Notes under the pieces: generated by a model
Databases searched by the model: none
What the model was told of the DNA's origin: nothing
Seen by the model: the letters and a program-made list of their open reading frames with translations, nothing else
Virus record (IMG/VR): IMGVR_UViG_3300021960_000065
Span: 1 to 64,000 of that record
Length of the DNA: 64,000 bases
Reading direction: 5' to 3' (one strand)
Source: a virus
Translations under genes and position numbers: made by a program
In this document: piece by piece, positions 1-64,000 of the stretch
Layout of the letters: each line of letters begins with the position of its first letter
How positions within the stretch are numbered: position 1 is the stretch's first letter

Positions 1-3000
1 CTATCCCAAACCCGTTGTTCGTTTGGCACATATAGCCCACGAACACGCTCGGTGCTAACGGTTCTCGTGACACGATAGGGCCGACTCACATATCCCAACG
101 AGCCTACGAAGGGGTCTGTGCTTGTGGTGATTGTCGTGTTTTCGGATTTTAACCCGTTTTTGACAACAGCCTTCGCTTTATCTGTGGTGCTTTGTCGCAT
201 ATTGCCGAGTGTCGCATAATCACTCTCGGTGGCGTTTGTCATTGAACCATATTTGCTCGCAATTTCGTAGCCATTCTCCAATGCCACCGACCAATCCCCT
301 GTCTTTTTGATTTTGTAAAGGGGCTGAGAATCCACCAAATCAATGGTGGTGGTGGAGGATAGGGTAATGGTGGGGCAAGCCCTGTAAAGCAGTGTGTTGG
401 TGCTTATGTCCTTGTCCAAATTGAGCAAATACATTCGTGAAAAGGTGTATGAACCAAGTGTTGAAGTGACATAAGCACCTCGCCACAAACGACCAAAAAT
501 TTCCGATTGACTGTTGATGACTACATTGGGGTTAGGGGCGTAGGTGTAGTCAGCAATTGTGCTACTGACCGCACCTAATGCTTCAGGGGAAGCGGTTGTC
601 ACGCCATCGGCATTTGCATCATAGACCTCAAGGTTGATGCCCGCATCAAGGTCACTGCTCGTGTAATCCACACCCGTTGGTTTGCCATTGTAGCGAATAT
701 CGCCGCCACCCGCAGGTGGTTGGTCTATTACGATTATGTCACCCGCCACATAGCCCGAACCCGGTGCGTTCACACTTACCTTGACAATTGCACCGTTTAG
801 GGTCACAATGTCCACTGTCATCCCAATTCCTAAGCCTGATGGCAAAGTCGCCACACCTGTGGCATCAACATAACCCGTTCCTCCATTGTTCACCTCAATG
901 ACTTCATAATTCACTTTGCGGATGTAAATGATATTCCCCGCATAAAGAGCAATCGTTTGATTGTCCACCAATTCAATGGATGACCCACTTACAGCACCAA
1001 CCGTTCCGATTTCAACATTGGTTGAGGTGACAACCACATCACCCACAGAAAATTCTCCACTCAATGCTGAGAACACCAAGTGATTGTGAGTCGTAGTCGT
1101 TCCAAGCGAAATCCTGTGCAATTCATCACCTGCGGTGAGTGTCACCAATGGTGCTTCCTGCAATTTGATAGTGGTTGCATTTGAAACATTGTCAATTAGG
1201 CCAACAAATTCGCCACTTGGACTCCATACCTCTTGCCCTGCTGAAAATTTGGTGGTAGCATCTGTTCCATAAACACTCAAGGTTCTCGTTGATACGCTTG
1301 CGAATAAAACACCCGTATTTTGAATAGCACCCAATAACTCCAACCCTGTGCTTCGGTGGGTTGGCCCTAATGCACGCAACCCCATAGAGTGAACACCGCT
1401 AACACCATCAACCACGCCAACGCTTTGGCCGTCTTTCGTGTAAATCGTATCACCGATTTCAAAGTGGTCTGCAAAGACTGTATTTGGAGTCATGGCATTG
1501 AATTGTGATACGCCCGCGCTCAATGTGGCATTGGTGCTGACATAGCACTCGGTTTCCTTCAAGGCAAATTCATCCAATTCTGTGCCAAATTCAACATCAT
1601 CAAGCAACAATTCACCATCGGCTAAAGCGGTTCTTTGATCGTTTAACCCTGTCCATTGAAATGGGTCGGAGGCGACTTCGCCCATGATAACCGGGCCGTC
1701 AAACGGCATATCAGGCGGAGGCAAATCGGGCAACACACATGAATTCAATCCCTCAATGGAGAATCGGCTATACCCGTGTCCACTCAAAGCGGAGGGCTGT
1801 GCGCCCCGTGATTCGTGCGTAATGTCAGGCAAACCCATGTTCCCGCCATCCATCGGTTTGGCGGTAAGATACCACACAGGGAGTGGCGCACCAAGACCTT
1901 GAACAATAGGGCCACCATTTGCCGTTCCCCAATAGCCACCGCCTGTCGGTGTGTCACTTTCCCATGACACCACGACTGTGTGTTGTTGTTCTGTTTCATT
2001 GTGAATTGTCCATGTTGGTTCGGATCCTAACACACCATCAAAATCATAGGCAGTGTTGTAGTCATAGACATTGAAAGCAATTTGACCGTTTTGATTTAGT
2101 GAACCAAAATTTGTGTCGGCAATCACTTCCCACGAATCGTAATAGAGAATGTATTCAGTGGATGAAATGGTCGTTGTCAATTTGCCCTTTTGCGGTATGT
2201 CGGTTGGCAAACGCACCGTTGGTGCATTGTTGAGGGCTTCCCCAATATACAATTCATCAAATGACATCAACACCTTTCCAAGCCGAATTGGGTCGCTGTC
2301 ACTCAAATCAGTCGCCAAATCCTCTTTCAAATAGACCTTTGTGCCTCTCACTTCAAGGACTGTTCCAATAAAACGACTGTTTGCACCTGCGGTGTATAAT
2401 CTGTCACCGGGATGAATAGTGCTGAGAACCAAGTCGTTGCCTGACGATTCTTTCAAAGTGATGTAATTCGCTGAACCCTTCGCTTGATTGCCATTGGCTT
2501 CCCACTGCAAAGAACCCCCTTCGCCACCTGTCAAAAACCCAATTGGGTTAAAATTCACACCCTCGTAATTTGCCCGCCCCGACATTGACTGATATTTGGC
2601 TCGCAAATATCGCCCTCGTGAATGCGACCCCGTTTGATTCACACGAGATGAATTGATAGCGGATGCGATCATCATCGCCGCCTCCTTTGAACCCAAATCA
2701 TAGGTTAGTGACGATGAGGCAGCACTCGCTGCCTCGCTCGCACGCTTCAAATCAATGACATAGAAATTGTCACTGTTGCTATATGTGCCAACAGAATCGT
2801 TTGCCAAATTGGTTCGCACCAAAAAGTGCATACCGAGAGCGTTGCCACCACCCGCCCAAGTGAAAGTGGTCGCATCTGTGTATTCGGTGTCAGGATAGGT
2901 GAAATGGAGGCTGAAATAGCCACTTGGGGGTCGTGCATCATCACTCCCCATAGTGCGTGTGTCGGCAGGGTAATCCTGTCGCTTGAACGCGCTCACCTCA

Positions 3001-3005
3001 GCCAT
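1..3005 (-). CDS. Giant virion (tail tip/adhesin) protein, 3' end outside window
   Basis: The frame is open from an ATG at 3005 to the window edge, giving more than 1000 residues with no stop, so the C-terminus is missing. The start overlaps the end of the neighbouring structural gene closely (that gene's stop is at 3007-3009). The product is rich in Gly, Thr, Ser, Asn and Val, as in beta-rich phage fibre proteins. Between about 1000 and 1480 lie three copies of a short beta module with a G-D-x-[IV]-[YV] core and a following [IV]-G-[VL]-[VI]; related copies occur in the next gene. No enzymatic motif was seen. It follows the tape measure gene and the other lectin-like genes, so a role in the tail tip or in host attachment is inferred from position and composition only. 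Confidence 0.7.
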   Translation of the reverse strand, partial: MAEVSAFKRQDYPADTRTMGSDDARPPSGYFSLHFTYPDTEYTDATTFTWAGGGNALGMHFLVRTNLANDSVGTYSNSDNFYVIDLKRASEAASAASSSLTYDLGSKEAAMMIASAINSSRVNQTGSHSRGRYLRAKYQSMSGRANYEGVNFNPIGFLTGGEGGSLQWEANGNQAKGSANYITLKESSGNDLVLSTIHPGDRLYTAGANSRFIGTVLEVRGTKVYLKEDLATDLSDSDPIRLGKVLMSFDELYIGEALNNAPTVRLPTDIPQKGKLTTTISSTEYILYYDSWEVIADTNFGSLNQNGQIAFNVYDYNTAYDFDGVLGSEPTWTIHNETEQQHTVVVSWESDTPTGGGYWGTANGGPIVQGLGAPLPVWYLTAKPMDGGNMGLPDITHESRGAQPSALSGHGYSRFSIEGLNSCVLPDLPPPDMPFDGPVIMGEVASDPFQWTGLNDQRTALADGELLLDDVEFGTELDEFALKETECYVSTNATLSAGVSQFNAMTPNTVFADHFEIGDTIYTKDGQSVGVVDGVSGVHSMGLRALGPTHRSTGLELLGAIQNTGVLFASVSTRTLSVYGTDATTKFSAGQEVWSPSGEFVGLIDNVSNATTIKLQEAPLVTLTAGDELHRISLGTTTTHNHLVFSALSGEFSVGDVVVTSTNVEIGTVGAVSGSSIELVDNQTIALYAGNIIYIRKVNYEVIEVNNGGTGYVDATGVATLPSGLGIGMTVDIVTLNGAIVKVSVNAPGSGYVAGDIIVIDQPPAGGGDIRYNGKPTGVDYTSSDLDAGINLEVYDANADGVTTASPEALGAVSSTIADYTYAPNPNVVINSQSEIFGRLWRGAYVTSTLGSYTFSRMYLLNLDKDISTNTLLYRACPTITLSSTTTIDLVDSQPLYKIKKTGDWSVALENGYEIASKYGSMTNATESDYATLGNMRQSTTDKAKAVVKNGLKSENTTITTSTDPFVGSLGYVSRPYRVTRTVSTERVRGLYVPNEQRVWD

Positions 3006-3006
3006 G

Positions 3007-6000
3007 TCAATCCCACACCGTTAGAGCATTATACAATTCCGTCACTTCGTCAGCGGTAAAAGCCTTTTTCCATAGAGCAATATCGGCAAGACCGCCCTTG
3101 AAATAAATTGGGTCTGTGTTGTTTGAAGCCCCACTGTGGTGTCGCCCGTAAAAATATGTCCCCGATACGCTGTAAGTGTGCAAAGCAGTGCCAATAGTGA
3201 GCATATTGGTATTCCTTCCATAGAACCCGCTTGAAAGGGCAACGCCCTTCTGCAAATCGTCATTATTGCTCAAAGCAACGATGTTTTTTGTCGTGAATGT
3301 GATAGCGGTTGCCGTCAAAGAGGCAACAACCCCAACCACATTCCCACTTGGGTCAAACACTGTATCACCGATGCTAAATTGTGTTGTGGCATCAACCGTA
3401 TCAACAGCAATTGTGACATTTTCGCCCGCTGTATAACCACCCGTTTTGTTCACAAGAACCCCTGATGCTGTCACATGGGGAACACCAATGGCGGTGGGCA
3501 AATGTGGACTGTTTGCCGCTGTTCCGTTGCGGTATGAAGATGAATCAATGTTCCCTAATTGTGTCACGCTTGATGATGAAGCACTCAATTCTTGAACGCC
3601 ATTTACAAACACAGAAGCGGATGGGTATGTTCCTGTTCTCGCCACTACAACATGATGCCATGCGTCTTTGGGCAAGGGTGCGAGAAGGGTGATTCTGTAA
3701 TCGGATTGTGTCCCCAAAGACTGTGCCGTTCTCACCAAAATGATGACATCCATCATGTTTGGCATCATCGCATTTTCTTTGGTTTCAATGCCCACGCCAA
3801 ATGTCCCGTTGTTTGTGTCAATACCCTGAATGACAGGGCCATTCCCATAGGCTTCGCTTGTCCATGAGCCTGTGTTGGGTTTAGCCGAGAACAAAAATGA
3901 CACCGACCAATCGTCATTGACGGCATCAATGATGGGAACACGCAATTGTGGGTCTTGACCCATCCCTGCGGATTGTTTGTGAAGGGATATGGCGGCGTTG
4001 TTTGCTGTTGCTAAATCAAGTCCCTTTGATTCAGGATCAACGGTGATAGGTGCATCCGAAGCATCAATAGCCGATGCTGAAAAATTGCCGTAGGCGAGCA
4101 ATTTGCGACCAAAGAGGGTTTCAAGAACCAATTCTTTCCCATCTGTTCCGTGATTCGTGCTAAATAGCCCACTTTCATTCAAGCGTGCATAGAACAAGCA
4201 ATCGTTGTCCATCGTGTGTGCTAAATTGTCAGCAACGCCCGATGAAACGAGGGTGTATTTACCATGCAATCCACGATATGTGTTTTCTTTGACGGTATCG
4301 CTATTCTTCAATTTAGTGAAATCCAACACCGCAGCGGATGTTTGAACCTCTTGGAGATTTTGAAAGCCACTATACCCCGTTGGGCCTTGCGAATAGTGGT
4401 GAGTGTAAAAATCGGAATAGTCGTTGTCCGTTCCATCGCTGATGTCAAAGACCGTTCCCGTGTGTCCACCACCAAAGAAGAGAATACCGTGTGCATCAGG
4501 CAAAGGATAAACGATTTTGATGACCGCCTCTTTGCTATTGCCATCACGATCCACAAACAATTCAGTCCACTTCTTTGTCAAGTCGTCATCAAGAGGTTTT
4601 ACCGTTCCCAAGAAACAACACGCACCGACTCCATTTACACGACACTGTGTTGCCCCAATGTTCGCCACGATATTTTCAAAAGTCCCTATCAAAGCATCAT
4701 CAACAACAATATAACCCGGATTTGAAGATGAGGTGTTTTGTGATAAACGGTTGATAGCATCCAATGCCTTTCTTTCAACGGCAATATGCGGGAATGAATT
4801 TGTGTCATAAACAGGCCAAAAGTCACCATTCTTTTGACGAGCATTTTTGACCGATTTGATGATGAATTCGCTTCCGATTCCGTTGTAGGTTCGCAAATTA
4901 CCGCCACCATCCTCCACCCGCCCGTGAACACCGCCCTGAAATGTGGTGATCGGAATGTGTGTTTCACCATCCATGCCCAACGGCAAAGGGGCAGCAAAGG
5001 ATGAAGCCTGATATGACCGACTGTTTGTAGCCAACAGTCCACCGTGTCCTATTGCTTGAATAGGGCGATATGGATAAGGGCTATTGTTGTGAAGCCATAG
5101 GGCGAAATTGCGACCTGTTGCGCCCGGAACAGTGCTGTGTATAACAATAGATATGCCCGCTTCTCCATCACGGCTCTCCACTTCTTGTCCGATAAATGCA
5201 CGCACATACCCCATGTGTGTTCCTGTGTCAAGACTTGACACTGTTTCTGTCCCATTGGTTTCGGTGAATAATTGTGGTGGATTAAAGCCACTTCCACCGT
5301 TGGTGTTCTTTGCATTGGGATGACCTGCTTGATTGATGAGTCGGATGATTTCATTGACACCTTCTTTGAAATTGCTGACATTTTTTGAATTGGCAACCGT
5401 TCCAAGGTTTATATGGAGTGGGCGAACATGGTCTAAAACATCATCATTACGCTTGCCTTTTAGTGCAAAATGACCTGTTCGGCATTCAACGGGCGGTTGA
5501 AGCGGGAAGTCGTCATCACCAAACAAATGGTTGCTCGGATCAAAAGAGAAGCCTTCCATCGTTGGCCCTTTGTTGATGAACAATCGTGAATCGTCTGTTG
5601 GGTCAATGCAAATTGCTGTTTTTGATAGTGTAGGATTGGCTGATGTTGAACGCCCCAAACACAACGCATAGCGCATTGGGTCAATGAACGCTTGAGCCAT
5701 CGTGCTATTGCTTGTTCCAACCGTAGCGGAGAAGCCCGTGAGTGCCTTGACTGTGCCGTTGTAATGAAAATCATCATCCGATAGCCAACAGCCCATGACA
5801 ACGGGCAAACCAATAATAAATTGGTCTTGCACTTCACTCAATGTTGCATTTTTGTCAGCCCAATCGTGCCACGAATCAAAATATAAGCGGTGATTCAATC
5901 CTTCAATTGACACTTTATACACACGAACACGAATTCCGCCTGTGTCGTTTATCACGCCTTCTCCAACCGTGACAGCGAATCCGTTGTTATCGTTTGGTGT

Positions 6001-8841
6001 TGCACCCGCTGACCCAAACGACCAATACGGTGAACCCAACGGTGTATTATTCACCAATGCTTCGGGTATGCCTGTTTTGAGCGTAATGTTTGTTGTTGCC
6101 ACGCTCGCCACAACGCCAAGAAGTGAACCTGTGTTGTGGTTATACACTTCGTCACCGGGTTTGAATTTGATGGTGGCATCAACCGTATCAACCGTAAGGC
6201 TCGTTTGACCGATGGGATAGCCAACGAGAGCATTGATTAACACACCTGTGCTTGTGGTGTTAAAAGACGGAACAACAATACCGCTTTCTTGGATAAACGG
6301 TTGAACATCATCAACCTCAATGTAGGCATCCGTGTAGGCAGAACCTCCTGTGGCGGTGGTTTCTCCGCCTGAATATGTTCCCAATTTCAAATACGATGCT
6401 GCGTTTTCCCGCATGAAACGGATGATTGTTCGCCCCGCAACCATGTTGTAATTGTGGACTTTGAAGGATGAAACCTCCCCTCGCAACCCCCAATCAATTG
6501 CCCACCGATTCTCATAATTTTGCATCTGTGGGCGATTGACAGCCGACATGGTGCAATCAACAACGATTTCCATTGACTTGTCACTTGGTAATGGACTCCT
6601 TCGGTATTCGCTCTCAGGCAAAATTTGCTCAATGTCATAGAACATTGAGGGAAACAACGGCAATTCAACCAATGCCCTCGTTGATGCGTAATAGGTGGAG
6701 GTTTGCCTGTCGTTTCGCACTGATGGATTGTTTGTCCCAATCACCTTATCCTTCCACACAGGCAATTTGCTGTGTTCTGTTCGCACAGGGGCGACATCAA
6801 TACCGCCTTGACCCAAACCACCAAGCGTGATGCTCACGGTTGGCGATCCCAAATCACCGATTTCTTTGATTGGGAAACCTTCATTCAGATCAAAATCCCT
6901 TTCGCTGATTTTGTCGGTTATGTCAATCAATTGTGAACGACCACGAAGGGCTACACCCCCACTTGACATATCGCCACTCACAGGATTGATTTCCTCAACA
7001 CGCCCTCGCATTAAGGTCATTTCAATTGTGCAATTGTGATATGAATTGACTCCGTTTTGCTGAGTGTAAATGGTGTTGAGGGTCTTTGTTCTGTTCCTGT
7101 TTGACGGATGGATTAACAACAAATGACGGTCAGCCTCAAGGATGTTATCAATGATGTCAAATTGTTCATAATTGACAGGTTGCATGAATGGGTTGTCATT
7201 GTCGGTGATTATGTCTTTGTTTTTGTTTGATGATTGAATGGTGACGGTGTGATAAATGCTGTCGTTTTTGTCAGTGATTGAGCGTGTATTGCTGATAGCA
7301 ATTGGAGAACCATAACCATCGTCACGGATGCGGTTGCCCGCAATCGTTTCTTGGATAATAGTGTGAGCGCAATTTTCAACATTGACAAATGGCGAAATTG
7401 CCAAATCTCCTGTGGGATTTGCTCGCAACGAGTGGTTGGTTAAACCCGATTGAAAATCCTTTGAGGGTATAGTGATGAGTCCACCCGGTGCGTGCAGGGT
7501 GAGAGCATCCCATGTGGGTGGTGAACCGAATTGGTTGGCTGTGTAGGGTCGCCTAATCCAATCCAAAATAGACCGATACACAGGATAGCCATTGGAGTTA
7601 TCAACAAACACCGTGTTGGTGTCGGGCATGGTTTTTTCAACAACCAACCAACCTTTCTTTGACATGGTGTTAATGCCGTCAATGTCGTTTCGGTATGTTT
7701 GAGCATGGGATGCGGGGGTGAACCACGAATTGTTGCCTTTCCAACCTGCAACCAATTCACCCGTTGGATCAATGGCGTTGTAATAGATGAGGATTTGCGG
7801 TGGCCCTCCTGCATCACGCAGGGCTTGAGGGGTTTCCAATACAGCGATTCGGCTCTCCTTCTCAGGAGTGACATGGCGAACATAATTTTCGTTGGTTGGC
7901 TTGGTTGGGTCAATCATGTCAAACAAAGCATCCTCATCGGTGTCCAAGCCTTTCAATGAGAACGGGCGAATGTCCTCCACAGCGATAGCCACCATCGTGT
8001 CCTGTGACGATGACACTACATTCCCATAGGTCGTGTCAATGAAAGAATTGCCACCTTGAGCGACAATAGCGTGCTTAACGATGCTCGTGCTGACTGTTGT
8101 ATATGTGCTGACTCGTGATGAGGTTTGCACATTCAGTGCTTCGCCAACAAACACACGCTCGGTCACTTTGATTTTTTCATTTTGAGTCACCAATGTTTTC
8201 GCATACGGATCTTCATATTGGCTTTCAAATTGGTCGGCTAACCCTTGAACAGTGCGCTTGACGGACTCAATTTTCGGTTGAGGCAATTGCTTCAAGAAGA
8301 AGTGACCCTCCACACGATTGTAGGTTGTCAAACCACACATACCCGCAATATCCGCCGTTGGCTCAATCACATTACCCGATACCGATGCAAATTCATCACC
8401 CGTTGCAGGTGGGTTGCCACTTCCGAGAATTGTGATGGATGGCACACCGTTGAACGCATCGGTAATATCGCCCGATGAAAGAATGGTTGAGCCACCATTT
8501 GCATTGAGAATGAAATAATCATCCAAATCGCTGACTGTGTGCGATGGTGGTTGGGGTGGGGCGAGAATGTTAGAACCGAAATTCGCCAACATAGAGGCTT
8601 GTAATGCTGCACCTGTCGCTAACCCCTTTGTCACAAGCCAACGGATTGTGTGATAAGCCGAAATCGCTGCATCATTTTGAAAAATTTCAATTGGTGGGCC
8701 TGAATAGCCGGGAAGAATCGGCACGAGCGTAATCGGCCCACCCTGAGCCAAATTGTTCACGGCATTCGTCAATTCCGTAGTCGCTGTTGCCGAATCGGTG
8801 GCGATGGCTGTGAGGATGAGTGGTTCTGTCAATTCAGTCAT
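3007..8841 (-). CDS. Giant tail/adhesin protein with C-terminal LamG-like lectin domain
   Basis: This 1944-residue protein is the largest in the window. The C-terminal 300 residues read as a LamG/concanavalin-like jelly roll: D-W-S-V-S-F-L-F opens the fold, W-H-H-V-V-V-A-R is the central strand, V-F-V-N-G follows, and G-L-A-D-I-A-L-W with a T-A-D-E-V-x-E-L-Y-N tail closes it. A beta module of about 65 residues (around residues 1790-1855) sits inside this domain, between V-F-V-N-G and the L-T-I-G strand. A second copy is near residue 870-930. Such lectin folds bind glycans in many phage adhesins, so it is probably a receptor-binding or tail-tip protein. The rest of the protein was not recognised. 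It begins 3 bases after the stop of the upstream gene. Confidence 0.7.
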   Translation of the reverse strand: MTELTEPLILTAIATDSATATTELTNAVNNLAQGGPITLVPILPGYSGPPIEIFQNDAAISAYHTIRWLVTKGLATGAALQASMLANFGSNILAPPQPPSHTVSDLDDYFILNANGGSTILSSGDITDAFNGVPSITILGSGNPPATGDEFASVSGNVIEPTADIAGMCGLTTYNRVEGHFFLKQLPQPKIESVKRTVQGLADQFESQYEDPYAKTLVTQNEKIKVTERVFVGEALNVQTSSRVSTYTTVSTSIVKHAIVAQGGNSFIDTTYGNVVSSSQDTMVAIAVEDIRPFSLKGLDTDEDALFDMIDPTKPTNENYVRHVTPEKESRIAVLETPQALRDAGGPPQILIYYNAIDPTGELVAGWKGNNSWFTPASHAQTYRNDIDGINTMSKKGWLVVEKTMPDTNTVFVDNSNGYPVYRSILDWIRRPYTANQFGSPPTWDALTLHAPGGLITIPSKDFQSGLTNHSLRANPTGDLAISPFVNVENCAHTIIQETIAGNRIRDDGYGSPIAISNTRSITDKNDSIYHTVTIQSSNKNKDIITDNDNPFMQPVNYEQFDIIDNILEADRHLLLIHPSNRNRTKTLNTIYTQQNGVNSYHNCTIEMTLMRGRVEEINPVSGDMSSGGVALRGRSQLIDITDKISERDFDLNEGFPIKEIGDLGSPTVSITLGGLGQGGIDVAPVRTEHSKLPVWKDKVIGTNNPSVRNDRQTSTYYASTRALVELPLFPSMFYDIEQILPESEYRRSPLPSDKSMEIVVDCTMSAVNRPQMQNYENRWAIDWGLRGEVSSFKVHNYNMVAGRTIIRFMRENAASYLKLGTYSGGETTATGGSAYTDAYIEVDDVQPFIQESGIVVPSFNTTSTGVLINALVGYPIGQTSLTVDTVDATIKFKPGDEVYNHNTGSLLGVVASVATTNITLKTGIPEALVNNTPLGSPYWSFGSAGATPNDNNGFAVTVGEGVINDTGGIRVRVYKVSIEGLNHRLYFDSWHDWADKNATLSEVQDQFIIGLPVVMGCWLSDDDFHYNGTVKALTGFSATVGTSNSTMAQAFIDPMRYALCLGRSTSANPTLSKTAICIDPTDDSRLFINKGPTMEGFSFDPSNHLFGDDDFPLQPPVECRTGHFALKGKRNDDVLDHVRPLHINLGTVANSKNVSNFKEGVNEIIRLINQAGHPNAKNTNGGSGFNPPQLFTETNGTETVSSLDTGTHMGYVRAFIGQEVESRDGEAGISIVIHSTVPGATGRNFALWLHNNSPYPYRPIQAIGHGGLLATNSRSYQASSFAAPLPLGMDGETHIPITTFQGGVHGRVEDGGGNLRTYNGIGSEFIIKSVKNARQKNGDFWPVYDTNSFPHIAVERKALDAINRLSQNTSSSNPGYIVVDDALIGTFENIVANIGATQCRVNGVGACCFLGTVKPLDDDLTKKWTELFVDRDGNSKEAVIKIVYPLPDAHGILFFGGGHTGTVFDISDGTDNDYSDFYTHHYSQGPTGYSGFQNLQEVQTSAAVLDFTKLKNSDTVKENTYRGLHGKYTLVSSGVADNLAHTMDNDCLFYARLNESGLFSTNHGTDGKELVLETLFGRKLLAYGNFSASAIDASDAPITVDPESKGLDLATANNAAISLHKQSAGMGQDPQLRVPIIDAVNDDWSVSFLFSAKPNTGSWTSEAYGNGPVIQGIDTNNGTFGVGIETKENAMMPNMMDVIILVRTAQSLGTQSDYRITLLAPLPKDAWHHVVVARTGTYPSASVFVNGVQELSASSSSVTQLGNIDSSSYRNGTAANSPHLPTAIGVPHVTASGVLVNKTGGYTAGENVTIAVDTVDATTQFSIGDTVFDPSGNVVGVVASLTATAITFTTKNIVALSNNDDLQKGVALSSGFYGRNTNMLTIGTALHTYSVSGTYFYGRHHSGASNNTDPIYFKGGLADIALWKKAFTADEVTELYNALTVWD

Positions 8842-8844
8842 TCA

Positions 8845-11493
8845 TCACACCCCATACCTGTCCTCAAACCACTGCACAACATCGTCATGCTCGGAGGTGC
8901 TTAGGTGCTTTGGATAAATAAGCACTTCATGGACAATGAAGCCGTTTTGAGCCATGTTGTTGATGGCGTTTGTCCCCGCACCGCTTGAAGTCATTTCACC
9001 AAACAATTCAACCCCACCCGTTTGGGCGGCGGTGTCATCAAAAATGATAGCGGGTGTCGGATTCCAATACGCATTGGATGTGTCACTTGAAGCACCACGA
9101 TCTGACCGCACAAGCATATCAATTGTCAATGATGCCGATTGCTTTGTCCTAACGGCAACCAAAACAGGCGTTCCTGCGGTTGGTGACGAACCGTGAGTGA
9201 CGAGTGATGCGGTGTCACTGTCAGCGGTCATTTGTGATGAACCATTGTTCAAACGGATAACGAGTCCGTCATTTGACTCGGAGTGAATCAAGCCCAATGG
9301 GTCACTCCCGTATGCTGATGGTGTCACCACGAAATAGAATGAGTGGTCGCCATTAGTCATGCTTGGCCCTCCCGAATAGAGAACACTTGGATGATCAGCA
9401 CCAATTGCCTTTGAAGTGATTGATGCGTGATGGTTGATTCTTGAAGTCCCTGTGTTTCCAAAGCCGTTCACCCACGACGACCCCTTGTAATATGTCACGC
9501 CTGTTGGATAGTCGGGGATAATGACACCCGATTGAATGGTTGGCGTGCCACCCGGCCACATATACGGGCCACTTGGGTTTTGAACGACTTCGCTGATGCT
9601 CACAGCAACCAAGCCTGAACGGTTATTCGCACTCCCGCAATTCTCTTTCCAACGCCACCCGTTGCCCCACGAATAAAAGTGATAATTCGTTCCTGCACTC
9701 GTGGTTGGGCCACCTCGTGCTTTGTTTTTCCACCAAAATACAAATTCATCGTTGGTGACAACAGCCGTTGCGTCATCACGCAACAATTGGCTTTTGTCAT
9801 TGGCATCAAGCCAAACCAACAAATCGTTGCCGTGAGGCGGTTCAATGTCAGCCTGTGTCCCCGAAACCGTGTGCAATTTGTTTTTCATTTCATCAGTCAA
9901 ACGAGCCTTGCGTGAAATCCAATAGGCATCGTTGCCCAAACCTGTGCGGTCTGTGAAGCGTTGATTTTGACTGAATCGCGCACGAGTCATTTGTCCTTTT
10001 GGTCGGCTTCCCTGTTTGCCGGGGTCAATCACCAAATCACCGTTGCCGAGTGTGAACCAAACAGGCGTATTGTCCGAATGCTCAAACAAAAATCCCTGTG
10101 TGGTTGGTTCAGCCGTATCACCCGACAGCATGGTGGATTGCACTACAACACAAGGGGGTCGGCCCAACGAATTGTTGCCCTGAAAGTCAATAGCAACAAT
10201 ACGCATACGCTCAATTGGGTTTGCCATTGGGTCAAGGTTAATTCCGCCTTCGGGTGAATAGGGGGCGGTATCGCTCTCACGATAATACGAGAATGGCGAA
10301 ACACTCCCACCCGTCACAGGATTAGTGCCTGACGCATTGACGATGGCGTTGAGGTTTGATACGGGGATGCCATCGGAGTGATAGGTGGCGTTGGTGATGG
10401 TTGATGAAATGTCCAACAGCCCACTATCCCACCATGATTGAAACGGCAATTCATTGATTGGGACAGAAAGAATGTGCGATGCGAGCATTTCCAAAGCCGT
10501 AGCCCTGTCCTCAACGCCCGCAATAACGCTGTCAGGGAAGTCACGGATGCGAAAATATCCGTATTTGTAGCCACTCGCCAAGTTAAGCGGATGTCCACTC
10601 GCTGTGGTGACAGCACCACCCGGATCAATGTTTGTAAAATCGTAGCCAATGCACACCATCGGTATGGGCATCAAGCCGTCTGTGTGTTTGCCCACACCGT
10701 CTTTACCTTGATGCGGATGGGCGGGGTTCTTGTTGTTGAAGAAATACAATTGTGGTATGTCATCCTCATCCTCAAAATCCCAAAGCCCCACCGTGTCGGG
10801 CGTTGCTGTCAAGGGCTTCACGATTGGGTCAATTGCACCCCTGCTTATTCGCACGCTTTCAATAACCCCCCGATATTCCCCTCCTTCACCACCAATGAAC
10901 AAGTCGGATGAACCTGCTTTGATGAGCCGTTCATCACCACCAAAGTCCTGTTCGGCGGCGAGGTTGCCGTTGATGAAAATTGACATTTTCTTGGAGGTGA
11001 ATTGAGCATTGACATAAACCAATTCACGAGAGGACAGTGCTAAATCGTGAGGCTTTGATTGTCCATCGGTATATGTCCCCCACGATACCTGTTCCGTTGG
11101 GACATTGAAATCGGTGCTAAGTCTTTCACTCGTTGTCCGTGTTTCAACATCAAACACCACAGGTGCGGGTTGAAATGGCTCGCCCACTTTGAGTGTGAAT
11201 GCGTTTGGTTTGCGAACAATAACGCCACCGTGATCGGGAATGACAAACGCCTCAATGGTGAATGCACCGATGAGGTTGTTGAGTCCGTTGTTTTCCATTG
11301 GGAAATGCCGTCTGCCTATTTTCGGCTCATCGCTCTCATAGACCGACACTTTGTTGGTTGCCCCTGTCTTTTCACTGTGGCTGTTTGGGAATAAATCAAC
11401 ACCGCTTTCACGGAACGCACCCGTAGGCACAACCATCCCATCGGTATAGCCATTTAGCCTCACGGCTTTTGAATAGACCTTGCGGAGAGGCAT
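8845..11493 (-). CDS. Virion protein with two concanavalin/LamG-like domains
   Basis: The ATG at 11493 (M-P-L-R-K-V-Y) was chosen because it lies just after the upstream stop at 11495; the open frame continues further but overlaps a real gene. The product is 882 residues. The first lectin-like domain (about residues 70-230) has A-F-T-I-E-A-F-V, then M-S-I-F-I-N-G and L-F-I-G-G, ending in a V-R-I-S-R-G strand. The second (about 570-882) starts L-L-V-W-L-D-A-N-D and ends E-V-L-I-Y-P-K-H-L-S with an R-Y-G-V tail, the usual shape of phage concanavalin-like repeats. This suggests glycan binding at the tail tip, alongside the two neighbouring giant proteins. The role is inferred from fold resemblance and position. 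Confidence 0.7.
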   Translation of the reverse strand: MPLRKVYSKAVRLNGYTDGMVVPTGAFRESGVDLFPNSHSEKTGATNKVSVYESDEPKIGRRHFPMENNGLNNLIGAFTIEAFVIPDHGGVIVRKPNAFTLKVGEPFQPAPVVFDVETRTTSERLSTDFNVPTEQVSWGTYTDGQSKPHDLALSSRELVYVNAQFTSKKMSIFINGNLAAEQDFGGDERLIKAGSSDLFIGGEGGEYRGVIESVRISRGAIDPIVKPLTATPDTVGLWDFEDEDDIPQLYFFNNKNPAHPHQGKDGVGKHTDGLMPIPMVCIGYDFTNIDPGGAVTTASGHPLNLASGYKYGYFRIRDFPDSVIAGVEDRATALEMLASHILSVPINELPFQSWWDSGLLDISSTITNATYHSDGIPVSNLNAIVNASGTNPVTGGSVSPFSYYRESDTAPYSPEGGINLDPMANPIERMRIVAIDFQGNNSLGRPPCVVVQSTMLSGDTAEPTTQGFLFEHSDNTPVWFTLGNGDLVIDPGKQGSRPKGQMTRARFSQNQRFTDRTGLGNDAYWISRKARLTDEMKNKLHTVSGTQADIEPPHGNDLLVWLDANDKSQLLRDDATAVVTNDEFVFWWKNKARGGPTTSAGTNYHFYSWGNGWRWKENCGSANNRSGLVAVSISEVVQNPSGPYMWPGGTPTIQSGVIIPDYPTGVTYYKGSSWVNGFGNTGTSRINHHASITSKAIGADHPSVLYSGGPSMTNGDHSFYFVVTPSAYGSDPLGLIHSESNDGLVIRLNNGSSQMTADSDTASLVTHGSSPTAGTPVLVAVRTKQSASLTIDMLVRSDRGASSDTSNAYWNPTPAIIFDDTAAQTGGVELFGEMTSSGAGTNAINNMAQNGFIVHEVLIYPKHLSTSEHDDVVQWFEDRYGV

Positions 11494-11494
11494 A

Positions 11495-12751
11495 TCAAAT
11501 CCCCAACAATTGTTCCGCTGCCGCAAATTCCAAGTCGTAATTCCAAACAGAATCGCCCGCTTCGTAGGTTGCCGTGAATTTTTGAACGACACCGCTGATG
11601 GCGACACCTTGACGAAGATACGGGTTGGGGCGAACAATTTCCCCTGAAATGTTATCAACGGGGTCAAATGCACCCGTGTTTTTGACAGCCGAGAAGTCTG
11701 TTCCCGGCCCTGTCGGAATGACGAATTGACGCAATTCTCGCATATCCACATTGGATGAAATCAGCGATTCGTATGGGATTCGCAACCCAACGATATATTT
11801 CTTCACGGACTCCGCTTGATCAATGCGAAGCAATTTGCCCACATCAAACGAAGCGAGCGAATCAGGCATTTCAATCAAATCGCCTGTGAATGACTGTGGG
11901 TTGATAAGACCACCACCCGCTGATGCGTTCACGGTCATGTTGAGCAAATCCTGCACCTTGTCACCCCGTGTCATGCGAACACCCGACACCCCATTAACAA
12001 ACGAGGCGGATGAGAAGAAAGAATGCGACCAATCAGCGTTCCCACTAACGACCAAATCACCCTGTTTCGTCAATGGTGTATTGCCGTCAGCACTCTTGAT
12101 AATGTTGGTGAGTGTCACCCTTTCCCCTGTCAAAGTGCCGACCCCTTGATGTGAACCACTGTTCACCTTATCGCCCGCACTTTGTGATATGGTGAAAATA
12201 TCCGTGATGGCGGTTGTGGCCGCATTGACTTTGACTGATGCACCGTTTAGTGCTGTGACAATTGCATCAGCGATTTCTTCTGTGTTGGCGAGGCTCGCAG
12301 GAACATAAACCGGGATGATGCTTTTCGTGGCAACCGTAGCCGAAGGCACACCCGTTTGATAAAACCGCAGGGTAATGTTCTCTCCCAAATCAGCCGTCAC
12401 TTGACCTGACGATTTAAAAACGAATTCTTTGCCATGCAACGCATCTGTGATGGCGTTCATTGTGTTTCTTCCTTGAGCCTGTTGTTGCTTGAACCAAGAG
12501 TCGTAAAGCCCTGTGGCTCGTGATAAATCAAGGACAGCCGTAGCACCAACCGCACTTGATGCCACATTATCATCGGTGAGAATGCCTTTGATGCCAATGC
12601 TGAATCGGTTGTCATTCATGTCAAACGCTGCACGCACACCTGCAATCGGAATGGGCCACACTTGAACACCACGAAGCACATCAAAGGCAACGGAGGTTGC
12701 TTCCAATTCAATGATTTTACCGTCACGCCTAATCAATTGAATCATTGGCAT
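11495..12751 (-). CDS. Putative distal tail/baseplate protein
   Basis: The product has 418 residues from the ATG at 12751; a TTG two codons upstream is possible, but the ATG sits better behind a G-rich Shine-Dalgarno. The gene lies directly after the tape measure gene and before the lectin-like genes, the position of distal tail or baseplate hub proteins in siphoviruses. N- and C-terminal parts are beta-rich: the N-terminus carries A-A-F-D-M-N-D-N-R-F and the C-terminus F-T-A-T-Y-E-A-G-D-S-V-W-N-Y. About 200 residues between them look like an inserted virion domain. I recognise no specific family, so the call rests on gene order. A tail-tip adaptor is the main alternative. Confidence 0.5.
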   Translation of the reverse strand: MPMIQLIRRDGKIIELEATSVAFDVLRGVQVWPIPIAGVRAAFDMNDNRFSIGIKGILTDDNVASSAVGATAVLDLSRATGLYDSWFKQQQAQGRNTMNAITDALHGKEFVFKSSGQVTADLGENITLRFYQTGVPSATVATKSIIPVYVPASLANTEEIADAIVTALNGASVKVNAATTAITDIFTISQSAGDKVNSGSHQGVGTLTGERVTLTNIIKSADGNTPLTKQGDLVVSGNADWSHSFFSSASFVNGVSGVRMTRGDKVQDLLNMTVNASAGGGLINPQSFTGDLIEMPDSLASFDVGKLLRIDQAESVKKYIVGLRIPYESLISSNVDMRELRQFVIPTGPGTDFSAVKNTGAFDPVDNISGEIVRPNPYLRQGVAISGVVQKFTATYEAGDSVWNYDLEFAAAEQLLGI

Positions 12752-12753
12752 AA

Positions 12754-14328
12754 TCAAACACCCCTGCTAAATCCACCACTACGGCTTCGGCTTCTAAACG
12801 CCTTTGACACCTCATCACTTATGGCTCTCGCCAATTTTTGAGGATCGCCACTCGCACCATTGAGGGTGATATTGACATTATTCGTGCCTCCACCACCACT
12901 CATGCCTTCAATGGTGACAGGGATTGAACGCCCGTCAGGGAGAGGCACAACGGCTTCTGTTCCGTGTAGGGCTACGGGATAGCCTGAAGTCGGCCCTTTG
13001 GCAACACCGCCATCGGAGAAGCCAAGCAAACCGCCAACAGCACCACCGATACCACCCGCAACACTGCTGATGCCACCGACCACCATATCAATGGCATCAA
13101 TGATTGGTTGAAGATAGTCCATAATGGCATCAACAATTTTTGCGAAATGACCTTTGATTCCTTCCCAAACGCCTTTCCATGTGTCACCTATGGACTTGAA
13201 AATTTTCGCTGCGCCATCCAAATCCCCTCGCAAAAGAGCCAATGCAGCACGAATAACCTTGATGACGGTGTTCACCACACCCATAACAACAGCAAGAATG
13301 ATACCCCACCATGAAACCACCATTTTTGCATACGGTGCGATGAAGGGCCATAGCACTTGGATAATTTTCATCACTACGGCAATAATCACGCCCGTCACAA
13401 CAATGATGGTTGAAACAATTTCAAACACAAGTGCGATGATGTTTCCTATGAATTCAAAAATCCCCGAATTCTGCAACCAATCCACCAAGAATTGCCACAA
13501 ATCACGGATGCTTTGAAAGAAATCGCTGATTGCCGAATCCCCAAATAGTGCGGTGATAAAACCCCATAGCGTTCCAAGTGCCGTGAAAATAGATGAAATG
13601 CCATCAATGACCGTTTGAATTGCCCCTGATTCAGCCAAAGCCGTGTAAAGTGAAGTCACGAGCGTCACGCTTGTCAATACACCTTCGGATATGATTGTGA
13701 ACAGGATGCCCAATGTTGTCATTATCCCGCCAAAAATTTCCTCAGCATTGAAGGGCATAGAAACGCTCGTAGTCAGCGTTTCCCATAGAGCCAACAATTC
13801 GTCAATGATTTTTTGTCCGTTTTCAAACACGGGTGCAAACAAGCCACCGCCACCTTCACCACTTAACACGCCTTTCAAGACATCAACAGCGGTTTGGACA
13901 GCACCAAATACGGTGCTGATGATCGGCATTTCCTCCAACCAAGCGCGAAGTGAACCGCCTCCTTGATCCAACGCAGCGGTAAAGAGCATCATCACCCCAA
14001 GAATCGCCATCACCATGCCGACGATGGGAAAAATCGCCATCGTCAAGCCCTTGAACAAACCAAGAACCAATGTCAGCGGAATAGCCAAACCCTTGAGGGC
14101 TTTAGTGAGAACGCCCCCCGTTTTCGTTTGTCGCTTAAACGAACCTGTCACGCTATCCGTCGCCATTTGGACTTTGGTGTAGGTTTTGTAAATCGGCCCT
14201 AAAGTCTTGAGAAGCATTTGGTGTTGATTGGGCAAACGGATGATTTGGTCTTGGTATTTGTTGAGGGTTTGAATGACATCAAGAAGGGCGGCATCCATGC
14301 CCATGATTTGCTTGTTTCCCCCCGCCAT
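12754..14328 (-). CDS. Tape measure protein
   Basis: The product has 524 residues from the ATG at 14328, which overlaps the previous stop (TGATG). The N-terminal 100 residues are helical and polar. Long hydrophobic segments follow, around residues 80-120, 290-330 and 345-370, as expected for a protein threaded through the tail tube. The C-terminus has the usual tape-measure ending: G-F-S-D-G-G-V-A-K-G, then L-H-G-T-E-A-V-V-P-L-P-D-G-R-S-I-P-V and a Ser/Arg-rich tail. In siphoviruses its length sets tail length; at about 1.5 angstrom per residue this would be roughly 80 nm, which is only an estimate. It follows the tail chaperone pair, as in lambda-like gene order. Confidence 0.9.
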   Translation of the reverse strand: MAGGNKQIMGMDAALLDVIQTLNKYQDQIIRLPNQHQMLLKTLGPIYKTYTKVQMATDSVTGSFKRQTKTGGVLTKALKGLAIPLTLVLGLFKGLTMAIFPIVGMVMAILGVMMLFTAALDQGGGSLRAWLEEMPIISTVFGAVQTAVDVLKGVLSGEGGGGLFAPVFENGQKIIDELLALWETLTTSVSMPFNAEEIFGGIMTTLGILFTIISEGVLTSVTLVTSLYTALAESGAIQTVIDGISSIFTALGTLWGFITALFGDSAISDFFQSIRDLWQFLVDWLQNSGIFEFIGNIIALVFEIVSTIIVVTGVIIAVVMKIIQVLWPFIAPYAKMVVSWWGIILAVVMGVVNTVIKVIRAALALLRGDLDGAAKIFKSIGDTWKGVWEGIKGHFAKIVDAIMDYLQPIIDAIDMVVGGISSVAGGIGGAVGGLLGFSDGGVAKGPTSGYPVALHGTEAVVPLPDGRSIPVTIEGMSGGGGTNNVNITLNGASGDPQKLARAISDEVSKAFRSRSRSGGFSRGV

Positions 14329-14696
14329 CACTTCATCCCCGCATTCATCCGTTCAAAGAAGTCTATGTCGCTTGTGGTCTTGACAGACCTCCCCTTCGTT
14401 TGACCCACAGCGTTCTCACGCTTCAATTTGTCCATTTCTTTTGCCTCTATTTCCTTGAATGCGACCATCGTGTAATAGTCCAAAATCACACGCTCAGGAG
14501 GCAACCCATCCCATTGATGAGGCGAGCAATTGAAGAAGCGACCCAAAAAGAAAACGGGCATTTGGTTAATCAACACAGGCAATTTGTGCTGAGATACAGG
14601 GATTTCACCCTCTCCGTTCCATGTTGTAAAGGCACGAACATCGTCAAGGGTTATTCCAAAGGGCCTGATGGGTTGCTCATGCTTTCGGTGAGCGAA
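14328..14696 (-). CDS. Tail assembly chaperone, frameshifted C-terminal part (gpT-like)
   Basis: This reading frame is open from a stop at 14697-14699 to a TGA at 14328-14330 and sits in the -1 frame relative to the preceding tail chaperone gene. It has no convincing start of its own; the only candidate is a TTG near 14582. It overlaps the last 45 bases of the upstream gene, including a CCCTTTG slippery heptamer. After a -1 slip, the combined protein would be about 228 residues. The extension carries W-D-G-L-P-P-E-R-V-I-L-D-Y-Y and a charged C-terminal helix. In lambda-like phages the gpG and gpGT pair coats the tape measure protein during tail assembly, and this pair sits in exactly that position. 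Confidence 0.7.
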   Translation of the reverse strand, partial: FAHRKHEQPIRPFGITLDDVRAFTTWNGEGEIPVSQHKLPVLINQMPVFFLGRFFNCSPHQWDGLPPERVILDYYTMVAFKEIEAKEMDKLKRENAVGQTKGRSVKTTSDIDFFERMNAGMK

Positions 14697-15013
14697 TCAA
14701 ACGAGGGCAGGATTTTCGCCAATTCTTGACCGACTTCAGGTCGGATGTTGAGCAATTGGCTCTTTGACAATTCGGGTTCAGTCCTCTCAATGCAATTCAC
14801 GAGCAAGAATTTCCAAAAGCCACCGAAATCAATGCTTGGCTGAGGTGTGCCATCCTCACCCTGCTTCAATGAAACGAATTTAGTGAGGGCGTTTTGCCTG
14901 TCAATCCACGACAGATCCTTAACCCATACGGTCATTTCACCGAATGGGGTGTCAATCGTGTGTTCTGTTGCGTCTGTTGATGCGACCAAATCATTGGGGT
15001 TGGCTTTCTTCAT
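14651..15013 (-). CDS. Tail assembly chaperone (gpG-like)
   Basis: The product has 120 residues from the ATG at 15013 (M-K-K-A-N-P-N-D). The frame runs further upstream to 15064, but that would overlap the preceding gene more. The sequence has E-M-T-V-W-V-K-D-L-S-W-I-D-R-Q near residue 27 and a helical C-terminal half, in keeping with small phage tail chaperones. It lies between the tail tube protein (with one small gene in between) and the tape measure gene. The reading frame ends two codons after a CCCTTTG heptamer at 14657-14663, so part of the translation probably shifts into the following frame to make a longer chaperone. Confidence 0.7.
   Translation of the reverse strand: MKKANPNDLVASTDATEHTIDTPFGEMTVWVKDLSWIDRQNALTKFVSLKQGEDGTPQPSIDFGGFWKFLLVNCIERTEPELSKSQLLNIRPEVGQELAKILPSFDSLTESMSNPSGPLE
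14657..14663 (-). promoter_or_regulatory. Candidate -1 ribosomal frameshift site
   Basis: The coding strand reads C CCT TTG in the tail chaperone frame, a canonical X-XXY-YYZ slippery heptamer, followed by GAA TAA. Slipping back one base moves the ribosome into the open -1 frame that ends at 14328, fusing the two tail chaperone segments. The location between tail tube and tape measure genes matches programmed frameshifts in many tailed phages. I did not model a downstream stimulatory structure. Confidence 0.65.
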
Positions 15014-15356
15014 CTGTTTCACCTTCACTGACGGCTTCGGCTTCACCGCTATCGTCAGCCTCAAGGCGAGCGATTAACTCAGCCTTCGTGCCTGTGGTTG
15101 AAAGCCCACGCTGACTACAAAGTGTCATCAATTCAGTCTTGTTCATTGACTCATAGTCGGTGGGTGTTTCTTCAACAGGTGCGGGCGTGGATAGTGGTTC
15201 AGGGACAGGTGGTGCGGGAGGGGTGATATTCACCGTTGCCTCCACATTTAACGGGGACAAATTCCCTGCGCTGACAATCACACCATCAGGCATGACAGTC
15301 CAATCAAGAGAAGTCTTTCGCCCGTCAATAATCACATACCCTGTTAGCCTTACCAT
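14991..15356 (-). CDS. Small virion-cluster protein with C-terminal SAP-like motif
   Basis: The product has 121 residues from the ATG at 15356, which follows a GAGGGTTGAT Shine-Dalgarno; a TTG three codons upstream is the alternative. The first 45 residues are beta-like (G-Y-V-I-I-D-G-R-K-T-S-L-D-W). A proline-rich linker follows, then residues 69-100 read as a SAP motif: Y-E-S-M-N-K-T-E-L-M-T-L-C, then G-L-S-T-T-G-T-K-A-E-L-I-A-R-L. The tail is acidic. SAP motifs often bind nucleic acid, but in phage structural clusters similar helix-turn-helix units also act as protein contacts. A second protein of the same build (beta part, linker, SAP/HeH-like end) is at 21420-21845. Confidence 0.6.
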   Translation of the reverse strand: MVRLTGYVIIDGRKTSLDWTVMPDGVIVSAGNLSPLNVEATVNITPPAPPVPEPLSTPAPVEETPTDYESMNKTELMTLCSQRGLSTTGTKAELIARLEADDSGEAEAVSEGETDEESQPQ

Positions 15357-15393
15357 CTGTATCAACCCTCACATTTGTCGCATATAATCCTTT

Positions 15394-17595
15394 TCACAGA
15401 ATTGGATATGGATTTGTTTCTTCCACTTTAAGATGTCGCACCGCCAACTCCACATTTGCTGTGACCGGGCCTTTGTCATCAGGGATGGGCATTTCAGCCT
15501 TCAATACCGTGTAGTCCTCAATCGTAATGGTCGCTTTTTGACGGTTGCTTGCCGAACCCGGTTTGCTCAACACAATCGTAATGTCGTTGGTGTTCAAGAA
15601 GTGCTTTCGCTGTCGCAATTGCTCAAAGAAGCGGTTGTCCTCCACCAATGCGTTGAATTTGAAGGTGTATTCTCGCTGTGCTTCGGTGATTTCAGTGGCG
15701 TAATTGACCGCCGCCTCCGACACTTGATCGGTGGATGCGTATGTGCCGTCTGTTCCACGAATGTAATAGCGAGCCGTGTTGGTGTTGTTCACGCTGAATT
15801 CCAATTGCGTAGCACGAACCACAGGTGCGCCAAAGGCACTGAAAATGATGTGTTGAAACAAATAGGGTTTTTCACCGTTCACGGCAATACCCGACACCCT
15901 TCGCTTGATATTGGTGTTGGCGGTGTTCTCAAACAGTCGGTGAGGCGTGACAAAGCGTGACTCCGTGTCGGTGAACATACGGGTGGCTTCGTATTCGCCA
16001 TTCAATTTGACTTCACCTTCGGTGTCAGCCGAACAGGTCACGCTGTTCACCTTGCACCCTGAGAACACACGCAATAGGTGTTCCGAGCCGGGTGTAGCAT
16101 CGCTCTTTCGGAATGATTGTTCAATAGCGAAGGTTGGGACACTGCTGTTTCCATAGAAGGTGTGAGTGATGCCATATCGCAATTCGTTGGTGGTGGCGAG
16201 GATAGCGGGGCTTCCTCTTCGTGTTGCGCCTTGTGTTGAATCGTAGGTGAAAATGATGCGGTCAATGCCGCAGGATGTAGCGGTGTGAGTGAGGCAAAAT
16301 GGTTCTTCAACATACACATACGCACCGTCAATAGCGATGACCCTGCGGATTTCATGTTTGTTGATGGTAGGCAATTCATCATCAGCACCGGGAATTTGGA
16401 TGGTGTCTTTGTCCACGATTTGAATGTATTCGCCCACGCTAAAACGCCCTGCAATCGTTGATCCGACATCCACACGAATGTCACCGTGTGCGATGTCGGC
16501 TTCCAATTTAGCGAGAATATAAACCACAGCATTGGTTTGGTTTGCTCTCGTCACAGCGTCAGCGGTGCTAATCGTAGCACAGCCCGACAGGGTGGTTGTT
16601 GATGCACTCGTATAAGACCCGTAAAGCATTGAAAGACCATCCGATGAAAGCGTTTTGAAAACACCTCCCGTTGCCCCTGCATTTTCGTGAGTTTGAGCAT
16701 ATGTTGAAGATGTTAGGTTAATTGTTGAACCCGTTCCTGTTCCCGCACTTCTTGCACCAAGCAAAGCATCAGCATTTAGATCAATGTTTGAACCTATGCC
16801 CACCGCCCCTGTGCCTGAGTCCACACCTGTCACAGCATCGGTGTTCGCACTTCCGTATTGCTGTGCTTGAAACGAAGCCGAAGCACCGTAATTGATGTTT
16901 AAGGGCAATTCGGTCAAAACGGTATCAGCCGCCGTGACATTTGACAATTCACCCCAACCAAGAGCCGTGTGTCCACCAAGCCCGTAGCGTAGCCAACGCA
17001 GACTGTGGGCGTTTGTGTCAAACGACCCACCTTGAAGCATTTCACGACCACTCGTGAGAATGTTCACATCACGACCCATGCCGACAATGTGTTGCTTTCG
17101 CACATCCACTTCGGGTTCAGGGAGAGCGAATGAATTGAGCAAACCCAAGAATTGATCTGCTTTGATTCTGTCATCAGGCGTAGCGTAGGTCATTTCAGCA
17201 TCCATTGTCGGAATGCGTGCCGAATCAATGATGAAATAATCACCCGTGTTTGCCGTGATAGCACCCGTAGTGGCGAGGCGTGGTGAAATGGTGATGGTGG
17301 TGTCGGTGTTTGCTGTGATGTAATACGACCTGCGGGTTGAAGCAAAATCATCAGCAGTTAAGGCGTTTGAACCACCCGATGAATAAATGCGAAGGGTTGC
17401 ACCCACAAGCATATTCTTGGGGACTTCTTGATACCAATAGACATTTGACCCAATCGTAATGACACTTGAATTGTCGGTTGAGCCGTTTGCGGTAGCCCAT
17501 CCCGTTGAAGCATTGTCGCCTTGTCCAAAGAAACCCGTTTCCTTAGCCATTGACACCTCAACCAAATCACCCTTATACACTTGATTTACTGCCAT
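15394..17595 (-). CDS. Major tail (tube) protein, enlarged
   Basis: The product has 733 residues from the ATG at 17595. It lies between the tail terminator candidate and the tail chaperones, the usual place of the tube protein. The C-terminal 150 residues look most like a tube fold, with Y-T-F-K-F-N-A-L-V-E-D-N near residue 640, D-I-T-I-V-L-S-K-P-G, and P-I-P-D-D-K-G-P-V-T-A-N-V-E-L-A-V-R. The middle, rich in Ala, Gly, Thr and Ser, probably forms extra surface domains, since tube proteins are usually 150-400 residues. The N-terminus (K-G-D-L-V-E-V-S-M-A-K-E-T-G) is also typical of tail tube subunits. No enzymatic motifs were seen. Confidence 0.65.
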   Translation of the reverse strand: MAVNQVYKGDLVEVSMAKETGFFGQGDNASTGWATANGSTDNSSVITIGSNVYWYQEVPKNMLVGATLRIYSSGGSNALTADDFASTRRSYYITANTDTTITISPRLATTGAITANTGDYFIIDSARIPTMDAEMTYATPDDRIKADQFLGLLNSFALPEPEVDVRKQHIVGMGRDVNILTSGREMLQGGSFDTNAHSLRWLRYGLGGHTALGWGELSNVTAADTVLTELPLNINYGASASFQAQQYGSANTDAVTGVDSGTGAVGIGSNIDLNADALLGARSAGTGTGSTINLTSSTYAQTHENAGATGGVFKTLSSDGLSMLYGSYTSASTTTLSGCATISTADAVTRANQTNAVVYILAKLEADIAHGDIRVDVGSTIAGRFSVGEYIQIVDKDTIQIPGADDELPTINKHEIRRVIAIDGAYVYVEEPFCLTHTATSCGIDRIIFTYDSTQGATRRGSPAILATTNELRYGITHTFYGNSSVPTFAIEQSFRKSDATPGSEHLLRVFSGCKVNSVTCSADTEGEVKLNGEYEATRMFTDTESRFVTPHRLFENTANTNIKRRVSGIAVNGEKPYLFQHIIFSAFGAPVVRATQLEFSVNNTNTARYYIRGTDGTYASTDQVSEAAVNYATEITEAQREYTFKFNALVEDNRFFEQLRQRKHFLNTNDITIVLSKPGSASNRQKATITIEDYTVLKAEMPIPDDKGPVTANVELAVRHLKVEETNPYPIL

Positions 17596-17601
17596 TTTTC
17601 A

Positions 17602-18036
17602 TCACGCTACTGTCGGTAAGGCTTGGGCGAAGGTGACGACCTCCGCTTGCATTGTGTAGCGAAACATTCGTTTGCTACGATCTGACAAGTCTGTTCTTGT
17701 CTTGAAAATGAGTCGGTCAAAATTAACCCCATCGCCTTTGCGATTTGAGTGAAGAATCCTCCGCACTTCGTCACGAAGGGCTGACAAACGCTCACGGCTT
17801 TTCACGGTGCGAATGTCAATGGTGAGGTTAATGTGTTCATTGACAAAATCAAAGAACAATTCAGGTTGGGCTTCGTTGTGAGCCGTTTCAAAAATACGGA
17901 TAATGTCGTGGTCTTGAAGGCGTGTCCTTTTGCCTTCGCCAACATCCACATTGGCAATATCCAAAATGGATGGCTTAGGCGACACATTCCAATTGCGGTC
18001 AAGCAACGAAACCACCGTAGCAATTGCGTCACTCAC
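17602..18036 (-). CDS. Tail terminator/completion protein candidate
   Basis: The product has 144 residues from a GTG at 18036, placed just after the upstream stop (18029-18031, short overlap). The pattern fits the small alpha/beta tail completion proteins: an N-terminal helix A-I-A-T-V-V-S-L-L, a central strand H-I-N-L-T-I-D-I-R-T, then S-R-E-R-L-S-A-L-R-D-E-V-R-R-I-L-H, and a final strand R-M-F-R-Y-T-M-Q-A-E-V-V-T-F. Such proteins cap the tail tube and join it to the head. The gene lies between the connector region and the tube gene, which supports this. The family call is by pattern only. Confidence 0.55.
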   Translation of the reverse strand: MSDAIATVVSLLDRNWNVSPKPSILDIANVDVGEGKRTRLQDHDIIRIFETAHNEAQPELFFDFVNEHINLTIDIRTVKSRERLSALRDEVRRILHSNRKGDGVNFDRLIFKTRTDLSDRSKRMFRYTMQAEVVTFAQALPTVA

Positions 18037-18274
18037 CCCTCATCGCCTCCGTGAATCGTGCTAAAGCACTCGCCCTATTTGAAGCGAATGGGTTGGACTC
18101 CTTATGCGTTTGCATGATTTTAGCCAAATCCTCATCGGATAACTCAATCCCATCCTCTTGGTATGTTCTTTTTTCATATTCAGCCATGCGTTCAAGGTGT
18201 GCTTCGCCATTCTCCGCTTCATCCATCAATGCACGCTGCAATTCCTTGCTTGCTTCGTGCATTCGCTGAAACAT
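18029..18274 (-). CDS. Small helical protein of the connector region
   Basis: The product has 81 residues from the ATG at 18274, which has an AAGGAG Shine-Dalgarno; a GTG at 18301 would add nine residues. It is charged and almost entirely helical (F-Q-R-M-H-E-A-S-K-E-L-Q-R-A-L, then A-E-N-G-E-A-H-L-E-R-M-A-E-Y-E-K-R). I recognise no family. It sits between a zinc-ribbon gene and the tail completion gene, so a small connector or assembly role is possible but not shown. Confidence 0.55.
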   Translation of the reverse strand: MFQRMHEASKELQRALMDEAENGEAHLERMAEYEKRTYQEDGIELSDEDLAKIMQTHKESNPFASNRASALARFTEAMRGE

Positions 18275-18297
18275 TTTGATGACTCCTTCCAAGCACC

Positions 18298-18474
18298 TCA
18301 CTCCTTCATCGCATCCATTCCTGCATCCGTTGCCTTCGCTTTGACATTACAAGTGCCACACAGGTCACGGCCCGATGTGTTGCTTTCAATCCTGCCGTAT
18401 TTGCCGCAATCAGCACAATGATCAATGATTCTTCCTTTTGGTGTCACTTGTCGTTGTGGTGCTTTTTCAATCAT
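18298..18474 (-). CDS. Small zinc-ribbon protein, 58 residues
   Basis: This short gene runs from an ATG at 18474 to a TGA at 18298-18300 and fills the space between the connector gene and the small helical gene. It encodes two Cys pairs, H-C-A-D-C-G-K-Y-G-R and D-L-C-G-T-C-N, spaced about 16 residues apart, a minimal zinc ribbon. The C-terminus is a short Ala/Lys/Met helix. The upstream gene begins 4 bases away on the transcription side. It may bind nucleic acid or stabilise a protein contact; no closer function can be given. Confidence 0.6.
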   Translation of the reverse strand: MIEKAPQRQVTPKGRIIDHCADCGKYGRIESNTSGRDLCGTCNVKAKATDAGMDAMKE

Positions 18475-18478
18475 GTTA

Positions 18479-20095
18479 TCAGCCTCCCATTCCCGCTACA
18501 ATGATGCTTTCTTGAAACGGCACGAGCAATTTGGACACTTCCGCTTCTAATTTTTGATGCTTCTGTGAAATATCAATGTTTTGCGTGCCTTCGGGGAACA
18601 TAACGCTGTAATCATCACTCATCAAAATATCCATGACGACCAATTTGGTGCAAGCCTCTTGAATGGATTTATCCACATACCTGTTGCCGTAAATGTAGGC
18701 ACAGCGTAGGGAATGGTTCTCAAAGAACGGGTATTCGTTGTTGAAGGCAACCATACCGTTTTCCTCAACAGACCACCATGATTTTTGGCGTTCTTCGTCT
18801 GTAATGTCACATTTGAATGACACTTGATGGATAACATCATCCTCAGCGATATTGCCGTCAAAGTCGTTTTGTTGGTCGCTGACAATGGTGAAAGTCGTGC
18901 CTGAAAGGGTGCAAAGAGCGATACGGTTGGTTGTTCCGCTTTTGATGAACACCAACGCATGACTCTTGACGAAACCGCCCGCACTATCCACCGTGAACGA
19001 AGTGGCAGGTGAACCCGTCACGCTCGTCACCGTAGCGGTATGCTCGTTGTATTTGTTGCTGTCATAGGTGAGGGCTGTGTTGTGAGTCACGGCAATTGTA
19101 GCGTTTGCACCACCTTCGGTGCTACGCATGGATGAAATTTCCACTACACCGTCACCGTTGTCGCTATTGGCAATAGCCAAGAATTCGTCATGGACATTCA
19201 ACGCCGCGCTCGCACTCTCCCTATTCTCAGCCGTTAGTGAGCCAATTTGAATTGCCGATTTCTTGAATTCGGGGTCTTTGTTCACAAGCGCACCAATGTT
19301 CTCGGCAGCGGATTTGTGATCAAAATCCCCCCTCCATTTCGTCTGTGCATCCGAACCTTCGGTTAGCGTAGCCACACCGTTAGCACCGGGACACAGGACG
19401 ATGGATTCGCCTGACACGAGGGTGTGGTCGCTGACCTGCAACCCAATTCGTGCCGCCGCCATTTCACGATAATAGTCGCCCTGCCACGCACCCATTTTGA
19501 GAATGCGTTGAATGTTGCCGTTTTGTAGGAAAATAGCACCCACATAATCCGTGTAATATCGCCTTCGGTATGGCTTGAATGTAGTGAAATTTTGATATTC
19601 CTCAGCCACCAAGCGTGGTCGCCATGCGTTTCGTGTCACTTTGTCAATGTAGTCTTGACGGGTGCGAATCAATTCTTCAACATGGCTCTTTTTGATGCCT
19701 CGCTCTTTACTGTTTGTGATAGCCGACTGATGTTGAATGTAGGCGTTGTTGGCTGTGGTGAATGACTCAGCCCCCTCAGCCGTAGCGATGACATACACTT
19801 TGCCACCACTCCCCACCGAAGCGATTGAAGTCACGGTGTAGGTTTTGCCGAGAGCGTCAGCATCATCATAGACCAACACCGTGTCATTAGCGGAATAACC
19901 CCACCTGCGATAATCCACACCGCTGATAGGGAATTTGATGTTTGCACCGTCAATTACCGAATCATCGCTAAGTGCGGTTGGATCGGGCAACGGCAATTGA
20001 AGAAAGTCAGCGACATGGGCTACATCGGTATAGACCAAATCATCAGGATAAAGAGGGGCATCGGGGCGATGGCCGGGTGAAAATGTGCGTGGCAT
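18479..20095 (-). CDS. Head-tail connector/adaptor protein, enlarged
   Basis: The product has 538 residues from the ATG at 20095. The N- and C-terminal ends look like a head-tail adaptor of the gp6/gp15 type: D-V-A-H-V-A-D-F-L-Q-L-P near residue 25, a helix S-H-V-E-E-L-I-R-T-R-Q-D-Y-I-D near residue 140, and a C-terminal helix D-K-S-I-Q-E-A-C-T-K-L-V-V-M-D-I-L. The middle 250 residues (Ser/Thr/Ala/Val rich) look like inserted beta domains. Adaptors of this class are normally 100-200 residues. It sits between capsid and tail genes, as an adaptor should. Confidence 0.55.
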   Translation of the reverse strand: MPRTFSPGHRPDAPLYPDDLVYTDVAHVADFLQLPLPDPTALSDDSVIDGANIKFPISGVDYRRWGYSANDTVLVYDDADALGKTYTVTSIASVGSGGKVYVIATAEGAESFTTANNAYIQHQSAITNSKERGIKKSHVEELIRTRQDYIDKVTRNAWRPRLVAEEYQNFTTFKPYRRRYYTDYVGAIFLQNGNIQRILKMGAWQGDYYREMAAARIGLQVSDHTLVSGESIVLCPGANGVATLTEGSDAQTKWRGDFDHKSAAENIGALVNKDPEFKKSAIQIGSLTAENRESASAALNVHDEFLAIANSDNGDGVVEISSMRSTEGGANATIAVTHNTALTYDSNKYNEHTATVTSVTGSPATSFTVDSAGGFVKSHALVFIKSGTTNRIALCTLSGTTFTIVSDQQNDFDGNIAEDDVIHQVSFKCDITDEERQKSWWSVEENGMVAFNNEYPFFENHSLRCAYIYGNRYVDKSIQEACTKLVVMDILMSDDYSVMFPEGTQNIDISQKHQKLEAEVSKLLVPFQESIIVAGMGG

Positions 20096-20105
20096 TGACT
20101 CTCAC

Positions 20106-20429
20106 CTAACCCATGATGTGACTACCCATGTTAAAGTGCATCGCATCCCCGCACACACCGCATTTGGGTGTCCAACAGAAATAAAGTGTTCCGCACCCAC
20201 GACACCGTGTGCCTGAACCTATGTTTTGAATGTTTTTACGCTCGTTGCGTTTAATTTCCACCTTTTTGTTGGTGGAGAATTTCTCCATGTTTTTCTTGGA
20301 GAATAGGGATTCGCTTTCATCAAATGACGAACCCGAAGCATTGGCGATTTCAGCCATACGCAATTTGCGCCTTCGCTGAATATCAATTGAAGTGTCAAGG
20401 TCAATTTCTTGGACTTTCATTCGTGCCAT
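20106..20429 (-). CDS. Zinc-ribbon protein in the head cluster
   Basis: The product has 107 residues from the ATG at 20429, which follows a GGGTGA Shine-Dalgarno. The N-terminal two thirds are charged and helical. The C-terminus carries a clear zinc ribbon: R-C-R-G-C-G-T-L-Y-F-C followed by K-C-G-V-C-G. The protein ends H-F-N-M-G-S-H-I-M-G. Zinc ribbons of this kind usually contact nucleic acid or other proteins. It lies among virion genes and is one of several small Cys-rich proteins in this genome; I cannot name a function. Confidence 0.6.
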   Translation of the reverse strand: MARMKVQEIDLDTSIDIQRRRKLRMAEIANASGSSFDESESLFSKKNMEKFSTNKKVEIKRNERKNIQNIGSGTRCRGCGTLYFCWTPKCGVCGDAMHFNMGSHIMG

Positions 20430-20455
20430 TTTGGTTCACCCCCGTTGGGCGAACC

Positions 20456-20782
20456 TCATGCACGAGTGCCTGTCACCGTGATATAGACTGTTTGAGCCGA
20501 CAGGTTTGTTAAGTCAGGGATTGCCGACAAAGCACCCACTGCTACATTTGGGTCGGCAGGGTTGCCGTATGCGAGCAATTTTTTGTTTGCTCGGTCATAT
20601 TTCCACACAAAGCCACCACTATCGGAGTCAATGGTGACGGTTTCAATGACAGGAACATATTGAGTTAGGTCAAGCGATTCGCCCGCAGCGAGCCACGAAT
20701 CATCAGGAGTGATTTTGAGGGAAGCAGAAATCCTGCTTCCTGATACTTGATTGCGTCCTAATTGCACCACTGTCAAAGCCAT
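20456..20782 (-). CDS. Small virion (decoration-like) protein
   Basis: The product has 108 residues from the ATG at 20782 (M-A-L-T-V-V-Q-L-G-R-N-Q-V), which has an AGGGTGA sequence in front; a GTG three codons upstream is the alternative. It is beta-rich, with G-G-F-V-W-K-Y-D-R-A-N-K-K-L-L-A-Y-G in the middle and V-Y-I-T-V-T-G-T-R at the end. This pattern recurs in small virion proteins encoded next to capsid genes in marine tailed phages. It is probably a head decoration or fibre component. The identification is by resemblance and position. Confidence 0.5.
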   Translation of the reverse strand: MALTVVQLGRNQVSGSRISASLKITPDDSWLAAGESLDLTQYVPVIETVTIDSDSGGFVWKYDRANKKLLAYGNPADPNVAVGALSAIPDLTNLSAQTVYITVTGTRA

Positions 20783-20826
20783 GTCGCTCACCCTTCCGTA
20801 TTACTATGTCATATTTAACGATATTC

Positions 20827-21420
20827 TCAATTATACACGATGACAACAAAAATTGAACCCGTGTCCGAAGCCCACGCTGTTCCTGTCGTCAATTTGATTT
20901 GCACTTTACCACAAACCATGCCTGTCCAAGGTGCGACTTCATCAATCAATGTAGCCGTTCCTGCACTACTGAGAGTCTTGGGTGCTTCGGGGGTGGATGA
21001 ATGCCCACTCACACCTGCACGCACAACGAGAGCATTCGCTTGTTGCGCGGGTGCTGCCTGAATTGCCGCACCCTCAGCCGTTTGAAATTTGTAGGGGCGT
21101 GGGGAGGCGGTGGTGTAGTCAAGGTTGCTAATTTGCTCGTGATAGGATAGGGGCAAAGCCGATCCTGCACCGTCATCCAAATCAGCATAAAGCAATTGAA
21201 ATGTTCCACCATGCACTTGAGTGTTGGTGTTGGTTGTCAATTTGCTACGGGTTGCGTCAAGGATAATGTTGTTCACTTGACCGTTGAGCGAAACATCAGC
21301 CGTCACCGTAGTGTTGCCTGACAAATCGTCTTGAGTGAATTCATAGACGAGGCGATTGACACGAGTGCGACCTGCGTATCGTGCTTCACCGTCATAGAGC
21401 GTGGCTTTGTGTTCAGCCAT
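20827..21420 (-). CDS. Virion protein, unknown
   Basis: The product has 197 residues from the ATG at 21420, which overlaps the previous stop (TGATG). It is mostly beta, with T-T-V-T-A-D-V-S-L-N-G-Q-V near residue 37 and a C-terminal strand pattern K-V-Q-I-K-L-T-T-G-T-A-W-A-S that ends I-F-V-V-I-V-Y-N. The abundance of Thr, Ala and Gly and the place beside the capsid gene suggest a structural role such as head decoration. I do not recognise the family. Confidence 0.5.
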   Translation of the reverse strand: MAEHKATLYDGEARYAGRTRVNRLVYEFTQDDLSGNTTVTADVSLNGQVNNIILDATRSKLTTNTNTQVHGGTFQLLYADLDDGAGSALPLSYHEQISNLDYTTASPRPYKFQTAEGAAIQAAPAQQANALVVRAGVSGHSSTPEAPKTLSSAGTATLIDEVAPWTGMVCGKVQIKLTTGTAWASDTGSIFVVIVYN

Positions 21421-21845
21421 CACTCGTCACCCCCGCTTGATGCGGAGGCTCTAACGGTTTCAATGATGGTGGATTTGTTTGCACGAGCGTCAATTTCAAC
21501 GCCGTTTGCTTCACACCATTCAACCATTTTTGCCTTTGTCCATGTTTCATCAAAGGACTCCGATTCTTCCGTGATTTGTGGTGCTTCTTCCACAACAGGC
21601 TCAGGGGTTGGCTCAATAGCCTCAACCATTCGCTTTGTCTTTTCAGCAACGACTTCTTCATCAATACCTTTTACAGACCATTGAGGGAAATTGTCGCCCT
21701 TGAATCGTTCAGCCAAGTGGCGAGGGATGTCCTCACGAGTGCTTTGACGGCTGAATCCGTATGTCACTCCACCTTCGGTGAATTCCACATAGGGTCTATC
21801 GCCCACATATTGAACGGTAATCGTCAAAAGACGACCCCCAATCAA
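21420..21845 (-). CDS. Virion-cluster protein with C-terminal HeH/SAP-like motif
   Basis: The product has 141 residues, probably from a TTG at 21845 that overlaps the preceding TGA; a TTG at 21827 behind a G-rich stretch is possible too. The first 70 residues form a beta-rich unit (L-T-I-T-V-Q-Y-V-G-D-R-P-Y-V-E-F). An acidic proline-rich linker follows. The last 40 residues read as a helix-extension-helix: W-T-K-A-K-M-V-E-W-C-E-A-N-G-V, then A-N-K-S-T-I-I-E-T-V. The layout mirrors the protein at 14991-15356. Such small motifs bind DNA or partner proteins; which applies here is unknown. Confidence 0.55.
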   Translation of the reverse strand: MIGGRLLTITVQYVGDRPYVEFTEGGVTYGFSRQSTREDIPRHLAERFKGDNFPQWSVKGIDEEVVAEKTKRMVEAIEPTPEPVVEEAPQITEESESFDETWTKAKMVEWCEANGVEIDARANKSTIIETVRASASSGGDE

Positions 21846-22243
21846 GCGTAATACAAAAGGGTCACTCGGTGGGTGTCGCCCGCTGTTCCTGATGCGGTGG
21901 TGAAAGCAACAGTGCTTCCCGATGCACGCACAAGCGTAGGCAATTCGTTGCCACCGCTTCGGTTGGTGACACTCAGCACTTCAAGCACCGTTCCACCGTT
22001 TCCAAGACCCGTGATTGCCACAGGCGAGCCTTCATCGGAGTCAGCGTCAGCCAAATCCACAACGGTTGGTGTGGATGCTGCCGTCACAACAACATCAACC
22101 ACCATCAAGTGCAAAGCACCTGCGGCGGCGTTAGAACCGATTGGGGATTGAAGCCATGCGGTTGAGGTGTTGTCCGACCCCGACCACATTCGCTGATCCA
22201 TTACTACTGCGCTGCCCGTTCCTGTCAAATTCGTGTTTGCCAT
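21842..22243 (-). CDS. Small capsid-associated protein (decoration candidate)
   Basis: The product has 133 residues from an ATG at 22243 with a strong AAGGAGG Shine-Dalgarno, which suggests high expression. It lies immediately downstream of the major capsid gene. The sequence is beta-rich and low in charge, with L-H-L-M-V-V-D-V-V-V-T-A, T-V-L-E-V-L-S-V-T-N-R-S and a final R-V-T-L-L-Y-Y-A. Position, predicted expression and composition suit a head decoration protein. I found no specific family signature. Confidence 0.5.
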   Translation of the reverse strand: MANTNLTGTGSAVVMDQRMWSGSDNTSTAWLQSPIGSNAAAGALHLMVVDVVVTAASTPTVVDLADADSDEGSPVAITGLGNGGTVLEVLSVTNRSGGNELPTLVRASGSTVAFTTASGTAGDTHRVTLLYYA

Positions 22244-22274
22244 GTGTATTCCTCCTTGTTTCTCCTATTTAACC

Positions 22275-23441
22275 TCAACTCAAGTCACGGATTTTACCGC
22301 TTGCCTTGAAGAAAGCACAAATCAATTCGCCCATCGTGTGAAACATTCCCATTTGCCCCAAGCGGTTGATACCGAATGGGTCGCCCGTTTCAATACCGCT
22401 TTCGTGGTAAAGGGTAGGCTTGGCGGTGGTGAACCACAGGTAGTCGGTGTCAAGGAAATAGAGGCGAGAAGAACCGCCCGTTTCCTTGTGAACATCTTTG
22501 GAGGGGATGATTGGGACACCGTTGTAGGTAGCGACCATGAAGCCACCCTGAATGCCCGGAACACCCTTCACACCATTGACACCCGGCACGACACGCTTCA
22601 TTTCAACGAAGCGTTGTTGAGGTTGTAGCAATTGCTGAATGGTTTCAAGAGTGTCGTAGCCCGTAAGGATGACCTTTGGCTGACCGCCCGCTTCCCACAC
22701 TTGTCGGAACATTCCGTCAAGGATGTTCAGGGACAATGCACGCTCGGCACTTGATGCACCTGCATCCACTTGAGCGTCATACCACTGAGCCGACCCTGCG
22801 GTTTGACCTGCACGAGAGAGCGAATAGATGTTGTGATCCGATTCAGCACTCACATCGGTGAAGGTGTTGAAGTCCTCCACATAGGAATTGGAGGTGATAC
22901 GGTCAAGGGACTCAAAGTCGTTTCCTGCGGTGGTATCAATGTCACTCAACAGCATTTGGTTGATGTGTTCAGTGTGGTGCTTTGCCATTTCCATTTTGAT
23001 GACAGCACGAGCATCACCAAGACCGTCATCCTTGTCAGCAAGGAACATGGCGGTTTCGGTGAGGTCAAAGGTGTGAGCCACAGTCTTTGGCTTCGTGCTA
23101 ACCTCAGCGAAGGTTGGCTTGGTGGTTTCAGGGAGGGTTGCGTTCTCAGGAACACCGCCACCCTTCGTGAAGTCGGGCTTGGCGGTGGTGACACGCCATC
23201 CACTCTTCTCCCAAGGCTTCTTGGGGAGAATGCTGAAAGCGTTGAATTCTTGGTTCAATTGCGACCAAACCTTGCGACCAAAAATCGCTTGGTAAGTGCC
23301 ACTCGTTGAAGAGGCGAGAGGTGAATCGGCTTTCAAGAGGTCAGTGCCACTGTAAGCCCATGCGTTCTGTCCTGCACCTGCACCGTAATACAGGCGTTCC
23401 ATGTCCTCAATTGTTCGGATATATCCTTGACTTCCACTCAT
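22275..23441 (-). CDS. Major capsid protein, HK97 fold
   Basis: The product has 388 residues from the ATG at 23441, which follows GAGGTGATT at good spacing; a TTG two codons upstream is less likely. The pattern matches HK97-fold capsid proteins: an N-terminal segment before G-R-K-V-W-S-Q-L-N-Q, a spine helix region around residues 130-160 (A-R-A-V-I-K-M-E-M-A-K-H-H), a P-domain strand K-V-I-L-T-G-Y-D-T-L near residue 255, and N-G-V-P-I-I-P-S-K-D near residue 307. It sits directly after the prohead protease gene, the standard order. It should form the icosahedral head that packages the genome. Confidence 0.85.
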   Translation of the reverse strand: MSGSQGYIRTIEDMERLYYGAGAGQNAWAYSGTDLLKADSPLASSTSGTYQAIFGRKVWSQLNQEFNAFSILPKKPWEKSGWRVTTAKPDFTKGGGVPENATLPETTKPTFAEVSTKPKTVAHTFDLTETAMFLADKDDGLGDARAVIKMEMAKHHTEHINQMLLSDIDTTAGNDFESLDRITSNSYVEDFNTFTDVSAESDHNIYSLSRAGQTAGSAQWYDAQVDAGASSAERALSLNILDGMFRQVWEAGGQPKVILTGYDTLETIQQLLQPQQRFVEMKRVVPGVNGVKGVPGIQGGFMVATYNGVPIIPSKDVHKETGGSSRLYFLDTDYLWFTTAKPTLYHESGIETGDPFGINRLGQMGMFHTMGELICAFFKASGKIRDLS

Positions 23442-23452
23442 TTTCAATCACC

Positions 23453-24781
23453 TCAAAGGTTTCCTCCAACCATTGAACGATGGCCCAATTCTTCCAAAGC
23501 ACGCCATGCGTCAAGTCCATTTCCAAGTGCTGCGTATTCGTCATGCGTCGGCACTCGCACAGCGTTCTCGGAAGGCACAGGAACGGCTGACTTTTGGATT
23601 TCAGCGTTCTCAGTGCGGAGGGAGTCAATTTCAGCCTTCAGGAAGGCGATTTGGGAAGTGAAGTCTTTGGACTTGTGGATTTCCAATGCTCGTTGCGTTT
23701 CGGCTTCGTAGCGTTCATTCCACTCCTTCTCCACAAGGGACTTCACAGCCTCTTCGTCACGGATTGAGGCGTAGGTTCGGTAGCCACGCTCAAGGGACTC
23801 AGGGGAGAGGTCAGCACCCTTGATGACATTTCCACCCTTTGATTGTGGGTGTTGCATCTGTGGTGCGTTCTTGATGACATACTTGTTGGCACGAGCGTTG
23901 CCGAGAGCAGGTCGTGGGGCGAGGGTTGCATCCTCACCACTGCCGTAAAGGTCGCCTTGTCCTCGGTGGTTGAAACCATGTTCACCATCAACGCCCACCA
24001 TGTAGGCTTTGCCGAGTCCAAAGTGACCTCGTAGGCCATCCAAATCAACACCTTGCTCGTGTGCGAATTTTTCAAGGGTGTCAATGTAGGCGACAGCCGA
24101 TTGCTCGGCTTTGCCCAAGTCATCCTTTTCGCACTCGCACTCGGCCATGTTGCATGAACCGCACACCTTTGCGCTCTTTTCCATTTCTAAACCCTTGCTG
24201 ATTCGGGCAAGGGCATCTCTTACTTCGGTCAAAACATTCGTTTCTTCTGTCATTTCGTTCACATCCATTTTCAATAGGGTGTAGCGGGATTCAGGATTGA
24301 TTCCCTTTTTGCACAGGGTAATTTCGTGCAATTCCATGTCCGTAATTTCCCTGTGGCTTCCATGTTCGGGAGTCGTCTTGTTCACTCGGAACAAGGCTTG
24401 TCCACCAATGGAGAATGCTCGCAATTCGCCGTTGCGAATTTGCTTTTGGACTTCACGGGCTTTTTCAATGTCGTTTCGGATTTGGCAAACCACGAATAGC
24501 CCGTGATCATCCACTTCGGATTTCCAAACCCGCCCTTCACTATCAGTGTAGGAAGGAAGCACTTGACCCACTTGAATACCGCTGTGGGCCAATTGAACAT
24601 TACGATAGGATGGGTTGTCCATAAAGCCCCCAAATGCCTTCTTCAATGCACTAACGGGGATTCTGTCACCCTGCTTGTCCACCATATCAACGGAGGCATA
24701 CCCGGCAATAACCAAGTCCCCATTGGAGTCGGACTTCAGGATGAAGTCTTGTCCAACAGCCGACCATGTTGCCGTGTTCAT
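23453..24781 (-). CDS. Prohead protease with C-terminal scaffold-like region
   Basis: The product has 442 residues from the ATG at 24781. The first 170 residues match XkdF/U35-type prohead proteases: G-Y-A-S-V-D-M-V-D-K-Q-G-D near residue 28, L-A-H-S-G near 65 (candidate catalytic His66), F-S-I-G-G near 123 (candidate Ser124), and L-H-E-I-T-L-C-K-K-G-I-N-P near 151. A Cys cluster, C-G-S-C-N-M-A-E-C-E-C, is near residue 207. The C-terminal 150 residues are helical (around 355-400) and may act as scaffold. It lies just before the capsid gene. In tailed viruses the enzyme trims scaffold and capsid subunits and can also process internal cargo. Confidence 0.8.
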   Translation of the reverse strand: MNTATWSAVGQDFILKSDSNGDLVIAGYASVDMVDKQGDRIPVSALKKAFGGFMDNPSYRNVQLAHSGIQVGQVLPSYTDSEGRVWKSEVDDHGLFVVCQIRNDIEKAREVQKQIRNGELRAFSIGGQALFRVNKTTPEHGSHREITDMELHEITLCKKGINPESRYTLLKMDVNEMTEETNVLTEVRDALARISKGLEMEKSAKVCGSCNMAECECEKDDLGKAEQSAVAYIDTLEKFAHEQGVDLDGLRGHFGLGKAYMVGVDGEHGFNHRGQGDLYGSGEDATLAPRPALGNARANKYVIKNAPQMQHPQSKGGNVIKGADLSPESLERGYRTYASIRDEEAVKSLVEKEWNERYEAETQRALEIHKSKDFTSQIAFLKAEIDSLRTENAEIQKSAVPVPSENAVRVPTHDEYAALGNGLDAWRALEELGHRSMVGGNL

Positions 24782-24825
24782 TGAACAAGGAAAATCGGGT
24801 TATCCTATATGAAGCGATTGGTTGC

Positions 24826-27800
24826 TCACATAATAGGCATTTGCTCGCCATCGCCTTCCTGTTCAACGATTACTTCTTTTTCTTCGGCCTGTTCCACATT
24901 CGTTTTGCGTGGCACTCTAAACACGGCACGACCACCTTCAATATCCAATTCGCCTTCCATTTCGTTGCCGACCTTATCCGTTCTCTTGACGGATATGTGC
25001 TTCGGCATATTCAACGGTGTTTCATCAGCCATTCCGTTGGGGTCAAACATGGGTATGCCCTCGTCATCAACCAAAGAAGTCGGCCCTCGTGGTGAAGTCA
25101 TCATATCCATTTCACCACCCCATCCCCCACCTGATAGTGAACCGCTGATTCTCGCAAGCGTTGTTCCCTGTTTGGTTTCAATGGTGTCATCATCAATTGC
25201 TTCATTGACCGACCATTCGCCTTCTTCCGTTCTTTCAAGGCCATATTCAGCACCATATCGCTCAAGCATATTCTCAGTCAAGCCCTTGATTTTGTCAATA
25301 AGGCTCTCCGCTGAGAACGCTTTGTCAGCACTGATGATGTGTGATCGTGCATGGCTCAATATGCTCGCCACCTTATCCTCTTCACCATTTGGCTCAACCA
25401 AAGTGGCTCGTGTGAATGTAAAGGTGTCCTTTGTCACGAATGGTGGTGGATAGAGGGATAACTCCCGCTGACCCATTTTTAGGAGGTGAACACCAACAGA
25501 ACCCCAAACCCCAATCTGTTTTTCTGCGTGTCGTGCCAAAGGACTGTTTGGTTCAATGCTCATCACATTGAATGCGTTGCCATCCCACTCGCCTTTCACC
25601 ACCAACGGTGAACGATGACCGGGATATTCCAACAGAATGTTTTCTCCATCGTTTGACACAAACGGCAGGGTTGTGCCTTTTGTCAAACCGTCTTGACTTG
25701 GAGTGTATAGCACCCACAAATGATGAGCCTCTTTGCCCTTAGCAAAGGTGGACTGTGCGTCACGAATCCACAGGTCGCCACCAATCGCCTCACTATTTTT
25801 CAACAAACCCTCTTTGTCGGTAAATTTCGTATCAAGAGGCATAGGGAATGATATGTTGTCATTCGTGTGATACATGGTGCGAAGGATTTGGAGTCTGTCC
25901 TCCAATGGATCCATGTGAATATCCTCGCCACGATGCACCAACAAATCCATAGCACGCAGGTGCTTGCCCTTCAAGAAAGCATCAAACACAAAGTCGCCCA
26001 TCTGTTCACGGACACCTTCTTTCACAATGTCAGGCAATTTGGTTTCTTTGCCCTTCTTATCCTTAGCAGTGATTTTGCTGCCCTTCTTTTCAACAAACAG
26101 ACGCTTCCCTTCGGGCTTCTTTTGAACAACCCAATCCCCTGAAAAGCCACGCAATTCCTCAATGTCATCCAATTTATACACTGTGTGGGCAGGAACGAGT
26201 GGCGTTTCAAAAACACCTGTTGGTTCATAGTCATCGGCTTTGAACAAGTCACCACTAATGGCGGGAATGTGACCCATGTTGTTTGTGACATAGAGTGCAG
26301 GTGCATCCTTTTGCTTTGGTGCGATTGGGCGGTCAGCGTGAGTGGGGTCAATCATCTGCAAATGGCCTTCGTGGACTGTTTTTTGCAGGGAATCAAACGG
26401 CTTATCCTTGACATCAAAGCGGATGCCGTTTGCGTCTTTATCCCAATTCCATGCCAATGTTGCGGGCATTTTGTGACCCCAAGCATCCATGTCACCACTC
26501 AAATATACAGGCGGAGTGGTGGCTTCACTTGTTGGGTGAACAGGCCCAACATTGACTTCTTTTGGTGCTAACCCATCTCCAAGCACCATAGGGGCGAGCG
26601 TGCGGGTGTTCGGATTTGACCCACGCATCATGTAATAATTCGCTGCCTGAGCCAATTGCTGAACATTCCCACGACTGATGGTATTCGCCAACACATTCTC
26701 ATTTGGTGCATTGGTGCTGAATACATCCGAGCCATAGCGTTGCATGACTTCTTTTGCCATTTCTTGCATGACTTGACCCAAATTGGCATCCATTTTTTCA
26801 TAGTGGTCGTTGTGATAAGTGTGATATTGTTCGTCACCGGGATGACGCTCTCGTGTTGGGCCGATGCGTGGCATACCCATGTCGCTATGGGATGAAATGA
26901 TTCGCCCAAGTGGTTGTTGAGTGAGAGCCAACGAGGGAATAATCATCCGCTTGCCACTCCCTGCCACTTCGCTTGGGTGCAGGTGTTGTTGATTGGCAAC
27001 GGTATTCCAAAGACCCCTTCGCCTGTTGAATGAACGCACACGGGGGTTTTCCGATCCTGCTTCCCAACCACTCCCAATTGCTGATTTATGTGGATGGTTT
27101 TGCATAACAGGGTGATTGATGGTCTGTGGGAAAAATGACGAACCACTTCCGTGAAACGAATCGTCTTGGTCGTTTAGGGGATGGGTTCGGTCTGTCAAAT
27201 ATCCCATTAGTGCTTCACCAAGCCAACCCTCAAACGCTGCGGGATAGGATTGAGTGAGAGCCGACACCAACGAATTGGCATCACGACCAACACCGCCCCA
27301 AAATTGATACGGACTCCAATGATGATGGGTATGTGATGGCTCAATCCCACCTTCGTCATTCAACACAAACGGTGACTTGAAGTGATTCAAACCTTGAGGA
27401 ACAGGCTCAGGACTCACAGGCCCATGATGATGTGAAGCCCGTTCCCACCATTTTGAAAGCGGAGTCATGCGCTCAAACCAATTACGCTTTGCACGATCCC
27501 ATGATAGCCCCGCATCGGCTTTGAAATTGTTAGCAATACGCCTTGCTTCAGGGCTTTCTTCACCTTCTGTTTGCCCCATTTTCTTGAGCAATTCCATGAA
27601 AGCGTGCCGTTGCTCAGGGGTTTGCCATTCAGTCCCAAACAGGTATGAAAGCAAACCAAGACGGCTTGTGTTTTTCGCCATCATCCCCCCTTTCTGTTGA
27701 ACATTTGCACCCCATTGGCGTGCCTTCATTTCACGATATTCTTCATCGCTCAAAAACGAATTGCGGTCATTACGGTCTTGTTGATACAAGTCCATCATGC

Positions 27801-28335
27801 TCTCGCTTGGGCGACCAAGCAAATCCTCGTATTCAAAGGGAACAATGTCACGCCTCTCCATTTCCTGCATGGCGTGAAGCATATTGTGTCCATCCTCATC
27901 CTCTTTGATCATTTCAAACAAATGCTCAATGAAATGAGGGTTGCCCCATTGTGAACCATGTAGCAAAGGCATTACACAGTTATCCCAAGACAACGGGTGG
28001 CGTTTGCCAAATGGATTTTCCTCATGCGCTTTCGGCCAATCCTCAGCGTAATTTGTGCTAAATCGCCGTTGTCCTGCAACATAATCGTCATACCCATCGG
28101 GCAAATTGAGGTTTGAAAGGATGCTTGGTTTATCCAAATCCTGCATTCGGTATGGCGGTTGTTCCGTAGCCATTGGCATCATAGCCATGAGTGCGGAATC
28201 CTCCTTCTCAATGGCTTTACCGTCAGCATAGAATTCCTCACACGCTTTGAGGTAAAGCGTGGAGTCAAAATTAGGGTTGGTGTGAAAAGAAACCAAAGCA
28301 TCGGTTCGGATGCGAATGAATTCTTCACGGTTCAC
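24826..28335 (-). CDS. Large protein with degenerate nucleotidyltransferase (ligase-like) region
   Basis: The product has 1169 residues from a GTG at 28335 behind a GAGGTGAT Shine-Dalgarno. The first 700 residues were not recognised; they are rich in His, Trp, Pro and Met. Residues about 730-860 resemble the adenylation domain of ATP-dependent DNA ligases and capping enzymes: D-W-V-V-Q-K-K-P-E-G-K-R contains a K-x-[DE]-G-x-R motif I with Lys740, followed by a strand-rich stretch, F-V-F-D-A-F-L in place of motif III, and A-M-D-L-L-V-H-R-G with E-D-R-L-Q-I-L as in motif IIIa. A clear motif IV was not found, so activity is uncertain. It lies between the protease and portal genes, so it may be a virion protein. 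Confidence 0.5.
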   Translation of the reverse strand: MNREEFIRIRTDALVSFHTNPNFDSTLYLKACEEFYADGKAIEKEDSALMAMMPMATEQPPYRMQDLDKPSILSNLNLPDGYDDYVAGQRRFSTNYAEDWPKAHEENPFGKRHPLSWDNCVMPLLHGSQWGNPHFIEHLFEMIKEDEDGHNMLHAMQEMERRDIVPFEYEDLLGRPSESMMDLYQQDRNDRNSFLSDEEYREMKARQWGANVQQKGGMMAKNTSRLGLLSYLFGTEWQTPEQRHAFMELLKKMGQTEGEESPEARRIANNFKADAGLSWDRAKRNWFERMTPLSKWWERASHHHGPVSPEPVPQGLNHFKSPFVLNDEGGIEPSHTHHHWSPYQFWGGVGRDANSLVSALTQSYPAAFEGWLGEALMGYLTDRTHPLNDQDDSFHGSGSSFFPQTINHPVMQNHPHKSAIGSGWEAGSENPRVRSFNRRRGLWNTVANQQHLHPSEVAGSGKRMIIPSLALTQQPLGRIISSHSDMGMPRIGPTRERHPGDEQYHTYHNDHYEKMDANLGQVMQEMAKEVMQRYGSDVFSTNAPNENVLANTISRGNVQQLAQAANYYMMRGSNPNTRTLAPMVLGDGLAPKEVNVGPVHPTSEATTPPVYLSGDMDAWGHKMPATLAWNWDKDANGIRFDVKDKPFDSLQKTVHEGHLQMIDPTHADRPIAPKQKDAPALYVTNNMGHIPAISGDLFKADDYEPTGVFETPLVPAHTVYKLDDIEELRGFSGDWVVQKKPEGKRLFVEKKGSKITAKDKKGKETKLPDIVKEGVREQMGDFVFDAFLKGKHLRAMDLLVHRGEDIHMDPLEDRLQILRTMYHTNDNISFPMPLDTKFTDKEGLLKNSEAIGGDLWIRDAQSTFAKGKEAHHLWVLYTPSQDGLTKGTTLPFVSNDGENILLEYPGHRSPLVVKGEWDGNAFNVMSIEPNSPLARHAEKQIGVWGSVGVHLLKMGQRELSLYPPPFVTKDTFTFTRATLVEPNGEEDKVASILSHARSHIISADKAFSAESLIDKIKGLTENMLERYGAEYGLERTEEGEWSVNEAIDDDTIETKQGTTLARISGSLSGGGWGGEMDMMTSPRGPTSLVDDEGIPMFDPNGMADETPLNMPKHISVKRTDKVGNEMEGELDIEGGRAVFRVPRKTNVEQAEEKEVIVEQEGDGEQMPIM

Positions 28336-28344
28336 GGTATCACC

Positions 28345-29130
28345 TCATTGGTGATTACCGATTTTCTCAATGAGGAATGCGATTTCATTGAGCAATCCTG
28401 AGTCACCACCCATCTTGTGTAGTGTGGCTAAGGAATCCTCAATGGGTGCGAGGTTTGGCTCGCCTTTCCTGTCGCCACCATCAACCAAATTCATGTGCAG
28501 GGTGCTTCCGTTTTCGTCATATCCCGTCTTAGCAAAAGCAAAAATTTTCGCTGTTTCACTGATTGGTGACGAAGCGGGGGCTTTTTCTGTGTAAAACGGA
28601 ATAGTGCCGTTTGTTTGATATGGTTTTGCTTCAACAGGCGTTCCACCCGAATAGTCAATGAATTGCGGTGAAATGTTTTCAACGCCACTTTCTTGTTGAT
28701 ATTTGGCGATGATTTCCGAAGTCAAATCCTCTTTCTTGACCTTCTTTGAATCGGCTTCTTCCTTATCCTTGATTTTATCCGAAATGAACGGGTTTGGTGC
28801 TGATGCACCGCCCACATTCATTTGGGTTTTCATGCTGTGGCGAGGCTTGTTCGTTCCTCCCGTTGATGACGAAACAGGGGCATCGCCTTTCTTGACTTCT
28901 TTGAATGGGATTTTCTTATCGCCACGATCAGACTTGTAGTCGCCTGTTTCTTTGCCTTTCTTGGAGGCTTCAATTTTCTTGCCAACAGCCTTTTCCCAAC
29001 CCGACAATTTGCCGTCTTTGTCACGGTCAGCCAAATGGGGTTTTTCCAAAGTCGCCTTTTCCAATTCCTTAACCAAAGCGAACAATTCTCCGTGTGGAGT
29101 CTTTGCGGGTTCGTGCCATCGTGGTTGCAT
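28345..29130 (-). CDS. EF-hand-like charged virion-cluster protein
   Basis: The product has 261 residues from the ATG at 29130, which follows AGGTGATG. Near residue 35 is a canonical calcium-binding EF-hand loop, D-R-D-K-D-G-K-L-S-G-W-E, with acidic residues at positions 1, 3, 5 and 12 and Gly at 6. After it comes a Lys-rich disordered stretch, then a Ser/Pro-rich linker and a C-terminal helix (L-L-N-E-I-A-F-L-I-E-K-I). EF-hand loops of this form recur in marine viral structural clusters. The role is unknown; calcium-dependent assembly or internal head protein are both possible. Confidence 0.6.
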   Translation of the reverse strand: MQPRWHEPAKTPHGELFALVKELEKATLEKPHLADRDKDGKLSGWEKAVGKKIEASKKGKETGDYKSDRGDKKIPFKEVKKGDAPVSSSTGGTNKPRHSMKTQMNVGGASAPNPFISDKIKDKEEADSKKVKKEDLTSEIIAKYQQESGVENISPQFIDYSGGTPVEAKPYQTNGTIPFYTEKAPASSPISETAKIFAFAKTGYDENGSTLHMNLVDGGDRKGEPNLAPIEDSLATLHKMGGDSGLLNEIAFLIEKIGNHQ

Positions 29131-29135
29131 TTTCA

Positions 29136-29507
29136 TCACCTGTAATTTCTGCTTGAAGGGCTAACTTTTGGAGGCATCGCTGCCTCCATTGATTGCCACA
29201 TTCGCAATTCCTCATCGGCACTACGCTTCTCAATCATAGCACCGTCACCTGAATTAAAGGCGGAGGTGAAAGAACCTCCATCGCCCAATTCCCTGTTAAG
29301 TGGGTCATAGACTTCATCAGCCATAGGGGTGATGGCCCGTAGCCAACCTGCCTTTCGCATCATTGTAGCGGGGTCATCCATAGCCTTCGTGAGCATGGCG
29401 TTTTCGGATTTTAGTGAGGTGACTTCGGCACGAAGGCTTCTCACCTCAGCAACCAATTCCTTAAGCAAATCAGCGGTTGCTTCTCCAACGGACAATTCCT
29501 CGCTCAT
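29136..29507 (-). CDS. Small coiled-coil protein
   Basis: The product has 123 residues from the ATG at 29507, overlapping the previous stop (TGATG). Residues 10-42 form a coiled coil (L-L-K-E-L-V-A-E-V-R-S-L-R-A-E-V-T-S-L). The rest is helical with a disordered end. It sits in a run of small helical genes between the portal and the protease, so it may be an assembly or core protein. No family was recognised. Confidence 0.55.
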   Translation of the reverse strand: MSEELSVGEATADLLKELVAEVRSLRAEVTSLKSENAMLTKAMDDPATMMRKAGWLRAITPMADEVYDPLNRELGDGGSFTSAFNSGDGAMIEKRSADEELRMWQSMEAAMPPKVSPSSRNYR

Positions 29508-30079
29508 CACATACCACCCATCATTGGTCCGGGCATCGGCATACCGCCCGGTGGCATTCCCGCAGGGCCGGGTGAAGGCATATTCATCAACGAGGATAAG
29601 TCGGGCATACCCCCGCCCATTTCAGCACCCGGTGTGTGTTGAACCATAGCGGAGTCCTTCAAACGAATAACTTCGCACATATTGCGAATGTCCTCAACAC
29701 GGCTTCGCAAAGCCATCATAGAGTTAGCGTGTCCAAGAACGGTATCACCGTCAAGGTTTTCGGAATATCGGGATTGGCCGATTGTTCCAATGTGTGCTGT
29801 AATGTCGGTGGCAAGATCGGTGAGGCGTTGCTCAAAATCGGACAGGGCTTCTTTGCTTGAGGAATACACTTTGCCCGATTGAGTGAGGGCATCCATTTCC
29901 TTTGGCGTTGGCGCACCCATTGACTCAGGTGGAGTCGGTGCGGGTGCGGGAGGTGAAACCTGTGCGGGCATCTGTGCCTGTTGTCCTGTTGGGTCGCCAT
30001 CCTGTTTTCGCAACATCATGCTCTCACGCAAAGCGACCACTCTCATGCGGTCAGCAATTGATGGTGAAGCACGATACAT
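29507..30079 (-). CDS. Pro/Met/Gly-rich helical protein
   Basis: The product has 190 residues from the ATG at 30079 behind an AGGACTGAT sequence; a TTG at 30106 would overlap the upstream gene. Residues 1-25 are helical, then there is a Pro/Ala/Gln-rich linker. A long helix spans about residues 75-135 (A-L-S-D-F-E-Q-R-L-T-D-L-A-T-D-I). The C-terminus is a low-complexity tail of Gly, Pro and Met. The function is unknown. It belongs to the portal-protease cluster of small proteins. Confidence 0.5.
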   Translation of the reverse strand: MYRASPSIADRMRVVALRESMMLRKQDGDPTGQQAQMPAQVSPPAPAPTPPESMGAPTPKEMDALTQSGKVYSSSKEALSDFEQRLTDLATDITAHIGTIGQSRYSENLDGDTVLGHANSMMALRSRVEDIRNMCEVIRLKDSAMVQHTPGAEMGGGMPDLSSLMNMPSPGPAGMPPGGMPMPGPMMGGM

Positions 30080-30084
30080 TTGAA

Positions 30085-30459
30085 TCAGTCCTGTTGTGGT
30101 CGCCAAAAGGTTGAGGAACGGCCATATCGGGACACTCCGAGAACGGTTGCCCCCTCAGTGCCGTCATAGTCGCTGACAGTGTTGCGGTGTTGCGACACAT
30201 TACCAAGAACACGCCCATCGCCTTGAACACCACTCTCATCGCTTTTGGCAATCTGTGCCGTAGCCATGAAAGACTTGTGCAAATCCAAATCACGCTCAAG
30301 AATAGCGAGAGCATTCTTTGCCTCACTGATGTGCTTGGCAACATCATCGGTATTGTTGTGTGCGATTGCCTGTTGCATGGCTTCCATGCTCGCTAAAGCA
30401 CGCCTTGCCATAGGATCCATTTTCGTAATCAGTCCAAAATCAAGAAAGCCTTCCGTCAT
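30085..30459 (-). CDS. Small helical protein next to portal
   Basis: The product has 124 residues from the ATG at 30459, which has GGGGAGGGTTGAT in front; a GTG upstream is less likely. Residues 15-70 are strongly helical (A-R-R-A-L-A-S-M-E-A-M-Q-Q-A-I and A-K-N-A-L-A-I-L-E-R-D-L-D-L). The C-terminal third is polar and disordered. It follows the portal gene. It might take part in head assembly, but I recognise no family. Confidence 0.5.
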   Translation of the reverse strand: MTEGFLDFGLITKMDPMARRALASMEAMQQAIAHNNTDDVAKHISEAKNALAILERDLDLHKSFMATAQIAKSDESGVQGDGRVLGNVSQHRNTVSDYDGTEGATVLGVSRYGRSSTFWRPQQD

Positions 30460-30501
30460 CTCAATCAACCCTCCCCACACGCTTCACACAAATGAATGTT
30501 T

Positions 30502-32289
30502 TCATAAACCTAACCTCCGATTGAGGTTATTTAATTTTTCATCAACATTGGATTCGGCAGGGCTTCTTTCGCTTCGCCTGTCTTGAACGGTTTGGCTCAT
30601 GTGATGCTCTCCGTCAAAGCGATTCACACGGTCAGGGCTTTTGCCACCACTTCTCCGTGAATGCAAATTCAATTGTGATTTGCCTCGTGTTCTCAATGGT
30701 CGCAAATCCGTTCCATGAGTGGTTGTCATAGCCGAAGGTATGGGGCGAGAGCCGTGAATGTCATCCTCAACATTCCGTTTCCAAATTTCATCCATCGTTG
30801 GTGGTAAAATGTGGGATTTAGCCATCGCACCCCCACCTTGTTGCGGTGGCGCACCTTCGGGCGGTGGCCCTGCTTGTGGTGGTGGCGGTGGTGCTTCTTT
30901 GTAATCAAAGTGAAGGTAGCCATTGTCATCACGCAATTGAGCATCATAGCCCGCTTGCTTCATTTGCATCATGTTGCGGATAGCCATTTCATCCCTTCGC
31001 ATAGCCATGATTTCATCCTCTTCCTCATGTGGATTGAGAGTGATTTCCCACTCGCTAATTTGAAGGGCTTCAAGCAATAGAGGGAATAGACGATTGTTAT
31101 ACAGGTTTTGACTTGAAGCCAAAGCCCGATTGGTGACGACAATTTGCATTCCTTCGTTGTTCAAGCCACCGCCCGACACATCATTCATAAACACATTTGA
31201 CACACCGTAAAACGATGAAATGCGTTGGCGAATGTCGTCTTTGATCGGGATATATTGTAATTCTTCAAGGGTGTCCATCATACGCACATATTCAAGACCC
31301 CCACGACCCGTTTCTGTTTCAACACCAACCGTAGGAATGTATTGTGGGTCACGCTCAAGGTGTTCCTGAATGTTGCGTGCGGTTCGCTCAACGGTTTCAA
31401 GGTTGGATGATTTAATCACCATCACACCTCTCGGCATCCGCCTCTTTTGGTAAGCCGAATACACATAATTGTCCATCGCAATCAGCGTGTTCACTTGTCG
31501 CCATAGTGTAGCGACGGGCGAGCGACCATACAATTTTGAGGGCGACCATTTGCTCAAATGAATGACTTCGCCTTCGGTATAGACCTGTCCTGCACCAACA
31601 CCTGCGAGGTTCATGTAATGAATGGGAACAACGGGCAATCCTGTTTTCGGACATTTCTCATCCTTGTCGCTTGTGCGGAATGACCTGTCCAACAGGCTCG
31701 TGTATTGCTTGCCCCCACGCACACCACGCTTATCGGCAACGATACGCATGAAAATGGGGTCAGCACGAGTGATTTCTTTGATGCGGTAAAATTGTGGTTG
31801 TCCTGTGTTGGGATCCACGAAATACTCCTTCGTGAGAATCAGGTATGCGTCATCAACAATGTTCAAGTCCATTTCCACTTCACGAAGGACTTCAAGGAAT
31901 GATTGTGTCATTCGGTTGTCCTCGTGGAGAAGGGCGTTTGCATATTCCAATTGTCCCTTATCCGCCTCACGAACCTCGCCTCCGCACATACGGCACGAGT
32001 CCACTGCCTTGTTGTATTCTTCATCGCACTCTCGGCACTTCTTCACAAATTTTGGTTTCCATGTCCAACCTTTGCGGAATGTTTCAGTCGCCAAGTGATT
32101 GAGAATTGAACGCAACACCAAACACTCGTATGAGGCAGCGTATAGTGCGGGGATGGTAATACCCTGCAACAATGGAGGCTCTTGGACACCTGTGGTGAAC
32201 AATGGCATCTGTGGCGTGGGTGTTTCATGGCGTTCCATGTCCATGCCAAGAGCCGAAAACAAACGGTCAATGCGTTTCTTTTCACTCAT
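30502..32289 (-). CDS. Portal protein with embedded zinc finger
   Basis: The product has 595 residues from the ATG at 32289, which follows GAGGTGATT; the upstream TTG is a poorer start. The pattern fits phage portals: an N-terminal wing with A-L-Y-A-A-S-Y-E-C-L-V-L-R-S-I-L, the stem region with D-D-I-R-Q-R-I-S-S-F-Y-G-V-S near residue 350, and a C-terminal helix with R-R-D-E-M-A-I-R-N-M-M-Q-M-K. A CxxC...CxxC zinc finger (C85, C88, C99, C102) is inserted near the N-terminus. The last 120 residues are disordered. It forms the dodecameric DNA gate at one capsid vertex. It is one gene away from the large terminase. Confidence 0.85.
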   Translation of the reverse strand: MSEKKRIDRLFSALGMDMERHETPTPQMPLFTTGVQEPPLLQGITIPALYAASYECLVLRSILNHLATETFRKGWTWKPKFVKKCRECDEEYNKAVDSCRMCGGEVREADKGQLEYANALLHEDNRMTQSFLEVLREVEMDLNIVDDAYLILTKEYFVDPNTGQPQFYRIKEITRADPIFMRIVADKRGVRGGKQYTSLLDRSFRTSDKDEKCPKTGLPVVPIHYMNLAGVGAGQVYTEGEVIHLSKWSPSKLYGRSPVATLWRQVNTLIAMDNYVYSAYQKRRMPRGVMVIKSSNLETVERTARNIQEHLERDPQYIPTVGVETETGRGGLEYVRMMDTLEELQYIPIKDDIRQRISSFYGVSNVFMNDVSGGGLNNEGMQIVVTNRALASSQNLYNNRLFPLLLEALQISEWEITLNPHEEEDEIMAMRRDEMAIRNMMQMKQAGYDAQLRDDNGYLHFDYKEAPPPPPQAGPPPEGAPPQQGGGAMAKSHILPPTMDEIWKRNVEDDIHGSRPIPSAMTTTHGTDLRPLRTRGKSQLNLHSRRSGGKSPDRVNRFDGEHHMSQTVQDRRSERSPAESNVDEKLNNLNRRLGL

Positions 32290-33529
32290 GGGCAATCACC
32301 TCAAACGCTCGCTTCAATTTGTCCTCCGACATTCCCCACGCCTTGAGCAATTCAACCTGCTCTTTCTTTGAAGCGTAGGTGTAGGTCAAAAGACGCATAG
32401 CCGTTTCATCGCCTTCATAGGATTTGAGCAAAACCGCAGCATTCCTTTTGTTTTCATTCAAATGTGGATAGGCTTTACGGATTGCCTTTTGCACTGAAAG
32501 GTCGCCTTCAATGACGAATTGGCGATCTTCCCACATAATGTTGCCCACGCCAAGACTCTCCTTTAACACAACGGTAAATTCATCACCTCTTTTGCTCGTG
32601 AACGGCAAAAACAAACGAGGCGAACCTGATGGCGTAATTTCCAAGTGTCCACCAACATCCCAAAGGTTAGCGATGAAATTGTCAGCATTTTTGAGCATAA
32701 TTTTGGGGGACTGTTTGCCGTAAAGCAGTGCCTTTGAGTCATTATTCCTCGCTTTGCCAACCACTTCAATATCAAATAAAAAGCCGTGTGATTTGATGAG
32801 CATGGCAATTTCAGCCGAAGTCGCTGTGCTATGTGATGCGAGCATTTGTGAAGTCATCCCACCATAATCGTCTATGTTTTGTGATGCTTTGCTCAATATG
32901 TCATATTCTCGTCGGCTCAAACGACTTTCAGCGTTGAGTCGGTTAGACCATTTTTTCCATATTGCTTCTCGTGTTTCTTCGTCAGCGTTTCGTGACGAAA
33001 CAACCGCTTTACGAAACAGGAATTCCAAGCGTTCACCATGCGTAGCGAGCATATTGAAATCGTTATCACGGACATCAATGTGTCCCCAATCGCTGTCACG
33101 CCACCATGAAAATTCTTTGAGCAAAGCATCCTGTTCCTGCTTTAACAAATTGATTAGGCGAGGGATAATGGCTTCTTCACCATTTTCCTGCATGATTTTA
33201 ATTATTTGATCGCCACTCGCGCCAAAATTGTCCATGAAATAACTGCGTGTTATTCCCACCATTGGCGTTGCCGTTGTTCCCGGTTGGTCGGTTGGCATCC
33301 CTTCATTTTCGTTGCCCGAAAATCCTTGAATCTGTGAACCCGCTGTTGCTTGAGGTGGCATTTCCTGCTGTTGCTCTTGTTGAGTGCTTTTGGCTTCCTC
33401 TTGTTTTGCTTCTTCCAATTCTTTGGTTTTTTCAGCAACCTTCTCCGAAGCCATTTGCTGATTGTTTGGCAACAATTTGAGGATGGCACTATCCATCGTA
33501 TTCAGCATGGGATTCCATTCAATTTTCAT
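32282..33529 (-). CDS. Unrecognised protein between terminase and portal
   Basis: The product has 415 residues from the ATG at 33529, overlapping the terminase stop (ATGA), and its own end overlaps the portal start. The first 75 residues are Gln/Glu-rich and disordered. The centre is helical, with E-A-I-W-K-K-W-S-N-R-L-N-A-E-S and L-S-R-R-E-Y-D-I-L. Beta strands appear around residues 240-330. The C-terminus ends in a small helical unit, K-E-Q-V-E-L-L-K-A-W-G-M-S-E-D-K-L. I find no known family. Tight coupling to terminase and portal suggests a role in packaging or portal assembly. Confidence 0.55.
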   Translation of the reverse strand: MKIEWNPMLNTMDSAILKLLPNNQQMASEKVAEKTKELEEAKQEEAKSTQQEQQQEMPPQATAGSQIQGFSGNENEGMPTDQPGTTATPMVGITRSYFMDNFGASGDQIIKIMQENGEEAIIPRLINLLKQEQDALLKEFSWWRDSDWGHIDVRDNDFNMLATHGERLEFLFRKAVVSSRNADEETREAIWKKWSNRLNAESRLSRREYDILSKASQNIDDYGGMTSQMLASHSTATSAEIAMLIKSHGFLFDIEVVGKARNNDSKALLYGKQSPKIMLKNADNFIANLWDVGGHLEITPSGSPRLFLPFTSKRGDEFTVVLKESLGVGNIMWEDRQFVIEGDLSVQKAIRKAYPHLNENKRNAAVLLKSYEGDETAMRLLTYTYASKKEQVELLKAWGMSEDKLKRAFEVIAHE

Positions 33530-34962
33530 GCGTCAGCCCACCCTATTCTCTTTGTCCAAGCCTCGCTGTCAAGAATCACGATGCTGTCTTTATACTCTTT
33601 CGTAGCCTGAACCGCAAGGGCGAGGGCAATAACTGTATCGTCGTGTTTTCCAAGCGACTCCATTTTACCATTCGGCAACATGGTGAACATGGACAATTCG
33701 TTTATCAAAATGTCCATCAATCTTCGTGTAGCCCCATCCTCTTTGTAGGGCAAAATCAAATGCCGTTGTTCAAAGTGCAATTGAAGAGTGTGAATGACCG
33801 CTTCTTTTTTCATACGGCTCATGGTGAATGGTTTGATGGGCAAATCGCTGATTTCTTTCAACACTTGATGAAATGCCTGTGCGAAATTGTTGGTTTCCAA
33901 TTCCACAATGACGGGATTGTAGCGAGTGTTCAATTCTATGATTTTGTCAATTTGGTCGTTGAATGACATTCCTTTTTCACGGTGCATCCAAACCACACGC
34001 TTGTGTCGGTTTTCATCCACCGCAATCACGACCATGCAGGTGTAGTCGGCTGAACGATCAGGGCTGATTGCAGGATCCCAACCAATGTAATAATTCACAT
34101 CCTCTCGGTTGGGGTCGGCATACGGGTCAAATTCAAACGCATATTCCAAGTCCTTACATGGCTCAACCATATCTTCGGGAAATAGACTCGCATCGCTCGC
34201 AATTGGGCGACACAGGTATTCACGGGTAAATGCAATTGAAGTCATTTCGCTTCTTCGCCCTTGTAGTGCCTCAAGACTCCAACGCTCAGGCCACAGCGGT
34301 TCACCCGTCTGCTCACTAATGGCGGGGTATTCACGGACTTGATACCCACTCAAACCCTTCAATTCTTGGTAAAGGTCGGTGTAGGAGAACGGAGTGCCGA
34401 CAATGCACAATTGTGCTGAGTGGTGAAGCACAGGCAACAAAGCGGTGTAAAACCACGAAGCGATGTGTGCTAATTGTGTTGATGCTTCACTTGACAGAAT
34501 ATCGTCAAGCACCACGATGTCAGGGTGCGCGCCACGCACAGCCTTACCGACTGACATAGCCGATATGGATGATTTGTTTGTCATTTTGAATTTCTGTTTC
34601 GCCCATCCTCGTGCGGGTTTCAAGTGCGAAAGCACAGGATTTGACTCAATCAATTCATTCATTTTCCCCATGTGTTCAATTGACTGATGCTGACTGTGTG
34701 AAAAGAATAGCACTTCTGTGCCGGGATTGTAGGCCATTTTCCATAGCAAATAGACTCGGTAAAACACCGATTTGCCGTGATCACGAGAAGCGATTACACA
34801 GGTTTTGTTGTGTTCCTCCGACATGGCAAACCATTCTTCGTGAAAGTCGGCTAATTGATAGCCTTCTTCTTTGCCACAAATGTCCTCAAAAAAGAATTTG
34901 AAATCCCTTCGGCCCATTTCCCAATCCACTTTATTGGCGAGGTCAAGGACACCTGCTGACAC
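33526..34962 (-). CDS. terL: Terminase large subunit
   Basis: The product has 478 residues from a GTG at 34962 with TAGGTGATG in front. Both terminase domains are visible. The ATPase has a Walker A variant S-R-D-H-G-K-S at residues 59-65, Walker B I-V-V-L-D-D at 149-154, and a coupling motif V-G-T-P at 188-191. The RNase H-like nuclease has acidic residues at D296 (Y-I-G-W-D-P-A), E354 (V-I-V-E-L-E-T) and D441/D442 (G-K-H-D-D-T). It cuts concatemeric DNA and pumps it through the portal into the head. The length and motif order are normal for the family. Confidence 0.93.
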   Translation of the reverse strand: MSAGVLDLANKVDWEMGRRDFKFFFEDICGKEEGYQLADFHEEWFAMSEEHNKTCVIASRDHGKSVFYRVYLLWKMAYNPGTEVLFFSHSQHQSIEHMGKMNELIESNPVLSHLKPARGWAKQKFKMTNKSSISAMSVGKAVRGAHPDIVVLDDILSSEASTQLAHIASWFYTALLPVLHHSAQLCIVGTPFSYTDLYQELKGLSGYQVREYPAISEQTGEPLWPERWSLEALQGRRSEMTSIAFTREYLCRPIASDASLFPEDMVEPCKDLEYAFEFDPYADPNREDVNYYIGWDPAISPDRSADYTCMVVIAVDENRHKRVVWMHREKGMSFNDQIDKIIELNTRYNPVIVELETNNFAQAFHQVLKEISDLPIKPFTMSRMKKEAVIHTLQLHFEQRHLILPYKEDGATRRLMDILINELSMFTMLPNGKMESLGKHDDTVIALALAVQATKEYKDSIVILDSEAWTKRIGWADA

Positions 34963-34972
34963 GAGGCATCAC

Positions 34973-36955
34973 CTAAACCCAACCATTCGGCAAAAGTGAA
35001 TAATTGACATCCGCATTGTTGTCTTTCAACAGACTGTTCCGCATACCGCTTGGCAAAAGGGATAGGTTGGTATCATGGGTCATTTTTTCGGTTGGGCCAA
35101 AAAATTCTTCCATGTCATCCAAGAATTGAGGATGCACTCTTTCAATTTCATCACCGTAATTTTTGAGGTGGCTAAGGGCTTTTTTGTTGCCCTCTCGCGC
35201 TGATGTCATCAATTCCCCAACCTCTTCGGATGACATATTGCGGATTGCTTTCATCGGCGTGGATTCTTCCTTCGCACCACCCTTTTCGCCACCCACTTTT
35301 GTGGTCGCTTCTGTGTTTCCACGAGTCCTTTTCCTTCGCTCGCTGCGTGCTGTGGCTTCGGTTTCAGTGGCTTTGTTGTCCTCAACAGGTGCGGATTCTT
35401 CGCTGCCTCCAAACAGTGTCGTTTGTTTTGCCGTTGGCAATTTAGTGGCTTCTTCCTCAACCTGTGGTTCAAGTTGCTTTACACGCTCAGTCTGTTCCTC
35501 AACCTGTGGTGGTTCAGGCTCTTTTTTCTTTGGCGTTCTCTTTCGCTTAGGGCGTTTGAAATTATCAATTATGTTTGTATTTGGGCGTTCCAATTTTCGC
35601 CCCGCTTTTGCTTGAGAAGTCCTTTGTGTTCCATCGCCTTCGGTCAATTGCGGCGGTGGAGAACGACCTTCCCCTAATTGCGGGGGATTCCGAATCGGCC
35701 CTGATCCTAACTGTCTTACCGAACCATCCTGCATTGGTATTTCATCCAAAGGTTCAATTTTTTCTTCTCCCCTCGTTGAAAGTGCGGTGTTGCTTGGTTT
35801 TGGTATAGGCACAGGCAAATGATTTTGGTTAATTGGGCGTTTGTATTCCCGCGTGGTTGTTTTTTCTCGTGTCGGTTCAACCGCTTCACGCTTTTGATTT
35901 GGTTTCAATTCACCACCGACCAATTTTTGAGTGGCATCATCAAGACTCATTGGTTCTTCTTTAGGAAATTCCAAAGAAGCAAGGTCAGGCACACGGACTT
36001 CGGGAGTGCGCTCTTGAATGTCCATCCACACTTCCATCGCTTCATCTTCGGTCATTTGGCCCGATTCAACCTGAGCCGCAATTGCATCAACATATTGCTG
36101 TCTGCGATTTACGGCTGTGTTGTATTCGTCGTATGCACCCCAACCTTCATCGCTTCCTTTCCGATCACCAATGTTGCCTTTTGTTCTTTCACTCAATTCT
36201 TCTTGGGGCTTTGTCTTGGGGACATCAGCCGATGAAAGTGGTCGCACCTGTTCGTTTGGCTTGTTCCGACTTTTTTCCCGTTGGTTGCCCATTCGTGCCA
36301 TGATTTCAGCGGGCGATTGGCGTTCAGGGTTGAGGGTGTTAAGGGCATTATACATTCGTTGGTCGGAAGGTGCGCCCGTAATTTTTGCTCTTTGACTTGG
36401 GCTTATGCCTTCGGGTCGCATGGTTGGTGGGAGGCTTCGTGTGCGTTCTGTTTGAACAGGCGCAGGAGGTTGCTCAGTGTTGAAGTCCTCTCGCATCGGC
36501 ACTTGGTTTGGTTCAAGCGGCCTTTCAGCACCGCCCTCTTGACCGAATCCACCCGGCCCTAAGTCAGCCATCATCGTTGGTGGCGAGCCACTTGCTCTTT
36601 GTGTTGCAGTGGCATTAACATTACCTGTTGCTTGTCCGAATGGGTCTTGAAATTCTCCTTGATTTCTTGGGGGCAAAGGAATGCTTTGCGCTTCTTGCTG
36701 CCCACCCATTTGTTGTGGGTTATTTGACACGCTTTGCTGAGGTGGGTTTCTGTTTGTTGTGAATGAATTTTTCATTCGTTGCATAAAGCCGGGTCGTTGT
36801 TGGCGTGCTTGCATGGCTCGCATTTGATCTTCAAAGCCCTTCGTCAAATCCCAAGCCATTGAAAATGCTGTGTCCTTTGTGATGACTTGACGGGGCTGAC
36901 TCTTCCCCAACATTTCGGCACGAGCCTTAATGAGCAAATCGTCAAACCTATCCAT
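34973..36955 (-). CDS. Long disordered protein with internal cargo-tag motif
   Basis: The product has 660 residues from the ATG at 36955. A helical N-terminus contains T-A-F-S-M-A-W-D-L-T-K-G near residue 29-40, matching the F-x-x-A-W-x-h-h-K tag carried by the enzymes at 54-64 kb. About 500 residues of Pro, Gln, Arg, Glu and Thr-rich disordered sequence follow. The C-terminal 90 residues are helical again (L-D-D-M-E-E-F-F-G-P-T-E-K-M) and end in two similar units, N-L-S-L-L-P-S-G and N-Y-S-L-L-P-N-G. It sits next to the terminase. It may be an internal head or core protein; this is inferred. Confidence 0.55.
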   Translation of the reverse strand: MDRFDDLLIKARAEMLGKSQPRQVITKDTAFSMAWDLTKGFEDQMRAMQARQQRPGFMQRMKNSFTTNRNPPQQSVSNNPQQMGGQQEAQSIPLPPRNQGEFQDPFGQATGNVNATATQRASGSPPTMMADLGPGGFGQEGGAERPLEPNQVPMREDFNTEQPPAPVQTERTRSLPPTMRPEGISPSQRAKITGAPSDQRMYNALNTLNPERQSPAEIMARMGNQREKSRNKPNEQVRPLSSADVPKTKPQEELSERTKGNIGDRKGSDEGWGAYDEYNTAVNRRQQYVDAIAAQVESGQMTEDEAMEVWMDIQERTPEVRVPDLASLEFPKEEPMSLDDATQKLVGGELKPNQKREAVEPTREKTTTREYKRPINQNHLPVPIPKPSNTALSTRGEEKIEPLDEIPMQDGSVRQLGSGPIRNPPQLGEGRSPPPQLTEGDGTQRTSQAKAGRKLERPNTNIIDNFKRPKRKRTPKKKEPEPPQVEEQTERVKQLEPQVEEEATKLPTAKQTTLFGGSEESAPVEDNKATETEATARSERRKRTRGNTEATTKVGGEKGGAKEESTPMKAIRNMSSEEVGELMTSAREGNKKALSHLKNYGDEIERVHPQFLDDMEEFFGPTEKMTHDTNLSLLPSGMRNSLLKDNNADVNYSLLPNGWV

Positions 36956-36960
36956 GTCAA

Positions 36961-37794
36961 TCACTTCCTGTATCGCAGGTAATCCATTCCTTTGTAAATG
37001 CGGTCAGCGGAGTCAAGCATACCGATGTTCCAAAATGGTCGGCTTGCTGTCACAATTGTTGGGTCGGGATTTTGAGGCACAGGGGGTTTTTCGTTTGCGG
37101 CTTCACCTGCTGCGGGCAAAGGCACACTTGGATTTGGTGCTTGACCGGGCAAAGGCACACTTGAGTTTTCAGGTGGTGCAGGTGGTGCAGGTGGTGCGCC
37201 CGCAGGTGCAGGGGCTTGTGGCTGTTGCCCTCCGCCTTGTTGTCCCATTTGTGCTAACTGACCCATAGCCTGTTGCTGTTGCTGTTGATTTTTGCGATTT
37301 GTCCATAAATTCTTTCCCGCTTGAGCGAGTGCCGATAAACCACCTGTGGCAACCATAGTCATTGGGTTATAGCCCATGCCACCCTGTGCTTTGGGCTGAC
37401 CTTGAGCCTGTTGAGCGAGCAATTGAGCGTGCTGTTGAGCGTAGGCGTTATCGCCTCCACCCTGTTGCCCTGCCGCCTGTTGCGACTGTTGTTGCCCCTG
37501 CATCAAACCACCAACCATTTGATTGGCTTGGTTTTGACTACGCAAACCCTTTCGTTGAGCCATTACTGCGTTTTGATAGCCTTGTTTTCCTCCCGCAGCA
37601 CCGGGCGACATTTGTTGGACTTGAGCATTCACCTGTCCTTGTTCAGTCGGATCCAATTTTCCATATTGACGACCCGCTTTGAATTTAGCATATTGGTCGC
37701 CAATCATTTGTCCAAGACCCTTTTCCAAATCCTCACGCTCACGAATCATTCTCGCTCGTGCAATTCTGTCAATACCGATGCTTCTGTTATTCAT
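36961..37794 (-). CDS. Gln/Gly/Pro-rich low-complexity protein
   Basis: The product has 277 residues from the ATG at 37794, overlapping the previous stop (ATGA). The N-terminal 40 residues are helical and charged (I-A-R-A-R-M-I-R-E-R-E-D-L-E-K). The middle is dominated by Gln, Gly and Ala with poly-Gln runs, and the C-terminal part is Pro-rich with two S-V-P-L-P repeats. The last 40 residues (W-N-I-G-M-L-D-S-A-D-R-I-Y-K-G-M) look folded. No family was recognised. It is one of three consecutive low-complexity proteins after the terminase. Confidence 0.5.
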   Translation of the reverse strand: MNNRSIGIDRIARARMIREREDLEKGLGQMIGDQYAKFKAGRQYGKLDPTEQGQVNAQVQQMSPGAAGGKQGYQNAVMAQRKGLRSQNQANQMVGGLMQGQQQSQQAAGQQGGGDNAYAQQHAQLLAQQAQGQPKAQGGMGYNPMTMVATGGLSALAQAGKNLWTNRKNQQQQQQAMGQLAQMGQQGGGQQPQAPAPAGAPPAPPAPPENSSVPLPGQAPNPSVPLPAAGEAANEKPPVPQNPDPTIVTASRPFWNIGMLDSADRIYKGMDYLRYRK

Positions 37795-39635
37795 TCAAAT
37801 GCCACCTTTACCAATTGAAACAATTCATAGTCCACGCCCATTGATTTGGATATTTCCTCCCAATGACCCCGACTGTTGAGAATCGTGATAACATCGGTTG
37901 GAGGGATGTTATAGCGTGATGCCATCTCTCCTATATCATTTGTGCTATGCGATGAAAATGTGTGAGTGGGCATGGATTTGACAATCACATCGTTATTGAG
38001 TGCGATTTCCCGTTGGACTTGTTCAAGAGCGTGAGCAATTTCCTCTTTGCCGATGAGGTTCATAAAGCCCGCAGCACCTCTTCCGAGTGCATCAGCAAGT
38101 CTTTCGCTCATTCCTCTCCAACCCGGCAGATACTTTGGGTTCATCTCCGCTTGTTGTTCGGGAGTCTGTGTTAGCGTATCAACATTGAGGTCAGCGGGTG
38201 GCATTTGCGGAGGAACAGCGGGCTGACGCTGTGGTGGCGGATGCTGTGGCTGTGGCGGTGGTTGGTGAATAGGGGGTGCGGGCGGTTGTTGCACAGGCAC
38301 AGGTGGTGCGGGTGCTTCAACACGAACAGGAGGTGCTTGTGGTTGCACCTGCCTTTCCACCGCAGGTTGTTCGGGTGGTGCTTGTGGCACTTGTGCGCCA
38401 CGCATATCAGGGCGAATCAATTGCGAAGGGTCATTGATGTGTTCAGGCACAATACCGGGATTCTGTTGGTTAATGTAGCGGATAATCCCATCAATCAACC
38501 TATCCTCACGCCTTTTCCCTTGACCCATTTGCATGGCATCGTCAAGAGTGAAGTCATCGGGCAATTGATAATGCTCTTTGAATTTGCCGAAAATTTGCTG
38601 ACCGTAATAGCCGAAATTGTTCTTCGCTTGATCAAGGAGGCTGACACCTCGTTTGCTTTGCCAATGGTCGTCAGGGAGGTAATTGACATATTGTCCTGCA
38701 TTCGCCATTTGGTTCTGTTGTTCAACCGCCGCCTGTGCTGCATCCGCTTCTTGAGGTTGATGAGGCGAGGTGTTGCGAATGTTGTAAGAGCGTGATAGTG
38801 GACTCATTTGGTGGGGCATATATTGAGCCAAAACAGGATGAGAAGCCCAAAATTGCTTCACCATTTGAGGCGTGAGGTTATCACGATTATAGCCCTGCTT
38901 TGCCAAATTGTCCATCATGTCGTAAATGTGTTTGCTCGCCTCGTGGGTGATGAACACGCTGTTCGGCTTAACACGGTGGGATTCAATGTATTCTCGTGTT
39001 TTGCGACCACCACGCATTTGTTGAAGCCCCTCGTGATACGGGCGATTCCACGATTCAGCGAATTTGTTTTCTTGATCGCGATTGCCAATCCGCAATTTGC
39101 GTTGTCCAAATTGGTCGTATTCCCAAGGCGAGTCTTTGTTTTGTGCGCCCCAAACACCACCACTCCATTCAGCGTTTAGCACAGTCCTCCCCATATCACT
39201 CTCAAACGGTGCGGGTAATGGTTCGGGAATTTTGCTTGGGTCTTTTCCTGTTGCGAGCAATTCAGCACGCTTTGCCTCCCAAATACGATTTTGAGAATTG
39301 ACGGCAGCGTTGATTGTTCCCGACCCTGCACTGATGGCTTTTTGCACAGCCTGTTGGTAAAGTCCCTCTTGGCCCGCCTGTGGCCCGGCATGAATGATTG
39401 CTGCGGTTGTTGCATCCACAGCACCTTGATAAATCGCCTCCCAAACAGCATCCGCTTCAACGCCTGATAGTGAGCCACCGCCAATGTCATCCATTGGTCG
39501 TGGGAATGCTTCAAGCCCGTTTTGTCCTGTCATCCCAACCAATTGGTCTATGAGGGCATTGAAATCGTAATGGCCCTCGCCCTTGATAATCAAACAGGTA
39601 TCAAGAATAGCCCAAGGGTTGCTTGACAGAATCAT
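37791..39635 (-). CDS. Long helical and Pro-rich protein, unknown
   Basis: The product has 614 residues from the ATG at 39635, which overlaps the previous stop (ATGA). A short hydrophobic N-terminal segment (A-I-L-D-T-C-L-I-I-K) weakly resembles the tag motif but lacks its Trp. Residues 60-150 are helical and Ala-rich. About 400-480 is a Pro/Gln repeat (P-P-P-Q-P-Q-H-P-P-P-Q-R). The C-terminus is folded and helical, with E-I-A-H-A-L-E-Q-V-Q-R-E-I-A-L. The function is unknown. Size and placement suggest a virion-internal or assembly protein. Confidence 0.5.
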   Translation of the reverse strand: MILSSNPWAILDTCLIIKGEGHYDFNALIDQLVGMTGQNGLEAFPRPMDDIGGGSLSGVEADAVWEAIYQGAVDATTAAIIHAGPQAGQEGLYQQAVQKAISAGSGTINAAVNSQNRIWEAKRAELLATGKDPSKIPEPLPAPFESDMGRTVLNAEWSGGVWGAQNKDSPWEYDQFGQRKLRIGNRDQENKFAESWNRPYHEGLQQMRGGRKTREYIESHRVKPNSVFITHEASKHIYDMMDNLAKQGYNRDNLTPQMVKQFWASHPVLAQYMPHQMSPLSRSYNIRNTSPHQPQEADAAQAAVEQQNQMANAGQYVNYLPDDHWQSKRGVSLLDQAKNNFGYYGQQIFGKFKEHYQLPDDFTLDDAMQMGQGKRREDRLIDGIIRYINQQNPGIVPEHINDPSQLIRPDMRGAQVPQAPPEQPAVERQVQPQAPPVRVEAPAPPVPVQQPPAPPIHQPPPQPQHPPPQRQPAVPPQMPPADLNVDTLTQTPEQQAEMNPKYLPGWRGMSERLADALGRGAAGFMNLIGKEEIAHALEQVQREIALNNDVIVKSMPTHTFSSHSTNDIGEMASRYNIPPTDVITILNSRGHWEEISKSMGVDYELFQLVKVAFE

Positions 39636-41302
39636 CGCTTCCCCACCACACCCGTCACCAAAGGAATAGAAGTGTCCTCAAAGCGATATGCCGATTTGTC
39701 CTCTTCACGCTCAAGACTCTCATCACCCGGTGCGGAGGCTCGCTCAGGACTCGCTTGACCGCCACGCTTTGCGTTTTCATCAAATACGGGAGGGGATTTC
39801 TTCAAGCCCTCAATGATTTTCACCAATTTGTCCAATTGTCGCTTCAAGTCGCTGATTTCCAAACGAGTCAATGATTTGGACTTCATCAATGGTTCAGCGG
39901 ATAGTGGGTCGTGCATCAATGACCCTGTTGCCATAGCACCTTTAGACGGCTTGAATTGACTCATGCTCGTTCCCTTTGGGGCTGAAACACCCATTTTCGT
40001 GCCACTTGGATTCATACCGATGGTTTGGATTTTGCCCTGCAAACCCGAAGTGTCACGGTGAACGGTAATGTCACGGGGCAACGCACCCTGTTGCCTTCGC
40101 ATTTTTTCGTTAGCCAATTTTCGTTGATAGGCAATTGGATCGCGAAGGCGTAGCGGAATACCTGCTGCGCGAGGATTACCCGAAAACATCCTTCGCTCAC
40201 CAAACGCCTGACGCTTGGTTTGACGGTCAATGTTCTGTTCAGCGGATGCTGCCCTTCGTGCCGTTTTACCTTTGATGTCACGGCTCGCTTCTTTTTTGCC
40301 CCGCTTCATTTGACGCTTTCGTTCACGCTTCTTTTTGCTTTTGGATTTGCGCTCATCCTCATCGGATTCTTCATCCTCATCGTATTTGCGACCCTTTTTT
40401 TTTCTTCGGGCCTTGATGATGTCGGAAGTCAATGATGGTGTGTCAGCGGATGCGTTTTTCATTTGCCACGCTGTTTGAAGCGTAGGATTGAGTGAAAATG
40501 ATTCTTCTTCACTCGGTTGCTCGGTTGGCGTTGGGAAAAAATGACGAACATCGGCATCATCAAATCCATATTCGTTTTTGAAATCTTCAATGATTTGATT
40601 GCCGACCATCGGCCCTTGTTCCAAAAAGTCCTCCGCTTGTTGAAGTGTTTGCACTTCATCGGGGGATTCAAGTCCCGCTACAAACCGCCCTGATTTGAAA
40701 TGTCCCGTTGGGAATTTCTTGACACCAATTAGGCTAACGAAGGGCTTTTGGTTATGTTCAGCCAATTGTTCAGCATCCATTTGAGTGTCAAGGGCTTCCG
40801 AATCAAAAATTTCTTCGGCTACTTCATTGGGGTTTCGTTTGATAATACTCCCCCAAACGCTTTCAAAAATATCGTTGCTACGACCAAAAAGCAAACCCGG
40901 CCCTTCACGCATGACAGGACTGATTTGCGCCCCTGTGCTTGCTGACAAACCACCGGGCAAACCCATGTCCACGCCTGTGCGTGCCTCAGCGAGCATATCC
41001 TCGTCTTTGCTTTGAGGTGTTGATGCGAGCGTATCAGCAATTTCTTCAGGCTTGATTGAAACATGGGGCAATTCACCCTCCATTTCCTTGAGTGCCTTTT
41101 CCCTTCGCTTCATCGGACTTAACTGATCACGAAACGACTGTGATTCTCCACCTTCACGGCTATGATGGGACAACCCATCAGCATCGTTATTTGGGTTCAC
41201 ATCATAGTCACCCATCATTTCGCGCCCATTGAACCCGCCTGTGAATTCTTGAACCCGTATGGATTCTTCATTCACATTTCTTCGGGGGTTGGCTACGGGC
41301 AT
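39632..41302 (-). CDS. Basic disordered protein with internal cargo-tag motif
   Basis: The product has 556 residues from the ATG at 41302, which has a perfect GGAGGTGAT Shine-Dalgarno (complement at 41308-41316). Residues 144-156 read D-I-F-E-S-V-W-G-S-I-I-K-R, a good internal copy of the F-x-x-[AGV]-W-...-K motif. A second, weaker match, L-Q-T-A-W-Q-M-K, is near residue 278. A Lys/Arg/Glu-rich stretch (residues 295-345) resembles a DNA-binding or nuclear-type basic region. A coiled coil (T-R-L-E-I-S-D-L-K-R-Q-L-D-K-L) is near residue 480. It may be an internal head protein. No family was recognised. Confidence 0.55.
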   Translation of the reverse strand: MPVANPRRNVNEESIRVQEFTGGFNGREMMGDYDVNPNNDADGLSHHSREGGESQSFRDQLSPMKRREKALKEMEGELPHVSIKPEEIADTLASTPQSKDEDMLAEARTGVDMGLPGGLSASTGAQISPVMREGPGLLFGRSNDIFESVWGSIIKRNPNEVAEEIFDSEALDTQMDAEQLAEHNQKPFVSLIGVKKFPTGHFKSGRFVAGLESPDEVQTLQQAEDFLEQGPMVGNQIIEDFKNEYGFDDADVRHFFPTPTEQPSEEESFSLNPTLQTAWQMKNASADTPSLTSDIIKARRKKKGRKYDEDEESDEDERKSKSKKKRERKRQMKRGKKEASRDIKGKTARRAASAEQNIDRQTKRQAFGERRMFSGNPRAAGIPLRLRDPIAYQRKLANEKMRRQQGALPRDITVHRDTSGLQGKIQTIGMNPSGTKMGVSAPKGTSMSQFKPSKGAMATGSLMHDPLSAEPLMKSKSLTRLEISDLKRQLDKLVKIIEGLKKSPPVFDENAKRGGQASPERASAPGDESLEREEDKSAYRFEDTSIPLVTGVVGKR

Positions 41303-41308
41303 GAAAAA

Positions 41309-42181
41309 TCACCTCCAATGTGGGTGGACTGTGTTGCGTGTTCCGCACTTAGGACAGCGTTTTTGTTCCCACTCTTGAGGGGTTTGAATGTAGCCACAAC
41401 CTCGGCATTGGAGGTCGTTATCAGTCCAACCTTCATCCTCGCCTTCTTCAAGGTCATCCCAAGACTTTTTGTTAATGGTTTTACTACAAAACGGGCAATC
41501 TCCCCTGCCTTCTGTCAATTTGTCATAATCAAGAGGCTCAATTTCAAAGTCACGCTCTTGGTAGGATTCGTCTGTGTTTGGCCCATAGCGATCAAAATCC
41601 GTATAGGTTTCCATCATTACATCGCCAATGTCTTGACCGCAAACGGGACAATCGCCACCCGAAGTGTGCAAATTTTCCATCCCTTCAATGTCCAAGTCTT
41701 TGATGCGTTCCATGTAGCCACATTCACCGCAAGCAAAATTGAGTCGCCCATTTTCTTCTTGCATAATCAAACCTTCTCCACGACACTCAGGGCATTGGTG
41801 CGAGGATATTGCTCTTGGTTCATTCTTGACAATTCCCCAACCCACAACAAACGCCTTTGCCATCCCTTGATGGCTCGCGCAATACTGCCCCTCGCTATCA
41901 ACACGAGCCATGCACATTGAATTAGCACAGGTTGGATAGGTCAAGAAGCGTTTCTTTTCAAAGGATTTCTTCAAATCCTTGTCTTTGTAGCATGGGCATT
42001 TTGGGTCACTCTTTGAGCAATTCATTACGCCTTTTTTCATGCACGCACATGGGCTTGATTTTGTAGCCCCACAACAACATGAATCACGCTTCAACAATTC
42101 CACCTCTTCAATGCAGCACCCTTTGGTGTCAATTTGCCACCTTTGCTCGTTGGCCCTTTTACCCCGCCCATCCGAGCGCAA
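41309..42181 (-). CDS. Multi-zinc-ribbon protein with internal tag motif
   Basis: The frame allows 290 residues from 42181, but the first 25 overlap the upstream gene; GTG at 42103 or TTG at 42094 behind GAGGTGG are likelier starts. The product contains many Cys pairs: a Cys-rich N-terminus (S-C-C-C-G-A-T, C-A-C, C-P-C), then H-Q-C-P-E-C, F-A-C-G-E-C-G, D-C-P-V-C-G, D-C-P-F-C-S, Q-C-R-G-C-G and R-C-P-K-C-G. Between them, A-F-V-V-G-W-G-I-V-K at 110-119 of the long form fits the tag motif. The function is unknown; several zinc ribbons suggest nucleic-acid or protein binding. Confidence 0.55.
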   Translation of the reverse strand: MRSDGRGKRANEQRWQIDTKGCCIEEVELLKRDSCCCGATKSSPCACMKKGVMNCSKSDPKCPCYKDKDLKKSFEKKRFLTYPTCANSMCMARVDSEGQYCASHQGMAKAFVVGWGIVKNEPRAISSHQCPECRGEGLIMQEENGRLNFACGECGYMERIKDLDIEGMENLHTSGGDCPVCGQDIGDVMMETYTDFDRYGPNTDESYQERDFEIEPLDYDKLTEGRGDCPFCSKTINKKSWDDLEEGEDEGWTDNDLQCRGCGYIQTPQEWEQKRCPKCGTRNTVHPHWR

Positions 42182-42699
42182 AACGACTTTCGCCTCTTGG
42201 CTTTCTTTGAACCGGGTTTGAGTGTTGATGGTTTTTCAGTGACGGGGGGTTTGAGGTTTGCACCCTCTTCACGCTTGAATTTTGCACGCCCTTTTGCATT
42301 CAACCCACCTTCACGACTGTGGCGATTTGGGTTGTAGCCATGAAACGGTTTGTCGGACTTTTTGCTCAACAACGCTTTCGCCAATGTGTCACAGGTTTCG
42401 CAATTACACGCTGACTTTTTTGTGTCACTTGGCACACAATTTGGGACTTTTTTGCCCCGCTTGGTTTTCATGCCCACTTGTTCGTAGCCATCCCAACACG
42501 GATCTTCTTTGACAACCCCTCTTGGGCCTGTCCAATATCCACTTGCGATTCTTGCGAATTCGCATTGATTACAATAGCCGGGTATTACCACCTTTCCCCG
42601 ATAGCGAGGCCGTGTAGGATCTATGGGGTTTCCACAATTGTCGCATGGTTCATCCATTTTGACAATTTGCCACACCTTATTGAAAGTGGATGACATCAT
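42091..42699 (-). CDS. Tagged zinc-finger protein with DUF6321-like C-terminus
   Basis: The product has about 202 residues starting at an ATG pair (42699/42696) that overlaps the previous stop. Residues 5-14 (T-F-N-K-V-W-Q-I-V-K) are an N-terminal copy of the tag motif. A zinc ribbon follows (C-D-N-C-G, then Y-C-N-Q-C). The middle has G-Y-E-Q-V-G-M-K-T-K-R-G-K-K-V-P-N-C. The C-terminal basic part, E-G-G-L-N-A-K-G-R-A-K-F and R-R-K-S-F-C-A-R-M-G-G-V-K-G-P, matches what I remember of the DUF6321 family common in marine viruses. A DNA-binding or condensing role is plausible because it is basic. Confidence 0.6.
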   Translation of the reverse strand: MMSSTFNKVWQIVKMDEPCDNCGNPIDPTRPRYRGKVVIPGYCNQCEFARIASGYWTGPRGVVKEDPCWDGYEQVGMKTKRGKKVPNCVPSDTKKSACNCETCDTLAKALLSKKSDKPFHGYNPNRHSREGGLNAKGRAKFKREEGANLKPPVTEKPSTLKPGSKKAKRRKSFCARMGGVKGPTSKGGKLTPKGAALKRWNC

Positions 42700-43118
42700 C
42701 GTTGCCCCCTAAATTTGTTGTAGGTTGCCGCCACTTTCAACGGCAACGAGGAATACCACTTGGCTAATTTTGGCGTAGCCGAATAGGAACGCACCATAGG
42801 CTTGAAGGCTTCATCAATTGCTTTAAGCAATTCATCGGCTTCTTTTCGTGAAACCATCGGCAAAGGTTGTGCTAAATCGCTGAAAGCCATACGAATAACA
42901 ACAATTGCCCCGTATGCTTCCTCCGCATATTTCGTGTGCGTTTCCATCCCAAAAGCATCCAAACCCTTCGCCCACAGTCGCACCGTTTCCTCCAATGCGT
43001 CACAAAGCGTGGAGGTTTGTTCTATGGACAAGATGTTGCTTGGGGTTTCCAAAAGCGACCCATATTCCGTGTTTTTCAACATGAGTGCGGGAATGGTTTG
43101 GTAGTCTTTGTCACTCAT
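42696..43118 (-). CDS. Helical protein, unknown
   Basis: The product has 140 residues from the ATG at 43118 (M-S-D-K-D-Y-Q-T), which overlaps the preceding gene slightly; a further start lies six codons upstream. It is largely helical, with L-C-D-A-L-E-E-T-V-R-L-W-A-K-G and E-A-D-E-L-L-K-A-I-D-E-A-F-K. No family was recognised. It is encoded between the Zn-HTH protein and the DUF6321-like protein, perhaps as part of a packaging or DNA-handling cluster. Confidence 0.5.
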   Translation of the reverse strand: MSDKDYQTIPALMLKNTEYGSLLETPSNILSIEQTSTLCDALEETVRLWAKGLDAFGMETHTKYAEEAYGAIVVIRMAFSDLAQPLPMVSRKEADELLKAIDEAFKPMVRSYSATPKLAKWYSSLPLKVAATYNKFRGQR

Positions 43119-43821
43119 CACCAAGCACCCCCGCATCAGCCAAAGCCTTTCGCATCATTCGCCATTCGTCAGGCGACTTCTCGCTAAAGTGAGCCTGTAT
43201 AACGGTCAGCACATTAACCTGTTGTGAATTTTCAATGTTCTCGGCTGTGCTTAGGTGTTTTGCTAAGTCGCCAAGTGTGTCACGGACTTCACGGTGCAAT
43301 TTCACCGCAGCATCCAATCCTTTGTAGTCAAGCATTCCCGTTTCTTCCCGTTCCGCTTGCATCAAATTGAGGTGATCGTTGAACAACCCATTCAAGCGTT
43401 GAAGGTTGCTATCGGTTTGACGAATGGCATCGGCTACACTCGTGATAGCCGTTGGCAACGCTTCAATTGCCGCCTGTCGCTGAATAACAGGCTGAGTGTG
43501 ATTTTCCATGTGGTGTGATAAAGCACTTGAAGAAACCTCCAAATCCTCAGCCATTTGGTCTATGTCAATCAAACGCTCAAGAATGGCGACTTCAATGTTG
43601 GCTCGCTCAGGGTGTGTGCAAAGCGGGCAATCGCTATTGCTGTTGTTGTGATATTCACCCGAATGTCGCCTCATGTGCCTGTGAGCCGTTCCTTCCGCCC
43701 AATCCTGATTACGATCCATGTCTTGAACATCAATCAGCCCAATGCGGATATTCTGTTCCATCGTGTCACGACTTGGGTGCAAACAGAAGGGGCAATTCCG
43801 CCTTGTCTGCCGACCCACCAT
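43111..43821 (-). CDS. Tandem zinc/HTH protein, small terminase candidate
   Basis: The product has 236 residues from the ATG at 43821. Two related units of about 50 residues stand in tandem: the first begins C-P-F-C-L-H-P-S-R (Cys10, Cys13) and ends H-R-H-M-R-R-H, the second begins C-P-L-C-T-H-P-E-R (Cys65, Cys68) and ends S-H-H-M-E-N-H. Each has the spacing of a zinc-stapled helix-turn-helix. Coiled-coil helices follow (residues 120-200; L-H-R-E-V-R-D-T-L-G-D-L-A-K-H-L). DNA-binding N-terminus plus an oligomerising C-terminus is the plan of small terminase subunits, and no other candidate is near. The gene is 8 kb from the large terminase, so this stays tentative. Confidence 0.5.
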   Translation of the reverse strand: MVGRQTRRNCPFCLHPSRDTMEQNIRIGLIDVQDMDRNQDWAEGTAHRHMRRHSGEYHNNSNSDCPLCTHPERANIEVAILERLIDIDQMAEDLEVSSSALSHHMENHTQPVIQRQAAIEALPTAITSVADAIRQTDSNLQRLNGLFNDHLNLMQAEREETGMLDYKGLDAAVKLHREVRDTLGDLAKHLSTAENIENSQQVNVLTVIQAHFSEKSPDEWRMMRKALADAGVLGDE

Positions 43822-43840
43822 GTTTTATGCGAAGGCATTC

Positions 43841-44095
43841 TCATTTATTTGGTTGCCGATGATGATAGCAATATCCATTATGGATGGCCTCTTTGCGACA
43901 CGGCTCACCCGCCCTTGTCACACCTTTACAGCGACCACTATCAAGGAATTCCTTTTTGACAACGACCTTTTCTTGTAGTGGTTGGGGTTTTAGAGGCTGT
44001 TCCACTTTTGGAGGTTGCCATTGACTCCTGTTCGCCTCAATACCGAAAGGAAGAATACTGACGCACAGCCACCGTGAAAGTGAATAACATTCCAA
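43841..44095 (-). CDS. Small Cys/His zinc-binding protein (DUF5763-like)
   Basis: The frame allows 84 residues from an ATG at 44095, but the first 19 overlap the preceding membrane-protein gene, so the start is uncertain. The C-terminal 35 residues carry R-C-K-G-V-T-R-A-G-E-P-C followed by N-G-Y-C-Y-H-H-R, a small zinc-binding motif of the C-x-G-x-T-x-x-G-x-x-C type seen in many phage and host proteins. The N-terminal part is Pro/Gln/Lys-rich. The function is unknown. Confidence 0.5.
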   Translation of the reverse strand: MECYSLSRWLCVSILPFGIEANRSQWQPPKVEQPLKPQPLQEKVVVKKEFLDSGRCKGVTRAGEPCRKEAIHNGYCYHHRQPNK

Positions 44096-44285
44096 AGAAA
44101 AAGCCCATGATTTGACTCGTGGACATTTCCGGGCCTTTCCACATCATAATTAAAAATCCCATAAGGATAAATGAAATGATGAAGATCATGGTTGCACTTT
44201 CAACGAGCATTTTTTGCGGGCTTAACAGATTGACACCTGCACTTGCCCAATTGATTTCAGCCTCTTTGTTTCGTTCTTCCGCCAT
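44037..44285 (-). CDS. Small membrane protein with two transmembrane segments
   Basis: The product has 82 residues from the ATG at 44285. Two hydrophobic segments are clear: residues 30-48 (A-T-M-I-F-I-I-S-F-I-L-M-G-F-L-I-M-M) and 60-75 (M-G-F-F-F-G-M-L-F-T-F-T-V-A-V). The N-terminus is charged and probably cytoplasmic. It opens a cluster of membrane-type proteins around the GTPase gene. It could be holin-like or part of a membrane complex; I see no specific signature. Confidence 0.6.
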   Translation of the reverse strand: MAEERNKEAEINWASAGVNLLSPQKMLVESATMIFIISFILMGFLIMMWKGPEMSTSQIMGFFFGMLFTFTVAVRQYSSFRY

Positions 44286-44295
44286 TTGTCACACC

Positions 44296-44955
44296 TCACA
44301 GAACCGCAGCACCGCCTAATGCAGCACCCGTTTTCATCATATTGCCCATTCCGCCTTGTTGTTGCACTTGATTACCAAGCATACCACCGAGAAGGCTTCC
44401 AAAGAAGCCGGGTTGATTTTGTTGCATCATACCCCCACCTTGCTGATGAGCCATGAGGAACATTTGCATTTGCTGTTGGTTTTGGTTGAGAATTTGTTGT
44501 GCTTGGGATTGAACCCTTTGGAGTGTCAAGGCCAAATTTTCACTTGAAAGGGTCTGCAATTGAGAAGGCATCGTGGCTGTGTCCAATTTGATAGCATCGC
44601 CTTCTTGTTTGAAATTAACACCTGAAAAGAAGTCTTTCATGCACATGAGCATGATTTCACCCATCAATTCCATAATCATCGGCAAATTTTGCGACACAAT
44701 GAACATGGACATTGGGTCATACATTTGAAGCATTTTGGAGGTTGCCACCACAGGGTCGTTTGCCGCCTGTTGCATCATTGGATTTTGGGATTGCATCATC
44801 ATCATAGTTGGATCCATGCCATAGCCACCCATGCCCATGCCCATACCCATGTTGCCCATGCCCATGTTGCCCATGCCCATCATGTTGGGTTGTCCCATTT
44901 GCCCACCACCAAAAGTGGTTGTGCTGTCCGTTTTATTTCCTCCAAACAATCCCAT
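44296..44955 (-). CDS. Met/Gly/Gln-rich repeat protein
   Basis: The product has 219 residues from the ATG at 44955, which follows AGGTGATAAC. Residues 20-50 are repeats of M-G-N-M-G-M-G. The corresponding DNA (about 44818-44890) is made of short tandem units around CCCATG. The centre (residues 75-110) is hydrophobic and helical (M-S-M-F-I-V-S-Q-N-L-P-M-I-M-E-L-M). Gln-rich helices follow, then a Gly/Met-rich end. Composition suggests a membrane-associated or self-assembling protein. It lies in the membrane/GTPase cluster. No family was recognised. Confidence 0.5.
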   Translation of the reverse strand: MGLFGGNKTDSTTTFGGGQMGQPNMMGMGNMGMGNMGMGMGMGGYGMDPTMMMMQSQNPMMQQAANDPVVATSKMLQMYDPMSMFIVSQNLPMIMELMGEIMLMCMKDFFSGVNFKQEGDAIKLDTATMPSQLQTLSSENLALTLQRVQSQAQQILNQNQQQMQMFLMAHQQGGGMMQQNQPGFFGSLLGGMLGNQVQQQGGMGNMMKTGAALGGAAVL

Positions 44956-44963
44956 GTTATCAC

Positions 44964-45869
44964 CTATTGCGCGGCCATTTGTTCCTGCATCATCGTGGTA
45001 TTCACTTGTTGTGGTGCGATGCCCACCATTTGCTGTTGTTGAGCCATTTGTTCCATTTGTAAGGCTCGCAAATCAAAAGTCACCGTCACCAAATCCGCTA
45101 CACCTGAAACGGGGTTAGGGTGTTGGGTTAAAGTCACTCCCTTTGAATGCTGTGCGTCCTGTTGAATCATGTTGAAAAATTCAGCGTATTTCAACAACGA
45201 CTCAGGGGTTGAACGGTTTTGTGCCTTAGACGAACCCGAAAAACCCGGCACACGCATGAAGCGTGTTCCCTTTGATACCTTTGAGAATCCTTCTTGTTCA
45301 AGGGTGTGTTCTTCAATCATGCACCGAAGGGTGTGATAAATGTGCAAATGTGCAGGGCAAAGTGTGCTTGACATTTCATCCCCGTGATCGCCATGCGTGC
45401 GTGCGTGAGGCTTTCGTGCCTGTTGAGTTTCCTCATCAAACCAATAAATGTCAGCCAACGATAATCCTGTTCGCTCATCGCTAATGTGGTGATAGGCGTT
45501 ATCGCCCTCAAGGAAACGCCTTACATCCACACCACAACAGGCACACTCGTGTGCTGCATTGTAGCGATACACCTTGAACAAACCCAAATTGTAATTTGGT
45601 GGTCGGAGAGCCTTGCGAAGCATTTTGATGTTTTTCTTTCGTGCCTTTACGGGGTTCTTGGGGTTGGTAATCAATTTGATTTCAACCGTAGGGATGACAA
45701 TTTCTTGATCCATACCTGCGCCCTGTGACCCTGACGAAGCCATTTCAGCCCGTTGCTGTGCCTTGAGGAATTCAAAAGCGATACCCGTTTGGGATGAAAG
45801 GGTTCTCAAATCGGCATCCGATAACCCGTTAAGCGACATTCCGCCACGAGCGAATGGGTTCATACGCAT
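44964..45869 (-). CDS. Cys/His-containing protein next to the GTPase, unknown
   Basis: The product has 301 residues from the ATG at 45869, which sits behind GGAGGGAGT; a GTG at 45926 overlapping the GTPase stop is also possible. Around residues 125-200 it has E-C-A-C-C-G-V-D, N-A-Y-H-H-I-S-D, and C-P-A-H-L-H-I-Y-H, together a plausible metal-binding site of the HNH/treble-clef kind, though the motif is not exact. The C-terminus is Gln/Met-rich, like its neighbour. It may be the partner of the GTPase because the two genes are coupled. Confidence 0.5.
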   Translation of the reverse strand: MRMNPFARGGMSLNGLSDADLRTLSSQTGIAFEFLKAQQRAEMASSGSQGAGMDQEIVIPTVEIKLITNPKNPVKARKKNIKMLRKALRPPNYNLGLFKVYRYNAAHECACCGVDVRRFLEGDNAYHHISDERTGLSLADIYWFDEETQQARKPHARTHGDHGDEMSSTLCPAHLHIYHTLRCMIEEHTLEQEGFSKVSKGTRFMRVPGFSGSSKAQNRSTPESLLKYAEFFNMIQQDAQHSKGVTLTQHPNPVSGVADLVTVTFDLRALQMEQMAQQQQMVGIAPQQVNTTMMQEQMAAQ

Positions 45870-45922
45870 AGACTCCCTCCGAACCATGTGAGTCCTAACA
45901 TATTCAAAATGGTTTCCCCCCC

Positions 45923-46651
45923 TCACAACATTTGAACCGTGTCATAAATGGCACGCTCAACATTCAATCCATATTGGGCTGACATAGCCTCAACATTCGT
46001 GGCAATTCCCGCTTTACGCAAACGCCTCATTTCCTCTTGAAAAGGCAACACCAAAGGGTGTTGTCGCTTCATGCCTTCATCCCACATCCTTTGAGAATCA
46101 ACATCCCACCACAAATCCATTTTGTTCACCAACAAACACACGACCTTTGGTTTGAAAATTTTCGCCTTTTTCTTCAAATAACGATTGAAAGACTTTGGGT
46201 ATTTCGTGTTCGTCATAATGTCCACGAGGTATTTCAATCCTCCAACGGCTTCGCCCAACAGGTATTGGGATTGCAGGATTCGGTGATCAACAACATAGAA
46301 AACAATGCTGATATTTCGCCCAACCATGTCCTCAGCCCACATATTCCAATAACGAGCCTGTCCTCCGAAGTCAGCGGTGGATATGGGGATTTTTTCACCA
46401 TTCCATCGCACCTGTTTCTTTGTTGTGTGAGGCATGGTGAATTGTCCATGCTTCATGGCATGTGTTGTGCGGAGTGCTAACGGTATTGGCTCAATGTCAC
46501 CCGGCACAGTCAGGTATTGGTCTAAGGTTGTTTTACCCGACATAGACGGGCCATAAACACCGAATTTGTGCGGTTTGAGGATTCTGTAAATGTATGACCC
46601 CAATTGTGCTGAACCAAGCAACAAATGCCCAACAAACATCCATGACGACAT
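45923..46651 (-). CDS. Ras/Arf-like small GTPase
   Basis: The product has 242 residues from the ATG at 46651. All main GTPase motifs are visible: G1 G-P-S-M-S-G-K-T at 34-41, a Thr-containing switch I near 62-63, G3 D-F-G-G-Q at 94-98, G4 N-K-M-D at 176-179 and G5 M-S-A-Q at 223-226. Gln98 is where Ras and Arf carry the catalytic Gln. The first 25 residues are hydrophobic (M-F-V-G-H-L-L-L-G-S-A-Q-L-G) and could anchor it to a membrane. GTPases of this class act as switches for complexes or membranes. They are rare in viruses of prokaryotes. Neighbouring genes encode small membrane proteins, which suggests a shared membrane task. Confidence 0.8.
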   Translation of the reverse strand: MSSWMFVGHLLLGSAQLGSYIYRILKPHKFGVYGPSMSGKTTLDQYLTVPGDIEPIPLALRTTHAMKHGQFTMPHTTKKQVRWNGEKIPISTADFGGQARYWNMWAEDMVGRNISIVFYVVDHRILQSQYLLGEAVGGLKYLVDIMTNTKYPKSFNRYLKKKAKIFKPKVVCLLVNKMDLWWDVDSQRMWDEGMKRQHPLVLPFQEEMRRLRKAGIATNVEAMSAQYGLNVERAIYDTVQML

Positions 46652-46656
46652 TTAAA

Positions 46657-46881
46657 TCACGCACCAAACATCCATTCCCATACGGATGTTGGTGTGATTT
46701 GCCAAAACGCATCAAGTCCGACCATTACAAGAAACGAAAGCGAAGCACCAACCAAGAAGGCGAGAATTGCTTTGATTGTCCAAGTCATGCGCTCAAGCCT
46801 TCGCTCATAGGCGTTTTCAGCGAGAATACTCGCCATCGCTTCCGCCTGTCTTTCTTGTTGTGTGTTGAACGGCCAAGCCAT
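46657..46881 (-). CDS. Small membrane protein with one transmembrane segment
   Basis: The product has 74 residues from the ATG at 46881. The N-terminal 34 residues are charged and helical (Q-E-R-Q-A-E-A-M-A-S-I-L-A-E-N), followed by one hydrophobic segment (residues 36-57, I-K-A-I-L-A-F-L-V-G-A-S-L-S-F-L-V-M). The end is Trp-rich. It is encoded 6 bases before the GTPase gene, so joint expression is likely. The function is unknown. Confidence 0.6.
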   Translation of the reverse strand: MAWPFNTQQERQAEAMASILAENAYERRLERMTWTIKAILAFLVGASLSFLVMVGLDAFWQITPTSVWEWMFGA

Positions 46882-46894
46882 GATAATGCCTCAG

Positions 46895-47341
46895 TTATTG
46901 CTGTTCAGGTTCTTTTTTGGACTCTTCGGTTTGAACGGGAACGGTAAATGTGGTTGATTGTTGTTGTTGTCCGTAATTGCCGTTGTAAAATTCTTGGTTG
47001 CTTGAATACTTTCGCATTCTTCGTGCTTGAAGGCGAGCCTGTTGCGTTTGCCACTTGTCATAACGGGATTCTTGAGCGAATTCCGCACGCATAGCGAGGC
47101 TATCACGAAGCCCACCCACATGAAACAGCACCATTGACAAACATAGGAAACCGAAAGAAATCAAACCGAATTGAAGGCCCAATTCACCCGCACTCGCATC
47201 AGGCAAATACCACCCCAAGTGTGATACTCCAACAGCAGTGCCGACCAACAATGATTGCCACAGCAACATGGCGATCAAGTTAATGTCAATTCGGTTTTCA
47301 TCCATCGCCCAAGGCGGAACAGGCGGTTTCATTTCTTGCAT
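46895..47341 (-). CDS. Membrane protein with two transmembrane segments
   Basis: The product has 148 residues from the ATG at 47341, which has GGAGGATGAT in front. Two hydrophobic segments are near residues 22-45 (L-I-A-M-L-L-W-Q-S-L-L-V-G-T-A-V-G-V) and 55-78 (F-G-L-I-S-F-G-F-L-C-L-S-M-V-L-F). The C-terminal 70 residues are polar and Gln/Arg-rich, probably cytoplasmic. It belongs to the membrane/GTPase cluster. No known family was recognised. Confidence 0.6.
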   Translation of the reverse strand: MQEMKPPVPPWAMDENRIDINLIAMLLWQSLLVGTAVGVSHLGWYLPDASAGELGLQFGLISFGFLCLSMVLFHVGGLRDSLAMRAEFAQESRYDKWQTQQARLQARRMRKYSSNQEFYNGNYGQQQQSTTFTVPVQTEESKKEPEQQ

Positions 47342-47343
47342 CG

Positions 47344-47484
47344 TTAATCATCCTCCTTCTTTTGTTTGTTGAAATACTCGCTAATGATGTGATTGATGAA
47401 CGAGGATTTTGACTCACGCCCCCTCGCAGCCTCCATTTTAGCAAATAAATCATCGCTCATCACGACTGACACATGACGGCTCAT
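47344..47484 (-). CDS. Ribbon-helix-helix DNA-binding regulator, 46 residues
   Basis: This short gene runs from an ATG at 47484 to a TAA at 47344-47346. The product has the complete ribbon-helix-helix plan: a strand R-H-V-S-V-V-M-S-D, helix 1 D-L-F-A-K-M-E-A-A-R, a turn G-R-E-S-K-S and helix 2 S-F-I-N-H-I-I-S-E-Y-F. Proteins of this size and type (CopG/Arc class) bind DNA as dimers and often repress their own promoter. It heads the membrane/GTPase cluster. Directly upstream lie three 9-bp direct repeats (47490-47516), a natural candidate for its operator. Confidence 0.8.
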   Translation of the reverse strand: MSRHVSVVMSDDLFAKMEAARGRESKSSFINHIISEYFNKQKKEDD

Positions 47485-47489
47485 GTGTG

Positions 47490-47516
47490 CTTGTCAAGAA
47501 TGTCAAGCATATCAAG
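47490..47516 (-). promoter_or_regulatory. Three tandem 9-bp repeats, candidate operator
   Basis: On the coding strand the sequence reads CTTGATATG, CTTGACATT, CTTGACAAG: three direct repeats with a 9-bp period ending 5 bases before the regulator's ATG. Ribbon-helix-helix repressors commonly bind tandem repeats of this size, so autoregulation is a reasonable inference. A 12-bp part (TTGATATGCTTG) recurs with one change in front of the thermosome gene. Confidence 0.5.
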
Positions 47517-47529
47517 GTTGTGATTATTG

Positions 47530-48603
47530 TCAGCATTTTAGCACAGCCCACCCATGCTCAAAAGGTGTTTCTGTTTCCTGCGATAAAGTGAAGTCAAATA
47601 TGTCCGTTTGTTTTTTGTTGTTAGGCACAAAGCGCGAGTGTCCAAATCGTGATAATGTTTCCAATGGGTCAAAGCCCTCAATGTTGGTGGCAACCATTTC
47701 GGGCATATCACCACGACTTTCAGCCTTTGCGCCCGATTTGTCGGGGCGAATCATTATTTGAGTGTTTAAGCCCAAGTCAGCATATTTTGACGCAGCATCA
47801 GCGGAGTCAAAGGCAACAATTGGCTGACCCTCATTGATGCGTTCATTCAAGGCTGAAAGGTATCGTTGTATATCGTAATTTTCGGAATATGAAGAAGGTT
47901 GATTTTCATAGGGCGGGTCAGAAGCGAGCAAATTGCTTAGGTTAATGTCCCATTCGTTGAGTGCATCCGCAGCATCACCTTGACGCAATTCCACATTTTC
48001 AAAAATAGGTTGATATTCAAGAAAATTGACATCCTCGCCTCTTTTGAAAGGTGTCAAAGTCCCCGAAGGTATGTTGTTGTAGCCCGTTGGCATCCGCACC
48101 ATTCCTTGAAACCCTGTTTTTTTGTTCATGTAATACATTTGAGCCATTTCATATTCTTCTATGGGTGTCAAAGGAATTCCTTGTTTGATTTTATGCAGGT
48201 AATAATTCAAAGAACCCTTTTTGGGCAAATTGCCTTGTTGAATGGCACGCAGGGTTGCACCACGAACATCCTCACGCCATTTGGCAGGTGTCATGTCACT
48301 ATCGTATTGGCTAAAAGGAATTGTCAAACCACCTTCGGTATTTTTCAAATGGCGCAGCATATTGACGAGTCCTGCGTCATATTCGTTCATTCGCACTTGA
48401 CCCGTTGGCATCAAACCCTGAACAAATCCACCGGGGCCACTCGCAGGATCGTCTAACCCTGTTGTTCCTGCCCTTTGTTCAGCCACACGCATGAGAGTGT
48501 TGTAGTGTGGTTGGTTTTTATTGCCGGGATGTTTGATGAATGAGGATATGCCTTTTCCTCGCAACCAATTCGGATCTCTCCGAAATGCGTTGATGTCCAC
48601 CAT
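47530..48603 (-). CDS. D12-class DNA adenine methyltransferase (Dam-like) with C-terminal tag
   Basis: The product has 357 residues from the ATG at 48603. Signs of the D12/Dam family are P-A-S-G-P-G-G-F near residue 53 (cofactor-loop region), N-E-Y-D-A-G-L-V near 73, Y-M-N-K-K-T-G-F-Q-G-M-V-R with N-N-I-P-S-G near 158-181, and the catalytic D-P-P-Y at 229-232. It would transfer a methyl group from S-adenosylmethionine to N6 of adenine in DNA. The last residues, T-P-F-E-H-G-W-A-V-L-K-C, are the tag motif, here at the extreme C-terminus. A packaged methyltransferase could protect incoming DNA, as P1 Dar proteins do, or mark the viral genome. Confidence 0.75.
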   Translation of the reverse strand: MVDINAFRRDPNWLRGKGISSFIKHPGNKNQPHYNTLMRVAEQRAGTTGLDDPASGPGGFVQGLMPTGQVRMNEYDAGLVNMLRHLKNTEGGLTIPFSQYDSDMTPAKWREDVRGATLRAIQQGNLPKKGSLNYYLHKIKQGIPLTPIEEYEMAQMYYMNKKTGFQGMVRMPTGYNNIPSGTLTPFKRGEDVNFLEYQPIFENVELRQGDAADALNEWDINLSNLLASDPPYENQPSSYSENYDIQRYLSALNERINEGQPIVAFDSADAASKYADLGLNTQIMIRPDKSGAKAESRGDMPEMVATNIEGFDPLETLSRFGHSRFVPNNKKQTDIFDFTLSQETETPFEHGWAVLKC

Positions 48604-50768
48604 CAGTCCTCACCCCTCGCTTCCCGTTCACGCCTTATGCGCTCATCGTTTTCTTTGCGCTTTCGGTCTTTGATTTCATTGAGTCGGTCTTGAGCCACTT
48701 TGCCCAACAACCAATTCAACGGGACTCGCTCTTGTCCCCTATTGAGCCATTCTTCAAAGGTGTTTGGATTTCGGTCTGTAGTGTTAATGTAGTCTTGTCC
48801 TAATTTGTAAAAACCCTTTTTTCCATATTCACTGCCGACTTCTCCGCTGAACAAATCCCCGCCCCACTTTTTGCCTTTTGGTGCAGGGTCTTGCTTGGGG
48901 GTTGTTTGTAATCCCGGCTTCCGCCCTTGCGGTGAAAAATTTGATCTTCCTTGAACATTCAATTCTTGTTGCATGAAGGCATCAGCAATTGCTCTTGTCA
49001 CAGGGTCATAGAACGCTTTGTTTTTGGGGACTCTTTTATTCGGAACGGTTTGTTTAGCCGTTTTTTGCTTGACATAATTCTCGCCCTCGTTGTAATGAAG
49101 GCCAATGCCATTTCTTTCAGCCCATCGTTGATATGCGGAGTGTAATTCGGCGGGTATTTCAATTGCACTCTCCACAGGATATTCACTGTAAGCGTATTTG
49201 TTTTCCTTGAATGGCCCTGTGGTTGTGAATGGCGCAAATTCGCCCGTAGCCATCAATTCTTCAATTTTTTCATCATACAAAGCCTCTTTTTTTGCTTCAA
49301 AATTTTCAAATGCTTCAATATCTTCTGCATCGTAATACGCGCCACCCCTTGCATATCTTGGTTGTTCACCACCAAAATCCCGATCAACCATTTCGTGAAT
49401 TTTGGGGGTCATTTCGCTCTCAAGTCTTTCCCTATCCCACATCCTTTTGGGGGTCAAAAAGTCCTCATCCCGAACCAAGTCGTTTTGTTGAGCGACCATG
49501 TTTGCCAAGTGTTGCCTTAATTGCATCCGACCCAATTCCATTCGCACATCTTCGGGCAAATCCATTAGGCGTTTGCCTTTTTTGGAGGTTTGAGGCAGTG
49601 TGCCGTCATTTGTTTTGAAATGACGCTTAATCGCATCAATTAGGGGTTTGGCGAATTGCGTAGCCATTTTTACCCTCTCGCCGTGTTGTTCTTCGCGAGC
49701 CGTTATTGGATTTAGGTTGAAATCACCCGCTTGCGCCAAAATGTTGTAGGCTTGGCCGATTGCAGCGTTTATCATGTTCTGTTGAATGCGTGCTTTTGGA
49801 GGCATCAAGAGGCGTTTGCTTTCGGGTGCTTCATCGTTTTGTGGTGGCTCACCCATCAATTCACGCAACGCCTTCGTTCTTCGCCCCCAACCCAATTTGG
49901 GCGACAATTGATTGGCTATTTGCTTACCGCTAATCGGTTCAGGAACACCCGCCTTTTTCTGTTCTCGCTCAACCATTTGTAGGTATTTGCGTTTAGCCGA
50001 TTGGGGAACATCAGGGTGATGTAGCCATCTGCCCGCTACATAGCCGGGATGAAAGGGGTATTCTGTCGTATATGCCGCCATTTCATGCCCGGCACTCCTA
50101 ATGTCACGACTTCGGCTTGGATTTTGAAAAGCCATCAAATTTGGCAGTGAACCTTCTTTCAACCATGAACGGAGTGCATTAGGGTTGTCCAAAAGGAAAC
50201 CTGCTTGTGATTCATACGGAAAATTTACCTGCATCCACCTTTCATCTTCGGGAAGGTTTTCTCTTACACGCCTTTCTTGTCGGCTTTGTAGCCGAGAGGG
50301 ATAAAGTGGGTCATTCGTAGTGTCGTGTCCCCATTCGTATGTGTTTGTAAATTGGTTGTGCGACAAATCCGAAAGGTCATATAAACCCTCTATTTCACTG
50401 TGTGTGGCTTCATGTCCTGATTCGTGTTTATCGGTGTCAATGATGTCTTGAGCCATGACATCATCCCGCTTCGCATCAAGTGCGGGTATGCGCCGTCCTT
50501 TTGCATCCAAAACAGGAAAACCAAATTTCGCCTCTGTGCCTTCTCGTGGTGGTTCTCTCTCCCACTTTGAACCACTTACGGGTTTGGGTAAAGTGCGCCA
50601 TCCTTGCCCCCTTCCAAATGGTGCAAGGAATGTTGTTGCGGTGTTTTTGGAGGGGTGATATAAACCCAAATAATCCCCTTCGCGATCTTCACTGTTGGGG
50701 TGCATTTGAAAATCACTCTCTTTGATAACAGCATCCCACCCCGCTTCAAGAGCGTCAATGTCTGCCAT
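48603..50768 (-). CDS. Tagged protein with HExxH zincin motif
   Basis: The product has 721 residues from the ATG at 50768, overlapping the previous stop (TGATG). The N-terminus, D-A-L-E-A-G-W-D-A-V-I-K, is a tag variant with Lys at W+5. Residues 115-123 read H-E-S-G-H-E-A-T-H, two overlapping HExxH sequences, and G-H-E-M-A-A-Y-T-T-E follows about 110 residues later. The tagged protein at 56759-57568 has the same pair (H-E-A-T-H and H-E-Y-P-A-Y-T-A-E), so the two probably share a metalloprotease-like fold. The remaining 500 residues, charged and partly disordered, were not recognised. The substrate is unknown. Confidence 0.6.
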   Translation of the reverse strand: MADIDALEAGWDAVIKESDFQMHPNSEDREGDYLGLYHPSKNTATTFLAPFGRGQGWRTLPKPVSGSKWEREPPREGTEAKFGFPVLDAKGRRIPALDAKRDDVMAQDIIDTDKHESGHEATHSEIEGLYDLSDLSHNQFTNTYEWGHDTTNDPLYPSRLQSRQERRVRENLPEDERWMQVNFPYESQAGFLLDNPNALRSWLKEGSLPNLMAFQNPSRSRDIRSAGHEMAAYTTEYPFHPGYVAGRWLHHPDVPQSAKRKYLQMVEREQKKAGVPEPISGKQIANQLSPKLGWGRRTKALRELMGEPPQNDEAPESKRLLMPPKARIQQNMINAAIGQAYNILAQAGDFNLNPITAREEQHGERVKMATQFAKPLIDAIKRHFKTNDGTLPQTSKKGKRLMDLPEDVRMELGRMQLRQHLANMVAQQNDLVRDEDFLTPKRMWDRERLESEMTPKIHEMVDRDFGGEQPRYARGGAYYDAEDIEAFENFEAKKEALYDEKIEELMATGEFAPFTTTGPFKENKYAYSEYPVESAIEIPAELHSAYQRWAERNGIGLHYNEGENYVKQKTAKQTVPNKRVPKNKAFYDPVTRAIADAFMQQELNVQGRSNFSPQGRKPGLQTTPKQDPAPKGKKWGGDLFSGEVGSEYGKKGFYKLGQDYINTTDRNPNTFEEWLNRGQERVPLNWLLGKVAQDRLNEIKDRKRKENDERIRREREARGED

Positions 50769-52282
50769 CACAAGCCCTCCAATTCAAAGTCCTCATCAAA
50801 AATGCGTGGTTGAATGAAGGGTTGTCCTCTCAAATTAGGGGGCATAATCCTGTCCCGAATTTGACGGGCATTGATTGCACCCTTTGCCCGTTCCACCAAT
50901 TCACGCATTTGACCCATGTTGAATTGTTCTATTCCATCGTCAGCCATTTCTTGCGTCATGGTGACAGGTCTTGCTCGGTTTGGCATCACGGGATTGATTT
51001 GTGTTCCTTTGGGAACGGACATTGACATTTGACCCCTCACAGGATAACGAGCATCATGTGAATGATGCCACTGTTGCGCCCTTTGTTGCTCATTTGGCAT
51101 GAAATTGTCCACAGCGATATTGGTCTTGGGGTCAATTCCCATTTCACGCAGCCCACGATCCAACGCACGCATAGAAGCCAATCCCGCAGGTGAGGCGAGT
51201 GCTTCTTCTATTCGCCCGGTGTTTTCCAAAAGCGAACCCATTGTGTTCAAACCAAGCCCCATGCCCCTGAAAAGTGGGTTCACATCAACCATTGGGGCTT
51301 GGCCCAATGCACTTATTTTGCCCGAAGTCACGGGCATAGTGTTTTGCCCCTTTTCTCGCAATTCGTCAGCATATTCCAAATAATTAGGAACACCGCCGCC
51401 GTATTGAACCATTTGCGGGTAATAGAACGAATAATTCTCTAATCGGTTTCGCAATTCATTGGGTAAAGGCATACGCCCCGCATGTTGTTTGGCGTTATTG
51501 AGCAACCTTTGCACTGCATAAAGAGGAATTTCGTTGTGTTCAAGAAATTCTTCGGGTGAAGAGGATATGCCTTGTTCCGCCAACGCCTCCCACCATTCAT
51601 CGTCATCGTCATAATCATCTCTTCGCAACCCCACACTCTCAGGTGTTTCATACCCCAAGCGTGTAGCGAATTCTGTTGGGTCTTGTTCCAATTGCTCTAA
51701 ATGTTGTATTGCGGATGTAATAGGGATTCTCCCCAATGTTTCAATGCCCAATTCGGGTGGTATTTCACGCTGAAATGGCCCTGCATCAGCCATGAGGTGC
51801 GGTTGATACCACATATTGTAAGTGAAATCATCCCGCCCTATTTGCTTTTGAATGGCGTTCCACCCTGCCTCAAAAGCATCCTCCGATGCGGTGAACATAC
51901 CACCAAACGATTCGGATGAACAGGCATCCCATTCATTTTGAAGTCGTTTCAAATCTTCAACCAAAGTGAATCCGTCTGCTGACCTTGTTCTATCCGCAAC
52001 CCAAGGTTGAGCGATCCACTCTTCCAATTCTTTTTGTAATTCCTCGCATGGTTGTTCAATGATGATTTCAATATCATCCCATGAGGCTTTTCCAAAATGC
52101 TTCCTCAACACCTCACGAAATTTCATTCGTGCTTCTTCACAACATTTGTCGCCACCCATATCGGCTTGAACGGCATCCTCAGCCTCAACGGTGATTTCAG
52201 GGTCATACATTGACGGCTCATTCACATTAGCGGGGTGTGTGAAAATACGGGGTTGCCCCTGTGGTCTTTCAAGCCCAACCAT
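50768..52282 (-). CDS. Protein with internal cargo-tag motif, unknown
   Basis: The product has 504 residues from the ATG at 52282. The N-terminal 125 residues form a helical unit with two Cys and many acids (K-C-C-E-E-A-R-M-K-F-R-E-V-L, then Q-P-C-E-E-L-Q-K-E-L-E-E-W). It is followed by E-D-A-F-E-A-G-W-N-A-I-Q-K at 134-146, a tag motif with Lys at W+5. The remaining part is a mixture of helices and loops, with a very acidic patch (D-D-Y-D-D-D-D-E-W-W). No family was recognised. The position of the tag after a separate N-terminal domain shows that it is not restricted to the start of proteins. Confidence 0.55.
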   Translation of the reverse strand: MVGLERPQGQPRIFTHPANVNEPSMYDPEITVEAEDAVQADMGGDKCCEEARMKFREVLRKHFGKASWDDIEIIIEQPCEELQKELEEWIAQPWVADRTRSADGFTLVEDLKRLQNEWDACSSESFGGMFTASEDAFEAGWNAIQKQIGRDDFTYNMWYQPHLMADAGPFQREIPPELGIETLGRIPITSAIQHLEQLEQDPTEFATRLGYETPESVGLRRDDYDDDDEWWEALAEQGISSSPEEFLEHNEIPLYAVQRLLNNAKQHAGRMPLPNELRNRLENYSFYYPQMVQYGGGVPNYLEYADELREKGQNTMPVTSGKISALGQAPMVDVNPLFRGMGLGLNTMGSLLENTGRIEEALASPAGLASMRALDRGLREMGIDPKTNIAVDNFMPNEQQRAQQWHHSHDARYPVRGQMSMSVPKGTQINPVMPNRARPVTMTQEMADDGIEQFNMGQMRELVERAKGAINARQIRDRIMPPNLRGQPFIQPRIFDEDFELEGL

Positions 52283-52284
52283 GT

Positions 52285-53400
52285 TTATTGCCCCCTATTC
52301 AACAATTGCCAAATGATTTCCATTTCCTCGTTTGATATGCTTGGGTTGTCGTGATCCAAATAGGTGATGTTTGACCCTCGCCTAAAGCAATTGCGACACT
52401 TTAGGCTGTTGGTGAGTGGGTCAATGACCTTATCACATTTGGCGGGGTTGCCGGGCAAAGAAGCAGGGCAAACAGAAGCACCCTCCACCACATTGTCATA
52501 ATTGGTGAAATCAATTGCGGGGTGTTTGCCCAATTCTCTCAAGGGTCGTGACAAATTGTTGAAGTCCGACTTACCGGGTAATGATACCTTGACCGCCAAA
52601 TTTTCAGGGAAGGCATCATCCTCCCAACCCCTCGCATCCAAAAATTGCTGAATAAAGGGTATTTGGCGTGTTGAAAGCCACCCATTGACTGATGGGTTTT
52701 CTTCCATGACATTGGATATGAGAGCCAATTCACCCGCCCCCATTAAGTCGCCCGCTGCCTTGAAACGCACTACGGGTTGGTCTTTTCTTGAACCTCTTTC
52801 AAGCATAGCCGATGGAGTCAAATTGTGAGCAACACCACTTCCAAACGCTTCAGGGTTGTTCAACAATTTGTCCAAATTGTTCCAAATTCGTGCTTGGGGA
52901 CTGTTCAAAGCATATGTTCCTTGGCACGCATAACAATGTCCACAAGCAGTGTTGGGGTCATTGGGTGTTGAATAAACACAGGCTCTTGGCGGAGTGTCAA
53001 AGAATGAAGGGCCGGGCATTTTTCGTGTTTTGCTATACGGGGCGAATTCTCTTGGCTTGAGTCCCGCATCCGCCCCCGTCAAAGAATCCTGCACTTCATC
53101 CCATTCGGGTATTGGGACATTGGCTTCAAGTGGGTAATCCACCACTCTTGGTTGCCCGTTGCTACGCAAATAGGCATCAACGATTTGTGGGTTGTTGATT
53201 ATCCATTCGGTAATGTCCATAGACCTATTCGCTTTTGGGTCAGGCAATTTGCCTCCATAGCGTTTTTCCCACCAAAACATATCGTCGGGATCGCCTAACG
53301 CTTTGATGAGCAGATGGCCCAACGACATGGTTAAGGCATCCGCCATGTGTTTTGCACGCCTCTTCAATTGAAAATCCTTTTTGTTAAGGTTGTCAACCAT
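52285..53400 (-). CDS. GP88-like Cys-rich protein
   Basis: The product has about 371 residues from the ATG at 53400 (M-V-D-N-L-N-K-K); an ATG at 53448 would overlap the divergent chaperonin gene. The layout resembles the phage Gp88 family: T-A-C-G-H-C-Y-A-C-Q-G-T-Y near residue 150, an R-F-K-A-A-G-D-L core near 213 with a following S-T-R-Q-I-P, and a C-terminal set of Cys (S-V-C-P-A-S-L, A-K-C-D-K, K-C-R-N-C). The biochemical role of Gp88 proteins is unknown to me; the Cys pattern suggests metal or cluster binding. The gene stands back to back with the thermosome gene. Confidence 0.6.
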   Translation of the reverse strand: MVDNLNKKDFQLKRRAKHMADALTMSLGHLLIKALGDPDDMFWWEKRYGGKLPDPKANRSMDITEWIINNPQIVDAYLRSNGQPRVVDYPLEANVPIPEWDEVQDSLTGADAGLKPREFAPYSKTRKMPGPSFFDTPPRACVYSTPNDPNTACGHCYACQGTYALNSPQARIWNNLDKLLNNPEAFGSGVAHNLTPSAMLERGSRKDQPVVRFKAAGDLMGAGELALISNVMEENPSVNGWLSTRQIPFIQQFLDARGWEDDAFPENLAVKVSLPGKSDFNNLSRPLRELGKHPAIDFTNYDNVVEGASVCPASLPGNPAKCDKVIDPLTNSLKCRNCFRRGSNITYLDHDNPSISNEEMEIIWQLLNRGQ

Positions 53401-53437
53401 CACAGGGTTAATATGCTTGGTTTGTGTGGCGGTGAAC
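53401..53437 (+). promoter_or_regulatory. Candidate promoter of the thermosome gene
   Basis: The 37-bp gap between the divergent starts holds TTAATATGCTTG at 53408-53419. Its AT-rich core is about 25-30 bases from the ATGs at 53438 and 53441, the usual distance from an archaeal TATA box to the start site, so the message could be leaderless. A near copy, with 11 of 12 bases equal, is in the tandem repeats upstream of the ribbon-helix-helix gene, so control by that regulator is possible. This is inferred from sequence only. Confidence 0.35.
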
Positions 53438-53440
53438 ATG

Positions 53441-55009
53441 ATGCCCAACGGTCAAGCACCCGTATTCATTTTGCGTGAAGGAACAGAAAGAAGTCATGGT
53501 CGTGTAGCCCAATCCAACAATATCGCTGCGGCACGAGCCGTTGCCGATGCTGTGCGTTCAACGCTTGGGCCGAAGGGCATGGACAAAATGCTCGTTGATG
53601 AGGGCGGTGATGTCATCATCACAAACGATGGGGCTACAATCCTTCGTGAAATGGACATTGAACACCCCGCAGCGAAGATGATTATTGAAGTGTCAAAGAC
53701 TCAAGAGCAGGAGTGTTATGACGGCACTACAACGGCAGTTATCCTCTCAGGTGAATTGTTGAAGAAGTCGGAGGAATTGATTTCACAAAACATCCACCCA
53801 ACCACCATTTGCGACACATTCCGTAAAGTCGGAACGGAATTGAATGCGATGATTGACGACTTGGCGTTTGACGGTGATGCTGATGCTCTTTTGAGCGTGG
53901 CTCAAACCTCGCTCACGGGCAAATCCGCAGGTTCAATCAAGGAATTCTTGGGTCGCATTTGCGTTGATGCTGTCGCACGCCTCTCAGCGAGTGGTCGTGT
54001 GGACTTGAATGAAATCATGGTCGTCAAGGCTGTCGGTGGCGAGGCTATTGACAGTCGCTTGGTTTCATCAGTGGTTCTTGACAAAGAACGCTGTCACCCC
54101 AATATGCCCATTTCAGTCACCTCACCGAAGGTTTTGCTTTACAACAATTCCCTGATGGTGCAAACCACTGAAATGGATGCCAACATCCAAATCACCGACC
54201 CCAATCAAATCACCGCATTCCTTGAGCAAGAAGAGGAATTCCTTCGCAACCTCGTTAATGACATTGTGTCAAGCGGTGCAAAGGTGGTCGTTTGCCAAAA
54301 GGAAATTGATGATTTGGCAAAGCATTACCTTGCCAAAGCGGGTGTTCTCGCTGTTGAAAAAGTCCCCAAGTCCGACATTGAGGCTTTGTCACGAACCACA
54401 GGGGCTTCAATCCTGAATAACCTTGAGGATGTGCGGGCAGGAGAGGATGTTTTGGGCGAATGTGGCTTGGTTGAGGAAAAGAAAATCGGTGAATTGCCGA
54501 TGGTTTTCTTTGAAGATCCTGCAAACGCTGTGCCTGTCACTCTCATCCTTCGTGGTGGGACTGTTCCTTTCGTTGAGGAAATTGAGCGTGCCTTTGACGA
54601 TGCCGTTGGTGTCGTGTCCGTTGCTCACGAGGATGGCAAAGTGCTAACGGGTGGCGGGTCTGTTTTCGCTGCGCTTTCGCACAAATTGCACGACTTGGCT
54701 CAAACCCAACATGGTCGTGAGCGTATGGCGACTGAGGCGTTTGCCGAAGCGTTGCTTGTTGTTCCTCGCACGCTCGTGGAGAACGCAGGGCTTGACCCCG
54801 TTGATGAAATGATGACACTACGCACCCACCACGCATCAAACGACAACACCGCATACGGTGTTAATGTCTTTGAGGGTGGTTTGGCGGATATGGCTGAGGC
54901 AGGAGTCTTTGAGCCAAAGCGTGTGGTTGCTCAAGCAATCAAGTCAGCGGTTGAAACCGCTATTATGATTCTCCGCATTGACGATGTGATTTCATCAAAG
55001 AAGGCTTAG
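53441..55009 (+). CDS. Group II chaperonin (thermosome subunit)
   Basis: The product has 522 residues from the ATG at 53441 (the ATG at 53438 adds one; the frame to 53381 has an unlikely leader). It carries the group II signatures: [14 protein letters not shown] near residue 40, [13 protein letters not shown] near 60, D-G-T-T-T-A-V near 92, and T-G-G-G-S-V-F near 383, where hosts usually have G-G-G-A. The end is [10 protein letters not shown], without the Gly/Met tail common in hosts. It should form ATP-driven double rings that fold proteins, perhaps the large virion proteins. It is the only plus-strand gene here, and its end overlaps the opposing gene by 15 bases. Confidence 0.93.
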
Positions 55010-56230
55010 AACATCCTTTGGGTGCATTGGTTCAGGCGAAAAGTGCCGTTGCTCAAGCAATTGCGAAAGGTGTTCACGCGCCATAGGTTTGTCACCAAGC
55101 GTGTAGGTATCAATTGACCCTGTTCTGTGCATAGGATCGTAGCGTTGAGTCCATTCCATCAATTGTGCTTGTTTTTCAGGTGGGACATTCAAATCCCATT
55201 TTTCATAAGCATCCATCATGCCCGGTGTGTTCACGAATTGGTTTGTTTCTTGGACATTCATACCTTGTCGTGTGCTGTCACGATTGACAAACGCCCCAAG
55301 GTTCTCCATCAGTCTTTTGTGTGCTGCATCGGCAGCATCACTCCTTGCGTCTTTCAATGACCCCAAAGTGCCATAATGCTCAATTAGGGCAGGAAGAACC
55401 CGTTCACTATACAGCCCTTGACCTTGATAGCCGTCATCAATGTTCGCATGAACAATCGGAATGGGTTGGTTGGTGTAAGGTTCGGTGAATAGTGAATAGG
55501 CCGTTGTGTGAGGTTCATTTTTTTGATATGGTCTTAACTCCCCATCAGCATCCAATCGTGACTCAATGAATCTGTTAAATTGGGTTGGCAATTGTGGGCG
55601 TGGGAGGTCAATAGCGAAACGCCCCACTTCAAATGGCTTAGGGAGGCTTGTGTCAAACAACGCCCATTGGTCTTTGTTTGGGAGTTTTGCACTCAAAGGA
55701 CTCCCAACGAGCGAATAACCTGACTCATCGTATTTTTCAATGCCGTCATCCTCATCCTGTGATTCCATGTGTTGTTGATTCATTTGTCGTATTTGTTCCA
55801 TCATTTGAGCATAATTCTCGTCAAACATTGGGTTTTCATAAGTCAAAACACCGGGACTACGCTCGTTTTCCACAGCGTCGGGCCAAATGTCCTGTGGCGG
55901 TATGGGTTCGCTTGACACAAATGATGCCTGTTCGCCCACTTGGTTAGGATCGTAGCCTAACATAGCGAGCATCATAGGACTGTGATCAGCACCGGGTGTC
56001 ATTCGTGGGTCGCCCTCATCACGCCAAAACGGAATGACGGACACATGGGGGCTTTGCCTGTTGGTGAATGAAATCCACCTGCGTGCAATTTCAGGGTCAA
56101 GGGAGGCATAAACCTCGCCAAAATTGCTACGAATACCTTCACGCAGGATAGGGTCAAGGTTCTCCGAGGGTGTTGCGTGGTAATACATGGGCATTTTCAC
56201 AATAGCCCAAGCGGAGTCAAATGCACTCAT
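54995..56230 (-). CDS. Tagged ADP-ribosyltransferase-like and acetyltransferase-like fusion
   Basis: The product has 411 residues from the ATG at 56230 after GAGGGATGA. The N-terminal tag is S-A-F-D-S-A-W-A-I-V-K. Next comes an ADP-ribosyltransferase-like region: M-Y-Y-H-A-T-P-S-E-N-L with His18, I-L-R-E-G-I, V-Y-A-S-L-D-P-E-I-A, and S-S-E-P-I-P-P-Q-D-I with Glu108, the order of H-Y-E type enzymes. Residues 250-330 look like a GNAT acetyltransferase, with D-D-G-Y-Q-G-Q-G-L-Y-S-E-R as the cofactor loop. So one protein may carry two modifying activities. The gene ends inside the thermosome gene on the other strand. Confidence 0.65.
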   Translation of the reverse strand: MSAFDSAWAIVKMPMYYHATPSENLDPILREGIRSNFGEVYASLDPEIARRWISFTNRQSPHVSVIPFWRDEGDPRMTPGADHSPMMLAMLGYDPNQVGEQASFVSSEPIPPQDIWPDAVENERSPGVLTYENPMFDENYAQMMEQIRQMNQQHMESQDEDDGIEKYDESGYSLVGSPLSAKLPNKDQWALFDTSLPKPFEVGRFAIDLPRPQLPTQFNRFIESRLDADGELRPYQKNEPHTTAYSLFTEPYTNQPIPIVHANIDDGYQGQGLYSERVLPALIEHYGTLGSLKDARSDAADAAHKRLMENLGAFVNRDSTRQGMNVQETNQFVNTPGMMDAYEKWDLNVPPEKQAQLMEWTQRYDPMHRTGSIDTYTLGDKPMAREHLSQLLEQRHFSPEPMHPKDVLSLL

Positions 56231-56784
56231 GCTTCATCCCTCCACAAATCATCACGAATGGGCCAAGAAGGTTCATCCATCCGATTCCACACCGACTGTG
56301 GATTTTCACCCAATGCGTTAGTCCAAAGCCCCCTTGACGCATCACTTAGTGAATTGGATGGTGTGAGGGGTCGTTTCATGTATTCGTTGAGAATCGCCGC
56401 CGCCATGTCATACATCGCTGTTCCATATCCCCTTCTTCTAACCTGATGTGGGACAAATGAATGATAGGGCCAAAAAGACTGACCTTGTTTTCGTTGTTCA
56501 CCCGTTGTGAAGATTGACATTGGGAGGTCATTGAGTGCCAATCTCCCCAATACATATTCTTCGGGATTAGGGTGATGGATTTCAACAAGCATTCGGGTTG
56601 CATCATCAATCCTATCATCAAAATTTTCACTATTTGGTGTTGCCGTCATTCGGAATGAATCATTCGTTATGGGATCTTCAAAGTCAGCATGAAATTCATC
56701 ACCTTCTCGCCTAAGCGAATTGGGAACAATGGGCATTTTCACGATAGCCCATGCTGAATCAAACGCCTCGCAAAATGTCATCAT
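56227..56784 (-). CDS. Tagged GNAT acetyltransferase-like protein
   Basis: The product has 185 residues from the ATG at 56784, or 56781, behind AAGGAGGTGG. The tag reads E-A-F-D-S-A-W-A-I-V-K-M-P at 6-18. The acetyl-CoA loop is R-R-R-G-Y-G-T-A-M at 116-124, followed by the helix Y-D-M-A-A-A-I-L. The middle is beta-rich. The gene has a clear paralog at 62858-63400: both share K-M-P-I-V-P, E-G-D-E, R-R-R-G-Y-x-T-A, Y-D-M and a final S-W-x-x-R-D-D-L. The substrate is unknown. As a tagged enzyme it may be delivered into the host cell. Confidence 0.65.
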   Translation of the reverse strand: MMTFCEAFDSAWAIVKMPIVPNSLRREGDEFHADFEDPITNDSFRMTATPNSENFDDRIDDATRMLVEIHHPNPEEYVLGRLALNDLPMSIFTTGEQRKQGQSFWPYHSFVPHQVRRRGYGTAMYDMAAAILNEYMKRPLTPSNSLSDASRGLWTNALGENPQSVWNRMDEPSWPIRDDLWRDEA

Positions 56785-57568
56785 ACCACCTCCTTAATTG
56801 AGAAGCCTTTTCACTAAGTCTGTTCGTGTAGGTGAAAACGGCCTGAATTTCTTCTTTGTTCGCATTGTCCCAATCAATGCTATCCTCTAAACGGTCTATT
56901 TCAGCCCGCAATTCGTCTATTTTTCCTAACCTTTCCATTTCGCTTTTGGCATTCATTCTCGCACGATTGCCCATAATTTGTGCTTGTTCGTAGGGGTCTT
57001 TGACTCCTTTAATAGCCGTAGCGATTTCTTTGATTTTTTGCATACGGGGTGTTTGAGGATTTTCCACATACCCTTCTTCATTGACACTTGGGTGACTATA
57101 CAAAGCCCTCAATTTAGCCATGAAATTGGGGTGCTTTGTGTCAGCCTCGTGTTCAGCGGTATATGCGGGGTATTCGTGTCCTTGTGGCTGTTGTCCGTAA
57201 AGACGCTGTAATCGTGGTTCAGCCCAATGCACTGCTTGGTGAGTGGCTTCATGGAGTCCGACAGCACCCGTGTGATACATCAAATCCTTCTCCTGTTCTT
57301 CTGTTAGTGAATCAACACCGTCAGGAAATTGCCTTCCAAAGTGAACAGCAGGGTTTAGCACCGCATAACTTGATGGGCGGTCAAAAGGCGGTGGCCCTCC
57401 AATCGTCGGTTGTCGCAATATAGCACCTCCACTTGCGTTTTGATTGTCCTCATCAAATGTGAAGTCCATTGGGCCAAAACCACCCTCGGCATAAGGAAAA
57501 CCCCTAATGTATTCTGTGTGTGAAATGCTCGCCTTCAACAGCGACCAAACGGTTTCAAACGGGTTCAT
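56759..57568 (-). CDS. Tagged zincin (HExxH) protein
   Basis: The product has 269 residues from the ATG at 57568 after GAGGTGG. The tag is N-P-F-E-T-V-W-S-L-L-K at 2-12. Residues 104-112 read V-G-L-H-E-A-T-H-Q, a zinc-binding HExxH site, and G-H-E-Y-P-A-Y-T-A-E lies 20 residues further, offering a third ligand. The C-terminal 100 residues form a coiled coil (I-D-E-L-R-A-E-I-D-R-L-E-D-S-I). It shares the motif pair with the larger protein at 48603-50768. A protease role fits, but the target is unknown. A structural use of the fold cannot be excluded. Confidence 0.6.
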   Translation of the reverse strand: MNPFETVWSLLKASISHTEYIRGFPYAEGGFGPMDFTFDEDNQNASGGAILRQPTIGGPPPFDRPSSYAVLNPAVHFGRQFPDGVDSLTEEQEKDLMYHTGAVGLHEATHQAVHWAEPRLQRLYGQQPQGHEYPAYTAEHEADTKHPNFMAKLRALYSHPSVNEEGYVENPQTPRMQKIKEIATAIKGVKDPYEQAQIMGNRARMNAKSEMERLGKIDELRAEIDRLEDSIDWDNANKEEIQAVFTYTNRLSEKASQLRRWYDDILRGV

Positions 57569-58328
57569 TTTCTTCCACCTCGTCAGTAGCGTAAGTCGCC
57601 AAGTAATTGGCGCGAAGCCAATTGTTCAATTCTTGAGGCGTGGTTCTCACCTGCCCCATACCGTGTAAAATTTTGTGCTGTCGCAACAATTCCCTTTGTT
57701 GCTCATCGGTCATGGTTTGTAAATGGCCGAAATCCCACATCATCCGATCTATCCAATCGTAGCGTTGCATAGAAGCATCACGCCAATTTTTCAAGCGAGT
57801 AGCCAATTCATTCAATTCTTCCTCCCCCAACCTTCGCATTGTGTGTGGGGGGACATCTCCTTTAGTGCGCCATTGAATCGTGTGTTCGGGATAGGCATAG
57901 TGTGTCAATTCACCTGAGTCGTATTCATCTCGTTGCCATTTGGGTTCTTTAATCCACTCAGGGGCATCGGGATGGTTTTCATCAATTTCAAAAATATCTG
58001 AACCGTAGGCACGAGCCTGATTGAAAGCACCGAGCATTCCCGCAGGTGCTTGAAGGGTTTCTCTCTCGGTTGGCCCTGCGGCGTATTTCCAAGTGTCGCC
58101 CAACATCATCCGTTCCCAATCCTCTTCGCTGTAATCACGCAAAAATCGTTCTTTGATTTGTTCAATGGGCCAATCATAGTCCTCGTTCCTGCGACTGTCA
58201 TAGACATATTCCTGTAAATCCGCCGCTTCATCGCCAACATTCAAGCCCTCACGCTCAACATCGTCACCCCAATAAGTGCCGTGATAAAGGGCTTTCATAA
58301 TAACCCATGCGGAGTCAAAGGCGTTCAT
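57555..58328 (-). CDS. Tagged ADP-ribosyltransferase-like protein
   Basis: The product has 257 residues from the ATG at 58328, chosen because it overlaps the previous stop (TGATG); the longer frame overlaps a real gene. The tag is N-A-F-D-S-A-W-V-I-M-K. It is followed by L-Y-H-G-T-Y-W-G-D-D with the Y-H-G-T of H-Y-E type ADP-ribosyltransferases, then R-A-Y-G-S-D-I-F-E-I-D near residue 115 and a G-D-V-P-P-H-T-M strand near 165, the usual position for the catalytic Glu region, though the Glu itself is not evident. The C-terminus is helical. It may be active or degenerate. Confidence 0.55.
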   Translation of the reverse strand: MNAFDSAWVIMKALYHGTYWGDDVEREGLNVGDEAADLQEYVYDSRRNEDYDWPIEQIKERFLRDYSEEDWERMMLGDTWKYAAGPTERETLQAPAGMLGAFNQARAYGSDIFEIDENHPDAPEWIKEPKWQRDEYDSGELTHYAYPEHTIQWRTKGDVPPHTMRRLGEEELNELATRLKNWRDASMQRYDWIDRMMWDFGHLQTMTDEQQRELLRQHKILHGMGQVRTTPQELNNWLRANYLATYATDEVEENEPV

Positions 58329-59260
58329 CACGCAACCCTCCAATGTAGGTTGTCTTGAAACTCGCTGAACGCCCCCGTTGGGTCGTTTGCTTCTTCCCAC
58401 CGTCCGTCAAATTGACGCAATTCTGTCATGGGAATGTCCTGTGCGCTCAAACCTTTCGGCAAATCGGGGATAAGACGACCCATGCCGGGAACCAATTCAC
58501 GCCCAAAGAAAAACGAGGGAGGCACAGCATCACGCCTTCGCCCAAAGGATGCAGGAATACCATACCCACCTGTCGCTTTGCGGTGTTCTTCATTCATGTT
58601 GTAATCAAAGGATTCGGGGTATTCCTCCGCTAAATGGGGCAATTGAGCATATCTGTTGGAGGTTAAGCCCATCAAACGCCTCATGTCCTCTCCGTATATC
58701 ATGTCCTCATCATAATTGAATTGGGGTTTTCGCAATTTGCGATCATAACCACTTGACACCATGTAAGCGGGAATGTAGGGTGCGCCCATCGTCCTTAACG
58801 CTTCAACACGGTGGTTGCCCTCTCCAATGCCCCATCCCGATGGGGTGAAGTGCAATTGGGGGATGGCTACATTACCAACAGCATCCAACCCTGCCGCCGC
58901 TTTGTCGTAGCGTTTTCTGCCTTCTTCTATTACATCAAGTCCCTTTTCTTCATCAGAACGGCGTTTCCACCATTCCGAATCACGACCTAACATTCCATGT
59001 TCCATTATGCTCTCCATCAATTCTTCAATGCGCTGTTTGCCGTAATCTCCCCCGTAAGTGCTTGAAGGCAAAACCTCCTGCCAATGCCTCGTGGGGGGCA
59101 ACATTTCAGTCGGCACAAAATCCAACGGGGATGAAGAACCCGCATACCTGCGTTTGTTCTTACCTCGTCCACCTAACACTTCATAGAGAGGGGCATAGAT
59201 TTCCTCCCACATCCCCTCATCAATTTTGATGATTGCCCATGCGGTGTCAAAAGCGGTCAT
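58328..59260 (-). CDS. Tagged ParB/sulfiredoxin-like protein
   Basis: The product has 310 residues from the ATG at 59260, with GGAGAGGTGATT in front. The tag is T-A-F-D-T-A-W-A-I-I-K. A ParB-like core is visible near residues 145-180: V-A-I-P-Q-L-H-F, then G-I-G-E-G-N-H-R-V-E-A-L-R-T-M-G-A-P-Y-I-P, matching the E-G-x-x-R-x-x-A box that binds nucleotide in ParB and sulfiredoxin folds. The rest, with a basic central region and R-R-D-A-V-P-P-S-F-F-F-G, is not recognised. It may act on DNA or protein with a nucleotide cofactor. The role in the array is unknown. Confidence 0.6.
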   Translation of the reverse strand: MTAFDTAWAIIKIDEGMWEEIYAPLYEVLGGRGKNKRRYAGSSSPLDFVPTEMLPPTRHWQEVLPSSTYGGDYGKQRIEELMESIMEHGMLGRDSEWWKRRSDEEKGLDVIEEGRKRYDKAAAGLDAVGNVAIPQLHFTPSGWGIGEGNHRVEALRTMGAPYIPAYMVSSGYDRKLRKPQFNYDEDMIYGEDMRRLMGLTSNRYAQLPHLAEEYPESFDYNMNEEHRKATGGYGIPASFGRRRDAVPPSFFFGRELVPGMGRLIPDLPKGLSAQDIPMTELRQFDGRWEEANDPTGAFSEFQDNLHWRVA

Positions 59261-59976
59261 GCAATCACCTCTCCACCAATTTCGCTCATCAGTGTTTCCA
59301 TATTTGTGTTGGGAAACGCTGCCCCATACGGTGTAATAACGGATAATTCGCCCACGACACGAGAATCATCAGGAATGAGCATACGCACACCATGTGACGG
59401 ATGGTCGTTTTTATCCTGTTGTTGTGTCAAAACGAAGCCACCAAATTTGTTGGGTATTCGCTTACCGTCTTTGTCGTAATCGTAGGGCCAATAGGAAGCC
59501 AACGGTGCGGGCTGTCCTTCTTGATTAAGCACCACAGGATTGCCACGCTTATCGTATTCAATATCGTAATCCATCAAATCCTGTGGATTTGCTTGATTAA
59601 AGAGCATTTGATCAATAATCTCACGGCTTGTCATACCCTGCACGAACCCGTGTTTGTTGCGACGACCCTCATTCCAAGCCCTCGCTTGATCGTTTCTTTT
59701 GATGTTAAATTCAGCAAAGGCATCCATTGGGATGGTGGATGAAGTGGCGAGAGTGGTGTAGTCACGCATTTTGCCGTCAGGCTTTCGCAATTTCGCTTGA
59801 AGGGACATCATGGGGCGTTCTTTCCAATAATTACGCAGGTTTCGGAATGAACGGATAGGTTGCTCGCCCTCAAGCAAGGTGTGTTGCTTTTCACCCAACC
59901 ACCTCTCCCCTTCAGGAGTCATAGTGGGTGCTTCGTAGCCTTTTACCACCAACCACCCGGTGTCAAACGGGGTCAT
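59257..59976 (-). CDS. Tagged protein, unknown
   Basis: The product has 239 residues from the ATG at 59976. The tag is T-P-F-D-T-G-W-L-V-V-K. A helical N-terminus follows (G-E-R-W-L-G-E-K-Q-H-T-L-L-E-G), with a middle region containing E-Y-D-K-R-G-N-P-V-V-L-N-Q-E-G-Q and Y-D-K-D-G-K-R-I-P. The C-terminus has V-V-G-E-L-S-V-I-T-P-Y-G. The sequence is mixed alpha/beta and resembles nothing I can name. It is part of the tagged cassette array. Confidence 0.5.
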   Translation of the reverse strand: MTPFDTGWLVVKGYEAPTMTPEGERWLGEKQHTLLEGEQPIRSFRNLRNYWKERPMMSLQAKLRKPDGKMRDYTTLATSSTIPMDAFAEFNIKRNDQARAWNEGRRNKHGFVQGMTSREIIDQMLFNQANPQDLMDYDIEYDKRGNPVVLNQEGQPAPLASYWPYDYDKDGKRIPNKFGGFVLTQQQDKNDHPSHGVRMLIPDDSRVVGELSVITPYGAAFPNTNMETLMSEIGGEVIA

Positions 59977-60082
59977 TTTTCTTTACCCCCGTCACCATGC
60001 ACTTCTTGGTCTTAGCCTCACGCTCATCCAAACGCTTGCTGTGATAGTCAAACCACTCATCAAGCAATTTACAGCGCGTCAT
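59963..60082 (-). CDS. Small charged ORF, 39 residues
   Basis: An ATG at 60082 overlaps the HMG-CoA lyase stop (TGATG) and the frame ends at 59963-59965, inside the start of the next gene. The product (M-T-R-C-K-L-L-D-E-W-F-D-Y-H) is helical and charged, with two Cys (C4 and C28). It fills the space between lyase and the tagged gene, keeping the tight overlap style of the genome, so it is probably translated. It has no tag. Its function is unknown, and it could be a remnant that arrived with the lyase gene. Confidence 0.45.
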   Translation of the reverse strand: MTRCKLLDEWFDYHSKRLDEREAKTKKCMVTGVKKNDPV

Positions 60083-60966
60083 AGCCTCACCACCGACCTG
60101 ATACGCCCTGTGGCTTCTTGCATTTTACCTTTAATGACGGAGGTAAGAGTGGGGTAGCGAATCTGTTTGGCGAATTCCGCCGCCTCTCGCACCGCTTTAT
60201 CGTTCAAGGGGCAGCGAATGCCCTTGTCCCTGCACCACTTGAGCAGATCCTCAGTCGCCAAATTCGCACCTGAGTCCTTGACAAAGGGGCAACCCCCCAA
60301 ACCACCGATGCTTGTGTCAAATTCAAACACACCGTTGAGGTATGCGGTTTCCACATTGGGCATGAGGTTTTTGCCGTGATGCAAATGCACAGCGAGGTTT
60401 TCTGTGTAATCGTTGGCTACATCAATACCCAAAGCGATGTCAAAGGGTTTTGCTGTTCCCGAAGTGTCGCATAACACGATTTTTTCACCATAGGTGAGTC
60501 CTTTTTGCACGACTTCGGCTAATTGTTCAACGCAACCGCCAAATGCCTTTGAAATATACACACGCACATTTTCACGAGGCACACCCGTCAGCATTTTGTC
60601 ATAAATTGCTGTGATTGCCTCAAGGTCTTTACCGAAATTTTTCTTGTTGAAATCATCATTAGGGGACAGCACAATGTTGAATTTGGTCGCCCCAACCGCC
60701 TTTGCACGCTCTAAACCCCTGTCATTCATCACCAATACCGAATATGAAACACCGTTGTTCCTGCGGAGAACCCCCTGCACCACCTCTTCGCCATCAGCCA
60801 TGTTCGGAACAAGGCGCGGATTGACAAACGAAGCCACTTCAATGTGCTTCACATTTGTCTTTTCAATGAGGCTGATTAGGTGCAATTTGTCCTCCGTAGC
60901 CACGAAATGCGACAGGTTTTGAAGGCCGTCGCGGGGTGCTACCTCAAAAATGGTAATACCCGCCAT
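60079..60966 (-). CDS. HMG-CoA lyase-like enzyme
   Basis: The product has 295 residues from the ATG at 60966. It is a DRE-TIM metallolyase of the hydroxymethylglutaryl-CoA lyase type: F-E-V-A-P-R-D-G-L-Q-N at 7-17 (Arg12, Asp13), E-V-A-S-F-V-N-P-R near 43, V-P-N-M-A-D, V-H-L-H-H-G-K with metal-binding His194 and His196, G-G-L-G-G-C-P-F with catalytic Cys226, and N-L-A-T-E-D with Asn235. Key residues are intact; the usual H-C-H-D-T reads H-L-H-H-G. The reaction cleaves HMG-CoA to acetyl-CoA and acetoacetate. In an archaeon this would draw on the mevalonate/lipid precursor. It has no tag but lies among tagged genes. Confidence 0.85.
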   Translation of the reverse strand: MAGITIFEVAPRDGLQNLSHFVATEDKLHLISLIEKTNVKHIEVASFVNPRLVPNMADGEEVVQGVLRRNNGVSYSVLVMNDRGLERAKAVGATKFNIVLSPNDDFNKKNFGKDLEAITAIYDKMLTGVPRENVRVYISKAFGGCVEQLAEVVQKGLTYGEKIVLCDTSGTAKPFDIALGIDVANDYTENLAVHLHHGKNLMPNVETAYLNGVFEFDTSIGGLGGCPFVKDSGANLATEDLLKWCRDKGIRCPLNDKAVREAAEFAKQIRYPTLTSVIKGKMQEATGRIRSVVRL

Positions 60967-61007
60967 GTGCGCTGTGAGGGCGTGACGGCTGAAAAAGTTA
61001 GCGGGGG

Positions 61008-61031
61008 TCAGGCGGTGTCAAAGGCGGTCAA
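61008..61031 (-). pseudogene. Remnant of a cargo-tag start
   Basis: The coding strand reads TTG ACC GCC TTT GAC ACC GCC TGA, i.e. T-A-F-D-T-A then a stop, overlapping the end of the upstream gene. It matches the first codons of the tagged genes (ATGACCGCCTTTGACACCGC) except for ATG to TTG and the lost Trp codon. It looks like the scar of a tagged gene that was replaced here by the lyase gene. The remaining bases up to 60966 hold no gene. Confidence 0.6.
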
Positions 61032-61633
61032 TATATCCCCTCCCTTAGCACAAACGGTGGATGGCGTTTCATACCTAAAGACATATAGCGTTTGAACCAA
61101 TCGGAGTCTTTCAATTGATTTTGTAGGCGTTGATCGTAATTTGCGACCATTGAAAGGTGTCGTCGCCTCATCATATCGGGATCTTCATCGCCTGTGTAAA
61201 GTGAATCAACATCGGGATATTTTTCGTTCCCTGTGAAAATCACCCTAAGCATTTCGGGCGGTATCGCTTCGGTCACAGAAAAATCGTGATATGTTGGATT
61301 GAAATTAAATCCTTCTAAACCTTCTGCTTCATCTGCGATTTCAATTACAACAGGGCTTGAATCGGGTGTCTGTGAGCCAATGTCCATGTGTGGTTCAAGG
61401 TTTCCTATGGCGTAGGCTAAGGCTCTCAATGGCTCTTGAGCCATGAATGCTCGGCTTTCGCCTTCATAGGGTGTTTCATCCTCTTCCATGTATTCAAAGT
61501 CATCCGCGTAATTGCCCTCATCGTGAGCGTGTGGGTTAAGGCCGTGTTGTAGGATTGAAGAGAGGTTTTTTGACGAAGTGCCGTGATAATACGGCATTTT
61601 CAACAAAGCCCAAGCGGTATCAAAGGCGGTCAT
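61028..61633 (-). CDS. Tagged ADP-ribosyltransferase-like protein
   Basis: The product has 201 residues from the ATG at 61633. The tag is T-A-F-D-T-A-W-A-L-L-K. It has the clearest ADP-ribosyltransferase layout of the array: Y-Y-H-G-T-S-S-K-N-L with His17, I-L-Q-H-G-L, L-R-A-L-A-Y-A with Tyr74, V-V-I-E-I, and V-T-E-A-I-P-P-E-M-L with Glu122. These could form an H-Y-E triad. Such enzymes transfer ADP-ribose from NAD or remove 2'-phosphates from RNA (KptA); which of these applies is not clear. T4 Alt is a capsid-packaged enzyme of this superfamily. The gene stops exactly where the fossil tag starts. Confidence 0.7.
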   Translation of the reverse strand: MTAFDTAWALLKMPYYHGTSSKNLSSILQHGLNPHAHDEGNYADDFEYMEEDETPYEGESRAFMAQEPLRALAYAIGNLEPHMDIGSQTPDSSPVVIEIADEAEGLEGFNFNPTYHDFSVTEAIPPEMLRVIFTGNEKYPDVDSLYTGDEDPDMMRRRHLSMVANYDQRLQNQLKDSDWFKRYMSLGMKRHPPFVLREGIY

Positions 61634-62151
61634 GGCACGAAATCCCCCTTATCCTCTTCATCGGGCCATTCCATGCCAATAGCACGAGCAAAATCGGCTA
61701 CACTTGGCGATTGTTGATGAGTCCTACGCATAAATTGGCCTTTTCCGCTTTCCATTGGGACATAACGACCTCCTGCGTTGAAGATTTCTTCTATCATGTC
61801 CTCAAGCCATTTTTCATCCGAAGGCTTAACGCTTCTATGCCTTGACAAAGGCGAACCCACAATTGCGTTCACTAAAGAGGCTCTTTCCAATTCTCCGAAA
61901 ACTTCCTCAATGCCAACATCTGTCCCATCTCCCCGTGAAAACCCCCCTCTTGCGATCCACTCTCCATCTCGCCCATCCCGCATGGCTTCTGCAAAGTCCC
62001 CTGTGCGATAATCGGGAAGATATTCACGATGAGGCGCAATTTTTGACCCAACAACCGCTAATTCAGCATTGGGTGAAAACCAAGAAGGGCGTTTTTGAGG
62101 CAGGTTGAAATCCACTTTCAACAAATCCCAAGCGGTGTCAAAGGCGGTCAT
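61630..62151 (-). CDS. Tagged protein, unknown
   Basis: The product has 173 residues from the ATG at 62151, after GAGGGATAG. The tag is T-A-F-D-T-A-W-D-L-L-K. The remainder is mixed and polar, with E-W-I-A-R-G-G-F-S-R-G-D-G near residue 63, A-I-V-G-S-P-L-S-R-H-R-S near 95 and R-R-T-H-Q-Q-S-P-S-V-A-D near 141. The two last sequences recall parts of larger domains, but no family can be named. It overlaps the previous and next genes by 4 bases, as its neighbours do. Confidence 0.5.
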   Translation of the reverse strand: MTAFDTAWDLLKVDFNLPQKRPSWFSPNAELAVVGSKIAPHREYLPDYRTGDFAEAMRDGRDGEWIARGGFSRGDGTDVGIEEVFGELERASLVNAIVGSPLSRHRSVKPSDEKWLEDMIEEIFNAGGRYVPMESGKGQFMRRTHQQSPSVADFARAIGMEWPDEEDKGDFVP

Positions 62152-62861
62152 GGACTATCCCTCACTCTTTCAGCCATCCATTCCTTGATTTTGCGCTGAC
62201 TGTTGCCATACATCGGCAACACATCCTCCGGGTCAATCGCTCTTGGTGTTATCAATTCGTGCATCATTTCGGGAACATCGGCAGGTATTTCAAAGGGTAT
62301 TTCGGTCATATCAGGTGCGTCAATAGCGAACATTTGGGTATAAGGATCGCGTGTGGGAATGAATTGCTCTCCCCCAATAACCCCCCTGTCCCATTGTGCC
62401 AAAGGCATATTGAATGCTTCGTATTTTCTTTGGATGTTTTCCTTCAATTCATCCATAAATTGTTGGTCGTATGGTGTGTCAAAATCAACATTGGCTTCTT
62501 CTAAGGCTTGATAAAAATTGCCCATAGCATCCGCTGCAAGCATATTCCCTGCAATCGTTTCATCACGGTAAGGTTGGGTGTCAATGATGTAATGCTCTTT
62601 GCCGCCCTGAACCCGATTGCGAAATTGATTTAGCAATTGACTCACTGACAATTTGCTATTGGACTCAGCACCGATTGGGATTGAAAAAACACCGTGTGGC
62701 CTGTTTAGGATTTCGTTGTGCGGAAGGGTGCTTATTGCGGCGTGGTTGTGATTGCCACCCATGCTTGGATCTATCGGTTCACCAATTGGCACATGACCCC
62801 CGTGATATGCGAAACGAGGGACATTTTTCACAATATCCCATGCGGTGTCAAAGGCGGTCAT
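62148..62861 (-). CDS. Tagged protein, possible ADP-ribosyltransferase-like
   Basis: The product has 237 residues from the ATG at 62861 after GAGGGATGA. The tag is T-A-F-D-T-A-W-D-I-V-K. A-Y-H-G-G-H-V-P-I at 18-26 resembles the first ADP-ribosyltransferase strand, and A-I-D-P-E-D-V-L near residue 213 resembles the strand carrying the catalytic Glu (Glu217 here is not quite in place). Between them, G-V-F-S-I-P and H-Y-I-I-D-T could be core strands. The match is weaker than for the gene at 61028-61633. It belongs to the tagged array. Confidence 0.45.
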   Translation of the reverse strand: MTAFDTAWDIVKNVPRFAYHGGHVPIGEPIDPSMGGNHNHAAISTLPHNEILNRPHGVFSIPIGAESNSKLSVSQLLNQFRNRVQGGKEHYIIDTQPYRDETIAGNMLAADAMGNFYQALEEANVDFDTPYDQQFMDELKENIQRKYEAFNMPLAQWDRGVIGGEQFIPTRDPYTQMFAIDAPDMTEIPFEIPADVPEMMHELITPRAIDPEDVLPMYGNSQRKIKEWMAERVRDSP

Positions 62862-63400
62862 AGGTCATCCCTCACAAGCCAAGAAGAAGGCCCATATTTC
62901 TTCGTTTTGCTTCTCCACAAATTCTTAGCGTCTTGTGTTTGAAAGTCGGAAGGTTCAAGGGTTTCACCACGCCGATCCAAAATAGAAGCCACCATATCAT
63001 AAATTGCGGTCATATATCCCCTTCTTCGGTAATCCGAGTCTGTTCCAACCATTGTCGGCTCAAAAAAGGATTCATTGGTTGGTTTCCGAAAAGCGGCATC
63101 TGCCCGATTGTATTTAAGCGGGCGGTTTTCTTCTAAAATCAAGGCGTTTATCTGTTCATTGTCTTGTCGCCCCCGATCCACAGGTTGAACAATCGCTTCC
63201 ATAGGCAAACGCTCTCCCGTTTTTGGATCGTCAAAAAGTGCTGAATAATGCGTAAAATCAAATAAATTTTCAAGAGGAATAGCATTATGTTTAGCCCATT
63301 GTTTGTAGCGTTGTTGCCATTCATCCCCTTCACTTTCAATAAGAGAATGGGGAACAATGGGCATTTTCACCAAATCCCAAGCGGATTCAAATGCGGTCAT
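62858..63400 (-). CDS. Tagged GNAT acetyltransferase-like protein (paralog)
   Basis: The product has 180 residues from the ATG at 63400. The tag is T-A-F-E-S-A-W-D-L-V-K-M-P. The acetyl-CoA loop is R-R-R-G-Y-M-T-A-I at 125-133, followed by Y-D-M-V-A-S-I-L. It is a paralog of the protein at 56227-56784; shared points include K-M-P-I-V-P at the tag end, E-G-D-E and the ending S-W-L-V-R-D-D-L. The copies differ strongly elsewhere, so the duplication is old or selection for change is strong. The substrate is unknown. Confidence 0.65.
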   Translation of the reverse strand: MTAFESAWDLVKMPIVPHSLIESEGDEWQQRYKQWAKHNAIPLENLFDFTHYSALFDDPKTGERLPMEAIVQPVDRGRQDNEQINALILEENRPLKYNRADAAFRKPTNESFFEPTMVGTDSDYRRRGYMTAIYDMVASILDRRGETLEPSDFQTQDAKNLWRSKTKKYGPSSWLVRDDL

Positions 63401-63912
63401 GGATTCGGCCTCCCCACCCTGTCGTCACCTGCGTGCTTCTCACGCAACCTCCGCATGAAACCCAAACCCTGTTCACTCATCATATGAGGTGGCGGTTGAT
63501 ACATTCGCCTGTTTTGATTTTCAGCCAAACGCAAAATCAATTGAATCAAGGCTTCTTGATACCCGCGCCCCTCATAGCCGGGTTCGGTTTTGATTGAATA
63601 GGGATAAATGCCTCTTGGGTCGTCAATGTTGTCACGGTCAATGGAGAGTGAGGTGGGGTGGATATAATGTTCAGCCCTCCACATACGATGGCCCATATCA
63701 TTGGGTTCGTTGTCCGAAATGTGAGCCACACCCAAACCATCAGGACTTAAACGAGCAACAGCAGGTAAGCGTTCATTTGTTTCGGGGTCTATGAAATCGC
63801 CTTCAAATTGATGAAAGGGGAATTGCCCCTGCATGACTGTCCCGACATCACGAATTGAATCCATGTCAAGAGGTGCTTTCAACAAAGCCCACGCTTGCCC
63901 AAACGCCCCCAT
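63397..63912 (-). CDS. Tagged GNAT-like protein
   Basis: The product has 171 residues from the ATG at 63912 (M-G-A-F-G-Q-A-W-A-L-L-K), which puts the tag at the N-terminus as in its neighbours; a TTG at 63924 would add four residues. An acetyl-CoA loop, E-P-G-Y-E-G-R-G-Y-Q-E-A-L, lies near residue 112, followed by a helix L-I-Q-L-I-L-R-L-A. The C-terminus is basic and disordered. The substrate is unknown. It ends in a 4-base overlap with the next gene. Confidence 0.55.
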   Translation of the reverse strand: MGAFGQAWALLKAPLDMDSIRDVGTVMQGQFPFHQFEGDFIDPETNERLPAVARLSPDGLGVAHISDNEPNDMGHRMWRAEHYIHPTSLSIDRDNIDDPRGIYPYSIKTEPGYEGRGYQEALIQLILRLAENQNRRMYQPPPHMMSEQGLGFMRRLREKHAGDDRVGRPNP

Positions 63913-63951
63913 GCTGTGCGTCAAGGCACATCATGTCAAAAATGTAGCGGA

Positions 63952-64000
63952 TTAGAACAGAACGCTCGCCTTTTGTTTCTTCTCCCATGACTCCCACGCC
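63952..64000 (-). CDS. C-terminal end of a further gene
   Basis: The last 15 codons of a minus-strand gene enter the window: A-W-E-S-W-E-K-K-Q-K-A-S-V-L-F, then TAA at 63952-63954. Most of the gene lies outside the window. The A-W followed by Lys residues is reminiscent of the tag at a C-terminus, but the preceding residues are not visible. Function unknown. The 40 bases between it and the next gene hold nothing recognisable. Confidence 0.4.
   Translation of the reverse strand, partial: AWESWEKKQKASVLF

Follow-up and report, generated by a model that had tools for sequence, protein, structure and literature searches.

An Orphan Ras-Superfamily GTPase Encoded with Small Membrane Proteins in Tailed Viruses That Very Probably Infect Poseidoniales

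Introduction

Small GTPases serving as membrane switches are regarded as a hallmark of eukaryotes and Asgard archaea. The archaeal small GTPase ArvA (OapA, HVO_3014), encoded in the arvA-arvB-arvC operon, drives vesicle formation in Haloferax volcanii, where its loss strongly lowers and its overexpression raises the vesicle output (PMC10927574). As for viruses of archaea, according to a review of 2015, none of the isolated viruses had an identified holin gene, and virus exit without PVAP was unexplained (PMC4456609). In this study, I analyzed a small GTPase gene in a 64,000-nucleotide stretch of viral DNA (hereafter, the window). A preliminary description had seen in this gene a Ras/Arf-like GTPase of a virus of prokaryotes that might control a membrane process such as entry or egress.

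Results

The window is part of a 66,564-base IMG/VR record. It encodes, all on the minus strand, an HK97-type major capsid protein (22275–23447; phrog_24667, E = 1e-50), a portal protein (30502–32295; phrog_18178, E = 1e-58), and a terminase large subunit (33526–34962; phrog_38, E = 5e-78), the last of which lies downstream of the GTPase gene at a distance of about 11 kb. The capsid protein is nearest to those of Druskaviridae, with 31–32% identity to HVTV-1/HCTV-1. It was found that a 106-kb viral contig of the Poseidoniales single-cell genome AG-422-I20 has a 50%-identical GTPase, a terminase (77%), and, as examined from about 72 kb on, a matching gene order. Based on this single-cell contig, the capsid and terminase genes, and the chaperonin and HMG-CoA-lyase-like genes, which are also reported for the magrovirus family Aoguangviridae (PMC10768690), I take the window to come from a tailed virus that infects Poseidoniales and stands near the magroviruses, without formal assignment. 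The host of these tailed viruses is very probably Poseidoniales, which are abundant marine archaea. The tail-virus genes, the Druskaviridae-like capsid protein, and the single-cell contig thus agree with the earlier claim of a virus of prokaryotes. Magrovirales was defined here as tailed viruses of Poseidoniales with a family B DNA polymerase (PolB) and opposite gene runs. PolB was found on the opposite strand in five near relatives (G003, G007, G009, G017, and G020) and was found neither in seven other relatives (G024 and G029–G034) nor in the window's own record. As PolB was detected in none but the nearest relatives, the replication module may vary. Several of the PolB-negative relatives are 90–108 kb in length and have the GTPase cassette described below.

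The GTPase ORF (46651–45923, minus strand) encodes 242 amino acid residues, and the plus-strand reading of 45923–46651 is interrupted by stops. The assignment as a small GTPase is based on its motifs, an AlphaFold2 model, Foldseek, and an alignment. After an N-terminal hydrophobic helix (residues 2–24), the motifs follow in the correct order: G1 GVYGPSMSGKTT (residues 34–41), a candidate G2 (R61-T62), G3 DFGGQ (residues 94–98), a basic insert (residues 150–168), G4 NKMD (residues 176–179), and MSAQ with the G5-like motif (residues 224–226). In 129 aligned relatives, G1 (GxxxxGKT), DxxG of G3, NKxD of G4, and R61-T62 are invariant, and so are GKTTLD, D94..G97, W105, D108, D122, R124, and P168. 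All of the G motifs named in the preliminary description were thus recovered. The catalytic Gln after DxxG is present in the window GTPase and in 84 of the 129 relatives, the others having Glu (27), Asp (13), or His (5). Because of this variability, GTP hydrolysis may be slow or different. In the same alignment, the SAQ of G5 is replaced by ATR in a sister clade.

The hydrophobic N-terminal segment, which had also been pointed out, is conserved, although its Kyte–Doolittle hydropathy (about 0.9–1.3) is under the classic transmembrane threshold. The conserved segment of about 20 residues has zero to three charges, forms a helix of low hydrophobic moment, and is followed by a basic stretch of +2/+3. 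The basic insert, with a median charge of +7 over 19 residues, is placed immediately before the strand leading to NKxD. Searches with the protein query and with the profile gave 14 and 55 GTPase loci, respectively. At least 148 loci belong to the sister clade, and the joint profile count in IMG/VR amounts to 267 relatives, ruling out an accident of a single contig. The complete reading frame is retained in relatives as low as about 35–38% identity, and the median dN/dS of 0.056 indicates strong purifying selection. Thus, the conservation of this gene is far beyond chance.

The AlphaFold2 model, made with 41 relatives, has a pLDDT of 82.9 and a pTM of 0.82, with low confidence for the first nine N-terminal residues. 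The best PDB matches in Foldseek were all members of the Ras superfamily (Rac3, Rab1, Rab6, Rab4, Rab5, and Rap1; E of about 3e-9 to 4e-8), so that the predicted fold is that of the Ras superfamily rather than another P-loop class. In the structure search of BFVD, the named proteins among the best 50 matches were those of eukaryote-infecting giant viruses. Single-sequence searches were weak; no Pfam or NCBIfam model scored above its cut-off for the window GTPase, Gtr1_RagA staying slightly below it (E = 2.5e-4; 21 bits vs. a cut-off of 22) and Ras reaching 14.2 vs. 21.6 bits, and a GTP-binding protein structure (8oun) was matched with an E of 0.007. With the family profile, 8oun was matched with an E of 4e-6 in the PDB, in addition to Arl8/Rab33. 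The Arf profile weakly matched 29 of the 41 members (best E = 2e-4), and the SRPRB profile weakly matched 11 of them (best E = 0.01). An identity as SRP receptor beta was rejected, since the profile matches were only weak.

When 390 Thermoplasmatota genomes were searched with the viral profile, weak matches to a cellular GTPase were obtained (best E = 3e-6). The nine best matches examined are of the ArvA type in arvA-arvB-arvC operons, with the OapB/ArvB gene directly downstream at nine of nine loci and the OapC/ArvC gene at seven of nine. The genome scans thus suggested membership in ArvA, which was rejected because the signal is only N-terminal: the likeness is limited to about 53 N-terminal columns and is gone once the P-loop is removed. 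The remainder of the viral GTPase after the P-loop aligns with Ras/Rab-like and Arf-like proteins. The tree, which has long branches, prefers joining the viral family with ArvA (SH-aLRT 95) but does not reject placements with Rab or Arf (AU p of about 0.10). From the N-terminal-only ArvA signal, the Ras/Rab/Arf-like remainder, and this tree, I conclude that the viral GTPase is an orphan family of Ras-superfamily grade, for which membership in Ras, Arf, and ArvA is each unproven. The term "Ras/Arf-like" is therefore right at the superfamily level, as indicated by the Foldseek matches to Rac/Rab/Ras/Rap (E = 3e-9), but unproven at the family level, as no Pfam gathering score of Ras or Arf was reached.

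Is this gene common among the relatives of the virus? The GTPase gene was found in 18 of the 28 records that contain the terminase. The GTPase site is about 11 kb upstream of the terminase gene, and the other ten records stop 0.1–7.8 kb upstream of it. Because the gene is present in all of the 18 records that are long enough, it is regarded as a core gene. Outside this group, no homologue was found among the sequenced phages of INPHARED, and no match was found in PHROGs. Together with the best 50 BFVD matches, which are essentially of giant viruses, these results support the claimed rarity of such GTPases in prokaryotic viruses. The magrovirus literature that was searched has no mention of a GTPase.

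The GTPase gene is located in a conserved cassette in which the order is a 148-residue protein with two transmembrane (TM) helices, a 74-residue protein with one TM helix, the GTPase, a Zn-binding candidate of about 301 residues, a 219-residue protein, an 82-residue protein with two TM helices, and a 236-residue helix-turn-helix (HTH)-like protein. These neighbors are constant; within the window's clade, each was found at 47–50 of 50 loci, and in the sister clade all except the 74-residue protein were recognized at 76–82 of 82. The 74-residue protein (46657–46881, minus strand) is encoded directly upstream of the GTPase and has a helical N-terminus. It was found in 48 of 50 relatives, with one predicted TM helix in 49/49, and is recognizable by sequence in 5 of 82 sister-clade loci. 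In the sister-clade loci inspected, its place is occupied by a short ORF that contains a hydrophobic stretch. The 148-residue membrane protein (46895–47341, minus strand; 47/50 relatives and 76/82 sister-clade loci) has a polar C-terminal tail after two TM helices, which were predicted in 47/47 members of the window's clade, and one or two TM helices in the sister clade. Directly upstream of the cassette, a 46-residue ORF (47344–47484, minus strand) resembles ribbon-helix-helix regulators (SDDLFAKMEAARGRESKSSFINHIISEYF) and has no Pfam match.

Downstream of the GTPase gene lies the ORF of the Zn-binding candidate (44964–45926, minus strand), whose likely start at 45869, preceded by GGAGGG, gives a product of about 301 residues. 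It is present in 50/50 and 82/82 loci and is the most conserved cassette protein, with a median identity of 67% within the window's clade. The invariant residues C109, G113, C171, H174, H176, and H179 suggest that it probably binds Zn. A Foldseek search with its model gave no match at E ≤ 0.001. In the sister clade, an AbrB-like protein of 59–66 residues is encoded between the GTPase gene and that of the Zn protein (at about 10713–10913 in L138, and in L134 and L184), and it is missing at this junction in the window's clade. The next ORFs encode a Gly/Met/Gln-rich protein of 219 residues with a conserved helical core (44296–44955, minus strand; 50/50 and 82/82 loci) and the 82-residue membrane protein (44037–44285, minus strand; 48/50 and 82/82 loci), which has two TM helices in 49/49 members of the window's clade and 79/82 of the sister clade. 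The 236-residue protein (43111–43821, minus strand; 50/50 and 82/82 loci) has CxxC pairs and weak HTH matches, and it may be a small-terminase-like protein or a regulator. With hhalign, no cassette family matched ArvB (DUF2073) or ArvC (DUF2072 Zn ribbon). In the related tailed halovirus HCTV-1, neither a GTPase nor the cassette is annotated upstream of terL.

On the host side, Arf-family proteins above the cut-off were found in 0 of 97 Poseidoniales genomes, compared with 66 of 293 genomes in the phylum at large. ArvA was found in none of 60 Poseidoniales genomes and ArvB in none of 11 (positive controls, 7/7). Apart from the viral contig itself, 146 Poseidoniales genomes gave no cellular counterpart of the viral GTPase, and recent acquisition from the host was rejected on this ground. 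Based on these four absences from the samples, the virus seems to bring along a class of switch that its hosts lack, leaving aside incomplete genomes and distant GTPases of other families. ArvA and ArvB are apparently missing from the sampled Poseidoniales, yet they are present in other Thermoplasmatota.

Another feature of the window is a short N-terminal tag, F(D/E)xAWx(I/L/V)(I/L/V)K (consensus MTAFDxAWxxVKM), which occurs in the first 60 residues of at least 12 otherwise different ORFs (shuffling expects 0.055). The tagged ORFs are located at 54995–63924 on the minus strand and also at 42091–42699, and related virus genomes carry the tag, too. The tag resembles the virion-targeting or protease-cleaved leader known from the T4 internal proteins and is possibly a leader of such a kind, marking packaged and injected proteins. 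A C-terminal copy is present in the ORF at 47530–48603. Four tagged proteins (61028–61633, 62858–63400, 58328–59260, and 56759–57568, minus strand) have hints of enzymatic domains. Profile matches below the curated cut-offs in the tagged set are PARP-like (E = 0.0075) and GNAT-like (E = 0.0012), and ParB-like (GEGNHR) and metalloprotease-like (HEATH) motifs were seen by eye and are unmatched in profiles. An untagged HMGL-like lyase (60079–60966, minus strand; E = 1e-20) is encoded between tagged genes, and a full-length archaeal-type chaperonin (53381–55009; Cpn60_TCP1, E = 8e-163) is encoded on the plus strand, opposite to the surrounding genes.

Discussion

The membrane-type N-terminus and basic faces of the GTPase, its small membrane partners, the Zn-binding neighbor, and the late-gene position point to a membrane-bound late switch. 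I tentatively propose that this core late gene encodes a membrane-associated viral GTP switch which, together with the membrane cassette, may well reshape the host membrane at a late stage of infection. In this model, the hydrophobic helix at the N-terminus and the basic surfaces would hold the GTPase at the cytoplasmic face of the host membrane, where it would switch the small membrane proteins, presumably transcribed together with it, in a GTP-dependent way; the Zn-binding neighbor could be its partner or regulator. Egress would be the likeliest step at which the membrane is remodeled. Beyond a GTPase in a membrane cassette, each step of the model is inferred: that the genes are transcribed together, that the protein binds the membrane and hydrolyzes GTP, that it interacts with its neighbors and deforms the membrane, and that egress is the step served. 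The working would be ArvA-like without the GTPase being a demonstrated ArvA. Given the adjoining small membrane proteins, the membrane process imagined in the preliminary description is plausible. Against this model, the N-terminal helix would make a poor transmembrane segment, the likeness to ArvA is N-terminal only, no cassette gene resembles ArvB or ArvC, and the G3 Gln varies. A location close to the packaging genes would suit assembly or entry as well.

It is unlikely, though conceivable, that the virion carries the GTPase and its membrane partners for use at entry, when they would be inserted in the host membrane and control genome delivery. The gene belongs to the virion-morphogenesis run, shortly before the terminase, portal, and capsid genes in the order of transcription, and the Gly/Met/Gln-rich neighbor looks structural; however, the GTPase does not have the N-terminal tag common to the likely packaged proteins. 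The lack of an annotated cassette in HCTV-1 also speaks against entry, an absence that applies equally to the other readings. The tight linkage to the terminase and the HTH protein, and a basic insert that could bind DNA, would rather suit a cytoplasmic assembly factor, powered by GTP, that chaperones or regulates the building of capsids or the packaging of DNA; the membrane genes would then be adjacent for some other reason. This reading seems less probable than entry, as two to three membrane proteins always co-occur with the GTPase and the N-terminal hydrophobic helix is kept across the relatives.

Since the closest viral structural matches are the small GTPases of giant viruses, and since a membrane cassette is present, the GTPase could also be targeted at the host, where, like a giant-virus Rab, it would alter membrane signaling or polarity or keep out other viruses. 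The sampled Poseidoniales have no Arf-family GTPases, ArvA, or ArvB, so there would be little known machinery of the same class to hijack, and accessory genes for host takeover are not usually so strictly conserved as a core part of the late genes. I consider host control more doubtful again than an assembly factor. Lastly, AAA and RecA profiles weakly match the P-loop alone, as a kinase or ATPase mimicking a GTPase might, but such an identity is very improbable in view of the invariant NKxD and DxxG, the Ras-type topology, and the Foldseek matches over the full length.

If the late membrane switch is the right reading, the GTPase and its own small membrane proteins could further constitute the exit apparatus of Poseidoniales tailed viruses, unlike holin-endolysin systems or PVAP pyramids. 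This extension is rather unlikely as it stands; if true, it would mean GTP-driven release from hosts whose sampled genomes showed no GTPase system of this kind. The cassette is a good candidate for the means by which these viruses deal with the host membrane, and it is a concrete candidate for the way in which archaeal tailed viruses without PVAP cross the membrane. Here, a viral GTPase is tied to a conserved membrane cassette in viruses whose hosts are those in which the class was not found.

How does the viral GTPase compare with known systems? Like the Ras/Rab proteins of giant viruses, which are the closest viral folds among the best 50 BFVD matches, it is a virus-encoded small GTPase. However, those viruses have eukaryotic hosts and the identity is about 10–19%, and the two groups probably have separate origins. 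With the Rab/Ras-like proteins of archaea (Thermoplasmatota) and eukaryotic Ras/Rab, it shares a full-length alignment with the same order of DxxGQ, NKxD, and SA..G.NV, but the structural matches have about 13–20% identity, the viral protein has an N-terminal helix, a long switch region, and the basic insert, and it falls beneath every Pfam cut-off. The N-terminal membrane helix followed by a GTPase domain and DxGGQ recall the Arf family and SRP receptor beta, although a myristoylation site is lacking (residue 2 is Ser or Ala in the window's clade). ArvA differs in having DTPG at G3, where the viral family has DxGGQ or DxAGQ (or E/D/H in place of Q), and lacks a counterpart of the basic insert before G4; there is no similarity after the P-loop, and the viral neighbors are unrelated to ArvB and ArvC. 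On the other hand, both are archaeal small GTPases of about 220–240 residues with an N-terminal helix before the G domain, a YGPxxxGKTTL P-loop, IPxExR before switch I, and a gene linked to that of a Zn protein. ArvA showed that a small GTPase makes vesicles in Euryarchaeota, and in the present case one belongs to the core genes of viruses of abundant marine archaea.
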